From: Porphyromonadaceae bacterium CG2_30_38_12
Lineage (GTDB): Bacteria > Bacteroidota > Bacteroidia > Bacteroidales > Paludibacteraceae
Assembly (NCBI GenBank): GCA_001873635.1
Contig: MNZK01000059.1
Location: 1 to 64,000 of the forward strand
Direction of reading: 5' to 3'
Length of the DNA stretch: 64,000 nucleotides
Shown piece by piece: positions 1 to 64,000 of this stretch. The translations under genes and the position numbers were made by a program. Each line of letters opens with the position of its first letter. Position 1 is the first letter of the stretch. The notes under the pieces were generated by a model. The model had not been told where the DNA came from. It did no database searches and worked only from the letters and a program-made list of their open reading frames with translations.

Positions 1-85
1 TTTTAGTTTTTGTGTCGCCTTTTTTGTTCGCAATAGGGTGTTGAGAGCCTAACCCACTTCGCTTGGTGGGGCAATAAGCTGATAA

Positions 86-707
86 TCAGCAGTAAAAATC
101 TAATGTTAGTGTAAGCTCTTGGTTAAAGGATTTGTTGTTTGGATACAGCACATTTACTGGTGAACGTATTTTGGGCAGTTTTTCTACCATTTGCATGATG
201 CCCGTGTTACAGCGTGGGAATTGGCATGAATCAAAACCAGTGAGGCGTGTGATACGCTGCTGCTTGGTTTCGGTGGGTTTGGTCAGGTCGGGTTTGGAGT
301 TGTCTTTGAGTGGTTGCACCACTTTTTTGTACCGGCTTCCCAAAATTCCATAATACCGTATTTTTACAAATCCTTGGGGCAGGATATGCATACAAAAGCG
401 CCGCAGAAACTCCACACCGCCCAAAGTGGTTGGTTTTACAATTGCAAGCACACCAAGGCAATACGGTGAATGTAATTGTAAAAAGTGCTGTCGGTGCGAC
501 TGCCAATGGCGGTCCCGTTGCACGGGATGTGCCATATTCCTGAAGCATAACAGTAAATACCGAAGAAAATCCTTCCACCTCTTGGATGGCTCGATCATAA
601 GTTGTACATTTGCTTTTAGTTTTCATACAGATGAATGTTTTGTTATAATTATTACTTCTTTTGATGGTGGAAAATACATTCTTTCCACGCTCAGAAATAT
701 ATATCAA
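86..707 (-). pseudogene. Decayed IS91-family-like transposase (C-terminal part)
   Basis: Minus-strand translation contains 'GGVEFLRRFCMHILPQGFVKIRYYGILGSRYKK', like the conserved C-terminal 'EFIRRFLLHVLPKGFVKIRHYGFL' region of IS91/IS801 transposases. The similarity is split over frames and no complete ORF is present. Confidence 0.7.
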
Positions 708-844
708 ACAATCAGCTTTAAGTATAAAAATACTTTAAACAATTGATAATAAGCTAACTAAATCTCAACCCTCGTGTGGGGTTTTAGTGCAATACACGCA
801 AAATCTTAACTTTGCATCTACAACAAAAGAGAATAAAACGACAC

Positions 845-1774
845 ATGGAGAACAAAATAGCTAAGCCATTTTTGAAATGGGCGGGTGGCAAAACTCAATT
901 AATATCAGAAATTGAAAAGGCAACGCCTTTACAATTCAATAAGTCTAAGTTTACTTATATCGAACCATTCGTTGGAAGCGGAGCAATTCTATTTTGGATG
1001 TTGAATAATTTTCCAAACATGGAAAAAGCCGTTATAAACGACATCAACGCAGATTTGATAAATACCTATAAAACAATTGCTTCAAAGCCAAACGAACTAA
1101 TTTCAGTCCTCGAAATCTTACAAAACGAGTATCACTCTTTGGACTTAAAAGAACTCGAAAAGAAAGAATATTATTACGAGAAAAGAGAACTTTATAACAC
1201 CCGGAACACTGAAAAAAGCACACAGGCAGCGCTTTTTATCTTTCTCAATCGGACTTGTTTTAATGGACTTTATCGTGTAAATAAGAGCAACGGATATAAT
1301 GTCCCGATGGGTTCGTACAAAAAACCAACAATCTGTGAAAGAGAAAATATTTTAGCAGTTAGCAAAGCATTACAACGGGTTGAAATTCTTTGTGGAGACT
1401 ATCAAAAAACGCTCGAATCAGTGAGCCAAAACTCATTATTTTATTTCGACCCTCCCTACAAGCCACTAAACGAAACATCCAGCTTTAATTCTTACGCAAA
1501 AGATGAGTTCAACGACTTTGAGCAAATAAGATTGAGAGACTTTTGTGCTAAATTAGATTTGATGGGGCACCAATGGATATTAAGCAACTCTGATGTAAAA
1601 GGGAAAGATATGAATGATAACTTTTTCGATGACCTTTATAGCCAATTCATTATCAACAGAGTTGATGCCAAAAGAAGCATAAATGCAAATCCAGAAAAAA
1701 GAGGAAAACTAACAGAGCTGCTAATTACAAATTCTAAATCCAGTCAACACTTCCAAACTGTAGCTAATTTTTAA
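845..1774 (+). CDS. DNA adenine methylase, Dam/DpnM-like (class alpha, likely GATC)
   Basis: 'KPFLKWAGGKTQLI' SAM-binding motif followed by 'FYFDPPYKPL' DPPY motif. The ATG at 845 is preferred over the TTG at 812. Confidence 0.9.
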   Translation: MENKIAKPFLKWAGGKTQLISEIEKATPLQFNKSKFTYIEPFVGSGAILFWMLNNFPNMEKAVINDINADLINTYKTIASKPNELISVLEILQNEYHSLDLKELEKKEYYYEKRELYNTRNTEKSTQAALFIFLNRTCFNGLYRVNKSNGYNVPMGSYKKPTICERENILAVSKALQRVEILCGDYQKTLESVSQNSLFYFDPPYKPLNETSSFNSYAKDEFNDFEQIRLRDFCAKLDLMGHQWILSNSDVKGKDMNDNFFDDLYSQFIINRVDAKRSINANPEKRGKLTELLITNSKSSQHFQTVANF

Positions 1775-1778
1775 GCCG

Positions 1779-2477
1779 ATGATAAATAGTAAAGCAATTG
1801 AATTTCTAACTCCTTTATTCGAAATAATTAAGAACTCTAAGGGCAAAACAATATCTCAAATTAAGATAGAACTTAACTTGGAAAGAGTAAATATGAAAAA
1901 GGGTGCGTCAGGTCTAATTCTTGAAACGCTTTTAGGTCTCCCAAATAATAATACTGCCGATGCAGATATTTCTGAAATTGGATGTGAAGTTAAAATACTA
2001 CCAATTCAAAGAAATAAAAATGGAGATATAAAAGTAAAAGAACCAACTCAAATTCAAATGATAAATTATTTTGAAGTGGCAAATGAGAGTTGGGAAACAG
2101 CAAAAATTCGAAAGAAAATCACTTTGACATTTTGGATTGTTTATTTAGCTAAAGATAATAGTAAAAGACTGAATCAAGATGATTATAGAATTATTGATTA
2201 TTTTCTTGATCATCCAAATGAAACCAAAATTTCCACATTTAAAGATGATTGGGAACTCATACAAAAATATATAATTAATGGATTAGCTGATAAACTCTCC
2301 TGTGGTATGGGTACTTATATTGAACCTAAAACAAAAGGGAAAAACAATCAAGATAAAACAAATGCTCCAGATGGCAAAGGTGGAATAACTCGTGCAAGAA
2401 GAAGGGCATTTTATTATAAAAAAAACTATACAAATTCTAATATTTTACCTAATATTGATTTGTCTTTTTTTGATTAA
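1779..2477 (+). CDS. MutH/Sau3AI-family restriction endonuclease (single domain)
   Basis: 'ADISEIGCEVKILPI' matches the MutH-type D-x6-E-x-K catalytic core (DFxELGVELKT). The gene starts 4 nt after the methylase. Confidence 0.75.
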   Translation: MINSKAIEFLTPLFEIIKNSKGKTISQIKIELNLERVNMKKGASGLILETLLGLPNNNTADADISEIGCEVKILPIQRNKNGDIKVKEPTQIQMINYFEVANESWETAKIRKKITLTFWIVYLAKDNSKRLNQDDYRIIDYFLDHPNETKISTFKDDWELIQKYIINGLADKLSCGMGTYIEPKTKGKNNQDKTNAPDGKGGITRARRRAFYYKKNYTNSNILPNIDLSFFD

Positions 2478-2482
2478 AAGTT

Positions 2483-3315
2483 ATGAATAATGAAACCTGT
2501 ATTCACGGTGGTGTTTCCCCAATAACACTTCTCTCAAACTTACATCATAGTCAGGCTGGAAGTGGAAGGCACAGATGTCCAACTTGTGCTTACGAACAAG
2601 GTTTTAATATTGGAAGTACTGGAAATTGGAAATCATATGATGAGTATTGCGCTTCATTAGTCGATCCTGAGGTTTGCCAAAATGGTGCTATTGCACCAAC
2701 TTACATACTTTCAATTTAGGGGGTAATCAAGGTGGTACTGGCAGGCATAAATGTACTAACTGTGCTTTTAAACAAGGATTTGAAGTTGCTATTTTGGAGA
2801 ATAGTATAAATAACATCATGATTGAATTAGTTCCTACTCCTTCGAATATCAGTAAAAATGAAGTACCCAGAATTATTTCCACATCAACAACAGATTATAT
2901 TCAAAAGGAAATCAGAAACAAACACTTAGGTTTATTAGGCGAGTTATTCATCTTGAAAAATGAAATTGAATTTCTTAATAATAATGGCAAAGCTGATTTA
3001 GCAGCGAAAGTACAACACGTTTCAGTTGAGATTGGTGATGGCTTAGGTTACGACATTTTATCTTTTGATTTAAACGGGAATGAAAAGAAAATTGAAGTAA
3101 AAACTACACGTAGCGATATTACAAGACCTTTTTACTTAACACGTAACGAAATAGATGTATCTATTTTATTTTCAAATAATTATTATTTATACCGTCTTTT
3201 TGACTTCGATTATAGTATAAACAAAGGAAAGTATTATATCATTGAGGGTAATTTGACAAATTCATTAAAATTAGAAGCGTTATTGTTTTTGGCTTATCCA
3301 AAAACAAATATTTAA
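2483..3315 (+). pseudogene. Tandem zinc-ribbon + DUF3883-like (PD-(D/E)XK) nuclease, interrupted by a -1 frameshift near 2714-2720
   Basis: ORF 2483..2719 carries 'CIHGGVSPITLLSNLHHSQAGSGRHRCPTCAYEQGF' and then 'CQNGAIAPTYILS'. ORF 2674..3315 continues with 'NLGGNQGGTGRHKCTNCAFKQGF', then 'GDGLGYDILSFDLNGNEKKIEVKTTRSDITRPFYLTRNEI'. Adding one A in 'tcaattta' gives one continuous protein. Confidence 0.7.
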
Positions 3316-3329
3316 TACTTTTAAGTAAT

Positions 3330-3356
3330 GAGTTACCGAGTATTCCTCGGCAACTC
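3330..3356. terminator. Hairpin between convergent genes
   Basis: GAGTTACCGAG-tattc-CTCGGCAACTC: 11-bp arms with one mismatch, between the DUF3883-like gene (+) and the HTH gene (-). Confidence 0.5.
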
Positions 3357-3567
3357 AAAATTTCATTAAATCTGAAATAGTTATTTCTAAACCATTAGCA
3401 ATTACTTGTATATTGATCAAAGATGGATTTCGTTCACCTCTTTCAATCATACCGATATAATTTTTGTGTAGTCCAGTTTTTTTGGCAAATTGTTCTTGAG
3501 TTAGTTTCAAATTTAACCGCAATTCTTTGACTCTTTTTCCAAATACAATTAATATTTCATTTTCCAT
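3355..3567 (-). CDS. XRE/HTH transcriptional regulator (RM controller-like)
   Basis: 'FGKRVKELRLNLKLTQEQFAKKTGLHKNYIGMIERGERNPSLINIQVIANGLEITISDLM' is a classic HTH_3 of C-protein size inside the RM locus. Confidence 0.85.
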   Translation of the reverse strand: MENEILIVFGKRVKELRLNLKLTQEQFAKKTGLHKNYIGMIERGERNPSLINIQVIANGLEITISDLMKF

Positions 3568-3586
3568 AAACAAAAAAAGACACTTA

Positions 3587-3619
3587 TTGTGTGTTATTCA
3601 AGAATTCTTATTATCTTTG
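3587..3619 (+). promoter_or_regulatory. Putative Bacteroidetes-type promoter for ORF 3678 / DpnA-like gene
   Basis: TTG at 3587 and TATCTTTG at 3612-3619 (22-nt spacing), in the divergent intergenic region next to the controller gene. Confidence 0.4.
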
Positions 3620-3677
3620 TACAAAAGTAATGAATTAAATGCATTCCTAACTACAAACAACTTTAAGAGTTAATGTT

Positions 3678-3929
3678 ATGAAAATTACTCAACATGGTAC
3701 AAAACAAAGTATTGGACAAATAAATACTTTAGTAGATTATTTTGAAGAAGCGAATGATTTACAGAAATGGAATTACATGGGTTTAACTGTTGAAATTGAC
3801 CCAACAGTTGATTACAATAATCAAAATATGCTTATTAGATGGTTTGATGTCAATGAAGGATTCAATGATCGCCTAATTGTAAATTCGTTAAGTGAGTTCA
3901 ATATTCATTTTGCTAAGATTGAATTATGA
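3678..3929 (+). CDS. Small hypothetical protein in RM locus
   Basis: 83-aa ORF whose TGA overlaps the next gene's ATG (ATGA at 3926-3929), suggesting translational coupling. Confidence 0.65.
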   Translation: MKITQHGTKQSIGQINTLVDYFEEANDLQKWNYMGLTVEIDPTVDYNNQNMLIRWFDVNEGFNDRLIVNSLSEFNIHFAKIEL

Positions 3930-5254
3930 TCGATCCATATTATAAGTCTTCTGACAAGAACTTTTATCTTCTACAAGGAGATACTATGGACCTTTTGCCG
4001 CAGTTTGAGCATAAATTTGATATGGTTTTTGCCGACCCACCTTATTTCTTGTCAAACAACGGATTATCGATTCAAAGCGGAAAGATTGTAAGTGTAAATA
4101 AAGGCGATTGGGATAAATCCGAAGGTTTTGAATATATTAACGACTTTAATCGCAAATGGCTTTCGTTGATTCGTGACAAAATGAAAGATGATGCCACCAT
4201 CTGGATTAGTGGTTCTATGCATAATATCTTTTCAATTGGTCAAATCCTAAACGAACTCGGTTTTAAGATTTTGAACGTAATTACTTGGGAGAAAACAAAC
4301 CCACCACCAAACTTTTCTTGTAGATATTTCACATACTCAACTGAGCAAATTATTTGGGCTCGAAAATGTGAGAAAGTACCTCATTATTACAACTATGAAT
4401 TAATGAAGCAACTGAATGGCGACAAACAAATGAAAGATGTTTGGAAACTTCCAGCCATTGCCCCGTGGGAAAAATCGTGCGGAAAACATCCAACTCAAAA
4501 ACCCCTTTCTGTTTTAACTCGACTCATTTTAGCATCGACAAAGCCAGATGCTTGGATTCTTGATCCGTTTAGCGGAAGTAGTACAACAGGCATTGCAGCG
4601 AATCTTGTAGGACGAAAATTTCTAGGAATTGACCAAGAAGAAGAGTTTTTAAATATTAGTAAAAATAGAAAACTCGAAATAGAAAACCCAAAAACTGCTG
4701 CATTTCACAGAAACAGAATTGCAGGTTTTATCGACAAAAACCAACTTAGTGCATTTGTTGAAAATGAAGAACCAAACGAAGAAATTAAAGTTGCGCTTGG
4801 ATTTTGTCGTGCGAAAGACTTAGAAAATATTAAGCTAGATAAAATTTTTTATTTCCATGCCATTGAGAGCAATAATCGTGTAACAGACTTTCCTATAGGC
4901 ATTTTGGAAGCAAAGCGACTTGTAATTTATTCTGGCGGTAGAAACAATCCAATTTATTTGACTGGTCTTTTTGCAGAAATCAAATCGGTAGAGCTAAAAC
5001 ACAAATCATATATAATCGGAAAAGAAAATTCAAAAACAGAATTTTATTACGTAGTGACTTTAGATGAGGTTTTTATAGACGACGAAAATATAAAGTTTGC
5101 AATTAATATTAATACGCTTTTTGACAAGTCAGACACGAAAAACAGCAGACTCCTTCAACAGTTTTTGCCAGCTTTGACAACTTGGGAGAAAATATTGAAA
5201 TCGATTAACAAAAAAAGAGCGAACGACCAAAACATAGGAGTACGTGTGGTCTGA
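3926..5254 (+). CDS. DNA adenine methyltransferase, DpnA/M2.DpnII-like (class beta) with extra C-terminal domain
   Basis: 'MVFADPPYFLSNNGLSIQSGKIVSVNKGDWD' precedes 'HPTQKPLSVLTRLI...ILDPFSGSSTTGIAA' (class beta order). About 190 aa extend beyond the DpnA-sized catalytic part. Confidence 0.88.
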   Translation: MIDPYYKSSDKNFYLLQGDTMDLLPQFEHKFDMVFADPPYFLSNNGLSIQSGKIVSVNKGDWDKSEGFEYINDFNRKWLSLIRDKMKDDATIWISGSMHNIFSIGQILNELGFKILNVITWEKTNPPPNFSCRYFTYSTEQIIWARKCEKVPHYYNYELMKQLNGDKQMKDVWKLPAIAPWEKSCGKHPTQKPLSVLTRLILASTKPDAWILDPFSGSSTTGIAANLVGRKFLGIDQEEEFLNISKNRKLEIENPKTAAFHRNRIAGFIDKNQLSAFVENEEPNEEIKVALGFCRAKDLENIKLDKIFYFHAIESNNRVTDFPIGILEAKRLVIYSGGRNNPIYLTGLFAEIKSVELKHKSYIIGKENSKTEFYYVVTLDEVFIDDENIKFAININTLFDKSDTKNSRLLQQFLPALTTWEKILKSINKKRANDQNIGVRVV

Positions 5255-5612
5255 GGCACGAAGACCCAACATGTACTCCCTGTTGCACTTCACCCACCCC
5301 TGCTCGCCGTAGTTTTTAGAGCAAAGCGCTAATGCTCGGCGAAGCGTCTTTAGCTAACGCTGATTTTCAATTCGCTTCGTCGGGTTTAAAGCAAAGCTCC
5401 TACTTTGCATATTGCAATAAAAAGCTATTTTGGCAATTCAATTATTCATTTTATTTTTGGAACTATGAGAACAGGTTATCAAATTGTTGAACAACTATGA
5501 ATGCCAATTGAAAAATTACCGCTCATGCGGACATTAGGTTAATGCAATTTTGGTACTTATTTGCCATATCGTGCGGTGAAGCTTTTACCGATCTTGTTCT
5601 TTAGTCAGAATT

Positions 5613-5897
5613 CTATTCTTTAATATTCTGTTGTACTATTATCATTACTTTAGCTCCCAATTCTTTCTCACCTTCCAATACATCCAGAAGCTTATCGGCC
5701 AACCATAGAGTTAGCAGTTCGTTTTCATCGGCAGTAAGAATTTTTGCAATTGCAATTACTTGAGTATGTTTAGCCGGCTGTTCGCCACGTTCAATCTTAC
5801 TAAACATGGGTGTATCCTTATCCAATACCGCAGCTAAATGGCATTGAAGCAACTTCCGCTCTTCTCTTAGTTGTCGAATTTTATCAGCAAATAACAT
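5613..5897 (-). CDS. XRE-family HTH regulator
   Basis: 'FADKIRQLREERKLLQCHLAAVLDKDTPMFSKIERGEQPAKHTQVIAIAKIL' HTH domain, 94 aa. Confidence 0.8.
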   Translation of the reverse strand: MLFADKIRQLREERKLLQCHLAAVLDKDTPMFSKIERGEQPAKHTQVIAIAKILTADENELLTLWLADKLLDVLEGEKELGAKVMIIVQQNIKE

Positions 5898-6213
5898 AAT
5901 CGTTTTATTTCAGACTTTTGACTTTTTGGATTGTCAGAATTTGAAAAAAAGATAGACAATTATTCACAAACAGAACAGGTGTAAGAGTAAAGATTTCAAG
6001 ATGAGTTGCGACATTTTTATATCACATCTTGGTAATAAACAAGCAGTATTGCCAAAAACGTGATAGAACGTATAGCGGTAAGTTTTCAGGGTTGGATATA
6101 ATAGTGAAGCAAAATGGGTGTGAAAACAATAAACTCATGAAGCCTACTACGTTTGCTTCACGAGTTTTGCAAGCTGCAAATATCCGTCCGTTGGGGACAA
6201 ATACTTCTGACGT

Positions 6214-7296
6214 TTATTGTTTTTTCGACAGAAACTCTTTGAGGTAGAGCGATACTAACAAGTAAGTTACAATAAGAAATCCACCCAGAATACCGCCTAT
6301 TGCTAAGCCTTTAACTATGCCTAAGCGGTCTTTTTTGAGCGGTAATATAGGTTCATCGATAATTTGCACCAATGGAGTTTCGCGTGCCATGTCTAATTTT
6401 AAAGTTTCTAAGTTTTTGAGCACTTCGGCATATACCGTACCGTAGAGTTGCGCATTTGCTTGTTGTTTTATTTTTGGAACAGCCGCAAACTGAAGTGCCT
6501 CATTGATATTAACTTGCGAGAATCCAGCGCCTTTGTAAAGTGCAGCTTCGTACAAACCACGTATAGAATCGGCAGTATGTTGCATCATGGTGATGTTCGA
6601 TTTGTTTTGAGCTGTTTTTGTTTCGCGATAGAATAGGTAAGTTTGCGCCATTAAGGTTTCCACAAAAAGTTTTGAAAATAGCTCATTTTTGCTTTTAAAA
6701 CCTACGTTTACAATGTCAATTTTTTTATTTTTCCGAACTACAGTTAAGTCAGCTTTTTTAATCATCTGGTCATAAATGCTATACAAAACACTATCCTGCG
6801 TGCGCGAAAATTTTTCGCGTGGCTGACCGATAGGATAAGCTAAGTTGGGGAGTTCTTTGTTTTTTTTATCTTTATTCCAATCTTTGCGAAGTTCGTTGAA
6901 ATCAATGTATATTTCCACTAAATTTTTGTTTTTACCATTGAAGTTCACGGGTGTGAGCAAGGTTTTTTCCACAGCATAGCGCGATTTGATAATTTCGAGC
7001 AAATTGTCGCCGCTAAATGCACTCTGGTTACCACCCATCAAACCAGCAAAACCAAAAGAAGATGCCAAATCCGCTAAACCGCCTCCACTACTTTTTTCAA
7101 CCAACGCAAAAGAAAGCGATGCTGTGTAAGTAGGCTTAACAATAAACGATGCAGCCAAGCCAAGGGCACCACCACCAAGGCCAAATGCAACAATAATTTT
7201 CCATTTTGTTAGCAGGTATCTCCAATATTTTTTTACTAAATCTATTAGTTCGAAAATTGAGATTTCCTCTGTGTCGTTTTTTTTCGTTGGCTCCAT
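6214..7296 (-). CDS. Wzz/chain-length determinant-like polysaccharide biosynthesis protein
   Basis: N-terminal TM 'KIIVAFGLGGGALGLAASFIVKPTYTASLSFALVE', long extracytoplasmic region, then 'PILPLKKDRLGIVKGLAIGGILGGFLIVTYLLV' TM. Confidence 0.8.
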   Translation of the reverse strand: MEPTKKNDTEEISIFELIDLVKKYWRYLLTKWKIIVAFGLGGGALGLAASFIVKPTYTASLSFALVEKSSGGGLADLASSFGFAGLMGGNQSAFSGDNLLEIIKSRYAVEKTLLTPVNFNGKNKNLVEIYIDFNELRKDWNKDKKNKELPNLAYPIGQPREKFSRTQDSVLYSIYDQMIKKADLTVVRKNKKIDIVNVGFKSKNELFSKLFVETLMAQTYLFYRETKTAQNKSNITMMQHTADSIRGLYEAALYKGAGFSQVNINEALQFAAVPKIKQQANAQLYGTVYAEVLKNLETLKLDMARETPLVQIIDEPILPLKKDRLGIVKGLAIGGILGGFLIVTYLLVSLYLKEFLSKKQ

Positions 7297-7712
7297 ACTC
7301 TGTTTTTTAAGTTCTGCTTGTGCTAACTAAATTTTTTTTTTGGCACGCAAAGTTACAAAATATTTTCAAATACTAACTAAAAAAAATATAATCAAGAAAA
7401 TTTGCACACTATAATTTGTTCTTTTTTGTTAGAGCTAAAAAATATGCGGATTGAGATTTTTAAATAAATACGAATATGGAAATGTTACAAAAATTTAATT
7501 TAAAGTCCTCATTTGATTAATAATATTTAATTCAACATACAAATTACTGATAATAAGGCATTTAGTGTATAGTGAAAAAAATATCTAATCACATTTATTT
7601 ACGGATAAATTTCTGTAATTTTGCAACACTTTTTTTAAGAAAACAAAAAATGTTTTTTTAGTCTTTACAAAAAGACATAAAAAGACAGTAAATCAACAAA
7701 TTAACATTAAAA

Positions 7713-9074
7713 ATGGCAAACCTGATTAAAACGAAACGTGGTTTGGATATTGCAATAAATGGTGCCGCCGAAGAAGGTATAGCAAAAACCATTTATTCGC
7801 AAGTAATTTCAATCATACCCGATCACTACCACGGTATAACGCCTAAAATGCTTGTAAAAGAGGGAGATAGCGTGTTGGCAGGCACTCCGTTATTTTACAG
7901 CAAAACCAAGGAACAAATGAAGTTTGTGAGCCCTGTGAGCGGAACTGTAAAAGCCGTACATAGAGGAGACAGACGAAAATTGTTACGAATTGAAATAGAA
8001 TGCGATAAAAAAAATACATCTGTTTCTTTTGCTAAATCAAATCCAGCATTAATGTCTGCTGAAGCCATAAAAGATTTATTACTAGAATCGGGCTTGTGGG
8101 CATATATCAAGCAGCGTCCCTACGATGTGATTGCTAATCCCGATAAAGCACCAAAAGCAATTTTTATTTCAAGTTTCGATAGTTCACCATTGGCGCCAAA
8201 CAACGAATTTGTGTTGGCAAAGCAATTAGCTGATTTTCAAACTGGAATTGACGCCTTGAAAAAACTAACTACAGGTAAAGTTCATTTGGGGGTGCGAGCA
8301 GGAAGCAATTTTTTCAAGCAAATAAAAAATGTTGAAATTACAAATTATCAAGGTCCCCATCCAATAGGCAATGTTGGTATTCAAATTAATCAAATTGACC
8401 CCATAAATAAAGGTGAAGTTGTATGGACTATCCAAGCACAAGATCTTGTGTATATAGGACGTTTATTTAACAAAGGTGTTGTTGATTTAGAACGAACGCT
8501 TGCCATTACAGGTCCCGAAGTTATAAAACCACACTATATTAACACCATAGCAGGCACATCGATTGACCTTCTGGTAGCCGGTAACACGACAAAAAGTTTT
8601 GCTTTGCGCTACATAAGCGGTAATGTACTCACTGGCTTGCAAATTGCTTCCAATGGCATTTTAGACCCTTACGCAACTCAAATCACCGTATTGAAAGAAG
8701 GCGAGGAAACACACGAAATGTTCGGATGGGCATTGCCACGCATCAATAAATTTAGTGCAAGTGGTACCTATTTCACCGGAATGCTTCAAAAAGTATTTGG
8801 CAAAAAAGATTTCGATTACGATGCACGTTTGCTTGGTGGTGTTCGAGCCATCGTCATGTCGGGCGAATACGATAAAGTATTACCCATGGATATCTATCCT
8901 GAATTCTTAATAAAAGCAATGATTGCTGGCAATATCGACAAAATGGAAGCGTTAGGGGCTTACGAAATAGCACCCGAAGATCTTGCTCTTTGCGAATTTG
9001 TATGTACATCCAAATTACCTTTGCAACACATAGTGCGTGAAGCTTTAGATACTTTACGTAAAGAATTAGAATAA
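7713..9074 (+). CDS. nqrA: Na+-translocating NADH-quinone reductase subunit A
   Basis: NqrA-like translation ('KTKRGLDIAINGAAEE...GDSVLAGTPLFYSK'); first gene of a complete nqrA-F cluster. Confidence 0.95.
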   Translation: MANLIKTKRGLDIAINGAAEEGIAKTIYSQVISIIPDHYHGITPKMLVKEGDSVLAGTPLFYSKTKEQMKFVSPVSGTVKAVHRGDRRKLLRIEIECDKKNTSVSFAKSNPALMSAEAIKDLLLESGLWAYIKQRPYDVIANPDKAPKAIFISSFDSSPLAPNNEFVLAKQLADFQTGIDALKKLTTGKVHLGVRAGSNFFKQIKNVEITNYQGPHPIGNVGIQINQIDPINKGEVVWTIQAQDLVYIGRLFNKGVVDLERTLAITGPEVIKPHYINTIAGTSIDLLVAGNTTKSFALRYISGNVLTGLQIASNGILDPYATQITVLKEGEETHEMFGWALPRINKFSASGTYFTGMLQKVFGKKDFDYDARLLGGVRAIVMSGEYDKVLPMDIYPEFLIKAMIAGNIDKMEALGAYEIAPEDLALCEFVCTSKLPLQHIVREALDTLRKELE

Positions 9075-9108
9075 ACCCTTAAATCCTCGCAGTAGGACAA
9101 AAAGAAAT

Positions 9109-10305
9109 ATGAATGCACTTAGAAAATTAGTAGATAAAGTGAAACCGAACTTTGAGAAAGGCGGTAAACTTGAAAAATTACATTCGGTTTTTGATGGTTT
9201 TGAAACCTTTTTATTTGTTCCAAATTCCCGCTCGAAAAATGGCACGCACATACACGATGCCATCGATACAAAACGTACAATGAGTACGGTGATTGTGGCT
9301 TTGATTCCAGCTTTGTTGTTCGGGATGTACAATGTAGGATATCAACATTATTTAGCTATTGGACAACAAGTTAGTTTCATCGATACGTTCATTTTTGGCG
9401 CATTGGGCGTGTTGCCGTTTATAGTGGTTTCTTACGGTGTTGGTTTGGGTATCGAATTTATTGTAGCGCAAATTAAAGGGCACGAAATTCAAGAAGGCTT
9501 TTTGGTATCAGGATTTCTGATACCACTTATTGTGCCTATCGACACACCACTTTGGATGGTGGCAGTAGCTACTGCTTTTGCCGTAATTTTTGCCAAAGAA
9601 GTTTTTGGTGGTACGGGAATGAATATTTTCAACATTGCCCTGATTACCCGCGTGTTTCTGTTCTTTGCTTATCCTACCTACATGTCGGGCGATACTGTTT
9701 GGGTGCGCACATCGGATACCTTTGGCTTGGGTGCCGGAAAAGTAGTCGACGGATTTTCGGGAGCTACGGTGCTGGGACAAGTTGCAACAGCTTCAAGTCC
9801 TAATATAAATATAATGAGTACCGTAGGGCAACCTTTTGGATTTTTAGATGGATTTTTAGGCTTGATTCCCGGTTCTATCGGAGAAACTTCTACGTTGGCT
9901 ATTTTGATTGGTGCTCTATTGTTATTAATCACACGCATTGCAAGTTGGAAAACAATGTTTTCGGTGTTTGCGGGAGGCGCTGTGATGGCTTATATTTTCA
10001 ACATAATCGGACCTGATACTGCTTCGGCAAATTTTCCTTGGTACAATCATTTGGTATTTGGTGGTTTTGCATTTGGTGCCGTCTTTATGGCTACCGACCC
10101 AGTGACTTCGGCGCGCACCGAAACAGGAAAATATATTTATGGTGCTCTGATAGGCATGTTTACCATTGTGGTACGTGTGTTGAATCCCGGTTATCCCGAA
10201 GGAATGATGTTGGCTATTTTACTCATGAATATATTTGCACCGCTCATCGATTACTTTATTGTGGAGGCAAATATTAAACGTCGTTTGAAAAGAGCTACCA
10301 ACTAA
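9109..10305 (+). CDS. nqrB: Na+-NQR subunit B
   Basis: Polytopic protein with the FMN-attachment-type motif 'GFSGATVLGQ'; order after nqrA. Confidence 0.95.
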   Translation: MNALRKLVDKVKPNFEKGGKLEKLHSVFDGFETFLFVPNSRSKNGTHIHDAIDTKRTMSTVIVALIPALLFGMYNVGYQHYLAIGQQVSFIDTFIFGALGVLPFIVVSYGVGLGIEFIVAQIKGHEIQEGFLVSGFLIPLIVPIDTPLWMVAVATAFAVIFAKEVFGGTGMNIFNIALITRVFLFFAYPTYMSGDTVWVRTSDTFGLGAGKVVDGFSGATVLGQVATASSPNINIMSTVGQPFGFLDGFLGLIPGSIGETSTLAILIGALLLLITRIASWKTMFSVFAGGAVMAYIFNIIGPDTASANFPWYNHLVFGGFAFGAVFMATDPVTSARTETGKYIYGALIGMFTIVVRVLNPGYPEGMMLAILLMNIFAPLIDYFIVEANIKRRLKRATN

Positions 10306-10338
10306 TTGAAAAATAAAAATTTGACAAAGGAAAAAACG

Positions 10339-11049
10339 ATGGATACAAATAAAAACGGATATACGATAGTTTATGCCACCATAATGGTTGTTATAGTGGC
10401 ATTGATGCTGTCTTTGGTGTCGGGGGCACTCAAAGAAACACAAAATCTGAATGTAAAGCTGGATAAGAAAAAACAAATACTGAGCTCGCTGCAAGTTAAT
10501 TTCGAGGGCAAAGATGCTGCGGTGCTTTACGATGAATACATTACCGAAGGTCTCGTGCTCAATTCAAAGGGTGAAACATTGGAAAAATCCAAAGATAAAA
10601 CTTTTGAAATAGATGTGTTGAAAGAATTAGCTAAAAAATTGGATCAGAGAAAATTGCCTATCTATATTGCACAAGTAGATGGCAACACTAAATACATTAT
10701 TACGCTACGCGGAACAGGGCTTTGGGGACCAATATGGGGTTACATTGCTCTCAACGATGACAAGAGCACCGTGTTTGGAACCTATTTTTCGCACGCCAGC
10801 GAAACGCCCGGATTGGGAGCTAACATAACTGAAGCACCTTTTCAACAACAATTTGTTGGCAAACATATCTTAAATACTAAGAATGAATTTGTTTCGATAG
10901 CCGTACTTAAAGCCGGACAAACAACAGAAGGGCAGGACAAAATAGACGCCATATCGGGAGGAACAATCACCAGTAAAGGTGTTGAAAAAATGCTTTTGGA
11001 CTGTTTATCACAATACGATGAATTTTTTAAAACTGGAGGAATTAACTAA
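10339..11049 (+). CDS. nqrC: Na+-NQR subunit C
   Basis: Single N-terminal TM plus 'AISGGTITSKGVEKML' flavinylation-type motif. ATG at 10339 preferred to TTG at 10306. Confidence 0.93.
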   Translation: MDTNKNGYTIVYATIMVVIVALMLSLVSGALKETQNLNVKLDKKKQILSSLQVNFEGKDAAVLYDEYITEGLVLNSKGETLEKSKDKTFEIDVLKELAKKLDQRKLPIYIAQVDGNTKYIITLRGTGLWGPIWGYIALNDDKSTVFGTYFSHASETPGLGANITEAPFQQQFVGKHILNTKNEFVSIAVLKAGQTTEGQDKIDAISGGTITSKGVEKMLLDCLSQYDEFFKTGGIN

Positions 11050-11678
11050 TGGGAAAATTAATATCAGAAAAAACAAAACAAGTTTTCTTAGGACCACTAA
11101 GTAAAAACAATCCAATTGGTGTTCAGGTACTTGGTATTTGCTCCGCATTGGCAGTAACTGCAAATTTAAAGCCCGCATTGGTTATGGGCATATCGGTTAC
11201 AGTTATAGTTGCTTTCTCCAATGTCATCATCTCATTGCTGCGCAATACCATTCCAAATCGTATTCGTATCATTGTACAATTGGTGGTAGTAGCTGCTTTG
11301 GTAACAGTAGTTAGTGAAGTGCTGAAAGCTTATGCTTACGATGTGAGTGTGAAATTATCGGTATATATTGGTTTAATTATAACCAATTGTATCTTAATGG
11401 GACGCCTCGAAGCATTTGCTATGGCTAATAAACCATGGGAATCGTTTGTTGATGGCTTAGGTAACGGCTTAGGTTATGCGGTTATTTTAGTAATCGTTGG
11501 CTTTTTTCGTGAAATTTTTGGAGCAGGGTCGCTTTTGGGATTTCGCATCATACCACAATCGTTTTATGATGCCGGTTACAGCAACAACGGTTTGATGATG
11601 ATGCCTCCTATGGCATTAATTATTATTGCAGTAATTATTTGGATACATAGGAGTTTAAACAAAGAATTACAGGAATAA
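11049..11678 (+). CDS. nqrD: Na+-NQR subunit D
   Basis: Rnf/Nqr membrane family, 'GPLSKNNPIGVQVLGICSALAVT...NCILMGRLEAFAMANKPWESFVDGLGNGLGYA'. Confidence 0.95.
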   Translation: MGKLISEKTKQVFLGPLSKNNPIGVQVLGICSALAVTANLKPALVMGISVTVIVAFSNVIISLLRNTIPNRIRIIVQLVVVAALVTVVSEVLKAYAYDVSVKLSVYIGLIITNCILMGRLEAFAMANKPWESFVDGLGNGLGYAVILVIVGFFREIFGAGSLLGFRIIPQSFYDAGYSNNGLMMMPPMALIIIAVIIWIHRSLNKELQE

Positions 11679-11785
11679 CATACCTTTTTCCCTTTTTTAG
11701 CAAAAGGCAACAAATATAAATTAGGATTTATAATCAAGAATTGCTCTAAGACCGCAGCGGTTGTAGGAGAAGAAATAAAAAAAAT

Positions 11786-12403
11786 ATGGAAAACGTAGCC
11801 AGTATATTTGTGAAGTCGATATTTGTCGACAATATGATATTTGCTTATTTTCTCGGAATGTGCTCTTATCTTGCTGTTTCGAAAAATGTAAAAACATCGA
11901 TTGGTTTAGGAGCAGCCGTAATTTTCGTTTTGGTAATTACTCTGCCACTTAATTATCTTTTAGAAACGTATGTTTTAAGGGAAGGAGCTTTAGCATGGCT
12001 GGGTCCTAATTTTAAAACACTCGATTTAAGTTATCTTTCATTTATTCTTTTTATAGCCGTAATTGCTGCTATGACACAGTTGGTGGAAATGGCTGTTGAA
12101 AAGTTTACGCCCTCTTTATATGCCTCGTTGGGTATTTTTTTGCCTCTTATAGCTGTAAACTGTTCTATCATGGGCGGGTCTTTGTTTATGCAACAGCGAG
12201 CTTTTAATAGTATCGTTGAAGCTACTTCTTTCGCTGCCGGCTCGGGAGTGGGTTGGTTGCTTGCTATTGTAGGCTTAGCTGCTATTCGCGAAAAAATGGA
12301 GTACTCTCAGGTTCCCTTACCACTTCGGGGTTTGGGTATTACTTTTATTACGGTGGCTTTAATGGCTTTAGCCTTTTTAAGTTTCTCCGGATTAAAAATA
12401 TAG
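11786..12403 (+). CDS. nqrE: Na+-NQR subunit E
   Basis: Rnf/Nqr membrane family, '[32 protein letters not shown]...[16 protein letters not shown]'. Confidence 0.95.
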
Positions 12404-12511
12404 TTCCGAAATCGATATTCAATTAATTTCATTTAATACAGTAATTATTAACACTTTTAAACGCAGCAACTAATTTTTTACTACAAAAAAAGGTATGCTC
12501 GAATTATAATT

Positions 12512-13759
12512 ATGGATACACAACTCCTCATAACCAGTTTAGTCGTTTTTCTATTGGTTATTCTACTTTTAGTGGTTTTCTTGTTGGTTGCCAAACGGTT
12601 TTTAGTAGCTTCGGGCGATGTTACTATCACTATTAATGGAGAAAAAGATGTGATTGCTCCAGCAGGAAGCACACTGCTGAGTACTCTATCCCAACAAAGT
12701 ATTTTTTTGCCTTCGGCTTGTGGCGGCGGAGGTTCATGCGCTCAATGCCGTTGTCAGGTATTAGAGGGCGGTGGCGAAATACTACCTACCGAAACCGTAC
12801 ATTTTTCACGCAAAGAGATAAAAGATAATTGGCGTTTAGGCTGCCAGGTGAAAGTGAAAAATGACCTGAAAGTTAAAATGGATGAATCGATATTGGGCGT
12901 TAAAAAATGGGAATGTGAAGTGGTCTCTAATCGTAATGTAGCTACTTTTATTAAAGAATTTGTTGTGAAATTACCTGTGGGTGAGCATTTGAATTTTACT
13001 TCAGGTGGGTATATCCAAATTGACATACCAGAGTTTGAACTGAAATTTGAGGATTTCAATGTGGAAGAACAATTTAGAGGAGACTGGGATAAGTTCAAAT
13101 TATGGGGATTAACGTGTAAAAACACAGAACCAACCATGCGCGCTTATTCCATGGCTAATTATCCTGCTGAAGGTGATATTGTAATGCTGAACGTGCGTAT
13201 TGCGACCCCTCCATTCGACCGTGCAAAAGGTGGCTGGGCTGATGTGAATCCGGGCATTGCCTCTTCCTATATTTACGGTCTTAAACCAGGTGACAAAGTT
13301 CAGGTTTCAGGTGCTTTCGGTGAATTTTTCCCTCAATTAGACTCCAAGCGCGAGATGCTTTACGTGGGTGGTGGTGCCGGAATGGCTCCTTTGCGTTCGC
13401 ATCTTTTACACTTACTTAAAATTCTTAAAATATCCGATCGAAAAATATCCTATTGGTATGGTGCTCGCTCTAAAAAAGAAATTTTTTACGAGGAAGATTT
13501 CAGAGCATTGGAACAAGAATTTCCAAATTTCAAATTGCATATAGCACTTAGTGAACCACAACCAGAAGATAATTGGACAGGCTTGGTAGGCTTTATTCAT
13601 CAGGTGATTTACAACGAATACTTATCGAAACACGATGCACCTGAGGATATTGAATACTATATGTGTGGTCCTGGACCAATGGCAAAAGCTGTTGAAGGTA
13701 TGTTAGATAGCTTGGGGGTTGATCGTGAAATGTTACGATTCGACGATTTTGGAGCTTAA
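12512..13759 (+). CDS. nqrF: Na+-NQR subunit F
   Basis: 2Fe-2S motif 'SACGGGGSCAQCRCQV' and ferredoxin-reductase-type domain ('RAYSMANYP', 'LYVGGGAGMAPLRSH'). Confidence 0.96.
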   Translation: MDTQLLITSLVVFLLVILLLVVFLLVAKRFLVASGDVTITINGEKDVIAPAGSTLLSTLSQQSIFLPSACGGGGSCAQCRCQVLEGGGEILPTETVHFSRKEIKDNWRLGCQVKVKNDLKVKMDESILGVKKWECEVVSNRNVATFIKEFVVKLPVGEHLNFTSGGYIQIDIPEFELKFEDFNVEEQFRGDWDKFKLWGLTCKNTEPTMRAYSMANYPAEGDIVMLNVRIATPPFDRAKGGWADVNPGIASSYIYGLKPGDKVQVSGAFGEFFPQLDSKREMLYVGGGAGMAPLRSHLLHLLKILKISDRKISYWYGARSKKEIFYEEDFRALEQEFPNFKLHIALSEPQPEDNWTGLVGFIHQVIYNEYLSKHDAPEDIEYYMCGPGPMAKAVEGMLDSLGVDREMLRFDDFGA

Positions 13760-13788
13760 TGACAAAACCTTAGTCACACAAACCCAAC

Positions 13789-14340
13789 ATGCACAAAACT
13801 GAACAACAATTCGATGAAGTAGCCGCTTCGTGTCGAGACATTTTCTATAAGAAAATGAAAGATTATGGTGCTTCCTGGCGCATACTCAGGCTGCAATCTG
13901 TTACTGATCAGATATTTATAAAAGCAAACCGTATTAGAAGCATCGAAACGAAAGGTATAGCTAAAGTGGATGAAGGGATTCGCTCCGAGCTGATAGCTAT
14001 TGTCAATTATGGTGTTATTGGATTGATTCAGTTGGCATTGGGCTTTTCGGATGTTGATGATTTAAATCTCGAAAAAGGCATGGCACTTTACGACAAATAC
14101 GTGCGGGATGCTAAAACCTTGATGTTGTCCAAAAACCATGACTATGACGAGGCTTGGCGCACCATGCGTATGACTTCGTTCACTGATTTGATATTGATGA
14201 AGATTTATCGGACGAAACAAATTGAAGACAATCAGGGAATAACCATGATTTCTGAAGGGGTTGATGCTAATTATTTTGACATGATTAATTATGCTGTTTT
14301 CGGATTAATTAAAATGAATGAAGAAGAACAAAATGCCTAA
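13789..14340 (+). CDS. DUF1599-domain protein
   Basis: Two repeats of the 'KKMKDYGASWRILRLQSVTDQIFIKANRIRSIE' / 'LSKNHDYDEAWRTMRMTSFTDLILMKIYRTKQIE' type. Confidence 0.85.
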   Translation: MHKTEQQFDEVAASCRDIFYKKMKDYGASWRILRLQSVTDQIFIKANRIRSIETKGIAKVDEGIRSELIAIVNYGVIGLIQLALGFSDVDDLNLEKGMALYDKYVRDAKTLMLSKNHDYDEAWRTMRMTSFTDLILMKIYRTKQIEDNQGITMISEGVDANYFDMINYAVFGLIKMNEEEQNA

Positions 14341-15460
14341 CAAAATGCTTAACAAAAACCAGTCTAAATTCAATACCACGCTTTTACTTTTAGGCAGGTT
14401 TGTTCTCGGTGCTGTTTTTGTTTTTTCTGGTTTTGTTAAAGCCATTGACCCGTTAGGTTCCACCTATAAATTTCAAGATTATTTCGCAGCATTCGGTGGT
14501 GCTTTTTACGGACTAACAGACTATGCTTTTTTTCTTGCTATTGCCTTATCAACCATAGAATTAAGTATTGGGCTTAATTTTCTGACTGGCGTACATGTAC
14601 GCATTACCGCATGGGTTGCTTTGGGTTTTATGCTTGTAATGACGCCAATTACGCTTTACATTGCACTAACAAATCCGGTTTCGGACTGTGGCTGTTTTGG
14701 CGATGCTCTTGTGATTACCAATTGGCAAACTTTTTATAAAAATATTTTTCTACTGGCACTTGTAATCAGTTTATTGTTCACTACCAAGCACTTAATAGTG
14801 TTTTTATCCAAAAGAGCATCCTCTATTTTAACAGTTTTATTTGTAATTGTAGGTGTAAGCATTTCAATCTATGCATACAACCATTTGATGCCAATCGATT
14901 TTTTGCCTTATAAGGTTGGTGTGCATATACCCGATGCAATGGCTATGCCCAAGGATGCAGCTGTTGATGTGTACGAAACAACTTTTATTTATGAAAAAAA
15001 CGGTTCTCAAAAAGAGTTTACATTGGATAACTATCCAGCCAATGATAGTACTTGGAAATTTATTGACCAAAAAACTACGTTGATAAAAGAGGGATACAAA
15101 CCACCTATTCATAATTTTACCATATTCAATAAGTACAACGACGATATCACAGCGAATGTTTTGAGCTACGAAGGATATACTTATTTGCTCATTATGTACG
15201 ATTTACAAAAAACTTCCAGTGAAGGAGCACAGGCTGGAGAAACTTTTTATAAAAAAATAAAGAATAAACATCTCCAATTTATGGCTTTAACTGCCTCTTC
15301 CGACAATGAAATAGCTGCTTTTACGGACAGAAACAAACTTAGTTTTGAATTTTTCAAAGCGGACCCCATTACACTCAAAACAATGATTCGTGCAAATCCA
15401 GGATTAATGCTTGTGAAAAATGGAACTATCATCGGCAAGTGGCATTGGAAAGATTTTTGA
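14318..15460 (+). CDS. BT_3928-family protein with DoxX-like membrane domain
   Basis: N-terminal 'GRFVLGAVFVFSGFVKAIDPLGSTYKFQDYF...SDCGCFGDALVITNWQTFYKN'; sits between the DUF1599 gene and tpiA. Confidence 0.82.
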   Translation: MKKNKMPNKMLNKNQSKFNTTLLLLGRFVLGAVFVFSGFVKAIDPLGSTYKFQDYFAAFGGAFYGLTDYAFFLAIALSTIELSIGLNFLTGVHVRITAWVALGFMLVMTPITLYIALTNPVSDCGCFGDALVITNWQTFYKNIFLLALVISLLFTTKHLIVFLSKRASSILTVLFVIVGVSISIYAYNHLMPIDFLPYKVGVHIPDAMAMPKDAAVDVYETTFIYEKNGSQKEFTLDNYPANDSTWKFIDQKTTLIKEGYKPPIHNFTIFNKYNDDITANVLSYEGYTYLLIMYDLQKTSSEGAQAGETFYKKIKNKHLQFMALTASSDNEIAAFTDRNKLSFEFFKADPITLKTMIRANPGLMLVKNGTIIGKWHWKDF

Positions 15461-15505
15461 ATAGCGAATAATCATCATATTTAACATAATTAAAATAGAC
15501 AGAAA

Positions 15506-16261
15506 ATGAGAAAAAACATTGTTGCAGGAAACTGGAAAATGAACAAAACTTTGCAAGAAGGTTTGGCTTTAGCAACCGAATTGAACGAATCATTAGCAGG
15601 TGTAACACCAAATTGCGATGTCGTTATCGGTACTCCTTTTATTCATTTAGCAAGTGTGGCTGCTGCCATTGATACGAACAAAATTGCTGTTGCAGCTCAA
15701 AACATTGCCGACAAAGATTCAGGTGCTTTCACGGGTGAAGTGAGTGCAGCTATGGTGAAATCAACTGGTGCCAGCTACGTAATTTTGGGACATTCCGAGC
15801 GTCGCGAATATTATGGTGAAACAAGCGAAACCTTGAATAAAAAAGTAACTTTGGCATTAGCAAATGGCTTAACACCCATCTATTGCTGTGGCGAATCGTT
15901 GGAAATTCGGAACGCAAACACTCAAAATGATTTTGTTAAAAATCAGTTAGACGAAACTATTTTCAATTTATCAGCCGACGATTTTTCCAAGCTTGCAATT
16001 GCTTACGAACCTATTTGGGCAATAGGTACTGGTGTAACAGCATCCACTGCGCAGGCTCAGGATATGTTGCAATTCATTCGTAGTATTATCGCTGCCAAGT
16101 TTGGTGCCGACATTGCTCAAAACACTTCTATTCTATACGGTGGAAGCTGCAATGCAAAAAATGCTGCTGAATTATTTTCACAACCCGACATTGATGGTGG
16201 TTTGATTGGGGGTGCATCGTTGAAAGCAGCAGATTTCAAAGCGATTATCGACGCTTTTTGA
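15506..16261 (+). CDS. tpiA: Triosephosphate isomerase
   Basis: '[15 protein letters not shown]', '[14 protein letters not shown]', '[11 protein letters not shown]', '[12 protein letters not shown]'. Confidence 0.98.
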
Positions 16262-16385
16262 ATTAGGGGAATTAGTCGCTAATAGAAATTAGAGCTAAAT
16301 TAAAGTCTATAACATCGGTTTGTAAAGTATATTCAATTTAAAAATTGCGTATCTTTGCAAACCGTTTTTTTATATTGCCAATCGA

Positions 16386-16994
16386 ATGATTATAAAGCTC
16401 TACGAAGAAAATCCCAATCCAGCTGAAATACGACGCATAGTAGCTGTTTTGCGCACAGGAGGTATCATAATTATACCCACTGACACGGTATATGCCTTTG
16501 CATGCAGTATTTTTAATCAGGCGGGTGTGGAGTTTATTGCAAAGTTAAAAAATCATGATTTGCGTCGCAATAATCTTTCCTTTATATGTCATGCGTTGAA
16601 CCAAGTTAGTGAATTTGCCAAAATGGATGATTTTGCATTTCGAATTATGAAAAAAAATCTTCCGGGACCTATCACGTTCATTTTGCAGGGAAGTAGCAAA
16701 TTGCCGAAACTATTCAAAAACAAAAAAACAGTAGGAATTCGTATGCCCGCCAACTCAATTGCTTTAGAAATTGTACGTGAGTTAGGTAATCCGCTAATGG
16801 TGAGCTCAATATTTACCGACGATGAAACTACTGAATACATTACCGACCCTGAGTTGATAGAAGAAAAATATGGCAGTCAGGTAGATTTGGTTATCGATGG
16901 CGGCATGGGAGGAATTTTCCATTCAACTATAATAGATTGTACGGAGGATGAGCCCAGTATTGTGCGTCAAGGCAAAGCAAACTTAGTGTTTTAA
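16386..16994 (+). CDS. Sua5/YciO/YrdC-family (threonylcarbamoyl-AMP synthase-like)
   Basis: 'GGIIIIPTDTVYAFACSIFN...KKTVGIRMPANSIALEIV...STIIDCTEDEPSIVRQGK'. Confidence 0.93.
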   Translation: MIIKLYEENPNPAEIRRIVAVLRTGGIIIIPTDTVYAFACSIFNQAGVEFIAKLKNHDLRRNNLSFICHALNQVSEFAKMDDFAFRIMKKNLPGPITFILQGSSKLPKLFKNKKTVGIRMPANSIALEIVRELGNPLMVSSIFTDDETTEYITDPELIEEKYGSQVDLVIDGGMGGIFHSTIIDCTEDEPSIVRQGKANLVF

Positions 16995-16995
16995 A

Positions 16996-17511
16996 TTATT
17001 CCTTAAACCAACCGGCATACATGGCATAGTTGTGTGCAATTTTCCGATTCATTTCATTCGTTTTTTCGGGTTCTACGTTTTTTACAAACTTAGCGGGTAC
17101 ACCAGCCCAGAGTGTATAAGGAGCTATTATTGTGTTGCTTAGCACCAAAGCCCCAGCAGCTACAATGGCACCTTCGCCCACATGCGCATAATCGAGCAAG
17201 GTTGCACCCATCCCAATGAGTGCGTAATCGTCGATGCGCGCACCGTGTACAGTAACATTATGACCGATAGATACATAGTTGCCAATTTCTACCGTGGATT
17301 TTTCGTAGAGCGTGTGCAAAACAGAGCCGTCCTGGATATTTACATGGTTGCCTATGCGAATGGCATTTACATCGCCGCGCAACACAGCATTGAACCAGAC
17401 ACTACAACCATCGCCAAGGACTACATCACCTACTAAAGTTGCATTTTCAGCTAAAAAACAATCTTCACCAATGACAGGTTGAAAGCCTCGTACTTCTTTA
17501 ATTAATGCCAT
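16996..17511 (-). CDS. Gamma carbonic anhydrase-family hexapeptide protein
   Basis: Hexapeptide repeats 'GDGCSVWFNAVLRGDVNAIRIGNHVNIQDGSVLHT...VSIGHNVTVHGARIDDYALIGMGA'. Confidence 0.93.
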   Translation of the reverse strand: MALIKEVRGFQPVIGEDCFLAENATLVGDVVLGDGCSVWFNAVLRGDVNAIRIGNHVNIQDGSVLHTLYEKSTVEIGNYVSIGHNVTVHGARIDDYALIGMGATLLDYAHVGEGAIVAAGALVLSNTIIAPYTLWAGVPAKFVKNVEPEKTNEMNRKIAHNYAMYAGWFKE

Positions 17512-17744
17512 GAAATAGTATTTTAATTATGTGTAAAATGAGTATCTAAAAACAAAAAACTTTGCAAAAGTACAATGAATGAATGAACTCACCAAAAGCA
17601 AAACTTAAAACAGCTGCTGATACTAAAGGCTAAAGGCATGAAAAATGACTAAATCAGTGTAATAATAAAGAATTTGGAGCAATGTTTACAACTCTGGTTA
17701 TTCGTATTTAGTCATTTCTGGGTTTTGTTTATCCATACGCATCA

Positions 17745-18228
17745 CAAAGATTTTATCTTACCACCAAAACTGTACGGCATATACTATGACTGGCATACGG
17801 ACTGAAATTGCGAAGGCACGAAAATATAGTATCGTTACGGTCGAAAGCCGCCGCATCGATAAAATATACCCAATGGAATTGCTTATCGTCCAAGCCACTA
17901 TCCTGTCCGTAACCGGCTGGATAACCAATATCCGAACTCCAGATAGCATTGTAATAAAACAAGAAAGCTAATTCACCATTTTCTGCCTTGAACCAATTTT
18001 CGAGGCGAGTTTTTAATCTAATAGCTTATAGTGCGAAGCAATATTGCCCATTTCGTTGGCAATGCGCACAGTTTGCATCAATTGATTGAAAACCAATCGC
18101 CCGGAGGTGCAGTACGGTAACTACCACTATCCAGTGAAACGAATTGGGAATAGGCAGTAAAAGTAAACAGTAAAAGTAAAGATAGGAAAAGAAGCCCCCA
18201 ACAATTTTTCGTAATTAAGTTTTAAATA
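17745..18228 (-). pseudogene. GH81 endo-beta-1,3-glucanase remnant (signal peptide plus fragment of catalytic core)
   Basis: Minus strand encodes signal-peptide-like 'KNCWGLLFLSLLLLFTFTAYSQFVSLDSGSYRTAPPGDWFSIN*', then 'QLMQTVRIANEMGNIASHYKLLD*', then in another frame 'KTRLENWFKAENGELAFLFYYNAIWSSDIGYPAGYGQDSGLDDKQFHWVYFIDAAAF', like the GH81 'WxTLIGYPxxYGxxxxLNDHHFHYGYFxxAAA' core. Confidence 0.75.
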
Positions 18229-18250
18229 AACAGATGGAGCTAATTAAGGA

Positions 18251-18286
18251 AAAAAAAGTCCGCAATGATAAACATTGCGGACTTTT
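18251..18286 (-). terminator. Intrinsic terminator downstream of the CBM/T9SS gene
   Basis: Perfect 14-bp stem AAAAGTCCGCAATG-ataaa-CATTGCGGACTTTT next to an A/T run, just 3' of the gene ending at 18300. Confidence 0.8.
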
Positions 18287-18299
18287 AAGAATAAGCAGC

Positions 18300-19637
18300 T
18301 TATAATTTTGAAATTTTCTGAGTAGAAACTTCACCATTCGCCATTTTAGCCACTACAAAATAATTGCCAGCAGCTAAATCAGAAATATCAACAGTTCTCG
18401 AATTGGCATTCAATACTTCGGTTCTGATAGATTGACCAACGATATTACGAATTGTAATTTCGCTAATTGCTGATTCGGCTTTGATGGTTAATTTATTCAT
18501 AACTGGGTTAGGATAAATATTAAAATTGGCTGTTTTAGTATTTACTATTCCACTGATTACTGTGTTTTTATGCAAATAAATATTATCGTACCACACATAA
18601 GAAACATTTGCAGTGGTTATTCCAATTTGAGCTACATCATTACGAGCCAAACCACCTGCTACTACGCCACCTAAAGCTGTAATTGGCACATCAACAGATA
18701 CCCATTGATTTGCTACTAATTGAGGTGTAGTACCTCCGTTTATATTCACTTCTAAAGCTGAACTTTCGCCATCACCTCCATTAAAATTGACCAATTTTAG
18801 ATTAAAAACATCACCGGTTAGGTCGGTATCAGTAATATAAAAATCAAAATGTAAGTGAGTGAAACTTGTTAAATCTTTTCTATTTGTTGAGAAATCAATT
18901 CCCTGACAAACTATTCCAGCATTCTTTTTTAATGTTTTATTATCTGCTATCATAACTTCAGTTGTAGCAGCACCACCGCACCATCCTGCATCAAAATTAT
19001 TTACTGTAATGTTTGTGTAGGCATCGCTGTAAATAGATACAACATCTTCGGCTGCTCTTGCTGGAGGAGTTGGTGCTGCTATGGTTGGTACTATGACGCA
19101 AGGTCCACATGATCCACCACAATCGATACCTGTTTCATCTCCATCCTGCACGCCATTGTTACAAGTTGTAGTAACTTCCATCAATGAAACATTGTCGATC
19201 CCAACAAATCCTGCAGCAGCACCCATGTCAAATATTATTCTACTGTTAGCATCAGTTGCAGGAGCAATAAATGTTAATTCAAAAGCTTTTGAAGTGGCAA
19301 TAAGATTAACTGTTTTAGTATCACTAGACCATGGGTCATGATTTAATCCGATACCTACAATCATAGTTCTTTCACGATCCGACCAAGCATCAAATTTTAA
19401 TTGATACGATTTTCCAGCTGTTAAACTCAAAACATAGCTTAAATTTACATCCCAAGGATTTGCTGCGACTGTAACGTTGGCTGAATTATAACTATTCGCA
19501 TTTTCAGTAACAACATTAGCTGCATTACCAGACCATCCGGTTGCTCCGGCTTCAAAGTTACCATTAGTAACTAATTCTTGTGCATAACTAATTGTAGCTA
19601 AAAAGATAACTACAAATAAGAGTGAAATTTTTTTCAT
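18300..19637 (-). CDS. Secreted CBM4-like / glucan-binding protein with T9SS sorting domain, no catalytic domain recognised
   Basis: Signal peptide; 'LVTNGNFEAGATGWSG...SYVLSLTAGKSYQLKFDAWSD' CBM4_9-like; 'CNNGVQDGDETGIDCGGSCGPC' linker; C-terminal 'NFNIYPNPVMNKLTIKAESAISEITIRNIVGQ...GNYFVVAKMANGEVSTQKISKL'. Confidence 0.8.
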   Translation of the reverse strand: MKKISLLFVVIFLATISYAQELVTNGNFEAGATGWSGNAANVVTENANSYNSANVTVAANPWDVNLSYVLSLTAGKSYQLKFDAWSDRERTMIVGIGLNHDPWSSDTKTVNLIATSKAFELTFIAPATDANSRIIFDMGAAAGFVGIDNVSLMEVTTTCNNGVQDGDETGIDCGGSCGPCVIVPTIAAPTPPARAAEDVVSIYSDAYTNITVNNFDAGWCGGAATTEVMIADNKTLKKNAGIVCQGIDFSTNRKDLTSFTHLHFDFYITDTDLTGDVFNLKLVNFNGGDGESSALEVNINGGTTPQLVANQWVSVDVPITALGGVVAGGLARNDVAQIGITTANVSYVWYDNIYLHKNTVISGIVNTKTANFNIYPNPVMNKLTIKAESAISEITIRNIVGQSIRTEVLNANSRTVDISDLAAGNYFVVAKMANGEVSTQKISKL

Positions 19638-19937
19638 TTTGTAATAATTTAATTGTTTGTAATAATAATAATAGAATTTAAAAATTTAATCTCGTAAATA
19701 TATCTTGTTCACTGTCAATGCAAATGTAGCGTAGATTCGAATAAATTAAACAGATTTTTACTACGCAAAATTTTCAAAATAGCTAAAAATTAGTACACAA
19801 TACTACGTCAATTGCAATGTTATATTTATGATAATCAGCATTATATGAAATATTATGTTGTGTAACATATTTGGCATACAATGTGGAGGATTTAAAGCGT
19901 GGGTTAAAAGGCAGATTTCAACAATCTTTATTCACCA

Positions 19938-20870
19938 TCAAGGGTTAGGGAAATTTCGCATTGCCTTTTTGGGCTTTCGATCTACGGTATAAAGTCCCCA
20001 ATGCTTTTCGGGTTCGAGCGGTTCGGGCGATCCTTTCCATGGTTCATCGAATGCTTCGAAAATAAAAATGAGTACATTGTCTCTTTTGCTCCATTGCATT
20101 AAATCATTGTAATAAATACTTTGAAATTCTTCGCTCACATTATCGGGACTAATTCCCCGTCCATTAGAATTTGTTGCCCATCCGGCTTCGGTAATTACCA
20201 CCGGTTTATGCGGATAACGTTGCGCGATGCTGTCGAAATTCTGCTTGGTGTAAGTCATCGCTTCGTGTATGTTTTTATATTCCCACACTGGATAGGTATG
20301 GATGGAAATAAAATCAACTTCGTCCACCAATGGTTTTAGCTTATCGTACCAAGGCACGTAATTGTCGCAAAAAGTAACAGGTTGTATGGCATATTTTTTT
20401 ATCAACCTCACATATCGAATTACTTTATCAACAGGTACATAATGATCTGTCCAGTCCACCGTTGCTTCGTTGCCAGCCGAAAGCGAGAACACAATTTGTG
20501 GATATTTATTTGCCAGTTTTATCAGTTTACGAATTTGTTTGAGGTTGCTTTTTTTATTTAGCAGCAGTTGTTCTTCACTGTAAATAGCGCCCCACGGGCA
20601 GCCGAAATTATTTCTTTCGGCACCAATGTATGCTCCAAGCATGACTTTGAAGTGAAGTTTTTCCTTTTCTATTACTTTCAAAACTGTTTCGGCATGCTTG
20701 GTACAATCGTACAAACGTAGATATGTCCAGTTATTTTCGAGCATGCGCAAGTCCTCCAAAATTTCAGGGTAAGATGGGTAAATGCCGCTATCGGGACTTT
20801 GACCTTCGCGATATCCCGAGTAGCATATAGCTTCGCCTTTGGGCAGATGCAAGTTTTTTAGCAAATCCAT
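19938..20870 (-). CDS. GH17-like glycoside hydrolase, no obvious signal peptide
   Basis: 'ICYSGYREGQSPD...YLRLYDCTKHAETVLKVI...SLSAGNEATVDWT...VDFISIHTYPVWE...PVVITEAGWATNSNG' GH17 pattern. Confidence 0.82.
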   Translation of the reverse strand: MDLLKNLHLPKGEAICYSGYREGQSPDSGIYPSYPEILEDLRMLENNWTYLRLYDCTKHAETVLKVIEKEKLHFKVMLGAYIGAERNNFGCPWGAIYSEEQLLLNKKSNLKQIRKLIKLANKYPQIVFSLSAGNEATVDWTDHYVPVDKVIRYVRLIKKYAIQPVTFCDNYVPWYDKLKPLVDEVDFISIHTYPVWEYKNIHEAMTYTKQNFDSIAQRYPHKPVVITEAGWATNSNGRGISPDNVSEEFQSIYYNDLMQWSKRDNVLIFIFEAFDEPWKGSPEPLEPEKHWGLYTVDRKPKKAMRNFPNP

Positions 20871-20873
20871 TTC

Positions 20874-22655
20874 TTAGTTTTTAATAAGTTCATTCACAGA
20901 GCGATGTCCATTTTCAAAAATAGATTCTATCAAATAATGTCCGGTTTGAATTTCGGGTAGTTCAATAATTATTTTTTTTGCTTTTACTTGTACCGTTTTT
21001 AAAGTTTGCCCTAACAAATTTATTATCAGTACTCGATCAATTTGATTGTTTGCAGAAATCGTTACTGTGTCATCCACAGGATTGGGATAAATTTGTAGAT
21101 TGTTAGCTGATATTGCTGATAGGGAAGAGGCATCGCAATTATTACCAACGACATACGAATATTGTTTTGTAACACTCATACCGCCTGCGAATGCAAATTT
21201 ACAAGCCAATTTTAAGGTTGCGCCTGCCGTTTTTCCATTCAGCGTAATGCTAAATTTTTTGCCACCCACATTGGTCATTTGCGTTTCGGCAAATCCCGAA
21301 GTGTAATCCCATAAATAAGCTACAACCCCTTCCTTGCTGTCAAGCATTTCAAAATTTGCTATTACACTATTACCCGAAGTCGAAAAGCTATACGCATATC
21401 CATTACTGAAAGTGCCTTGCGAAGCTACATTGGATATTCCTTCACACTCGCTGCTTGCTAATGTTTTAGCATTCAGAATGATGGATGCATCCTTGCTAAT
21501 ATTTTGAGTTGCGTCTTTGGCAGTGACCGAAAAATTGTACGTTGTACCGGGCATTAAACCCGACACGATAAATGATTTTTGACTACCCGAAAGTGCTTCA
21601 TTGGAAGCATTTGTGCCGTTGAACGAGATTGTATAAATTACACTGCCACTATCGTCGGTGCCATTGAGCAAAAATTCCACACTGGTTTGTGTTATCGCAC
21701 CCACACTTGCAGTAAGGTTGGTTGGTGGATTTGTGTCGATTTTCAAGCTATTGTTGCTGTGAAATTGCTCTCCTGCCTCACCTTTTTGATACACTCGAAT
21801 ATAGTCTATATACATTTTTACGGGCGTTCCATCCGTTGGAACAGCTGTAACACCAGCCGCATTGGCTATTCCTGTAAATCCAGGTCCACCCACTGCCAAA
21901 TTGTACAATAAGTGAAAGGGTTTGTGGAAATAATTATAAATTTGCTGCGGTGCATCGGCGTTAATTTTTTTCTGATAAAAAGGCATAGTGCGTGGAAATT
22001 TATCCAAATCGAGATACATTTGAATGCTGTCGGCAGTCCAGATAAGCGTGAATAAATGGAAATCATCCTGAATAGAATAAGGACCGGCAGCACCCGTATA
22101 ATCCATATAATGAATAAATTGAGGGCTAACTGGACCCCAATGTAATGCGCCACCCATAAACGACGATTGTGTGCCCGAAGCTATTCCAGCACTATGACCA
22201 CATTCCATCACGTCTATTTCGCCACAAGCAGGCCAATTCGAGCCGTTAAAGTCATTGCCCATTAACCAAAATGCAGGCCACAAACCATTTGCGGTAGAAG
22301 GGATTTTCATGCGTGTTTCTATTTTACCATACTGAAAATGCACTTTTCCAAGCGTATTGACACGTGCAGAGGTAAATTCTTTTCCCAAGTAATTTTCCTT
22401 TTTGGCATTCAGCACCATGCACCCAAATCCTTGATAATTTTCTATCGAAAGATTTTCGCTGCGGTAATACTGAAGCTCTGAATTCCCGCCACCATTGCCA
22501 TTCACTTCGATATTCCAGGTGTTTGTAACATCAACAGTAGGGTTGTTAAATTCGTCAGACCATTTTAATGTCCAGTTTTGGGCAAAAACAGTGATAAATG
22601 CAAATTGCAGAAATAATAAAAAAGTAGGTTTTTTCATTCGATGATAAAGCCCCAC
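20874..22655 (-). CDS. GH16 laminarinase-like enzyme with FN3-like domain and T9SS sorting domain
   Basis: 'LKWSDEFNNP...GLWPAFWLMGNDFNGSNWPACGEIDVMECG' (GH16 ExDxxE); 'NPPTNLTASVGAITQTSVEFLLNGTDDSG' FN3-like; C-terminal 'LQIYPNPVDDTVTISANNQ'. Confidence 0.92.
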   Translation of the reverse strand: MGLYHRMKKPTFLLFLQFAFITVFAQNWTLKWSDEFNNPTVDVTNTWNIEVNGNGGGNSELQYYRSENLSIENYQGFGCMVLNAKKENYLGKEFTSARVNTLGKVHFQYGKIETRMKIPSTANGLWPAFWLMGNDFNGSNWPACGEIDVMECGHSAGIASGTQSSFMGGALHWGPVSPQFIHYMDYTGAAGPYSIQDDFHLFTLIWTADSIQMYLDLDKFPRTMPFYQKKINADAPQQIYNYFHKPFHLLYNLAVGGPGFTGIANAAGVTAVPTDGTPVKMYIDYIRVYQKGEAGEQFHSNNSLKIDTNPPTNLTASVGAITQTSVEFLLNGTDDSGSVIYTISFNGTNASNEALSGSQKSFIVSGLMPGTTYNFSVTAKDATQNISKDASIILNAKTLASSECEGISNVASQGTFSNGYAYSFSTSGNSVIANFEMLDSKEGVVAYLWDYTSGFAETQMTNVGGKKFSITLNGKTAGATLKLACKFAFAGGMSVTKQYSYVVGNNCDASSLSAISANNLQIYPNPVDDTVTISANNQIDRVLIINLLGQTLKTVQVKAKKIIIELPEIQTGHYLIESIFENGHRSVNELIKN

Positions 22656-22693
22656 AAACCCCCTTGAAGGATTTTGGGGACTTTTTTTGGTAA

Positions 22694-23542
22694 TTATTTT
22701 AATTCTCTATACACTTTCACATAATCCACAAGCATTGTTTGAGGAAATACGGTACCTGCCACTGTTGTACCTACAAAGTTTCCGCACACTGCCAAGTTGA
22801 AAATTAGAAAAAATGGTTGGTCGTAAACCCAATTTCCACCTTTACTTACGACTTCTTGTTTTGAAATGCGTTTATATAAAACTTGGTCAGCAAAAAAATC
22901 AATTGCATTTTCGTCCCATTCTACTGCAAAAAGATGAAAATCAGTATCAAAACGGGCATTTGTTAAACTGTAAGTTTGCGTAATTGCATTGCCACCGTAT
23001 AAAACTGGTCCATGCAATGTACCATGGATTTTGTCAGGCTCCTGACCTTTGTATTCCATAATGTCAATTTCGCCACAGGCAGGCCATGCCGTAGTTTCAA
23101 TATTTGCACCTAACATCCAGAATGCAGGCCAAATGCCAGGACCATAAGGCAGTTTGATTCGTGCTTCGAAGCGGCCATATTTTTGTTCTATTAAACCCAT
23201 GGTTTTTATGCGCGCCGACGTATAGTTCGAACCTTCCTGACGAGCAGAGATTTTGAGAAAACCCTCTCCATCAATTTTATCTAATTTAATATTGTTGGTA
23301 TTATTAGTATAAGTCTGCCATTCGGCATTTCCCCAGCCATCGTTGTTGGGTCCTTTACCAATGTCAAATTTCCAGTTAGCCGAATTTGGAAGGCTATCGG
23401 CAAGAATGGTATTAAAATCATCCTGCCAAACAAGTTCCCATGTTTTCTTTTTAATTTCTGTGGAGTCGTTGCAACTCCAGGTAACAGCTATTATGCCTAA
23501 AAAAAAGACATATTTCATTGAATTAATTTTATTGCTTGTCAT
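22694..23542 (-). CDS. GH16 laminarinase-like lipoprotein
   Basis: Lipobox-like 'VTWSCNDS'; 'LVWQDDFN...GIWPAFWMLGANIETTAWPACGEIDIMEYKGQEP'. Confidence 0.93.
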   Translation of the reverse strand: MTSNKINSMKYVFFLGIIAVTWSCNDSTEIKKKTWELVWQDDFNTILADSLPNSANWKFDIGKGPNNDGWGNAEWQTYTNNTNNIKLDKIDGEGFLKISARQEGSNYTSARIKTMGLIEQKYGRFEARIKLPYGPGIWPAFWMLGANIETTAWPACGEIDIMEYKGQEPDKIHGTLHGPVLYGGNAITQTYSLTNARFDTDFHLFAVEWDENAIDFFADQVLYKRISKQEVVSKGGNWVYDQPFFLIFNLAVCGNFVGTTVAGTVFPQTMLVDYVKVYRELK

Positions 23543-23601
23543 AATTTATTTTTTTAATTTACTTATAAATTCTTTGCCAAATGTCAAATGTATATTTTCA
23601 A

Positions 23602-24960
23602 TCAATTTTTGTAGAAATAGACATTATCTAAGTATAAATCAGTCATTTTCGGGCTTTGAGGATCGGCAGCAATGATTAAAAATTGCAAAGCTGATTTTTG
23701 GCTCAATCCAAAGTTAGACAATGGAATATCCAAACTTTTCCAGCTACCCGTAGTTATCCCAGCACTGTTGGTAATGCTTTTCTCACCACCTACTGCATCT
23801 TTGAGTACTAATTTTACAGGTTGATTTGTAATCTGAGGTGCAACCACATAAATATCAAAATGTAAGTGGGTCATTGCCGAAGCATCCATATTGGCGAAAG
23901 TAATGGGCAAGTAACTGAATTTGCTAAAACTCATAATGTTATTCCCACTAATCGGAAATATATTGAGAATATTAGTTACATAATCCCATTTCGGCGTATC
24001 GATACTTACATTCGGATAGGCATCGCTAAACAATGAAATTACATTGGCGGCTGGTTGCAACGGTGTCGGTGCCATGGGTACAGCTTTCGTTAATGTTATT
24101 TTTCCAGTAGTACTAATATCTCCTAAATTAGCAGTAATATTAGCTGTTCCCGTGCCTTTGACAGTTACTAAACCTGCCTCATCGACAGATGCCACATTGC
24201 TATCCGAACTTGTAAAAGTCAGATACGAAGCCGGAACGTTGACTTCTTGAAAAACACCGCTTGGTAAATTTACGCTCATCACTACATTGGTATTGTAGGT
24301 TTGACCCACAAAGCCCGAAGAAGTAGGCCAGGATGAAGCGTTAGAAATTAAAATTTTCGGATGTGCGAGTGTTCCTAATTTTTCAAATTTCACTTCATCA
24401 ACCCAAATAGTATAACCCAATCCGTCGGATAGTGCGCCTGCCGAGTACGAAAACATACCTCTCTCCTTGTTGAGTTTTGAGGGGTCGGGAATAGGAATAA
24501 TAAATTTTTGCCATGTGGTGGTCAGCTTTACTTCCATTCCCACCTGAAAGGTAGTTACAAATTTTGCCTGACTTTCGGGATAACTTCCAAAGCTCGCATT
24601 CATAGGCGTTATGGTAGTTGCTTTCGCCCAAAAAGTGAGTGCGTCGTAACCCGATAGGTCGCGTGGCATTGAAGTGTAAAAAACACCACCCGCAAAATTT
24701 CCGGCAGGGTCATTGGCATTCGGCACTTCAAATTTCATCGATGCGGTACCTTTGTAATTTACGGTATAATCTACATCAAATGCAGTAACTTTTCCCCACG
24801 CATCGAACTTTAAACCCGAACTAAATCCGTCCAAAAAAACATCGGGTGTAGTGGGATAATTTGTTGCTATGGGCAATTGCGTAGTGTCGCGTTCGCAGCT
24901 TGCCACCAAAAATAAGATGGCAAAAAGTGCTATTATATTTTTAAATTGAATTTTTCTCAT
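23602..24960 (-). CDS. Putative glucan-binding lipoprotein (CBM-like + BIG2-like + shared C-terminal module)
   Basis: Lipobox 'LFLVASCERD'; 'SGYDALTFWAKATT'; BIG2-like 'LTFTSSDSNVASVDEAGLVTVKGTGTANITANLG'; C-terminal 'VISLFSDAYPNVSID...MTHLHFDIYV...LYLDNVYFYKN'. Confidence 0.72.
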   Translation of the reverse strand: MRKIQFKNIIALFAILFLVASCERDTTQLPIATNYPTTPDVFLDGFSSGLKFDAWGKVTAFDVDYTVNYKGTASMKFEVPNANDPAGNFAGGVFYTSMPRDLSGYDALTFWAKATTITPMNASFGSYPESQAKFVTTFQVGMEVKLTTTWQKFIIPIPDPSKLNKERGMFSYSAGALSDGLGYTIWVDEVKFEKLGTLAHPKILISNASSWPTSSGFVGQTYNTNVVMSVNLPSGVFQEVNVPASYLTFTSSDSNVASVDEAGLVTVKGTGTANITANLGDISTTGKITLTKAVPMAPTPLQPAANVISLFSDAYPNVSIDTPKWDYVTNILNIFPISGNNIMSFSKFSYLPITFANMDASAMTHLHFDIYVVAPQITNQPVKLVLKDAVGGEKSITNSAGITTGSWKSLDIPLSNFGLSQKSALQFLIIAADPQSPKMTDLYLDNVYFYKN

Positions 24961-24984
24961 TTTGTATGAATATTAAGGGTGATT

Positions 24985-27900
24985 TTACTTTCCGATATTA
25001 AAATGAATATACGTTCTGATTTCCCATTCGTTGCCATTGCCGTACCCTACTGCCAATGGGTCGGCAACTAATGCGCCAGCAGCGTTGGTGATGTATGTGG
25101 GTGCGTAGCGAGGCGAATATTGGTCTAACGAACGCCATGTGGCACGAATTCCCAACCGCGTTTCGGGTACAATAAACCATTTTTGTTTGGCGATGGAAGT
25201 CGATACATCGGCCATCAACTGCAAAGGGTAGGTTAAGTTAAAATCGTGATGATAATCATAAGGTCCCCAATCGTTTACTTTGGCAGTCGAAATTAATTTT
25301 ACTTTTTTGTAAATCATGCGGACATCACCTCCAAAGCGGGTAATCAGTCGTTCGTCGCTACCGTTTGATTGTGCAGTGCCTGCAAAAATATTGGCTATCA
25401 AACCAAAATCATGATTTATTTTGCTTACAATGCGGCTGTTCACTTCCCACAAGTCGTGTGCTGTGGGCGCTCCGGCAAATGCAAAAGTGGCTCGGTTTGC
25501 CAACTTTCCGATAGAAGCATCCTGCGTGGTAGGCTGGTGGCGATACACAAAATCGGCACTCATAGCAAACTTGGCATCTTCCATTTCGTCGTTGTCCCAA
25601 TCCCAATATCGGGTGGCAGGCGTTGGGTCGTAAGCAAAAAGCAATTCACCCGCAGTTGTTTCGCGGTTGGCGCGTACGGCAAATGGGTCATCGAGAATAT
25701 TACGTGGGCGTCCGGGTGCGGGTGCATCCATTGGCACTGGACCTACAATTGGTTTTTGCCAAAGGAAGTTAGGCGCAATTTCTAAATTTCCAATTTTGTA
25801 CGTCAATCCAGTCAGGAAATTGTACTGATTGCCGCTGCCACTATCTTTCAATCGCCATCCTGTGTAAGTTACGGTATAATCCGAACCACCCGAAGCCACT
25901 AATCCTTGAATGGCTCCTTGTCCGTACCAATTAATAGCACCTTGCGTGTAGGTCAGTTTCATTTTTCCACCCCAAGTGTCCTGCGATTTAATCTTGTCTT
26001 GATAAACGGTGTAGTTTCCAGTTGTTCCTTCTACCAGTTGGAACACATCGCCAATTCGGCGCGAGCCCGACCAAATTCCACCGGCACTAATTCCCAAACC
26101 GCCCAATTTGGTTTTTACTTCCAATGTAGCTCTGCGGTTTTGAGGTGTAGGTATGGCAAAGGAGCTCACCGAAGCGGTGCGTTTGTCTACATCTTCGTGG
26201 TAAATACCTGTGAAACCAAATTTTCCAATTTTCCAATTATATTTTGCCAACAATGCGGGGTTGGCTCCCCACCAAAGTTCGGGTCCAAAAGCCAAAGTCA
26301 ATCCACCGAGCGATTTTTTGCCTGTAACTTCGAATCCGAAAGGAGCTTCACCGTTGTAAATATCCATATTCGGACCGTAATGCGCTTCGGGATACAACCC
26401 AAAGAAATCGCCATCGTAGCCCCAATGATTGTGCCCTGTTCGGTAAAAACCCAACAGGCTGAACCATTTGTCATCCCATTTAAAGTCAGCTTGATACAAT
26501 TGAATCCGGTTGTTCGACAAGCTTAAATTATTAGTTGGGTCGGTGGTTTTTATCATTTGCATTGCCCCACGGTTTTCGTAAAAAATTTCGTCAATAGGAT
26601 TTTCAGCCACATTGCCCAAAATATTAAACGTTACATTTGCCTGTACATTTTCTGTCGGTTTTGCCTCTACACCAATGTAGTACGACTCCATGCGGTCGAA
26701 ACCTAACTTGCTTGGATAAGTAGGGGTTGTAAGATTTTCGTTTTTAACAGTGGGCGTAGTAATCATGCTTCCACCCGTGGTGAATGTCGAAATTTCAGCC
26801 CGGACGCCACTAATGCGCACTTTTTCAGCTATCTCGGTAAATAAAGCAGCTTTATCGGCTCTGGCTTTTAGCACATTATCAGTAACTTCGATGGTCGAAA
26901 AATAGTTAGTTAGCGAAGCAATAGATTTACTTTTTTGTACCGAATTAAAATGATGTACTTTTTGCAAAGCATAATAAGCGGCACGTGGATAGAGTTGATA
27001 ATGTCCTTTGGTATCGGTTTGTCCTTTGGCACAAATGCCATACCATTCCTCGTTCATATTATTTTCTTTTGGCACATAATCGTCTAAATATCCGCCGTTT
27101 ATCCACGAAGCATGGGTGTCGTGCACATCCAAATTGAGTGTTTGTCCGTATTTCCACCAACCATCGCTAAACTGAAAAGTGAAACCACCAATGCAGTTAT
27201 TTGCTTTGCCGTAACCAGCGCCATTGGCATAAATTTCTTTCCAGTTGCTAATTAAAAAGCGTGCTTGTGAAGCTTGGTCTTCCTGATTTGTTACAGCATT
27301 GTAAGCATCGGCACCAAACTCCGTAAACATTATCGGTACATTTACTTTGGCTTTTGCTTTGTCGAACAAATCGCCAAACGACATACCACGATAACAGTTA
27401 ATGCCTAATATATCCATATCTTTACATTCGTCGGCAATAATGTCGATAAATAGCATGTCGCCATTACAAATTGCAATGGGGCGCGAACTGTCGATGGTTT
27501 TCATTTTCTTTACCGCGTCGTTAAACACTTTGTACAAGGCTTTGGCGCGATGCGTAGATTCCCGTTTCTCTATAGGAATATCTTCCGTTTCGGCTCCCGA
27601 CCAAAATAGTCCGTAGTTGTTTTCGTTGCCTAATAAATAAGTCAATAAACCTGGCGTTCCTTTGTACATTTCGGCCATATCGGTTACTTCTTTCATCAGT
27701 AATTCCTGCGTACGACTATCTCCATATTCGGTGTTGGGCGTCCAAACGCCATCAATCGTTAAGCCGTAGCGACCAAACGAATGGTTTACGACTGTCCAAA
27801 TGCCATAATTCTCGTAAATATAGGTAATCCATTTGGGTTGAATACCCGTGTAAGCGCGTATGGTATTTACGCCCATATTTTTCAGCATGCCCATTTCGCG

Positions 27901-28125
27901 ATCCAACGCAGTTTTTATAAAAGCGTCGGGTTGCGTCCACAAACTGTAGGTGAAATTAGTTCCAATAGGGAAATAGTCCCAGTTCATACCATTAATAGTG
28001 AAGCTGTTACCATTTACCGACAGCCATAAACCGTCGTTGTTGTTCATTACCGATACTTTATCGGTCTGCCCTTGAACAGCATGTAACATGACAAGAAACA
28101 CGAAAGTTATGAATACTTTTTTCAT
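24985..28125 (-). CDS. Clan GH-A-like glycosidase fused to a predicted outer-membrane beta-barrel
   Basis: N-terminal half TIM-barrel-like with 'LLTYLLGNENNYGLFW' (NE) and 'VPIMFTEFGADAY' (TEFG). The C-terminal ~600 aa is amphipathic, aromatic and Gly-rich beta-strand pattern ending '...NEWEIRTYIHFNIGK'. Confidence 0.75.
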   Translation of the reverse strand: MKKVFITFVFLVMLHAVQGQTDKVSVMNNNDGLWLSVNGNSFTINGMNWDYFPIGTNFTYSLWTQPDAFIKTALDREMGMLKNMGVNTIRAYTGIQPKWITYIYENYGIWTVVNHSFGRYGLTIDGVWTPNTEYGDSRTQELLMKEVTDMAEMYKGTPGLLTYLLGNENNYGLFWSGAETEDIPIEKRESTHRAKALYKVFNDAVKKMKTIDSSRPIAICNGDMLFIDIIADECKDMDILGINCYRGMSFGDLFDKAKAKVNVPIMFTEFGADAYNAVTNQEDQASQARFLISNWKEIYANGAGYGKANNCIGGFTFQFSDGWWKYGQTLNLDVHDTHASWINGGYLDDYVPKENNMNEEWYGICAKGQTDTKGHYQLYPRAAYYALQKVHHFNSVQKSKSIASLTNYFSTIEVTDNVLKARADKAALFTEIAEKVRISGVRAEISTFTTGGSMITTPTVKNENLTTPTYPSKLGFDRMESYYIGVEAKPTENVQANVTFNILGNVAENPIDEIFYENRGAMQMIKTTDPTNNLSLSNNRIQLYQADFKWDDKWFSLLGFYRTGHNHWGYDGDFFGLYPEAHYGPNMDIYNGEAPFGFEVTGKKSLGGLTLAFGPELWWGANPALLAKYNWKIGKFGFTGIYHEDVDKRTASVSSFAIPTPQNRRATLEVKTKLGGLGISAGGIWSGSRRIGDVFQLVEGTTGNYTVYQDKIKSQDTWGGKMKLTYTQGAINWYGQGAIQGLVASGGSDYTVTYTGWRLKDSGSGNQYNFLTGLTYKIGNLEIAPNFLWQKPIVGPVPMDAPAPGRPRNILDDPFAVRANRETTAGELLFAYDPTPATRYWDWDNDEMEDAKFAMSADFVYRHQPTTQDASIGKLANRATFAFAGAPTAHDLWEVNSRIVSKINHDFGLIANIFAGTAQSNGSDERLITRFGGDVRMIYKKVKLISTAKVNDWGPYDYHHDFNLTYPLQLMADVSTSIAKQKWFIVPETRLGIRATWRSLDQYSPRYAPTYITNAAGALVADPLAVGYGNGNEWEIRTYIHFNIGK

Positions 28126-28152
28126 ATAATTTTTATTAAAAAGGTTACTATA

Positions 28153-29049
28153 TTAATATTTCAGATTTCCATCTTTGTCCCAAATTCCCCAATACGCACC
28201 CACATCGCCTTCGGCACCAACTTTCCACGATTCGTCGAAGGACGTAAAATAGAAAACATCAATTTTTTCTTCTTTCGACCACAATTGGGTATTGATAAAA
28301 TACTTCAAGGCATTTTCCTTCGATGGTAGAGCTCCTTTATAATCTTCTCCCTGGCTTGGCCAGCCTGTTTCGGTTATAATTACTTGCTTATCGCCACCAC
28401 CGGCATGCACAGCCTGATAAAACATTTCCTTCATGTACATCAGCGAATAGTCGGCATGGCAACATTCCCAAAAAGGATAACAGTTTGCTAAAATCACATC
28501 GCAAGCTTCAGTAATTTTGGGACGAGCAGCAAATTCATAATAAGCATCCACATAGCCGACTGGAACCTCAGGAATTGCTTCTTTCACGCGCAAAATTGTA
28601 TCCAACAAAGCCTCTTCGGTCATATCTTCGCGATACAAAACCTCATTGCCAACGGCTGCTATATCCACAAAACCATCCTTTGCCAATTGTATCAGTCCGG
28701 CTATTTCGGCTTCATTTTTTTCGGCATCTTTGCCCAGCCAGGCGCCAACTAAGGTTTTGAGCCCAAATTCTTTAGCTATTTTAGGAATCAATTCATTGCC
28801 CTCGATGCACGAGAAAGTGCGTATCCATTTGGTATAAGGTGCAATGACCTTCATTCTCTTTCTGATTTGTTCTTCAGAAAGCGCATCACCAGGTTTCTGC
28901 CCCTCTTCGTAAGCACTATAACAAAGTCCGTGCATGCCATCGTTCAACACTTTGCTGAACAAATCCTTCAACTCATCGTTGCTTTTATTGCCAAAATCTG
29001 CACCGGCGATTCCGGTCAAGGACAATTTTTTTCCTGCTCTTATTGACAT
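28153..29049 (-). CDS. GH17-like glycoside hydrolase, no obvious signal peptide
   Basis: 'GLCYSAYEEGQKPGD...WIRTFSCIEGNELIPKIAKEFGLKTLVGAWLG...AAVGNEVLYRED...QVIITETGWPSQGEDY...FTSFDESWK'. Confidence 0.88.
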   Translation of the reverse strand: MSIRAGKKLSLTGIAGADFGNKSNDELKDLFSKVLNDGMHGLCYSAYEEGQKPGDALSEEQIRKRMKVIAPYTKWIRTFSCIEGNELIPKIAKEFGLKTLVGAWLGKDAEKNEAEIAGLIQLAKDGFVDIAAVGNEVLYREDMTEEALLDTILRVKEAIPEVPVGYVDAYYEFAARPKITEACDVILANCYPFWECCHADYSLMYMKEMFYQAVHAGGGDKQVIITETGWPSQGEDYKGALPSKENALKYFINTQLWSKEEKIDVFYFTSFDESWKVGAEGDVGAYWGIWDKDGNLKY

Positions 29050-29070
29050 AATCGTTATGTATTAAAATTT

Positions 29071-30501
29071 TTATAGTTTTCCTCTGCGTTTTATTAATTC
29101 TGTTCGTATTTCGTTCGATTTCTTTTCATTCAAGTCATATTTCCACATAATTAAAATAGCTAAGAATGCTGTAAATGCAGGAATAATAATATCGGCAAGT
29201 CGAAGATTTGTGATGGTGTCGGCAGTCTGTACAGCCATATTTTGATTAAAACCAACAAGTTTCAGCACCAAACCACCCAATACCATCGCCAACCCTTGAC
29301 CTAATTTAACCATCCACCAATAAATTGCACCAAATGTAGCTTCCTTACGTGGCATACCGTTGTTAAGTTCATCCAAATCGCAAACATCGGCTGTCATACT
29401 CATCATTAATGTAAATAATCCGCCAATTCCAAAGACCATAAATGGAATGGGCATAAAAATCATCCATGGATTTTCAGGATTAAAACCCCACCATTTTAAA
29501 ACATAGCCTACAATGGAAATGGCAGTTGCAATAAGAAATGCTTTGCGTTTTCCTAATTTGTTTGACAACCATGTAACAATAGGAATAATGATGATTGCTG
29601 TAGAAATAGCACTGATGGTCGAAAACCACGCCGGCCATGTACCTGCATCGCCATAAGAGCCTTTAAACATATAGAAAACAATGATAAAATAGCTAAACGA
29701 GGCAACCATCTGAAAACCGTTGAAAACCAAAAACGTAGCACCACAAAGTTTTACAAATTGTTTGTTTTTGGATATTTGAGCAATGCCTCTGAATAAGTCT
29801 TTCAAATTTTCGAATATTGTACTAAATGAAATCTTAGCGCGGTTTGTGAGGTTCGACTGCTCTACTTCTTTACAAAAAAGTGCTGGCATCACTCCCAATA
29901 AAATACAGATTCCTCCAACTACTATGGATAAATGGCGGACGCCAACTGCCTGTGATTCAAACAAATTCGGATTAGCAATGATTACCCAAAACCACGGAAC
30001 TATCATCCATGCAATTTGACCAATAGTTTGCGAAAATGCCATCAGGCGAGTGCGCTCTTTATAATCCGAAGTCATTTCGTAACCCAAACCAATGAGCGGT
30101 GTTGAAAATATGGTATTGGCTGTTAAATAAACTAATGATAAAATAAGGAAATACCAAAAATTATACATTTGTGTATTTTCAGGGCTTAGTTGCCACAGTA
30201 CGGCAAATAATATTCCACTCAAAATGGCTCCTGCAAAAATATACGGACGGCGGCGCCCAAAACGGGAAGTCGTATTATCGGAAATATAACCCATTATTGG
30301 GTCGCTGATAGCATCATAAAAACGGGGTAATCCGCCAAGTAAACCGGCAAGGAAAGGATCCATACCGAAAGCTGTCAGTAAAAAGAAGGCAAATACGCCC
30401 AAAGCACCAGGTAGCAAGTTATTCACTAAATGCCCCGACCCAAATGCAATTTTTTGTCCAATAGGTACAATGTCCTCTTTTGCTGTTTTGATTTGTTCCA
30501 T
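29071..30501 (-). CDS. MFS/GPH-family sugar:cation symporter
   Basis: 12-TM pattern with 'DPIMGYISDNTTSRFGRRRPYIFAGAI' (GPH-type motif). Confidence 0.9.
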   Translation of the reverse strand: MEQIKTAKEDIVPIGQKIAFGSGHLVNNLLPGALGVFAFFLLTAFGMDPFLAGLLGGLPRFYDAISDPIMGYISDNTTSRFGRRRPYIFAGAILSGILFAVLWQLSPENTQMYNFWYFLILSLVYLTANTIFSTPLIGLGYEMTSDYKERTRLMAFSQTIGQIAWMIVPWFWVIIANPNLFESQAVGVRHLSIVVGGICILLGVMPALFCKEVEQSNLTNRAKISFSTIFENLKDLFRGIAQISKNKQFVKLCGATFLVFNGFQMVASFSYFIIVFYMFKGSYGDAGTWPAWFSTISAISTAIIIIPIVTWLSNKLGKRKAFLIATAISIVGYVLKWWGFNPENPWMIFMPIPFMVFGIGGLFTLMMSMTADVCDLDELNNGMPRKEATFGAIYWWMVKLGQGLAMVLGGLVLKLVGFNQNMAVQTADTITNLRLADIIIPAFTAFLAILIMWKYDLNEKKSNEIRTELIKRRGKL

Positions 30502-30555
30502 AATTTATTAATTTAAGATAGTGTGATTTATTTTTATTGTAATTTTATATGCTTG

Positions 30556-32040
30556 CTATGGGTATAACACAACTGTTTGTAAGGCTTGTCCCTGAATAGC
30601 TATTTTTGTTGTTCTATTTTTCAAATTGATAGTCAAATCTTTAGGAGAATTTTCTTCGTTCAGCATCACCACTACAATAGTGCCATCAGGATTTTGAGCT
30701 GCTGTGAGATGCAGTTTCTCATCCGAAGTTTTAAATCCAATCCGTACTGCCCCCGGTCGAATGTATCTGCTGAAATGCGACATCACAGCATACAATGGCG
30801 TGAAATAAACTTCGTCGGTAGCAGGGTCAACAATCACGGGCGCTATACACCAGTTTTTGAACCAATTCGGTCCACCTTGCTTGTCCAGCACCATGTTCCA
30901 GTCCACCCAGCCATTCACCCAATTGTTCAGACAGCCAATAATATCGTTGGCATACCGATAAACCGGAGCATATTTTGGGTGTAAATACTTATCTTTTTCG
31001 GGCGCCCAATCCCAACCCCAATCGGTTGCTTTTTTTTGCCAATACCAACTGTCATTTTTCCATTGCGGCACTTCGGCATCGATGCAAGCTTCGGTCTGAA
31101 TCAGGTATTTATTGGGAGCCACTTGGTGAGCATGTTGCAGCGACTTGGGAAACCAATCGTACGTGCTTGCATACCAATGAATGGCTGTTCCATCGAAATA
31201 CTCCTTGGAAGCGTCGTTTTCGTACAATACGTCCACCCATTTCTCAAGTTCTTCGCCACGATTTTGGTCGTAACCAAGTATTTTCACATCCCGCTCGTTG
31301 GCTTTTAGTTTGGGTCCCAAATGATTTTTTACAAAATCAGTCATTTCTTGCGGTGTGTAATGCATGCTTTCCCAATTATTGCCACAACCCAATGGTTCAT
31401 TTTCAACCGTAATGCCCCAAATATTAATCCCTTCGGCTTTGTAAGCGTCCAAATATTTGGCAAAAAACAACGCCCATGTATCGTAATATGAGGGTAATAA
31501 TTTGCCACCGCGCCAATCGTTGTTATCTTTCATCCAAGGTGGTGCAGTCCAGGGCGATGAAATGATGTTGAAGCCATCCTTCGAAACCTGCATGGCATCT
31601 TTAATCATCGGAATAATGTCATCTTTGTCCTCTTTAATCGAAAAAGATTGCAGTTCCATATCATTTTCAACGGGAGCATAACTGTAATGCCCCAACGAAA
31701 AATCGCACGAGTTGATGTGTGTACGTGTTAATGAATATTTTGCACCGCTCTCGCCAAAATAAGCTTCAAGGATTTGCTTGCGTTTGGCAGCACTCATTTG
31801 ATGGAACAAATAAGCTGAGGCTTCGGTAAATGAACCGCCAAAACCCAGAATAGTTTGGTATTTTTCGTTGGGCAAAAGCGTAATCGACACCGATTGCTTA
31901 CATTGCTCAAAAGTTGTTACAAGCTCCGTTTTATTTGTCTTTGCCGAAGTTTCAAAAACTTCTACTTTGAATGACTGCGAAATAAGCTTACATGCAGACA
32001 TAAGAATAAGGACTAAAGTAATAGATAATTTGTTAACCAT
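30556..32040 (-). CDS. GH30 glycosidase (beta-1,6-glucanase/glucosylceramidase-like)
   Basis: 'YQTILGFGGSFTEASAYLF...ISSPWTAPPWMKDN...ITVENEPLGCGN...YLIQTEACIDAE'. Start placed at MVNKLSITLVLILMSAC (32040), not 32277. Confidence 0.92.
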   Translation of the reverse strand: MVNKLSITLVLILMSACKLISQSFKVEVFETSAKTNKTELVTTFEQCKQSVSITLLPNEKYQTILGFGGSFTEASAYLFHQMSAAKRKQILEAYFGESGAKYSLTRTHINSCDFSLGHYSYAPVENDMELQSFSIKEDKDDIIPMIKDAMQVSKDGFNIISSPWTAPPWMKDNNDWRGGKLLPSYYDTWALFFAKYLDAYKAEGINIWGITVENEPLGCGNNWESMHYTPQEMTDFVKNHLGPKLKANERDVKILGYDQNRGEELEKWVDVLYENDASKEYFDGTAIHWYASTYDWFPKSLQHAHQVAPNKYLIQTEACIDAEVPQWKNDSWYWQKKATDWGWDWAPEKDKYLHPKYAPVYRYANDIIGCLNNWVNGWVDWNMVLDKQGGPNWFKNWCIAPVIVDPATDEVYFTPLYAVMSHFSRYIRPGAVRIGFKTSDEKLHLTAAQNPDGTIVVVMLNEENSPKDLTINLKNRTTKIAIQGQALQTVVLYP

Positions 32041-32279
32041 TTTAGAGAATTTTGATAATACAAATATAGTTGGTGCCATAGCCAATAACAAATTTTTTAC
32101 ATCACATAAACACGCAAAGGAAATAAGGCTACTACTCAAAACCTCAATTTTTAAAATCATACTATACTGATTATCAGAGTTTTGAAATTTTACCTGCTGC
32201 ATAACATATTTCAATAGCCATTTTCTACCAATAAAATACGCTAATATTGAACATGTAAAATCAAAAAGAATCAACATTT

Positions 32280-35171
32280 ATGCAGCGAAAAATATTTTCT
32301 ATCCTATCCGTACTCTTTTTTTTTTATTTAGTTTTAGTGGCAAATAATCCGATTGTTCGGAATTATTATAAAGAGAATTACAAAGCAGGTACTCAAAACT
32401 GGGCAATAGCTCAGGACGAGCAAAACCTCATGTATTTTGCCAACAATGGGGGTTTGCTGCAATACGATGGCAACGTTTGGATTACCACAGCGCTGAAATC
32501 CGAAACCAGCATCCGTTCGCTACTTTACGGCAAAGACGGCTGCATCTATATTTCGACTTTCAACGATTTCGGCTATTTTAAAAAAGGAAATAATCGGCTC
32601 GTTTATCATTCGTTAGCTCAAAAAACAGGTATTGATAAAAAAGAGTCCAACGCACTATACAATATTATTCAGGCTACACACAATATCTATTTTCAGGGGA
32701 AAAATAGCATTTTTGAATATGATGGAAAAAACATCAACAAAATTTCTTTTCCCAGCAAAATCAACGCATCTGCTTTTGTAAATGGTGTGTTGATGTTGGC
32801 AAGCGAAAAAAGTGGTGCTTTCGTGCTCAACGGCAAGCAATTTATGCGGCTTCCTGGTTCCGAAATGCTAATGAATAAAAAGGTTTGCTCTATACTTTCG
32901 CTCGATAATCAAACGGTTTTGTTTATAACCAATCAGTACGGTGTGTATGCCTACAACGGTATTTCCATAAGTAAATACAATACCGGTATTGATAATTTTT
33001 TAATGGCTAACCAGGTGTTTTGTGCAGCTCGGAGCAATCATGTATTAGCATTTGGGACTGTTCAAAAAGGGGCTGCCATTCTCAACCTGACAACAAAATC
33101 GGTACAATATGTCAACACGTTCAGCGGCTTGCAAAACAACACCGTACTGAGTATGACTTTCGACCGTCAGCAGAATTTGTGGCTGGGTTTGGATAAAGGT
33201 ATCGATTTGGTGGTATTAAATGTGCCTGTACAAAATATTTTTGGCAAAAACAATTTATATGGTGCCGGCTATAGTTCCATTGTGAAAGATAAGCTCCTGT
33301 ATATGGCTACCAATCAGGGTCTTTTCGTTACAACTTATCCGCTTGCCAACACTGATACTTCGCTTCAACCTTATCTGATCAAAGGCTCAGAAGGGCAAGT
33401 TTGGAACCTCACCGAAATTGACAACACCCTTTTTGGAGGCGATGACCGAGGCGCATTTACAGTACGTGGCACAAGCATTGAACGCATCAAAGGCTTGCCA
33501 GGAACGTGGAATTTTAAACCCATGCCCAACCATCCCAATTTGATCTTAGGCTGTTCATACAACGGATTGTTTATGCTCAAAAAAACAGGCCGCAAATGGC
33601 TTCTTTCGCATTTTCTGAAAGGAAATTTCAAGGAATCAAGCCCGCTGTTTGAACCATTATCCGACGGTTCAGTATGGTTTAGTCATTGGCAAAAGGGGCT
33701 TTTTAAACTGAAACTGAATGAGGCTTTGGATAGTATCGTGCGTGTATCAAATTATGATAAAGCCAAAGGCTTTCCGACCAATCGCAACAATACTTTTTTC
33801 AAAATCAAAAATTCGCTCATTTTCTCCTCCGAAGGTGGCTTTTTCAGCTACAATGCTAAGACAGACAGCATGGTTAGCAACAACACATGGAATCAGCTTT
33901 TCGCTTCCAAGCCTGCCTACATCCGTTTGCACGAAAGTCCAAAGGGCGATGTGTGGTGCGTTTCGGGACGCTTTTTGGGCTTGGCACGCATTCAAAAAGA
34001 CGGTTCTTATCGCATGGATTCAACCTCTTATCGTATTTTACAGTCCAAGATTTTGCCGGGTTTCGAACATTTTCTTTTCGTCGATAATCAAAAAACAATT
34101 TTGAGCACCGAGGATGGATTTAGCAGTGTCAATACAAACGAATTACCTAAAGATAAGTCAAACTTTAAGGTATTGATTAGCATTATAATTGCATCCAAAG
34201 ATAGCTATTCGGAAAACGAAACACGACACATCATGGCTAATTTATTACAGCAGGAAACCTTCCCGAAAAGCCATAATTCTGTCCGCATCGAATACAACGC
34301 ACCCGAATATCGTGGAGAGAGTATGATTCAATACAGCTACAAACTCGAGAACTACGATAATAATTGGTCGGAATACACAACTGAGAATAGAAAAGAATAC
34401 AACAAACTTCCTCGAGGTACATACATTTTTCGCGTGAAAGCTCGTAACTTATTGGAATCGAAAGAGGTAGAAACATCCTACGAATTCCGGATTGCCCCTG
34501 CCTGGTACGAATCTAACTTTGCTTTTGTAATTTATTTCCTACTGCTTATTGTTGCTATTATGCAATTGTATCTATTTGTAAAACATAAATCTGCAAAAGG
34601 TGCACGTGAAATGGAGGAACGAAAAGAACGCGAATTGCAAGAACATAAAAATGCCTTTGAAGCCGAAACTACTGCCAAAAAGAAGGAGATTAAAGAACTA
34701 AAAAACCAACAACTGCAATACGAATTGCGTCATAAAGCACAGGAATTGGCTACTTCAACGATGAACCTGATTCGCAAAAACGATATTTTGCTCGAAATGT
34801 TAGATAGTATTGGCAAAGTTACTGACGAAATTAAAAAGTCGAACGATCAGAGCACAATTATAAGCCATTTAGGCAAAATGGAACGACAAATAAAACAAAA
34901 TATTGAACAGGATAAAAACTGGAAACGTTTTGAGGAAAACTTTGATTTAGTATATGAAAATTACCTGAAACGCTTAAGCGAAAACTATCCGGAGCTTAAC
35001 ATAACCGACAAAAAAATATGTGCTTATATCAAAATGGATTTGTCGTCGAAGGACATGGCTCCGTTGCTCAACATGTCGGTTCGAAGCATCGAAACAAATC
35101 GTTACCGCATTCGACAGAAATTGCAAGTAGGTCGTGACGTGAATTTGGCCGATTTCTTGCAGAAATTCTAA
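32280..35171 (+). CDS. Membrane-spanning regulator: propeller repeats + Y_Y_Y domain + TM + coiled coil + LuxR-like HTH
   Basis: 'LMYFANNGGLLQYDGNVW', 'NLWLGLDKGIDLV'; 'IQYSYKLENYDNNWSEYTTENRKEYNKLPRGTYIFRVKARN'; C-terminal 'LNITDKKICAYIKMDLSSKDMAPLLNMSVRSIETNRYRIRQKL'. No kinase domain seen. Confidence 0.88.
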   Translation: MQRKIFSILSVLFFFYLVLVANNPIVRNYYKENYKAGTQNWAIAQDEQNLMYFANNGGLLQYDGNVWITTALKSETSIRSLLYGKDGCIYISTFNDFGYFKKGNNRLVYHSLAQKTGIDKKESNALYNIIQATHNIYFQGKNSIFEYDGKNINKISFPSKINASAFVNGVLMLASEKSGAFVLNGKQFMRLPGSEMLMNKKVCSILSLDNQTVLFITNQYGVYAYNGISISKYNTGIDNFLMANQVFCAARSNHVLAFGTVQKGAAILNLTTKSVQYVNTFSGLQNNTVLSMTFDRQQNLWLGLDKGIDLVVLNVPVQNIFGKNNLYGAGYSSIVKDKLLYMATNQGLFVTTYPLANTDTSLQPYLIKGSEGQVWNLTEIDNTLFGGDDRGAFTVRGTSIERIKGLPGTWNFKPMPNHPNLILGCSYNGLFMLKKTGRKWLLSHFLKGNFKESSPLFEPLSDGSVWFSHWQKGLFKLKLNEALDSIVRVSNYDKAKGFPTNRNNTFFKIKNSLIFSSEGGFFSYNAKTDSMVSNNTWNQLFASKPAYIRLHESPKGDVWCVSGRFLGLARIQKDGSYRMDSTSYRILQSKILPGFEHFLFVDNQKTILSTEDGFSSVNTNELPKDKSNFKVLISIIIASKDSYSENETRHIMANLLQQETFPKSHNSVRIEYNAPEYRGESMIQYSYKLENYDNNWSEYTTENRKEYNKLPRGTYIFRVKARNLLESKEVETSYEFRIAPAWYESNFAFVIYFLLLIVAIMQLYLFVKHKSAKGAREMEERKERELQEHKNAFEAETTAKKKEIKELKNQQLQYELRHKAQELATSTMNLIRKNDILLEMLDSIGKVTDEIKKSNDQSTIISHLGKMERQIKQNIEQDKNWKRFEENFDLVYENYLKRLSENYPELNITDKKICAYIKMDLSSKDMAPLLNMSVRSIETNRYRIRQKLQVGRDVNLADFLQKF

Positions 35172-35219
35172 TAGCAAATTCATTCACAAAGAGGGTGATT
35201 GTTATTTGCAAACAATAAT

Positions 35220-36206
35220 TCAACTCATTTCTAACATCCGTAAAATCGGCTTCACAGCTTTTATCTGTATTGCCTCATCCACCAAAATTTCTGGTGTTTC
35301 GTTCAATAAACACAGATAGAGCTTCTCGAGGGTATTTAAACGCATAAAATTACATTCGTTACAAGCGCAAGTACTGTCGTTAGGTGGTACCGGAACAAAC
35401 TGCTTATCAGGACTTTTCTTTTGCATTTCGTGCATGATGCCACTTTCGGTAGCTACTAAAAATGTGTTTTTATCAGAATGTATGGAATAATTCAGCAAAG
35501 CTTGTGTACTTCCAATAAAATCTGCCATCAACAACAAAGGGCGTTTACATTCGGGGTGAGCCAGCACTTCCGCTTCGGGGTATTCGGCTTTAAGTTTCAC
35601 CAACTTTTCAAGCGAAAATTGCTCGTGTACATGGCAGGCTCCATCCCATAACAACATATCGCGACCTGTTACACTATTGATGTAATTTCCAAGATTCCGA
35701 TCCGGACCAAAAATTAATTTAGCATCGCGGGGAAACTGATCGACAATTTTTTTTGCATTGGTCGAAGTTACAACCACATCCGTTAGAGCTTTCACTGCCG
35801 CTGTGGTGTTTACGTAAGAAATAACAGTATGGTCAGGGTGCGCCTTACAAAACACTTCAAAAGCATCAGCAGGGCAACTATCAGCTAAGGAGCAACCCGC
35901 TTTCATGTCCGGAATAAGTACTTTTTTGGTTGGCGAAAGTATTTTGGCGGTTTCGCCCATGAAATGTACGCCGCAAAGCACAATAATGTCGGCATTGGTT
36001 TTGGCAGCTTGTTGCGCTAATGCTAAACTATCGCCTACCACGTCGGCTATATCCTGAATATCGCCCGTTTGATAGTAGTGTGCCATAATAACGGCATTTT
36101 TTTCGGCTTTGAGTTGTAAAATTTTTGTCCTTAAATCTTCTTGTTTTTGTTGGGATGAATTACCAGATGCTAAGTTCATATCGTTTTCTGTGTGCATATA
36201 TTTCAA
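35220..36206 (-). CDS. nadA: Quinolinate synthase A
   Basis: '[30 protein letters not shown]...[13 protein letters not shown]...[17 protein letters not shown]'. Confidence 0.96.
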
Positions 36207-36238
36207 TTTTTTTTTGATTCATAAAGCAGAAGGCAAAG

Positions 36239-36823
36239 TTATATATTTTTTTGCGAACGATATAGAAAAATAAAAAATAAAAATGGAAGCATAAACCCAA
36301 GCAAAGCGCCTGCCAAAACATCGGAAGGATAATGAACTCCTAAAGCCATGCGGGAGTAAGCCACAGCGCCAGCCCACATATAAGCAGGAATAATAACGTA
36401 CCATTTGGGATATGCCAAGCTAATTGCTGTGGCTATAGAAAAAGCATCACTGGTATGCCCCGAGGGGAATGATGGGCTACCACCATTAGTCATTTTTTCC
36501 AAAAAAGGATAACTTACAAAAGGTCTTGGGCGATTTATTAGTAGCTTTAAAAACGTTGTTACTAAACTGGTTACAATGACAGAAAGAAGGATAAAAAGTG
36601 CTTTTTTGTGTGTATGTCTAAATCGCTTGCGAAAGCTTAAACCAAGGAGCAAACCACTTACACCGTAAGCAATAGGCGATGCTGAATTGGTAATGCCTTG
36701 TATCAATGAATCGGCTTGTTTAATGCGCTGTAGATTCAGTTGCCTTAGTATGTCAATGTCCATGTTCTGACTGCAAATAAAATTTGCTAACAAAACAAAA
36801 AGGAACACCAAACGTATTCTCAT
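36239..36823 (-). CDS. PAP2-family phosphatase
   Basis: 'KLLINRPRP...PSFPSGHTSDAFSIATAISL...SRMALGVHYPSDVLAGALLG'. Confidence 0.92.
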   Translation of the reverse strand: MRIRLVFLFVLLANFICSQNMDIDILRQLNLQRIKQADSLIQGITNSASPIAYGVSGLLLGLSFRKRFRHTHKKALFILLSVIVTSLVTTFLKLLINRPRPFVSYPFLEKMTNGGSPSFPSGHTSDAFSIATAISLAYPKWYVIIPAYMWAGAVAYSRMALGVHYPSDVLAGALLGFMLPFLFFIFLYRSQKNI

Positions 36824-37326
36824 TTCTTGGGATGTTTTAGTCCTAATTCAATCACTTCCAAGTTTTGAATTTTTTCGCCGTCAATTTCAAAGCGTATTAG
36901 TGTTTGTACCTTGTGAAAACCGTATTTCCCAGCTGCACCTGGGTTTATGTGTAACAAATCCAGCGTTTTATCATATTGCACTTTCAAAATGTGCGAATGT
37001 CCACATACAAAAAGTTTGGGTGGTTGCTGATAGATTGCCGGGCGCACGAATGCATCGTAATTGCCTGGGTAGCCTCCTATATGCGTGAGCCAAACCTTAA
37101 CCCCTTCGCATAGAAACCGATTGTGTTGTGGCCATTGTTCGCGAATTTCATAACTGTCTATATTTCCCCAAACAGCCCGCAAAGGCTTAAATTCCTGAAG
37201 TTTATTAATTACCTCGAGCGAGCCAATGTCACCGGCATGCCACACCTCATCACACTGTTCAAAATGTTCCAATACACGATCATCGAGCATTCCGTGCGTA
37301 TCCGAGAGTAATCCAATACGCGTCAT
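36820..37326 (-). CDS. YfcE/MJ0936-family metallophosphoesterase
   Basis: 'IGLLSDTHGMLDDRVLEHFEQCDEVWHAGDIGS...RAVWGNID...FVCGHSHI...HINPGAAG'. Confidence 0.93.
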   Translation of the reverse strand: MTRIGLLSDTHGMLDDRVLEHFEQCDEVWHAGDIGSLEVINKLQEFKPLRAVWGNIDSYEIREQWPQHNRFLCEGVKVWLTHIGGYPGNYDAFVRPAIYQQPPKLFVCGHSHILKVQYDKTLDLLHINPGAAGKYGFHKVQTLIRFEIDGEKIQNLEVIELGLKHPKK

Positions 37327-37817
37327 AAAGCATTCTCAGATGCAAGAATTTTCTTTTTCATTTCCAATCCCCAGCGATACCCTCCCAAGCTGCCATCACT
37401 GCGAATGATACGATGGCATGGCACAAGGTAAGCAATTGGATTAGCGCCAATAGCAGTTCCTACCGCACGTAGTGCCGAAGGATGACCTACGGCATCAGCA
37501 ACATCAGAATAAGTGGAAGTTGTACCTGCAGGAATTCGCAGTAACTCGTTCCATATTTTGCGCTGAAAGTCAGTACCAATAAGTAGTAACGATTGCTTTT
37601 CTTTGTTAATAAAAATAGAAGTTGCTTTTCGCTTGGCAAGTATGTCATTCCTTTCAAAACGACTGTCAGGAAAATGATTTTTCAGTTTATCGAACTCAAA
37701 ATCGTCTTCATCGAAAAATGACAGCGCACAAATCTGGTCGTTTACCCATGCTATGCAGCAGGTGCCAAATGGACTTTGAGCGTAACCATACGAAATAGAA
37801 ATAATTTTATTTGCCAT
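37323..37817 (-). CDS. Methylated-DNA--[protein]-cysteine S-methyltransferase
   Basis: 'RIPAGTTSTYSDVADAVGHPSALRAVGTAIGANPIAYLVPCHRIIRSDGSLGGYRWG' (PCHR active site). Start at MANKIISI. Confidence 0.95.
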   Translation of the reverse strand: MANKIISISYGYAQSPFGTCCIAWVNDQICALSFFDEDDFEFDKLKNHFPDSRFERNDILAKRKATSIFINKEKQSLLLIGTDFQRKIWNELLRIPAGTTSTYSDVADAVGHPSALRAVGTAIGANPIAYLVPCHRIIRSDGSLGGYRWGLEMKKKILASENAL

Positions 37818-38046
37818 AGCAATTCTTGATAAAAAAAATACTTTTTTAGTGCAAAAATAGTCATTTATTTTCAAAAAACAATGCATTTGTCCACAACTGA
37901 GCTTTCCTGCAAATGGTTATAAGCTCTTTTTCGTAAAAATTACTTAACTCTCACTTAATTGTGACTTAATTTTTAAAAATTACTCCGAATGACATTTAGG
38001 TGTTTTTTTGTGGCTATGTATGTTGGAATTTTAATCGCCAATTGGG

Positions 38047-38078
38047 TTTGAATTAATACTAAAAAAATATTATCTTTG
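38047..38078 (+). promoter_or_regulatory. Bacteroidetes-type promoter upstream of rpoN
   Basis: TTTG (38047-38050)-N20-TATCTTTG (38071-38078). Confidence 0.65.
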
Positions 38079-38121
38079 TGCTGTGTAATGATTATAAAAA
38101 CAAAGCTAACTCCTCACAAAA

Positions 38122-39576
38122 ATGCTCAAACAACAGCTTCAACAAAAACTTCAACAAAAGCTATCACCTGCTCAAATTCAGGTTATTAAAATGCTCGAGG
38201 TGCCAACATTGGAGCTGGAAGAACGCATTAGACAGGAGTTGGAAGAAAATCCAGCATTAGAAGAAGGAGCCGAACTCGATGAGAATGGCGATGATTTTGA
38301 CGATGATTTTGGTAACGAGGATGGTGGCAATAACGATGATTTTGACCCTGAAGAGTATATGATGGACGATGATATCCCCGATTACAAGCTCAAAACCAAC
38401 AATACGTCCAAAGATGATAAGCGCGAAGATATTCCGTTTTCTGCTGGCACGACATTTCACGAAAATTTACTCGATCAGCTGGGGCTTTTAGAGCTTTCAG
38501 AGCATCATCGGGCATTAGCCGAATATGTGATAGGCAACATTGATGAGGATGGCTATTTGCGACGAACAGCCGAGTCGATGGTGGACGATATTGTTTTTCA
38601 GGCAGGGATAAACACTACCGACAGCGAAATGGAAGAAATCATTACACTTATTCGCCAGTTTGACCCACCAGGCATAGGCGCCACAAACCTACAAGAATGC
38701 TTGTTGTTGCAGCTCAAAGGCAAGTCTAACACGGAAGAGCAAGGTTTAGCCATAGTTATGCTAAAGGATTATTTTGAAGAATTTACAAAAAAACATTACG
38801 ATAAAATAATGAAAGGGCTCAACATAGACGATCTCATGTTGAAGCGCATTATAACCGAAATTACACGCCTGAATCCAAAGCCGGGAAATGCATGGGGAGG
38901 AAATATTCTCGAAAAATCGATGGGAACTATTGTCCCCGATTTCATGCTCGAAACAGAGGGAAGGCAACTTATTGTTAGTTTAAATAATAGCAATGTACCC
39001 GAACTTCGCGTGAACAATACCTACAACGAAATGTTTCAGGATTATGCCACAAACAAAAAAAATCACTCTCGCGAAATGAAAGATGCCGTGATGTTTGTGA
39101 AACAAAAAATTGACGCAGCACGCTGGTTTATCGATGCCATCAAACAAAGGCAGGAAACATTGCTCAACACCATGACTACCATTGTGCAGTTTCAGAAAGA
39201 GTTTTTTCTCGAAGGGGATGACACCTATTTGAGACCAATGATTTTGAAGGATATAGCTGACATAACCGGCTACGACATCTCCACTATTTCGCGCGTAAGC
39301 AATAGTAAATATATCCAAACAGAATTTGGTGTTTTCCCTGTTAAATATTTTTTTTCCGAGTCGATGACAAACGATTTGGGCGAAGAGGTTTCTACACGCG
39401 AAATAAAGAAAATTTTGAAAGATTGCATTGATAATGAAAATAAACACAAACCACTCAATGACGATGCTTTAGCCGATGTGCTCAAAGGAAAAGGCTATCT
39501 GATAGCCCGACGGACAGTGGCTAAATACCGCGAACAACTCAATATTCCAGTAGCTCGCCTAAGAAAAGAAATATGA
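38122..39576 (+). CDS. rpoN: RNA polymerase sigma-54 factor
   Basis: N-terminal Q-rich 'LKQQLQQKLQQKLSPAQIQVIKMLEVPTLELEERI', C-terminal RpoN box 'ARRTVAKYREQL'. Confidence 0.96.
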   Translation: MLKQQLQQKLQQKLSPAQIQVIKMLEVPTLELEERIRQELEENPALEEGAELDENGDDFDDDFGNEDGGNNDDFDPEEYMMDDDIPDYKLKTNNTSKDDKREDIPFSAGTTFHENLLDQLGLLELSEHHRALAEYVIGNIDEDGYLRRTAESMVDDIVFQAGINTTDSEMEEIITLIRQFDPPGIGATNLQECLLLQLKGKSNTEEQGLAIVMLKDYFEEFTKKHYDKIMKGLNIDDLMLKRIITEITRLNPKPGNAWGGNILEKSMGTIVPDFMLETEGRQLIVSLNNSNVPELRVNNTYNEMFQDYATNKKNHSREMKDAVMFVKQKIDAARWFIDAIKQRQETLLNTMTTIVQFQKEFFLEGDDTYLRPMILKDIADITGYDISTISRVSNSKYIQTEFGVFPVKYFFSESMTNDLGEEVSTREIKKILKDCIDNENKHKPLNDDALADVLKGKGYLIARRTVAKYREQLNIPVARLRKEI

Positions 39577-40178
39577 ACAAATTTGCAAAACTAATTTCCA
39601 TAGTCTTTCAGCCCTTATTAATGCCTACCCTCGGGATGAGCATGCTTATTAATTTGAATGTTTTTGACACTATTCCGTCCCTATGGCGCATCATTGCTGT
39701 GGTTGGAACCTTTATTTTTACTGGTTTAATGCCCGCAGTCCCCATTTTGTTACTCATGCGCAAGGGAGAAATAAGCGATTTGTTTATCTCCAAACGGGAG
39801 CAACGAACCATGCCTTATTTATTCTCTTTTTTGGCATACGCTTTCTGGACCATGTTTTTGTTTCGTGTGCTTAAATTACCTCTGTTTATGGTAGGTATTG
39901 GCGTTGGCACAACGGCGTCTATTTTGATTATCACACTCATAAACCTGCGCTGGAAAATATCAGCCCATTTGTCGGGTATTGGTGGTTTGGTGGGTGGCGT
40001 TTTTGGCGTTTGTTATCGCATGGCATACAATCCTGTAGCCCTTCTTGTAGCATTGTTGGCAGTTTCTGCCTTGGTAGCTTTTGCTCGCATAGAACTCAAA
40101 GCGCACAGTGCAGGGCAAGTATTGGCGGGATTTACAATTGGTTTTCTTACTTCTTTCTTGCCTTGCATGCTCCTATAA
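39573..40178 (+). CDS. PAP2-like membrane protein
   Basis: Multiple TMs and 'SAHLSGIGGLVGGVFG...ARIELKAHSAGQVLAGFTIGFL'; ATGA overlap with rpoN. Confidence 0.7.
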   Translation: MNKFAKLISIVFQPLLMPTLGMSMLINLNVFDTIPSLWRIIAVVGTFIFTGLMPAVPILLLMRKGEISDLFISKREQRTMPYLFSFLAYAFWTMFLFRVLKLPLFMVGIGVGTTASILIITLINLRWKISAHLSGIGGLVGGVFGVCYRMAYNPVALLVALLAVSALVAFARIELKAHSAGQVLAGFTIGFLTSFLPCMLL

Positions 40179-40220
40179 TATTCAGACTTTTCAAATTTTT
40201 CAAAACCAATAATATAAAAA

Positions 40221-41328
40221 ATGATTACTACAGACCAACTAAAAGATGTGTTGGAGCGCGAGTCCGCGTTGAGGGGGTACCTTTGACATCGACTCGAAAA
40301 CCATCCAAATAGAAGAAGAGGAATTGCGCACCCAAGCTCCAGGATTTTGGGACGATGCTAAAGCTGCCGAAGAGCAAATGCGCAAAATAAAGGCATTAAA
40401 AAACTGGATTACTGGCTATGCAAGCGTTAAAAATGTGGTTGATGAATTGCAGTTAGCGTATGATTTTTACCGCGAAGATGCTCTGAGCGAAGAAGAAGTT
40501 GATGAAGCTTATCGATTGGCATTGGAAGAGGTGGAAAACCTCGAAATGAAAAACATGCTCTCCAAAGAGGAAGACCAGTTTGGTGCTGTGGTCAAAATTG
40601 TTGCCGGAGCCGGTGGCACCGAAGCACAAGACTGGGCAGACATGCTCTTCCGCATGTATCAACGCTGGGCTGAGCGTCAGGGCTACAAAGTAGAAATAAC
40701 GAACATTCAAGACGGCGAAGAAGCTGGTATAAAAACTGTTACCATGCAGTTTGACGGCGAAATGGCTTATGGCTATCTGAAAAGCGAAAATGGTGTTCAC
40801 CGCCTTGTTCGCGTATCACCTTTCAATGCGCAAGGAAAGAGAATGACCTCATTTACATCGGTTTATGTAGTGCCATTAGTGGACGATACCATCGAAATTG
40901 AAATCAATCCGGGCAATTTAAGCTGGGACACCTTTCGTTCGTCGGGAGCTGGTGGACAAAATGTAAACAAAGTGGAAACGGGCGTACGTTTGCACTATAA
41001 ATTCACGAACCCTGTAACCAACGCACCCGACGAAATTGTGATAGAAAACACCGAAAGTCGCTCTCAGTTTGGCAACAAAGACAACGCCATCCGATTACTT
41101 AAATCACAATTGTACGAGCTTGAACTCGAAAAACGCCGTGCTGCCAGTGCTGTAGTCGAAGCTGGTAAGAAAAAAATAGAATGGGGCTCACAAATAAGAA
41201 GCTACGTGTTCGACGACCGGCGTGTTAAAGACCATCGCACCAACTACCAAACATCCAATGTCAATGCCGTTATGGATGGTGACATCGACGCATTTATCAA
41301 AGCATATTTGATGGAATTTGAAGGATAA
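40221..41328 (+). CDS. prfB: Peptide chain release factor 2, with programmed +1 frameshift at 40284
   Basis: ATG 40221 'MITTDQLKDVLERESALRGYL' then CTT TGA C preceded by AGGGGGTAC; +1 shift gives 'DIDSKTIQIEEEELRTQAPGFWDDAK'; 'RSSGAGGQNVNKVETGVRLHY' GGQ motif. Confidence 0.95.
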
Positions 41329-41369
41329 TGCATTGAAAAATAACTTTATAGCTTAGCCTATATTCTGAA

Positions 41370-42203
41370 TTAGGAATGATAGTTTAGTAAACCGTCCATA
41401 GGACTTTGAACTATTTTTCCTAATTCAATACCGTTTTTGATAGCCGATATTTTTAATATATCTGCAAAATAATATGCCATCGAGCCGACAAAACTAACCT
41501 TCAAGTTGTTTAAAGTGTATCCCATGACATTGCGCTGAAAAAACGCATCGAAACCCGACATAACTAACTTATAGATGGATGGTTCGTTTTTGTTTTCTAA
41601 TAAAAAAGGCGTTAAACTTGCTAAAAATCGATTGGGAAAAGGCTGTTTATATACTTTTTCTAAGATAAGGGCGGGCGTAAGTTCGTACTGTTGTAAAAAC
41701 TTCTCTTTCAATGCTGATGGCACTTGATTTTTCAGGCAATCAGCCACAAAAGCTTTTACTAAAACTGCGCCACTTCCTTCGTCGCCCAATATAAACCCAA
41801 GAGGAGAAACGTTGGCTGCAATTTCAACACCATTATAATAGCATGAATTTGAGCCGGTTCCTAAAATGCAAGCTATCCCTTCGGAATGCTGAAACAAAGA
41901 GCGAGCAGCCGCCAACAAATCACTTTGTACATCAATAGAAGCATCCTGAAATCGCTGTCTGAGCGCATCGGCAACTACCGCTTTTTTTTCGGGAAACGAA
42001 CAACCTGCTCCATAGAAATAGATAGTTGAAACGTCAAAATGCTTTATTTCGGGCATCAAATGTAAGTCGATTTCAGCTCCAACTTCGTCAGAGGTCTGAT
42101 AAAAAGGATTTATCCCTTTTGTGTAAAAATGCTGAATTGCTGCACCTTTTTTCATCAAACACCAGTGCGTTTTAGTAGAGCCACTGTCGGCAATTAGGGT
42201 CAT
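41370..42203 (-). CDS. BadF/BadG/BcrA/BcrD-type N-acetylglucosamine (amino sugar) kinase-like
   Basis: 'MTLIADSGSTKTHWCLMKKG...GIACILGTGSNSCYYNG...LGFILGDEGSGAVLVKAFV'. Confidence 0.85.
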   Translation of the reverse strand: MTLIADSGSTKTHWCLMKKGAAIQHFYTKGINPFYQTSDEVGAEIDLHLMPEIKHFDVSTIYFYGAGCSFPEKKAVVADALRQRFQDASIDVQSDLLAAARSLFQHSEGIACILGTGSNSCYYNGVEIAANVSPLGFILGDEGSGAVLVKAFVADCLKNQVPSALKEKFLQQYELTPALILEKVYKQPFPNRFLASLTPFLLENKNEPSIYKLVMSGFDAFFQRNVMGYTLNNLKVSFVGSMAYYFADILKISAIKNGIELGKIVQSPMDGLLNYHS

Positions 42204-42389
42204 GTCCTGTTCTTTTTTATGAAGTGAGTATTTTAAATGTTGTTTTGCAAAATAAAGCAAAATGATTGAGCTTACCAAAATTGTTGGGTTTCAGAGCTTG
42301 GGTTTGCACTGAAATTTGAAATATTTAATTTTTTGCACTACTTTTACATCCATATACAATTTCACAGAACAAGCAACAAACGAATCAAA

Positions 42390-43862
42390 ATGAGTAATAT
42401 GGGTCATCTCTCAAAACCAATCACGTGTTTTATTAAGGCCGAAGATGCAGAGCAGGTACGTTTAACACTGAAGCAACTCGCTACTTCGACTTTCATTCAT
42501 ACCATTTATCTATTAGGAACAAATACGGATTTTCCTGCTATGGAAGGTTGCGAATTTATGCTCATCGACAGCATGACAAGCACACAAACTGTAAAAAAAA
42601 TAGCTGCACACAGCCTCACTGATTTTTCACTAATTTACACCAAAAACTCGGTACTCGAATTGGGACAATATGCCCTCGAGCGTTTTATGAAAATAGCCAA
42701 AGACACAAGCGCTGGCATGGTATATTCCGATTTTTATCAAATGGCAGAAGGTATTCGAACAAATTTACCAGTGACTGATTATCAGGATGGTAGCTTGCGC
42801 GATGATTTTAATTTTGGCTCTTTGCTTTTTTATCATGCATCAGTATTGAAAAAGGCAACTACCGAAATAACAAGCGAATTTCAATTTGCCGGTTTCTACG
42901 ATTTGCGTTTGAAGGTTTCACAACGTGCTGAAATTTTTCACATCAACGAGTATCTTTACACCGAAGTGGAATACGATACACGTAAAAGCGGAGAAAAGAT
43001 TTTTGACTATGTTGATCCTAAAAACAGCGCCATACAAATTGAAATGGAAACAGCCTGCACCGATCATCTGAAGGCAATAGGTGCATTTTTGGAGCCGAAA
43101 TTCAAGAAAATTGTATTCGACGAAATGGAATTTCCGGTTGAAGCATCGGTGGTTATTCCGGTTCGCAACAGGGTAAAAACTATCGATGCCGCTATCCGGT
43201 CGGTGTTAATGCAAAATACTACCTTCGACTTCAATATAGTAGTGGTAGATAACTTTTCCACCGATGGCACAACTGCGATAATCGAAACGCTGGCTAAAAC
43301 AAATCCACGCTTAATTCACATCATCCCATCCAGAACCGATTTGGGTATTGGTGGCTGTTGGAATGCCGGCGTGGATAGTGATTTGTGCGGAAAATTTGCC
43401 GTACAATTGGATAGCGACGATGTTTATGCTGATAAAAACACCTTGCAAACCATTGTTGATGCCTTTTACGAACAAAATTGTGCCATGGTGGTTGGCTCGT
43501 ACACCATGACAAATTTCGATATGCAAACCATAGCTCCTGGCTTAGTCGATCACAAAGAATGGACACCCGAAAATGGTAGAAACAATGCCTTACGCATCAA
43601 TGGTCTTGGCGCACCTCGTGCATTTTACACTCCTGTTTTGCGTGAGATAAAAGTGCCAAACACCAGTTATGGCGAAGATTACGCTTTGGGATTAGCTATC
43701 AGCAGAACCTATCAGATAGGTCGCGTTTACAAATCGGTTTACCTGTGCCGCCGTTGGGATGATAATTCTGACGCATCGCTCGATGTGGTTAAAATGAATG
43801 GCTATAACTTCTATAAAGATAAAATCAGAACAATCGAGTTAAAGGCAAGAAAAAGAAAATAA
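42390..43862 (+). CDS. Family 2 glycosyltransferase
   Basis: 'EASVVIPVRNRVKTIDAAIRSVLMQNTTFDFNIVVVDNFSTDGTTAIIE...FAVQLDSDDVYAD'. ATG at 42390 preferred. Confidence 0.9.
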   Translation: MSNMGHLSKPITCFIKAEDAEQVRLTLKQLATSTFIHTIYLLGTNTDFPAMEGCEFMLIDSMTSTQTVKKIAAHSLTDFSLIYTKNSVLELGQYALERFMKIAKDTSAGMVYSDFYQMAEGIRTNLPVTDYQDGSLRDDFNFGSLLFYHASVLKKATTEITSEFQFAGFYDLRLKVSQRAEIFHINEYLYTEVEYDTRKSGEKIFDYVDPKNSAIQIEMETACTDHLKAIGAFLEPKFKKIVFDEMEFPVEASVVIPVRNRVKTIDAAIRSVLMQNTTFDFNIVVVDNFSTDGTTAIIETLAKTNPRLIHIIPSRTDLGIGGCWNAGVDSDLCGKFAVQLDSDDVYADKNTLQTIVDAFYEQNCAMVVGSYTMTNFDMQTIAPGLVDHKEWTPENGRNNALRINGLGAPRAFYTPVLREIKVPNTSYGEDYALGLAISRTYQIGRVYKSVYLCRRWDDNSDASLDVVKMNGYNFYKDKIRTIELKARKRK

Positions 43863-43901
43863 GAGACAAGCGGTTTCCTTACCACTTGAAAAACCCATAC
43901 T

Positions 43902-45233
43902 ATGATTCAAAAAGAACCCATTATTCAGGTAGGAATTCTTACAAGCCCCGAAATTAAGTTTGTACTGAACGAAGCATACAGCATCGACAATAAAAAAACA
44001 TATTTCGGACATCAAAAAGTAAGTTTCCTGAATGGGAAAGTAAGTTTTGCCGGAGAACTCTATGACGAATTAATATTCTCTTCGGAACAAAAAGAGGCAT
44101 CATTCGACCTGATTGATGTGGTAATTGGCATCAGTTTTCACTGGGAACGTAAAGAAAATCAGCGCTTTGTAGGTGAGTTAAAAATAATTGTCGAAGGGAA
44201 TCAGATTACGGCTATCAACTGTGTACGGGTGGAAGATTACCTTACCAGCGTTATTTCCAGCGAAATGAGTGCCAATGCGTCCGAAGAATTATTAAAAGCA
44301 CATGCCGTGATTTCGCGTAGTTGGTTGCTGTTTCCAATGCAAGAACAAAAAGTAAAGCCAAAAGTTAAAAGTCAAAATACTGATGACTCTCAACTGCCAA
44401 CTACGAATCACATTATTAAATGGTATGAACGCGATACTCACGTCAATTTTGATGTTTGTGCCGATGACCATTGCCAACGTTATCAGGGAATTACCCGTGC
44501 TACAACTGCTGCCGTAGTGCAGGCTATTGAAGCTACACGAGGTGAAGTACTGATGTATGAAAATGAAATTTGTGATGCCCGATTCAGCAAATCATGTGGC
44601 GGTGTAACTGAAACATTTGAGAATTGCTGGGCTCCCGAAAATTTTCCGTATCTTTCCAAAATAATCGACAATCTTTCTGCTCCCGAAGGTTATGAATTGG
44701 ATTTAACCATAGAAACTAATGCCGAAAGCTGGATACGCTATTCGCCCGAAGCATTCTGCAATACAACCGATGCAAAAATATTGTCGCAAGTACTCAACAA
44801 CTACGATCAGGAAACGACCGACTTTTATCGTTGGAAAGTAACATATACTCAAGCCGAAATTTCGGAACTCTTAGTGCGCAAGTCTGGCATTGATTTTGGC
44901 AAAATTGTGGATTTAATTCCCTTAAAAAGAGGCGAATCGGCACGAATAGTTAAGCTTAAAATTGTTGGAACAAAACAAACGATAATCGTTGGTAAAGAGC
45001 TCGAAATACGCAAATGGCTTTCTGAATCGCACTTGTATAGCTCGGCTTTTGTGATGGATAAATTGGATATTGAAAACAGCATTCCACAACAATTTTGCTT
45101 GACAGGTGCTGGCTGGGGACATGGTGTGGGGCTTTGTCAGATTGGTGCTGCCGTGATGGGCGAAAAGGGCTACAAATACAACGAAATTTTATTGCATTAT
45201 TTCAAAGATGCAGAACTAAAACGAATCTATTAA
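43902..45233 (+). CDS. SpoIID/LytB-domain protein
   Basis: 'VEDYLTSVISSEMSANASEELLKAHAVISRSWLL...FSKSCGGVTETFENCW...LTGAGWGHGVGLCQIGAAVMGEKGYKYNEILLHYF'. Confidence 0.93.
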   Translation: MIQKEPIIQVGILTSPEIKFVLNEAYSIDNKKTYFGHQKVSFLNGKVSFAGELYDELIFSSEQKEASFDLIDVVIGISFHWERKENQRFVGELKIIVEGNQITAINCVRVEDYLTSVISSEMSANASEELLKAHAVISRSWLLFPMQEQKVKPKVKSQNTDDSQLPTTNHIIKWYERDTHVNFDVCADDHCQRYQGITRATTAAVVQAIEATRGEVLMYENEICDARFSKSCGGVTETFENCWAPENFPYLSKIIDNLSAPEGYELDLTIETNAESWIRYSPEAFCNTTDAKILSQVLNNYDQETTDFYRWKVTYTQAEISELLVRKSGIDFGKIVDLIPLKRGESARIVKLKIVGTKQTIIVGKELEIRKWLSESHLYSSAFVMDKLDIENSIPQQFCLTGAGWGHGVGLCQIGAAVMGEKGYKYNEILLHYFKDAELKRIY

Positions 45234-45315
45234 ACGAAAATGGTGGTTAATGGTTAATGAGTAATGGAGTTTATTTGGGACAAGAATTTATATCATTCAA
45301 AAAAAAAGATTAAGT

Positions 45316-45465
45316 TTAACCACGAAGACACGAATAATTATTAAATATACCCAATTTTTGAAACACGGAGTAAAAAATACAAGTATTTTTTTATGGTTTG
45401 TGCCTTATATAATGATAATTACCGATATGAATGTTTTTGAATTAATTTTGTGTCTTCGTGTTTAA
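45316..45465. repeat. About 150-bp inverted-repeat intergenic element
   Basis: 'TTAACCACGAAGACACGAA' (45316ff) opposes 'GTGTCTTCGTGTTTAA' (45450-45465), with non-coding AT-rich sequence between. Confidence 0.55.
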
Positions 45466-45489
45466 TTCTTATTAATAAATTAGATAAAA

Positions 45490-46797
45490 ATGAAAAACGC
45501 ACAAAGCACAAAAAAACGCTCACCATGGGCTTGGATTCCAACGCTTTATTTTGCACAAGGTCTTCCTTATGTAACAGCCATGACTGTAGCAGTTATCATG
45601 TATAAACGAATGGGAATTTCAAACACCGACATTGCCTTGTACACAAGCTGGTTATATTTGCCATGGGTCATTAAACCCTTTTGGAGCCCGTTTGTGGATA
45701 TAATAAAAACCAAGCGCTGGTGGATTATTACCATGCAACTTTTTATTGGCGCTGGTTTAGCGGGTGTTGCTTTCTTGATTCCAATGCCGTTTTTCTTTCA
45801 GGCTACCTTAGCGGTGCTTTGGCTTATTGCCTTTAGCTCAGCAACGCACGATATTGCTGCCGATGGTTTTTATATGTTGGCATTGGACACTTCCGAACAA
45901 TCTTTTTTTGTTGGTATCCGCAGTACGTTTTATCGTTTGGCAATGATTTCGGGACAAGGTTTGTTGATAATTTTGGCTGGCGCAATGGAAAAATACACGC
46001 ATGATATTCGATTGGCATGGAGCATCACTTTCTTTATCTTAGCAGGTTTTGTGATTTTTATTTTCATTTATCACCGAATTATATTACCCAAACCGATTGC
46101 CGATGTCACAACGCTCACACATTCGACAAAAGACATTTTAAAAGAGTTTGGGAAAACATTTTCGAGCTTTTTCAGGAAGCCTGGAATAAGAACGGCATTG
46201 GCTTTTCTTCTTCTTTATCGGCTGGGTGAAGCCATGTTAGTTAAAATGGCGTCTCCTTTTTTGTTGGATGGACGAGAAATTGGAGGATTGGGATTATCGA
46301 CTGAACAAGTAGGAATTGTGTATGGAACGGTAGGAATTATTGCGCTCACCTTGGGTGGTATTGTGGGTGGTATTGCAGCTTCCCACAAAGGTTTGAAATA
46401 CTGGATTTGGCCTATGGCGTTGAGTATTACTTTTCCTCATATAGCTTATTTGTACCTATCGTGGTTTTTGCCTCACAACATCTTATTGATAAATATAGCA
46501 ATAGCCATCGAACAGTTTGGTTATGGTTTTGGATTTACAGCTTACATGCTTTTCATGATTTATTTCTCCGAAGGCGAACATAAAACGGCTCATTTTGCAA
46601 TTTGCACCGGATTTATGGCTTTAGGAATGATGCTGCCGGGCATGATAGCAGGTTGGCTACAAGATTTGATTGGATATAACCATTTCTTTATATGGGTAAT
46701 GATTTGCGCACTTCCTACCTTATTAGTTATCCCATTCATCAAAATTGATAAAGAATTTGGAATAAAAAAAATGGAGAAAAAAGAATCAGCACGCTAG
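45490..46797 (+). CDS. MFS transporter, AmpG-like
   Basis: 'WIPTLYFAQGLPYVTAMTVAVIMYKRMGISNTDIALYTSWLYLPWVIKPFWSPFVD'. Confidence 0.88.
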   Translation: MKNAQSTKKRSPWAWIPTLYFAQGLPYVTAMTVAVIMYKRMGISNTDIALYTSWLYLPWVIKPFWSPFVDIIKTKRWWIITMQLFIGAGLAGVAFLIPMPFFFQATLAVLWLIAFSSATHDIAADGFYMLALDTSEQSFFVGIRSTFYRLAMISGQGLLIILAGAMEKYTHDIRLAWSITFFILAGFVIFIFIYHRIILPKPIADVTTLTHSTKDILKEFGKTFSSFFRKPGIRTALAFLLLYRLGEAMLVKMASPFLLDGREIGGLGLSTEQVGIVYGTVGIIALTLGGIVGGIAASHKGLKYWIWPMALSITFPHIAYLYLSWFLPHNILLINIAIAIEQFGYGFGFTAYMLFMIYFSEGEHKTAHFAICTGFMALGMMLPGMIAGWLQDLIGYNHFFIWVMICALPTLLVIPFIKIDKEFGIKKMEKKESAR

Positions 46798-46970
46798 CAT
46801 TTTTGTTTCACGCAATTTGCATTTATACAGACAAAAATCTGCTGTTCAATCTCTTGCGAATTATCGTGTTTAGGTTTGTGTACTATATAATCAGATAATC
46901 ATACAGTTGTCAAAACCTCATTCATCCACTTTACTTCAAATATTTTTTTTTGAAAAATCTACGTCTAATT

Positions 46971-47927
46971 ATGATAAAAGCTATTCGCTATATAGAAAAT
47001 ACTTACACATCTTTGAGCTTGGTTTCTAAAACGTTGCATCATATAAAACAACAAAAAAGCTTTGCTGCAAAATTGTTAGAGCCCCTTCTGCATGAAGTAA
47101 CAAGTTTGAAAAGCTCCGATCAGTTTGAAACAACCGATAGTGAGCGCATGATGCAATTTGCGGTTTATATTCCATCCTTTTTGGGTGAAGCGTTTTGTGT
47201 GTTGCGAGGCAAAGCCATGTCCGAGGCTGAACGACAAGCACTGACATATCTTGCAAGCATGACAGGCTTGTTCGATGACATGTTTGATGCCAAAAACGAA
47301 ACCGATGCACATATCCAATCTCTACTTCAACATCCAGCTCTGCAGCATGGTATGGCTCAACAGGAGGTGGCTTTAGTAAAGCTTTATGTACTTTTTTTTG
47401 AAAAAATTCCTGACGCACAGCCTGCACAGGCATTGATGCAAACTGTGTTTGAAGCTCAGGTTGCAAGTCGGCTTCAGGTGGAGCAGCCGCTAAGCGATAA
47501 GGACTTGTGGCAAATTACTTCCAACAAAGGGGGGCGCACCATGCAGCTATTTCGATGTGCATTCGCAGGGCAGGCTACTACGACAGAAAATCACCTTTTC
47601 TTTTTGCTGGGAGCAGCGGGACAATTGGAAAACGACATTTTTGATATGCAAAAAGATACGCTGGCAAACGTACAAACCCTTGCTACCACCACAAAGGACT
47701 TGAAACAGTTACGTGCTCGTTATTTGGAGGCTTGCAACGAGGTTGTCGCTGGCATAGAGCAAACTGATTTCAATCCAAAAAACAAGAAGAAGTTCCGACA
47801 AGTTTGTGCGATGATTACTGCGCGTGGCTTGGTTGCCATCCATTCGTACGAGCAAAATAAAAGTATTTGCGACATGGAAAAATGGCAAAATAAACTGCTA
47901 ACACTTCATTATGCTGCGCTTTTATAA
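46971..47927 (+). CDS. Class I isoprenoid biosynthesis-like enzyme
   Basis: All-alpha protein with 'MTGLFDDMFDAKNETD' (DDxxD-like) and 'AAGQLENDIFDMQKDTLANVQT' (second Asp motif). Confidence 0.65.
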   Translation: MIKAIRYIENTYTSLSLVSKTLHHIKQQKSFAAKLLEPLLHEVTSLKSSDQFETTDSERMMQFAVYIPSFLGEAFCVLRGKAMSEAERQALTYLASMTGLFDDMFDAKNETDAHIQSLLQHPALQHGMAQQEVALVKLYVLFFEKIPDAQPAQALMQTVFEAQVASRLQVEQPLSDKDLWQITSNKGGRTMQLFRCAFAGQATTTENHLFFLLGAAGQLENDIFDMQKDTLANVQTLATTTKDLKQLRARYLEACNEVVAGIEQTDFNPKNKKKFRQVCAMITARGLVAIHSYEQNKSICDMEKWQNKLLTLHYAALL

Positions 47928-47938
47928 ATACTTCAAAA

Positions 47939-48616
47939 CTATTCTTGAAGCAAATCGGGACGCAAAAGCTTTGTGCGCTCCACCGCTTGTTGATGATTCC
48001 AAGCATCAACCTTAGCCTGATGCCCCGAGAGCAAAATATCGGGAACTTTCCACCCCTTATATTCAGCCGGTCGGGTATAAACCGGCGGTGCTAACAAATT
48101 ATCCTGAAACGAATCGGAAAGCGCCGATTGTTCGTCGCCAATTGCTCCGGGAATGAGGCGAACAATAGCATCAGTCATCATTGCAGCGGGAATTTCGCCT
48201 CCTGTAAGCACATAGTCGCCAACAGTTATTTCTTTGGTAATGAGATGTTCACGTATGCGATGGTCAATACCTTTGTAATGTCCGCACAGGATAATCAGAT
48301 TGCCCATCATCGACATGCGATTCGCCATTTTTTGGTCGAACTTTTCACCATCGGGCGAGGTGTAAATTATTTCATCGTAGGAGCGTTCGCTTTTAAGTTG
48401 CGTAATAATACGGTCAATTGGTTCAATTTGAAGCACCATACCAGCACTAAAGCCAAACGCATAATCGTCCACCCGGCGATGTTTGTTCGTAGCATAGTCG
48501 CGCAGATTATGTACCACTATTTCCACCAAACCTTTGTCGCGAGCACGTCGGACGATGGAAAAATTTAAGGGACTATCTAATAATTCCGGAACAGCGGAAA
48601 GGATATCAATGCGCAT
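47939..48616 (-). CDS. trmD: tRNA (guanine-N1)-methyltransferase
   Basis: '[13 protein letters not shown]', '[51 protein letters not shown]'. Confidence 0.97.
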
Positions 48617-48617
48617 A

Positions 48618-49025
48618 TTATCGTGTGTATTCAGTGTGAATTGCCAAATCGTTGAACCCATTATAAATAACATAATCAAACGAAATATGCGTGAAACTAT
48701 GAACGGTAGCTGTGCCCAATTTTAGCACTAAGTATGAATTTGGAAAAGCTTGTGGCGTAGGCATAACAGTCAGTTTTTTGCCAACTAATGTTACTTTGAT
48801 GTCGTAATCGCCTTCCGTACCCATATTATGAAAATTGCTTATCAAATACACAGTGCTATCATTTTTAGTTCGATAAATATCGACTCCATAAGTTCGTTGA
48901 CCTTGCGAAGAGGTTTCCGTACAATTCCACCCCCCTTGGATATTCTTAAAGCTTACTGGGTCATTTCCTCCACATGCCATGCAGGTTGCTAAGCAAATAA
49001 TAGCCAACATTCTGACAACTTTCAT
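48618..49025 (-). CDS. Hypothetical lipoprotein
   Basis: '[24 protein letters not shown]' lipoprotein signal; start at 49025. Confidence 0.6.
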
Positions 49026-49478
49026 TTGGTACTGCTTTCGCTCAACTAACATTTGGATTCGTTTTTTGCAAAGATACAATATTTTCGGTGCTGGATATAA
49101 ATTTGTTAACAAAAAAAGAGTTTCCATGCTTAACCCATTTTGCAGCCCTCTACCGTCAATCGGTTAAAAAAAACAGTTAAAGTTAAAGTTATAATTACTG
49201 TTTTAAATCTGTTTCGTATAAGTTTTCGGCTAAAAAATGAGATAATATATTGTTATTCAGATATATCATGTTTCCCAAAATCATTTGTAGTACGCAAGAG
49301 CTTATTGACCAGAAATTGAGAAAGTGATTACTTTGCATGCTTTTTAATTACTTTTTTAGAAAAATAAAAACATAAGGTCAAATTGAAGAAACAAAATAAA
49401 ACTGAAAACAAATCCCCATTTTGTTCATGACAGCTATTTTAACAAGTAAACGAGTGCTCGTTTAATCGAAAAAGTTGT

Positions 49479-50660
49479 TTGAAAATGCAAAAGGGTTATC
49501 AGAATAGAGTTTTTGAATCAAAATATTTATCTTTGAGCCATAATACGCTGAAATCAAATTCTATTTTTATTGGGAAAAAAGTCGAAAGCCAGGTCAATGT
49601 AAGCACTTGCTTTGTGATAGAATTACCTATTGATGGCAGTTTCTTCACCGATAAGGAGCGTGTAGAAAATGAGGAAAAGAACAATACCGATGCCGAAATA
49701 CTCTTGGCACATACTGACGAAAGCGACCCTATGGTGGCAATTTTTACATCGTAATACAAGCAATAAATGGCGAGGAAGCACTTGGTAAACTCAACTAAAA
49801 TGAAATTGACTTGGTGGTGAGGGATGTGATGATGCCCATTATGGATGGTCTGACCTTATGCCAGAAAATAAAAGAAAATTTCGACATTTCGCACACACCT
49901 GTTTTGCTGCTCAAGGCCAAAAAGCAAATTGAAGACCGCATTGAAAGTTACAATACAGGCGCCGATGCTTTTATTTCGAAGCCTTTTGAAATGGATGTGT
50001 TAGTGGCACGCTTGGGCAATTTGCTCTTTAACCGTCAGAAACGCAACCAGGAGTTCCAAACTTCTCTCAGCATTCATCCATCCCAAAAATTACGAGAACA
50101 ATTCTATCGACGATCAGTTTTTGAGCAATGCCATACAAGTGGTGGAGGCTAATTTAGATAATTTTGAATTTACCCACGAGCAGTTGATTGATGCTCTGAA
50201 CACTTCCAAATCGACTTTGTACCGCAAAATAAAATCGCTCACAGGATTAGCACCCAGCAATTTTGTACGCAATATTCGACTCAAACACGCCCGCCTGATG
50301 TTGCAAAACGACAAGGGCAATATTTCGGATATTGCCTACTCGGTGGGCTTAAAAGCCGAGTTTGGTTTAACACCTCGAGAATATATCAAAAAGAAAAAAC
50401 CGGGAACGGTGGAAGAAGTGGAAACGATAAATTACGAGACGATTTTGCTTTTTTTGAATGTTTTTCTTACTCAACTGTATGTTGATGCCAGCAACCTTGC
50501 TCAAGCTAAATTTGAAGTAAAAGGAAAAGTGTTCGACACACAAGGCAAGCCTCTTATTGGCATTACTGTTACTGTTAAGGATTCAAATACCGGACGGACT
50601 TTGAAAATTGTTTACTGTTTCGCTCTGCCCAATTGTGGGAAACTATTTCAATACCAATGA
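49479..50660 (+). pseudogene. Decayed hybrid two-component system (kinase tail + receiver + AraC HTH) running into a SusC-like N-terminal fragment
   Basis: Kinase-tail-like 'ESQVNVSTCFVIELPID'; receiver 'LVVRDVMMPIMDGLTLCQKI...FISKPFEMDVLVARL'; AraC 'LIDALNTSKSTLYRKIKSLTGLAPSNFVRNIRLKHARLML...DIAYSVGLKAEFGLTPREYI'; then 'KFEVKGKVFDTQGKPLIGITVTVKDSNTG'. Broken over several frames and stops. Confidence 0.8.
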
Positions 50661-50748
50661 AATTTCGTTAGCGAGGAAAATGATTTCGATACTATATTTT
50701 ACTTTTATACTTTTTGCATATACTAAGTGCTTGAAATGGTTTCAAAAA

Positions 50749-52236
50749 TCAAAAATGAAAATCCTGCAATAATCGTTGAAGTTTAATAGTGATAATTTCA
50801 ATGCCACCTACTACATCCGATTCAATATTCAAAGGCATTACAGGATCATGTAAAGATAAGCGAAGTAAAAACCAACCCTTTTCGTTTTCTGAACTACATC
50901 GCACCCTTAAGCCTTCATAATTAGGAGAAACTACTTCCCAACCATCCATCTGATTGACTTTTTTTTCAAGTTCTGCTAAAACGCGTTTGCCATAATTTCC
51001 AAAATCCTCCTCGGTTATAGTCAAACGTATTTCTTTGCTTGCGATTGGCTGTTCCAATTTTGATATTAAGTCCGTCAATTTTCTCCCTTTGGCATTTAAC
51101 TTTGCCATTTCCACCAATAATTTTGCGACCAGATATGCTCCGTCATCCAAAAAATAATTCTCTTTCAAAGCCGCATGACCCGATGTTTCGATGGCAAGCC
51201 AGCTTTCTTCGCCCAAGGTATTGAGTCTGATGGACTCGTTAATCACATTTTTATAGCCACGCTGAAAGCGATGATGTTTCCCTTTTAATTCAAGTTCAAT
51301 AAATTTTGTCAAACCGTCCGACGTAATAGAGTCGGTTACAATGGTGCTGCCTGGATGCTCTGCCAATATAACTGCCGATATCAAGGCAATTAACGAATTA
51401 CGATTCACCGGATTTCCTTCGGAATCAACGATTGCCGAGCGGTCCACATCGGTGTCAAATATGACTCCAAGATCGGCTTTTTCTCTCACTACGGCATCAC
51501 AAATAGATTGCATGGCGTCTTTGTCCTCGGGATTGGGTACGTGGTTAGGAAAATTACCATCCGGATTTAAAAACTGACTTCCACGAGTATCGGCTCCAAG
51601 TTGATTGAGTACTTTTTTAGCAAAAAAACCTCCTGCACCGTTGCCAGCATCTACTATAATTTTTAAACCCTGAAGTGGTTGCTCATGATTGGACATGATA
51701 TTGGCATTTTTACGAATATAATCAACCAAAAATGAGGAATACTCATCAATAAAATTCCAGTTTTCCACCTGTAATTCTTTTCCATTTGACGGATATTCAT
51801 TATCTTCCGCAATTCTCAAAATTTCAGTAATGTCTTTTTTATCTAATCCGCCTTTGTTGGTAAAAAACTTGAAACCATTGCGGTTAAATGGCAAGTGACT
51901 GGCTGTAATCATTACGCCAGCTGTTGTAGCCCTTTCGCCCGAAACAGTGGTCATAAACATGGCAGGTGTGGATGCTAATCCGCAATCATATACGCTTGCT
52001 CCGGCTTCTAATATTCCTGCAATAAAAGCACTTTTTAAAATCGGTCCCGAAATCCGAGAATCAGCACCAACTGCTATAGATATATTGGTTTGAGAAGTAA
52101 AATTTTGCAACCATTGCACAAAAGACTTACCCAATACAGCTGCCACTTCGGGCGTTAAATTTACGGTTTCTCCAACCACTCCTTCTAATGCAACACCGCG
52201 GATATCCGATCCGTTCTGTAATTTTTTCCAATTCAT
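50749..52236 (-). CDS. Phosphomannomutase/phosphoglucomutase
   Basis: 'NGSDIRGVALEG...TAGVMITASHLPFNRNGFKFFT...IIVDAGNGAGG...VIFDTDVDRSAIVDSEG'. Confidence 0.93.
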   Translation of the reverse strand: MNWKKLQNGSDIRGVALEGVVGETVNLTPEVAAVLGKSFVQWLQNFTSQTNISIAVGADSRISGPILKSAFIAGILEAGASVYDCGLASTPAMFMTTVSGERATTAGVMITASHLPFNRNGFKFFTNKGGLDKKDITEILRIAEDNEYPSNGKELQVENWNFIDEYSSFLVDYIRKNANIMSNHEQPLQGLKIIVDAGNGAGGFFAKKVLNQLGADTRGSQFLNPDGNFPNHVPNPEDKDAMQSICDAVVREKADLGVIFDTDVDRSAIVDSEGNPVNRNSLIALISAVILAEHPGSTIVTDSITSDGLTKFIELELKGKHHRFQRGYKNVINESIRLNTLGEESWLAIETSGHAALKENYFLDDGAYLVAKLLVEMAKLNAKGRKLTDLISKLEQPIASKEIRLTITEEDFGNYGKRVLAELEKKVNQMDGWEVVSPNYEGLRVRCSSENEKGWFLLRLSLHDPVMPLNIESDVVGGIEIITIKLQRLLQDFHF

Positions 52237-52256
52237 AATACAAAGTTACTATTTTT

Positions 52257-52481
52257 TTATTCAACTATTTGCAATCCCTTGAAATTAATTTTTACATGTG
52301 GAATTGTTCCTGTTTTATCCAAAACATATTCCCAAATTAATTCCTTAACGGATACATTTTGTAAATTGATGGATATTATTTAATTTGAATTTTGGGCAAA
52401 CCCCACGCTTCCTATCAATAAAACCACACATAGTAACCCAACACCTAATACGGTTAGTTTCTTAAATAGTAATTTCATCAT
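52257..52481 (-). pseudogene. SusC-like/STN-type receptor N-terminal fragment
   Basis: Minus strand, one frame: 'MMKLLFKKLTVLGVGLLCVVLLIGSVGFAQNSN*IISINLQNVSVKELIWEYVLDKTGTIPHVKINFKGLQIVE*'. Signal peptide plus STN-like start with an internal stop. Confidence 0.6.
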
Positions 52482-52934
52482 TATGATAATTTATAGTATT
52501 AAAAATCATATCTTCCTTTTCAAATCTTCAAACCTCAAACCTTTCAAACCTCCAAACAAAACTTTTAAAGAGTCGGAACGCTGGCATCACGAAACCCTTC
52601 ATGTTGCCAATTACAAACTGCGTCTTTTTTCCCCTTTCAGGGGGTTAAGGGGCTTCTAATTATACAACACCACTACCGAATCGCTTTTATTATTGTAATT
52701 AATTTTATGTCGAATCAGTGTTGTCCGGCAAACATTTTCTGAAATTGCTGAAAGCTCTTATCTAATATGATTTACGATAATATTGCCCCTAAGGGGCTTA
52801 GTTTTTTTTGTGCTGATTTTTCTATCCTAATTTCGTTGCGATGCAGCTTTTTCTTTAGTCCTATTTGTACGACATTCTGGTAGTCAATAAGTTACAAATA
52901 ACACCAAAGCTCTGGAGGAGCGAAATTATTTTTT

Positions 52935-53272
52935 ATGATTATCTGCAAAGCGACTTATATTAATCCGAAGGATTTGATTTTTATAAACGTAGGTAAGCGT
53001 AGCGTAACCTGCGGTTTAAAATCATTGTTGAATATTTGCCTGTAAGGCAAGACTTTATATTTGTCCTGCCTTACAGGCAGTTAGTATGATTCATTATTTA
53101 CCGCAGGTCGTTGACCCGCGGTTATGAATGTTTGACTTTTTAAGTCAATAATAGGAAACGAACATGAGAGTAATTTACATACAAGGTTATGGTTATGTTA
53201 GTATGCAAATTCCAATCGTCAGTTATAAAAACAATTATTACCCTATGAATAGGTCGCTTTGCGGATAATCAT
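52935..53272. mobile_element. MITE-like element with 24-bp TIRs and 10-bp flanking direct repeats
   Basis: ATGATTATCTGCAAAGCGACTTAT (52935-52958) opposes ATAGGTCGCTTTGCGGATAATCAT (53249-53272), two mismatches. Both ends abut ATTATTTTTT (52925-52934 and 53273-53282). No ORF inside. Confidence 0.7.
53008..53107. repeat. Nested inverted repeats/cruciform-type hairpin inside the MITE-like element
   Basis: GCCTGTAAGGCAAGAC (53038-53053)/GTCCTGCCTTACAGGC (53063-53078), one mismatch, within an outer CCTGCGG...CCGCAGG pair (53008/53101). Confidence 0.75.
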
Positions 53273-53414
53273 ATTATTTTTTTATTGGTTTTAGCGGACA
53301 ACAATTATATTGAATAGTAAAAGTTTCAAGCACTGTTTCCAAACTTTCGTTTTTAAATGCACCACTTTTCAAATCATTCTGGTTATTTCTTTTGTCGTCA
53401 TTCCTCTTTGTTTT

Positions 53415-54449
53415 TTATGCCAAATAAGGGGTGAAGTCTTCAGTACTACGCTCTACCAAATTCTGATAAAGATTTAACAATTTTTGGCGTACAACATTTT
53501 TGTCAAACTGTTGAAGAAGTGTATCCGACATTTGTTTTCCCTGCTCGTAATAACGCTTGTCGTTCATCAATCGTTGTGTGTCGTTTATAAATTCTTCCGT
53601 AGATTTAGCTTTCAGATAACTTTTTTCGTACAGTAATTCGTATTCCATAATATCTCGAAACACCACGGGCATGCCACAAGCTGCTGCTTCGATAGGTGCT
53701 AAGGGACAATTTTCCTGATAAGAAGTAAATAGCATAGCATCGGCAGCAGCATATATCAAAGGCATAAGCTCTAAATCAAGCATGCCAGTGAATTGAATAT
53801 TGTCGGATGCCTGAGCAATGCGCGAGTCAATACGCAAAACGCCCTCGGTTAGTGCTTTGAACGGGCGTCCGCCTGCCCACACAAATTTAGCATTCGGAAT
53901 GGCTTGTGCAACATCCATAAAATCTTCAACACCTTTACGAGCTTGCAATTGACCAACGCCCAGCAACACAAAATCGCTGTCCGATAATCCTAATAACTGG
54001 CGACCTTTTGAGCGGTTTTCATCGGTACGTTTCCATTTTTCAATATGTATTGGGTTGTAAATGCGAACAATATTCGTTTTGGCATTCAACTTTCTGATAG
54101 CATTTTCCACTTCGGGCGAAATAGCAATACAAACATCAGCATAAGAATACACTTGCTTGAAATACCATTTTACGAAAGGCATAAAAACCTTGTAGAAAGG
54201 CAACGAACCCTTTATAGAGTCTGGTATAACATGAACGGTCAAAATGCGTCGGTTTTTGTATCCCATACCTTTCAGAAAATAATACAAACCATAGGTATGG
54301 CTATGGAAAATATCTCCAAAACCATCATTATTCACAACAAACTCGAACTGGTTTTGCTCGCGCAACAACTCTAAATGATCAATAAAGGCGGTATGAACGC
54401 CATTGCCTTTTACCATATACATGGTTTCGGATGCTACATGAATTTTCAC
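53415..54449 (-). CDS. Glycosyltransferase family 4/1-like
   Basis: 'VLLGVGQLQARKGVEDFMDVAQAIPNAKFVWAGG...MLFTSYQENCPLAPIEAAACGMPVVFRDI'. Confidence 0.92.
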   Translation of the reverse strand: MKIHVASETMYMVKGNGVHTAFIDHLELLREQNQFEFVVNNDGFGDIFHSHTYGLYYFLKGMGYKNRRILTVHVIPDSIKGSLPFYKVFMPFVKWYFKQVYSYADVCIAISPEVENAIRKLNAKTNIVRIYNPIHIEKWKRTDENRSKGRQLLGLSDSDFVLLGVGQLQARKGVEDFMDVAQAIPNAKFVWAGGRPFKALTEGVLRIDSRIAQASDNIQFTGMLDLELMPLIYAAADAMLFTSYQENCPLAPIEAAACGMPVVFRDIMEYELLYEKSYLKAKSTEEFINDTQRLMNDKRYYEQGKQMSDTLLQQFDKNVVRQKLLNLYQNLVERSTEDFTPYLA

Positions 54450-55078
54450 GATTGAATTGTTTTAATTTTAAACGGGTTTAAAAACGAAATGTGCTTTCGT
54501 AAAAAAAGCACCATGATAAGTAGTGCGCTACAACAAATTGTAATAATTGCGCCATGTTCGGGGAAAAAAGTTGTTAGTGTGGAATCCCAATAAGGGCCTA
54601 AATAGTATCCGCCGCAAATGTAAAATACTGCCCACAAAGGGGAAGTAAACCACATAACAAAACCATACTTTTTAAATGGGAATTGCATAAGTCCTGATAA
54701 TACAGCAACATATCCTCTTATGAAAGGCGTTAAGCGACCAACAAAAACAAACCAAACACCTTTTTTTTTGATGTGTTGGCTAATATTATCGAGTTTTGTT
54801 TGTGAAATAGGAATCCATTTCGGTTTCCGTTGAAGTATCAAGTTACCAAAATAACGGAATATGACATACAACATAAATCCAGCTACTAAATCGCCTCCTA
54901 CGGCAGCCAACACATTGAAAGGTAAAAAGAGTGTGCCTAAAGAACATAAATATCCAGAGAAAATTAAAATAAATTCGTTAGGGATAGGACTTGGGAAACC
55001 CACTTCCTGAAGAAAAACCAATAAAAATATGGCATAATAACCATATTCAATGATGTTGCTTGTAAATGCTTGTTGCAT
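54446..55078 (-). CDS. DedA-family membrane protein
   Basis: 'LLVFLQEVGFPSPIPNEFILIFSGYLCS...VGRLTPFIRGYVAVLSGLMQFPFKKYGFVMWF'; 4-nt overlap with the glycosyltransferase. Confidence 0.88.
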   Translation of the reverse strand: MQQAFTSNIIEYGYYAIFLLVFLQEVGFPSPIPNEFILIFSGYLCSLGTLFLPFNVLAAVGGDLVAGFMLYVIFRYFGNLILQRKPKWIPISQTKLDNISQHIKKKGVWFVFVGRLTPFIRGYVAVLSGLMQFPFKKYGFVMWFTSPLWAVFYICGGYYLGPYWDSTLTTFFPEHGAIITICCSALLIMVLFLRKHISFLNPFKIKTIQS

Positions 55079-55445
55079 GTGAACTATATTTTGAGCACAA
55101 AATTAGGTCAGTAAGATGTTATTGTTGTGTCAAAAAAATTACAATGCTGTTATGCCTTTGAAACAAACAGCTTATTGCTCGATATGGAAGTTCAAACGGT
55201 TGTCTTTTGATTTGAAATTCAATCGTTTATGTTCTATTTGGGTAGATGAAACATGCACTTTACTGATTTTGGAGAGTTTTTCCGTTTTCGTTGTAGCTTA
55301 TTTTTATCAAGAGGTTCATTCTTCTTTGCAAGTAGAAGAATTCTATATGTGTGAAATATTTATTTCATAAGTTAGTAATATGTCGTTCATTTTAAACGTT
55401 TACATTTGTCAAATTATTTCACAAACAAAAAATATATACAAAAAA

Positions 55446-57053
55446 ATGAAACGAAGTATTCTATTTATAGTGCTGTTAATAAATGTATTTACATATTCAC
55501 AAACAGTGGTTAAAGGTTTTGTTTTCGACGATAAGAATGCAAACGAGAAGTTAGATAAAAATGAACAAGGCATTTCGAATGTTGCCGTATCGAATGGGAA
55601 AGAGGTAGTTTTAACTAATGCATCTGGTGAATATCGCATCGAGGTAGGTAACGATAATATCGTATTTATAATCAAGCCCTCTGGTTATGCTTTTAAATTA
55701 GATGAATATAATATTCCAAAATATTTTTATTGTCACAAGCCTCTTGGATCGCCTGCATTTCAATATAAGGCATTCGAACCAACTGGCAAATTACCAAAAA
55801 ATGTAAACTTTGGTTTAGCCAAAATAGCAGAAAGCGATAATTTTACTGGATTGATTTTTGGCGATCCACAACCCTATTTTAAGGAGCAAATTGATTTTTT
55901 CAGCAAGTCGATACTAGCAGATGTAATTACGAATAATCATTTCAATGCAATTTTCGGAATATCCTTAGGCGATATTACGGGCGATAATCCTGATTTGCAT
56001 TTGCCCTACAAGCAGGCAATTAAGTCTATTGGATTGCCATGGTACAATGTTATGGGTAACCACGATATGAATTACGATGCTAAAACCGATTCGTTATCTG
56101 ACGAATCGTTTGAAGCTCATTTCGGGCCAAATAACTTTTCGTTTAATTACGGGAAGGCTCATTTTATTATACTTGATAATATTCTATACCCCGACCCACG
56201 TGATGGGAATGGCTATTGGGGAGGTTTTAGAACCGACCAATTGCAATTTGTCGAAAATGATCTGAAGTATGTTGACAATGATAAATTAGTTGTGATTTCG
56301 TTGCATATTCCTTTGGACGATAAAGAGGAAGGGGAAATTGCATTCAGGCAACCGGACAGAAAGAAACTTTATGATTTATTGAAAAATCATAAGAATGTTT
56401 TGATATTATCTGCTCATTCCCATTTTCAATATCAATCGTCTGTTGGAAAAGAGCAAGGTATTGCACGTGAAAACCCAATTCACGAATTTAACGTAGGAGC
56501 AAGTTGTGGTGATTGGTATTCGGGTGTTTTTACAGCCAATGGATATCCGATAACAACTATGCGCGATGGAACACCACTTGGTTATGCTTTGATACGTGTT
56601 AATGGTAATAAATATGAGCTTGATTACAAGGTTGTTGAGAAGCCTGTTGATTACAGAATGTCCATTTATAATGCTAAAGTAGTGCCACAACGTAAGAGCG
56701 ACGGTTGGAGTTCCTATTCGGTATATGCTAACGTATTTTTAGCTTCAGAAAACGATGTGGTAGAATACAGAATTGATAACGGCGAATGGAGCAAAATGTC
56801 TTTAGTAAAAGAAGTTGACCCAGCCTATGTGCGATATGCTCAGGATTGGGATTATATAAAAAATTTAGAACTTGGTCGTCGTCCATCGGAGCCAATAGTT
56901 TGTTTACATTTGTGGAAAGCGCTGTTAAAATCAACATTGAGTTTAGGTAATCACACTGTGGAGGTACGGGCAAAAGATAGATTTGGTAGAGTATTTACAC
57001 AGCAAAGCACGTATGCTGTTGCTAAAGATCCTACGCTTGAATTGCTGAAATAG
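55446..57053 (+). CDS. Secreted calcineurin-like metallophosphoesterase with N- and C-terminal accessory domains
   Basis: Signal peptide 'MKRSILFIVLLINVFTYSQ'; 'VKGFVFDDKNANEKLDKNEQGISNVAVSNGKEVVLTNASGEY' SdrD-like; 'LIFGDPQPYF...NVMGNHDMNYD...LILSAHSHFQYQ'. Confidence 0.9.
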   Translation: MKRSILFIVLLINVFTYSQTVVKGFVFDDKNANEKLDKNEQGISNVAVSNGKEVVLTNASGEYRIEVGNDNIVFIIKPSGYAFKLDEYNIPKYFYCHKPLGSPAFQYKAFEPTGKLPKNVNFGLAKIAESDNFTGLIFGDPQPYFKEQIDFFSKSILADVITNNHFNAIFGISLGDITGDNPDLHLPYKQAIKSIGLPWYNVMGNHDMNYDAKTDSLSDESFEAHFGPNNFSFNYGKAHFIILDNILYPDPRDGNGYWGGFRTDQLQFVENDLKYVDNDKLVVISLHIPLDDKEEGEIAFRQPDRKKLYDLLKNHKNVLILSAHSHFQYQSSVGKEQGIARENPIHEFNVGASCGDWYSGVFTANGYPITTMRDGTPLGYALIRVNGNKYELDYKVVEKPVDYRMSIYNAKVVPQRKSDGWSSYSVYANVFLASENDVVEYRIDNGEWSKMSLVKEVDPAYVRYAQDWDYIKNLELGRRPSEPIVCLHLWKALLKSTLSLGNHTVEVRAKDRFGRVFTQQSTYAVAKDPTLELLK

Positions 57054-57077
57054 CGATTTTTAGCATAATAAATTAAC

Positions 57078-57127
57078 AAAACGAAAAACCCCTTTATGAT
57101 TGATTTCTTAGGGGTTTTTCGTTTTTT
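57078..57127. terminator. Bidirectional intrinsic terminator
   Basis: Perfect 16-bp stem AAAACGAAAAACCCCT...AGGGGTTTTTCGTTTT between convergent genes, with T/A runs on both sides. Confidence 0.9.
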
Positions 57128-57142
57128 GTTAAAGTTTTGTTT

Positions 57143-57844
57143 CTAAAGAATTCCTTCCATAAAGGATTTAAAAGCAGACATTTCCTCAAACAAACCATCG
57201 TGTTGTAATACTTCTAACTGTTCACGTGAGTGAGTGCCGTTTGTAATACCGAAAGTATATTTACATCCGGCATTTTTACCTTCACCTAAATCCGAAGGTG
57301 TGTCGCCAATTTTTATTACCCTGCGAACGTCCGTAACGCCGCAAACTTCCATAGCTTTAAATATCATAAACGGAGCAGGTCGGCCGGCACTAACTTCGTC
57401 GCTTGCAACTGAACAATCAATAATATTTGAACTTTTTCCCCATGCTAAACGATTGATAATAATATCGGTAACTGTTCTGTAAAAACCAGTATTCAGGGCT
57501 ATTGTGATATCTTTACTTTTTAGAAATTCAAAAATTTCTAACGTTCCAATAGTTGGCAAAACGGGATTGGATAAATAATGATTTTCTAAAATGGTTTTAA
57601 AATAAGAGTATGTTTTTTCAATTTCCTGATGAATACTATCTTCGGGCTCGCCTTTCAGATGTTTGTGCCAGAGGGTTTCGAAAACTTTAATTTTCGACCA
57701 GCCCATCATGGCATTAATTTCAGAGTGAGAAACCTCAAGTCCACTATTGTTGATTGCTTCTTGAAAGCATTTTTCTACTTCGTTGTTGTCCTGTACGGTA
57801 GTTCCTGCCATATCAAACACAACCATTTTAATTCGTTTCGACAT
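57143..57844 (-). CDS. Phosphonatase-like HAD hydrolase (PhnX-like)
   Basis: 'KMVVFDMAGTTVQDNNEVEKCFQEAI', 'NAMMGWSKIKVFETLW', 'VIKIGDTPSDLGEGKNAGCKYTFGITNGTHSREQL'. Confidence 0.82.
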   Translation of the reverse strand: MSKRIKMVVFDMAGTTVQDNNEVEKCFQEAINNSGLEVSHSEINAMMGWSKIKVFETLWHKHLKGEPEDSIHQEIEKTYSYFKTILENHYLSNPVLPTIGTLEIFEFLKSKDITIALNTGFYRTVTDIIINRLAWGKSSNIIDCSVASDEVSAGRPAPFMIFKAMEVCGVTDVRRVIKIGDTPSDLGEGKNAGCKYTFGITNGTHSREQLEVLQHDGLFEEMSAFKSFMEGIL

Positions 57845-57863
57845 AAATTTTTAATTGTTTTAT

Positions 57864-58436
57864 TTAGTTAAATAGTAAATATATTACTAATATTTGAGCC
57901 GTTTTGTTGGTTTTATTCATTTTTAAATGTGGTACTTTTCCATCAAAGAAAAGCGAATCGCCTTGTTCTACCGTAAGCATTAATTCATTCAAACGATACT
58001 CAATCTCACCTTCGATTAAATATATAAATTCCATACCATCAGTTGATACAAGCTCGCGTTGTGCATTGGGTTCTAAAGTGAGGAGCACTGCATTAAAAGT
58101 GATGTCTTTAAATGAATGGCTGATTATGTTAAAGTAATTATAACCAACTGAATCTTCTTTTAGTATTGGGCTGTAATTTATTTTTTTTGTAAGCATATAG
58201 AATGGTTGATTCGTATTGTAATCAATGTTTTCGAAAAAGTTAGCTGGACATTCCTTAAGAGCCGAAATAACATGAAACATAACCGACAAAGAAGGGATAG
58301 TTCTACCATTTTCTATTTTAGAAAGCAGACCTTTGCTTATGTTAGCAGATGTAGCTACTTCCGTTAGTTTTAAGTCTTTCGATAGTCGAATTTCTTTCAT
58401 TCGTCTTCCAATATAATTCAGTTGATTGGCTTGCAT
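57864..58436 (-). CDS. XRE-cupin transcriptional regulator
   Basis: 'IGRRMKEIRLSKDLKLTEVATSANISKGLLSKIENGRTIPSLSVMFHVISAL' HTH; 'EFIYLIEGEIEYRLNELMLTVEQGDSLFFDGKVPH' cupin. Confidence 0.92.
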   Translation of the reverse strand: MQANQLNYIGRRMKEIRLSKDLKLTEVATSANISKGLLSKIENGRTIPSLSVMFHVISALKECPANFFENIDYNTNQPFYMLTKKINYSPILKEDSVGYNYFNIISHSFKDITFNAVLLTLEPNAQRELVSTDGMEFIYLIEGEIEYRLNELMLTVEQGDSLFFDGKVPHLKMNKTNKTAQILVIYLLFN

Positions 58437-58608
58437 AGTGTTTACAAATATTAAACTTATATGTTTTATTTTTTAAAATGCAAAGATAAAAAAAAACAAT
58501 AATACTTCTCATAAGTAATTAATATATAACTAAATTGAAATATGAATGTCATAATTGTCGCCTAATTTTGTCATCAAAATAATTCTATCGTTTAATATAA
58601 GTAAACTT

Positions 58609-59976
58609 ATGGATATAAATTCTAAAGCAGAGGTAGGCTTAAACACCTGTTTGTCGAGAATAAAATTGAAAGAAAGTTTCTCTGGGGACACCTTAGAATT
58701 AATACATCAAAAAATAAAAGGTTTTCTTGCAAAAAGCCCCAAATGGGTATTTGTAGTATTTGCTTCGCTCATGGCATTTTTTACCTATTCGTGTATGTAT
58801 GCTTTTCGAAAAACCTTTACAGTAGCCACTTTCGATAATGAACTGCTTTGGGGTATCGATTATAAAATATGGTTAATAAGCTCACAACTAATCGGATATA
58901 TACTTTCGAAGTTCATAGGAATCAAATTGGTTTCCGAAATGAAAAGCCAAAATAGAACCTATTATATTTTGGCTGTTATTGGAATGGCGCAACTTGCACT
59001 TTTCTTTTTTGCAATTACACCCCGCCCGTGGAATATTGTATGGATGTTTTTCAATGGTTTACCCCTGGGTTTGGTTTGGGGAGTGGTTTTTTCGTACCTC
59101 GAAGGGCGCAAAACGACCGAAATAATGGCTTCGGTGCTTAGTATCAGTTTTATTTTTGCCTCAGGTTTTGTAAAGTCAGTAGGCAAATATATTTTGATGA
59201 ATTACAATGTATCTGAATATTGGATGCCTTTTGTGGTGGGCTGTTTGTTTCTTTTGCCCTTGATAGTTTCGGTTTGGTTGCTCAATATGATTCCGCCACC
59301 AAGTAATAATGATATTCAACATCGCACTGTGAGGTTACCGATGAATAGTGATGAGCGAAAACTTTTTCTGAAAAATTTTGCCTCAATATTAATTCCTGTG
59401 ACGGCAATTTATGTTTTTCTAACCATTTTACGTGATATACGAGATAATTTTGCAGCGGAAATATGGTCAGAACTCGGCAGGGGGAATACCCCAGAAATAT
59501 TTACAATCGCCGAACTTCCAGTGGGTGTAGGAGTGCTTGTAATTGTTGGTTTAATGTCTTTCGTAAAAAGTAACAAATTGGCTTTAAACACTTCTTTTTT
59601 TTTTATAGCTATTGGGTTTGGAGTTTCGATCTTTGCCACATGGGCTTTTCAATTGCATTACATTAACGGTTTGTCTTGGATGATTTTGATAGGTTTTGGA
59701 TTGTATCTTGGATATATTACCTATCAGGCTATGCTTTTCGAAAGGTTTATAGCAACATTTAAGCAGACAGGTAATATTGGGTTCTTGTTCTATTTTTCCG
59801 ATGCAATAGGTTATTTCGGAAGTATAACAGTTTTTGTACTTAAAAATTTTTATTCGGGGAATATCAGTTGGCTCAATTTTTTAGTCCAGTTAGTGCTATT
59901 TCTTTCAGTTATTAGTTTTGTACTATTTATTTTTACAGGTATTTTGTTACAAAGAAAATACAAATCAATTTGTTAA
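58609..59976 (+). CDS. DUF5690-like MFS-type membrane protein (putative phosphonate-related transporter)
   Basis: ~12 TM pattern, 'MAFFTYSCMYAFRKTFTVATFDNELLWGIDYKIWLISSQLIGYILSKFIGIKLVSE'. ATG at 58609 preferred to TTG at 58555. Substrate inferred from context only. Confidence 0.72.
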   Translation: MDINSKAEVGLNTCLSRIKLKESFSGDTLELIHQKIKGFLAKSPKWVFVVFASLMAFFTYSCMYAFRKTFTVATFDNELLWGIDYKIWLISSQLIGYILSKFIGIKLVSEMKSQNRTYYILAVIGMAQLALFFFAITPRPWNIVWMFFNGLPLGLVWGVVFSYLEGRKTTEIMASVLSISFIFASGFVKSVGKYILMNYNVSEYWMPFVVGCLFLLPLIVSVWLLNMIPPPSNNDIQHRTVRLPMNSDERKLFLKNFASILIPVTAIYVFLTILRDIRDNFAAEIWSELGRGNTPEIFTIAELPVGVGVLVIVGLMSFVKSNKLALNTSFFFIAIGFGVSIFATWAFQLHYINGLSWMILIGFGLYLGYITYQAMLFERFIATFKQTGNIGFLFYFSDAIGYFGSITVFVLKNFYSGNISWLNFLVQLVLFLSVISFVLFIFTGILLQRKYKSIC

Positions 59977-60116
59977 AACATCAACAGCAAACACAGCGAA
60001 TTTATTGAAATTAAAACTTTCACATTGTTTATTGCAATAAGTAAGCTAACAGTTAAAAGATAAAATAAAAATAATGCGCAAATTACTTACTAATTATCCA
60101 TTAAAAACAGAAACAA

Positions 60117-61238
60117 ATGAATGCGTTACAACTACCTGAAAATCCCTATTTATTGTTAACACCAGGTCCTTTATCAACAAGCAAAACAGTTAAAGCCACC
60201 ATGCTTCGTGATTGGTGTACGTGGGATGATGATTATAATGTAAACATAGTGCAGGAAATACGGCAGCGTTTGGTAAAAATGGCAACACGAAAACCTGAAA
60301 ATTACACTTCAGTACTGATGCAGGGCAGTGGTACATTTTCTGTCGAATCGGTAATTGGGTCTGTAATACCTGAAAACGGAAAACTTTTGGTTATTTCAAA
60401 CGGTGCTTATGGCGATCGCATGATTCGAATTAGCCAACTTTTGCGAATTGATTACAAAACGTATAAACTATTTGAAACACAACTACCTGATTTAGCCAAA
60501 ATAGAATCAATTTTAGCCGATAATAAGGATATCACGCATTTGGCTGTTGTGCATTGCGAAACGACAACAGGTATTTTGAACCCTGTTAAAGAAATCACGC
60601 ATCTTGCCAAAAAATATCATATAAAAACGATTGTTGATGCTATGAGTAGTTTTGGTGGTATTCAAATGGATATAGATGCATGGGAAATTGATTTTATGAT
60701 TAGCTCTGCTAATAAATGTATTCAGGGAGTTCCAGGTTTTGGATTTATCATTGCTCGTACTTCCGAATTAGAAGCATGCAGCAATTATGCCCGTTCACAC
60801 TCGTTGGATTTGTACGACCAATGGGCAACGATGGAAAAAGGCAAAGGGAAATGGCGTTTTACCTCTCCCACTCACGTTGTGCGAGCATTTATGCAAGCTT
60901 TGCTGGAGTTAGAAGAAGAAGGAGGAGTAGCTGCTCGTGAACAACGCTATACACAAAATCAGCAAACATTGGTAGCCGGGATGACAAGGTTAGGTTTTCA
61001 AACACTTTTACCAATTGCTTATCAATCGCCTATTATTACTTCATTTGTTTCCCCAGCTGATCGGGAATACAACTTCAAGCTTTTTTACGATTTACTAAAG
61101 TCGAAAGGATTTATTATCTATCCCGGCAAAGTTGCCCAAAGTGATACTTTCCGAATTGGGAGTATTGGCGAAATTTATCCTGTTCATATAAGTCATTTGT
61201 TGCATTCGATCCAGGAAATCAAATATTGGTCAAATTAA
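60117..61238 (+). CDS. phnW: 2-aminoethylphosphonate--pyruvate transaminase
   Basis: '[29 protein letters not shown]...[17 protein letters not shown]...[11 protein letters not shown]...VDAMSSFGG...[18 protein letters not shown]'. Confidence 0.94.
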
Positions 61239-61455
61239 CGGTGTTTTAATTTACTTATTACTGATTTTTTTTTTTTTGATGCGAGTTTAGAAAATTGAAA
61301 GTTTCTTATTTGTAAACAATTTTGCAATTTGTAACAACAACTTCATGTTTATATAAAACTACAATAACTACAATGAAATGTCACTGATCTACCTTTGTAC
61401 TGAAATTATTGCGGCGAATAACTATAGATAAAGGGTATTGGTAAATAAAATAATC

Positions 61456-62028
61456 ATGAAAAGAAAAATTTTGCTATTTCTGATTTTAGGTGGTGGATTA
61501 GTTTGGGCTAATGCTCAAATTACAACTACGGGACAAATTGCATCGAATAAAAAAATTGGCGGTGATTCGAGGTTAGAAAACACGATTAATTCGACGTTGA
61601 TTGCCAATAATGAAGTTTATTTTAGGTTTAGTTCAATAGATCAAAGTACTTACTTGAATCAGCTTAATGATGGCGAAGCAGGCAGCCATTTCTTAGGTGA
61701 AACTTTGGCTAAAAAAACGTACTTGTTCAAAAAGCGTTATACTCACAAAGAACCTATTGCACCAGGTAGTTCGGCTACAAAACTAATTTATCGAAAGTAT
61801 GACATTTATTTTTCAGTTAAAAAAATTGAAAAATATTTGAAAGCTGAACTTAAAAAGGGGAAAATTTCCACTGCTGATGCAGCTCAAAAATATAACAAAG
61901 TTCTTGATGTAGCATTAAATGTTTTGGACGAAGATACTGAAAAATTTCAACGTCGTATCCTTTTGGCAAATGGAAACCCATCCGATTTACTCAAAATATT
62001 TGTTTATGAGGTAAAACTCGAAAACTAA
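61456..62028 (+). CDS. Hypothetical secreted protein
   Basis: Signal peptide 'MKRKILLFLILGGGLVWANAQ'; no domain recognised; between phnW and the SusC-like gene. Confidence 0.65.
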   Translation: MKRKILLFLILGGGLVWANAQITTTGQIASNKKIGGDSRLENTINSTLIANNEVYFRFSSIDQSTYLNQLNDGEAGSHFLGETLAKKTYLFKKRYTHKEPIAPGSSATKLIYRKYDIYFSVKKIEKYLKAELKKGKISTADAAQKYNKVLDVALNVLDEDTEKFQRRILLANGNPSDLLKIFVYEVKLEN

Positions 62029-62165
62029 TATTCCTTGAATTTAAACCCCCTTTTATTTGGCTTAAATTATTGATTTGCTGTGTTTTGTTAAATCAAAACG
62101 GAGTGACATTGGGGTTTTTATGCTCAAAAAACAAGAATTATAATCCATAAATTAAAAACAAAAAC

Positions 62166-64000
62166 ATGTCAAAAATTAACAAAGTAATTGGAGTAGTTTT
62201 ATTACTTCTAATCAGTACTTTTGCTTTTTCGCAGAAGTTAACAGTACAAGGTAAAGTTATGGACTCGGATGGCTCGTCATTACCCGGTGTGAATATCACA
62301 TTGAAAGGACTCGCTGCCGGTACGATATCGGATAATAATGGTAAATTCTCACTTCAAACAAATGTAGGTGATGTAGTTATGTTTTCGTATGTAGGTTTTG
62401 TTACGCAACAAGTAAAAGTGCGCAACGCCGAAATGAATGTAATACTTATCGAAGCCACTGAGAACATGAAAGAGGTAGTTGTCACAGCGCTTGGTATTGT
62501 TAAAAAGGCTTCCACTATTGGCTATTCAGTTCGCGAAGTTGAAGGTAAAGATTTGATAAAAGCACGAGACCCGAATCCTATTACCGGATTAACAGGAAAA
62601 GTCGCTGGTCTTTCGATAGGTGCAAATTCCGAGATGCTACGTAAACCAAATGTATTGTTACGTGGAGGTGAACTTACTTTATACGTTGTAGATGGCGTTC
62701 CTATAAGTTCTGATACCTGGAATATCAGCCCTGATGATATTCAAAGTTACAGTATTCTGAAAGGTCCGGCTGCGGCAGCTCTTTACGGCAGCCGTGCGCA
62801 AAACGGAGCAATACTTATTTCTACCAAAAAAGGGACAAAGGGGAAAAAAGGTCTTGAAGTGGAAATAAATACATCCAATGTGTTTGACAAAGGTTTTTTA
62901 GCTTTCCCCCGCGTACAGAATGAGTACGGTGGTGGCGAGAATCAACTTTATGCTTTTGCCGATGGTAAAGGAGGTGGCTTGAACGATAACGATTACGATA
63001 CATGGGGCCCGAAATTCAGAGGACAACTTATACCTCAGTATGATGGTGAATATACTCCAAATCAAACATGGACAACTACTTTCCCAGGAGGACTAAAATA
63101 CACAGGTAATATAATGCCAACGCCCTATTTGGCGCGTGGTGTGAATAATCTCGGAAATTTTCTTCGTACCGGTTTTCAAACCACAAATAACATTTCGGTT
63201 ACTAAAACTGGCGAAGATTATTCGTTACGTACTTCGTTGTCCCATTCGTACCAACAAAGTATGATTCCTAATATGGATTTGAATATTACTAACCTCAACA
63301 TGATAGCTTCGTATGCTATCAATAAACGACTAACAGTAGAGGCCAACCTGAATTTTAACTATCAGTATTCCGAAAATTTCCCAGATGTCAATTACGGACC
63401 AAACAGTCTTCTTTACAATGTTGCTATTTGGACAGGAGCCGACTGGGATGTAAACGACCCCAAAATTAAAGGCATATGGCAAGATGGGAAAGTAGGTATT
63501 CAGCCTATATTTGCCGAATATCAACGTTATCACAACCCTTGGGCTATGGTTAATTATTGGTTGAGAGGTCATCACAAAAAAGACATCTATGGTTATGTCA
63601 CAGCAAACTATCTGATAAACGACAACTTGAATATGAGTTTACGCTCGCAAGTATCAACTTACGATCAGCTACGCGACGAGAAAATGCCGGTATGGGCTCA
63701 TCCATACGGACGCGAGCAAAACTTAGGTGATTATCGCGAAGACCGTCGTAGCCTGTTCGATAGCAATACTGATTTGCAGTTGAACTACAACTATATGCTT
63801 GGCGATGCTGTTCAGTTATCTGGTTTGGTGGGTGGAAATATTCGTCAGTTAAGTTACAATTCAAGCTATACTTCAACCGATTACCTCAATGTACCGGGTG
63901 TGTACAGCTTTAGCAACTCACGTAATCCAATTATTGCCAACAGTTTTAATTCAACCATGCGTGTATTAAGCGGTTACGCCTCGGTAGATATGGATTTTGG
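62166..64000 (+). CDS. SusC/RagA-type TonB-linked outer-membrane receptor (3' end beyond window)
   Basis: Missing from the ORF track because it runs off the edge. Translated by hand: 'MSKINKVIGVVLLLLISTFAFSQKLTVQGKVMDSDGSSLPGVNITLKGLAAGTISDNNGKFSLQT...VVVTALGI...LYVVDGVPISSDTWNISPDDIQSYSILKGPAAAALYGSRAQNGAILISTKKG'. Confidence 0.94.
   Translation, partial: MSKINKVIGVVLLLLISTFAFSQKLTVQGKVMDSDGSSLPGVNITLKGLAAGTISDNNGKFSLQTNVGDVVMFSYVGFVTQQVKVRNAEMNVILIEATENMKEVVVTALGIVKKASTIGYSVREVEGKDLIKARDPNPITGLTGKVAGLSIGANSEMLRKPNVLLRGGELTLYVVDGVPISSDTWNISPDDIQSYSILKGPAAAALYGSRAQNGAILISTKKGTKGKKGLEVEINTSNVFDKGFLAFPRVQNEYGGGENQLYAFADGKGGGLNDNDYDTWGPKFRGQLIPQYDGEYTPNQTWTTTFPGGLKYTGNIMPTPYLARGVNNLGNFLRTGFQTTNNISVTKTGEDYSLRTSLSHSYQQSMIPNMDLNITNLNMIASYAINKRLTVEANLNFNYQYSENFPDVNYGPNSLLYNVAIWTGADWDVNDPKIKGIWQDGKVGIQPIFAEYQRYHNPWAMVNYWLRGHHKKDIYGYVTANYLINDNLNMSLRSQVSTYDQLRDEKMPVWAHPYGREQNLGDYREDRRSLFDSNTDLQLNYNYMLGDAVQLSGLVGGNIRQLSYNSSYTSTDYLNVPGVYSFSNSRNPIIANSFNSTMRVLSGYASVDMDF

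Follow-up and report, generated by a model that had tools for sequence, protein, structure and literature searches.

Gene content of the locus

In the window, i.e. the whole stretch of 64,000 nucleotides analysed here, a gene for a fused glycosidase and outer-membrane barrel lies within a same-strand run of beta-glucan genes next to a divergent regulator:

18300–19637, minus strand: secreted protein, sugar-binding-like, ending in a type IX secretion sorting tail; grouped with the partner lipoprotein by clustering
19938–20870, minus strand: GH17-like enzyme, no signal peptide
20874–22655, minus strand: GH16 beta-glucanase with fn3 and type IX secretion sorting tail
22694–23542, minus strand: GH16 beta-glucanase, lipoprotein
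23602–24960, minus strand: partner lipoprotein, 452 aa, lipobox ...VASC, Big_2/Ig-like domain
24985–28125, minus strand: fused GH-A glycosidase/outer-membrane barrel, 1046 aa (from sequence, assembly, relatives, and AlphaFold)
28153–29049, minus strand: GH17 enzyme, no signal peptide (cytosolic)
29071–30501, minus strand: GPH-type sugar:cation symporter (MFS_2)
30556–32277, minus strand: GH30 beta-1,6-glucanase/glucosidase; start codon uncertain, relatives ~500 aa
32280–35171, plus strand: sensor-regulator (Reg_prop/Y_Y_Y/LuxR-type HTH), divergent from the operon

The run leads from GH30 via the GPH symporter, GH17, the fusion, the lipoprotein, and the GH16 lipoprotein to the GH16 enzyme with the type IX tail and the second GH17, with gaps of 54, 21, 27, 24, 59, 38, and 3 bases in this order. 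The sugar-binding-like protein follows 300 bases past the last GH17. An earlier interpretation made from the letters only (the sequence-only reading) had described a beta-glucan locus with a GPH symporter, two GH17 enzymes without signal peptides, and no SusC/SusD. This description holds: no SusC or SusD gene is present in the locus, which additionally harbours the adjacent lipoprotein, two GH16 enzymes, GH30, and the regulator. Among the genes by which we recognize laminarin loci (GH16, GH17, GH30, GH149, and MFS), all except GH149 are found, and the locus is assigned to this type. The GH149 phosphorylase of most relatives is absent from the region 18300–37886.

Domain architecture of the fusion

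The open reading frame starts with ATG, contains no internal stop, and is carried by the assembly as a single frame. Since the best 80 of at least 585 relatives, identified by a scan of genome contigs, are also full or near-full length (61–93% identity), both a chance ORF and a misassembly can be dismissed. The protein is divided as follows (all minus strand):

28069–28125: signal peptide, residues 1–19 (from sequence); mature N-terminus at the invariant Q20
26941–28056: GH-A TIM-barrel domain, GH158-like, residues 24–395, catalytic N167/E168 and E269 (from model and conservation)
27622–27624 and 27319–27321: codons of E168 and E269 within the TIM domain
26821–26940: helical linker, residues 396–435, poorly conserved (38% identity)
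24988–26820: 26-strand outer-membrane barrel, residues 436–1046, no plug, long aromatic loops conserved

No Pfam family matches any part of the protein at E 0.1 or better, and used as a single-sequence query the full protein yields no significant match in Pfam or PDB. The full-length AlphaFold model (40 sequences) is of moderate confidence (pLDDT 73, pTM 0.53). Together, the intact 1046-aa frame and the folds of its two parts confirm that a glycosidase is fused to an outer-membrane barrel, as the sequence-only reading had proposed.

The TIM fold predicted by AlphaFold spans approximately residues 24–395 and starts directly behind the signal peptide, in agreement with the clan GH-A barrel previously read into the first ~400 residues. 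Foldseek places a GH158 endo-laminarinase (BuGH158, 6pal) at the top of the PDB matches (E 1.7e-12), followed by GH157, GH35, and GH2 enzymes. Likewise, a 23-sequence profile ranks GH158 first in the PDB (E 1.2e-11), with GH2, GH157, and a 1,3-beta-glucanosyltransferase further down. Like GH158, the fusion has a TIM barrel of clan GH-A and two catalytic glutamates, and it shares the glucan context with GH158 and GH157; the similarity is, however, remote (E 1e-11 for the family profile, 14% identity when aligned by structure), and the window sequence belongs to no Pfam family. N167, E168, and E269 are present without exception in 107 non-redundant fused proteins. As GH158 leads by both fold and profile and these residues are invariant, the domain is likely a retaining beta-1,3-glucan enzyme. 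A GH2 TIM model gives weak matches in 19 of the 23 relatives (best 6e-10); GH2 membership was rejected because the window protein has no Pfam match and lacks the N-terminal sandwich domains. The domain has probably still to be classified in CAZy, and plausibly appears as 'GH0' or 'GH2' in published loci. An N-terminal 'DKVxV' motif, considered as a TonB box, is the first strand of a hairpin of the TIM domain, which also occurs in enzymes without barrel and aligns with the equivalent hairpin of BuGH158.

The C-terminal 652 residues were modelled with 102 sequences (pLDDT 82.9, pTM 0.79) and form 26 strands. The strands are amphipathic and even in number, with short turns on one side, as in outer-membrane beta-barrels. 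A soluble beta-sandwich, which the sequence-only reading had named as the outcome speaking against it, was looked for in this model, and the opposite was obtained: the outer-membrane barrel fold excludes both a beta-sandwich and a carbohydrate-binding C-terminus. All 50 PDB fold matches listed are outer-membrane barrels (TonB receptors, OmpF-like porins, MOMP, and AlgE). Their TM-scores do not exceed ~0.4, so that no close relative of known structure was found, and the sequence profile of the barrel detects no relatives in the PDB. Pfam reveals no plug domain in the protein. ScrY, a sugar-specific porin, and AlgE are also plugless outer-membrane barrels for sugars among the fold matches, yet they comprise 16–18 strands and no enzyme, and the alignments are partial (TM-score 0.2–0.4). 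An open 26-strand pore would be leaky, a point against a channel, so that something must fill or cap it.

The long loops match the strands in conservation (0.77 vs 0.72). Conservation reaches 0.92 in loop 562–595 (RTGHNHWGYDGDFFGLYPEAHYGPN...) and 0.95 in loop 954–964 (GPYDYHHDFNL). Loops kept this strictly are unusual for outer-membrane proteins, which suggests a role in substrate recognition.

Distribution and the lipoprotein partner

The best 80 relatives belong to Bacteroidales, Flavobacteriales, Saprospiraceae, and Chitinophagales, and all full-length relatives fetched show 57–93% identity. In an even draw across the phylum, 34 of 248 genomes match, with partial and distant matches counted; the full-length matches of this draw, the window itself aside, are 57–62% identical. 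A search with the enzyme domain, counting barrel-less forms, has matches in 23 of 397 genomes from an order that is presumably Flavobacteriales, as its members resemble named Flavobacteriaceae, and in 49 of 113 from a second order. The fusion occurs in named cultured species and is thus open to experiment (Flavobacterium, Chryseobacterium, Cloacibacterium, Halpernia, and Flavivirga). It is also found on single MAG contigs labelled KSB1 (L041) and Thermoanaerobaculia (L029), which may reflect mis-binning or horizontal transfer. Across 297 genomes, intact barrel matches always belong to this fusion, split-contig fragments and broken copies excepted.

The conserved neighbourhood comprises the fusion, the lipoprotein, GH16, a 1150-aa protein, GH17, GH30, and the symporter. 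The 1150-aa neighbour is a GH149 beta-1,3-oligoglucan phosphorylase (1768 bits to 6hq6) and is included in most relatives' loci. The lipoprotein, which probably also contains sugar-binding beta domains, directly follows downstream in 127 of 128 fused loci, as opposed to none of 23 barrel-less loci. Hence, the fusion is not the one-protein device of the sequence-only reading. Further, GH16 lies within 6 genes downstream in all 106 fused loci assessed for it. In the enzyme-domain tree, barrel-less forms are nested among fused ones, with 8 changes; in all 6 independent pairs, a change in the barrel is accompanied by one in the lipoprotein (p 0.03). A recently truncated copy (L131:2025-3700) stops just past the linker, with a barrel remnant of ~93 profile positions behind a stop; lipoprotein and GH16 are lost there, and GH149, GH17, and the symporter are kept. 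This pattern and the co-loss indicate that the enzyme travels with the downstream pathway. Barrel and lipoprotein, often with GH16, behave as one acquisition module, as far as gene content and phylogeny suggest.

The barrel-less enzymes of L176, L177, L171, L128, and L129 are among the longest tree branches (0.48–0.7 vs a median of 0.15), as if constraint had relaxed once the barrel was lost. In L132 (8145-9203) and L134 (8550-9545), whose genomes contain no fused protein, distant GH-A lipoproteins of ~330–350 aa (23–26% identity) adjoin GH17, GH149, and the symporter and possibly constitute another substitute.

Relation to SusC/SusD

The fusion resembles SusC/SusD as an outer-membrane barrel with an adjacent surface lipoprotein in a Bacteroidota glycan locus, where either can take the same operon position. 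It differs in lacking plug, CarbopepD_reg, and TonB-dependent receptor domains, in having ~26 strands vs 22, in a partner that is not SusD, and in the enzyme fused to the barrel. Assignment of the fusion as SusC (TIGR04056) fails on the absent CarbopepD_reg and Plug domains, with the SusC model matching 33 other places in the genome; the partner is not SusD (PF07980), having a Big_2/Big-like match only and lying outside the genome's 14 SusD places. The genome encodes 16 SusC-like proteins that exceed the model cut-off, all outside the window locus, and SusC/D pairs are present elsewhere. The nearest SusC/SusD-like pair is ~34 kb away (window 62166 onward, L209:2166-8156), is followed by a phosphodiesterase/sulfatase-like gene, and is probably not glucan-related. 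An Eco57I-type restriction-modification protein of 1315 aa is encoded on the same contig ~7 kb past the window end (L209:11153-15100). The genome's three other GH16 genes share no contig with a SusC over the cut-off (MAG 83% complete).

Among the 101 fused loci with at least 4 upstream ORFs, 90 have no SusC/D upstream, and in 11 a same-strand SusC and SusD precede the fusion. Ten of these 11 are among the 20 fused loci drawn from Flavobacteriales. Conversely, the barrel-less enzyme directly follows SusC-SusD-(CBM)-GH16 in L127, L135, L175, L176, and L177, and SusD-GH16 at a contig end in L136. These loci occupy four separate positions in the tree, nested among fused forms. Thus, the fusion module and SusC/D each occur alone or stacked, and their operon places are exchangeable. 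The tendency of barrel and SusC/D to avoid each other is no more than suggestive: when kinship is counted, the link between barrel loss and SusC/D presence is not significant (median p 0.5 on independent pairs). Many barrel-less loci, often on short contigs, contain neither the barrel and lipoprotein nor the SusC/D module.

The replacement of SusC/SusD proposed by the sequence-only reading therefore stands in part. Most fused loci are free of SusC/D upstream, while the Flavobacteriales loci holding both rule out simple replacement; this co-occurrence leans toward the finding that the same reading had named against itself, a SusC/D pair co-regulated with the locus. The barrel could accordingly be an accessory channel for short products, with SusC/D, in the locus or elsewhere, as the main laminarin importer. 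The Flavobacteriales loci and the SusC/D pairs elsewhere in the window's genome agree with this explanation. We nonetheless consider it unlikely, as SusC/D is missing upstream in 90 of the 101 loci with sufficient flank, the outside GH16 genes share no contig with an over-cut-off SusC, and the nearest pair adjoins the phosphodiesterase/sulfatase-like gene.

Location of the enzyme domain

In the full-length model, connections after even strands have a median of 2 residues, and those after odd strands a median of 26 (range 6–38; Mann-Whitney p 1.3e-4). The same alternation of turns and loops is repeated in the separate barrel model. Short turns of outer-membrane barrels face the periplasm. Given the even strand number and the side of the short turns, both ends of the barrel would be periplasmic, and so would the N-terminal enzyme. 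The lipoprotein signals are consistent with this placement. An acidic residue at position +4 after the lipobox cysteine, a pattern that resembles Bacteroidota surface-export signals, occurs at a frequency of 0.64 in the partner lipoproteins and 0.71 in the GH16 lipoproteins. In the barrel-less enzyme lipoproteins, it occurs in 0 of 10; barrel-less enzymes have ordinary signal peptides or lipoboxes without acidic +4. We infer, from a full-length model of moderate confidence and from these signals, that the GH-A domain is probably periplasmic and not exposed at the surface. Topology and the absent acidic +4 disfavour the cleavage or remodelling of surface glucan that the sequence-only reading had ascribed to the fusion.

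Alternatively, the barrel might display the GH-A domain on the cell exterior in an autotransporter-like manner, where it would cut glucan for import by SusC/D encoded elsewhere, for which the 16 SusC-like proteins outside the locus would be at hand. The order of N-terminal enzyme, helix, and C-terminal barrel is that of autotransporters, and the related BuGH158 from Bacteroides uniformis is believed to be a surface enzyme, which counts against a periplasmic enzyme (PMC7157763). However, a classical autotransporter with a 12-strand barrel and pore helix is excluded by the ~26 strands and the linker, a low-confidence helix with 38% identity unlike a pore helix, whose first part also occurs in barrel-less enzymes. 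Moreover, barrel-less enzymes carry plain or non-surface signal peptides, and highly conserved outer loops would be needless in a mere anchor. Surface display is thus doubtful.

Proposed import mechanism

Our preferred reading is that the barrel and lipoprotein form a plugless channel module that probably admits laminari-oligosaccharides, trims them on arrival, and operates independently of TonB (rough probability 0.5). Judged by family and signal type, the surface GH16 enzymes would cut laminarin, and the surface lipoprotein may capture the fragments. Oligosaccharides would pass through the predicted 26-strand barrel, whose outer loops are aromatic and conserved, and could be cut or trimmed by the GH-A domain, an activity suggested by its GH158/GH157 likeness and catalytic residues; topology would place this tethered domain on the periplasmic side. 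Trimming on arrival would reduce back-diffusion and keep the gradient downhill. By family assignment, the GPH symporter is expected to bring what is released into the cytosol; GH17 and GH30 would complete the breakdown there, joined in most relatives by the GH149 phosphorylase. Barrel and lipoprotein would hence work like SusC and SusD without belonging to either family, alone or beside SusC/D. The fusion is probably an uncharacterised second sugar-import route, often placed where a SusC/SusD importer would stand. More tentatively, it may exemplify a widespread, undescribed class of Bacteroidota outer-membrane importers, in which an enzyme-channel fusion and a surface lipoprotein import laminarin with hydrolysis at the periplasmic mouth as the driving force in place of TonB energy, and which is evolutionarily exchangeable with SusC/SusD.

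A closed, structural barrel that does not transport and simply tethers a periplasmic glucanase to the outer membrane is improbable: the deduced nature of the pore function and the survival of the enzyme without barrel in several lineages (the 8 tree changes) favour it, whereas it leaves the strong loop conservation and the strict co-occurrence with a surface-type lipoprotein unexplained, and a lipid anchor, which some barrel-less forms have, could replace 600 residues.

Comparison with known laminarin systems

Few polysaccharides processed by Bacteroidota are as abundant as laminarin. If SusC/D-free loci import it via the fusion, surveys based on SusC/D would miss a large consumer group; SusC/D expression serves as a proxy for laminarin consumers (PMC6298971). 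CAZyme clusters lacking susCD would gain an import route, and GH149 clusters without susCD were noted in 2018 (PMC5827456). The fusion would also represent a rare outer-membrane combination of enzyme and channel and would allow one to test directly whether TonB energy can be replaced by hydrolysis at the exit. In the literature searched, which mostly does not extend to subscription journals, no description of a glycosidase fused to an outer-membrane barrel was found.

The locus resembles the variant 1/variant B laminarin loci of Formosa, Polaribacter, and Muricauda in GH149, GH17, GH30_1, GH16, MFS, and a LuxR-type regulator. In contrast, the accessible portions of the reports on those loci describe no barrel, and the importers there are SusC/D (PMC6246565, PMC10108472, PMC13188888, PMC6298971). 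Among the same neighbours, two of them list a 'GH2' gene (PMC13188888) and a 'GH0' gene (PMC10108472), and this extra gene is plausibly the fusion or its barrel-less form. In Formosa, loci of the fusion's type are laminarin-induced and a GH17-MFS fusion is described (PMC6246565). This protein, FbGH17b, also places a transporter and a laminarin enzyme on one polypeptide but is an inner-membrane MFS protein with an enzyme of another family (PMC6246565). Among the relatives' loci, MFS2 members of 784–796 aa, e.g. L131:8617-10968, are symporters fused to GH17, as in Formosa.
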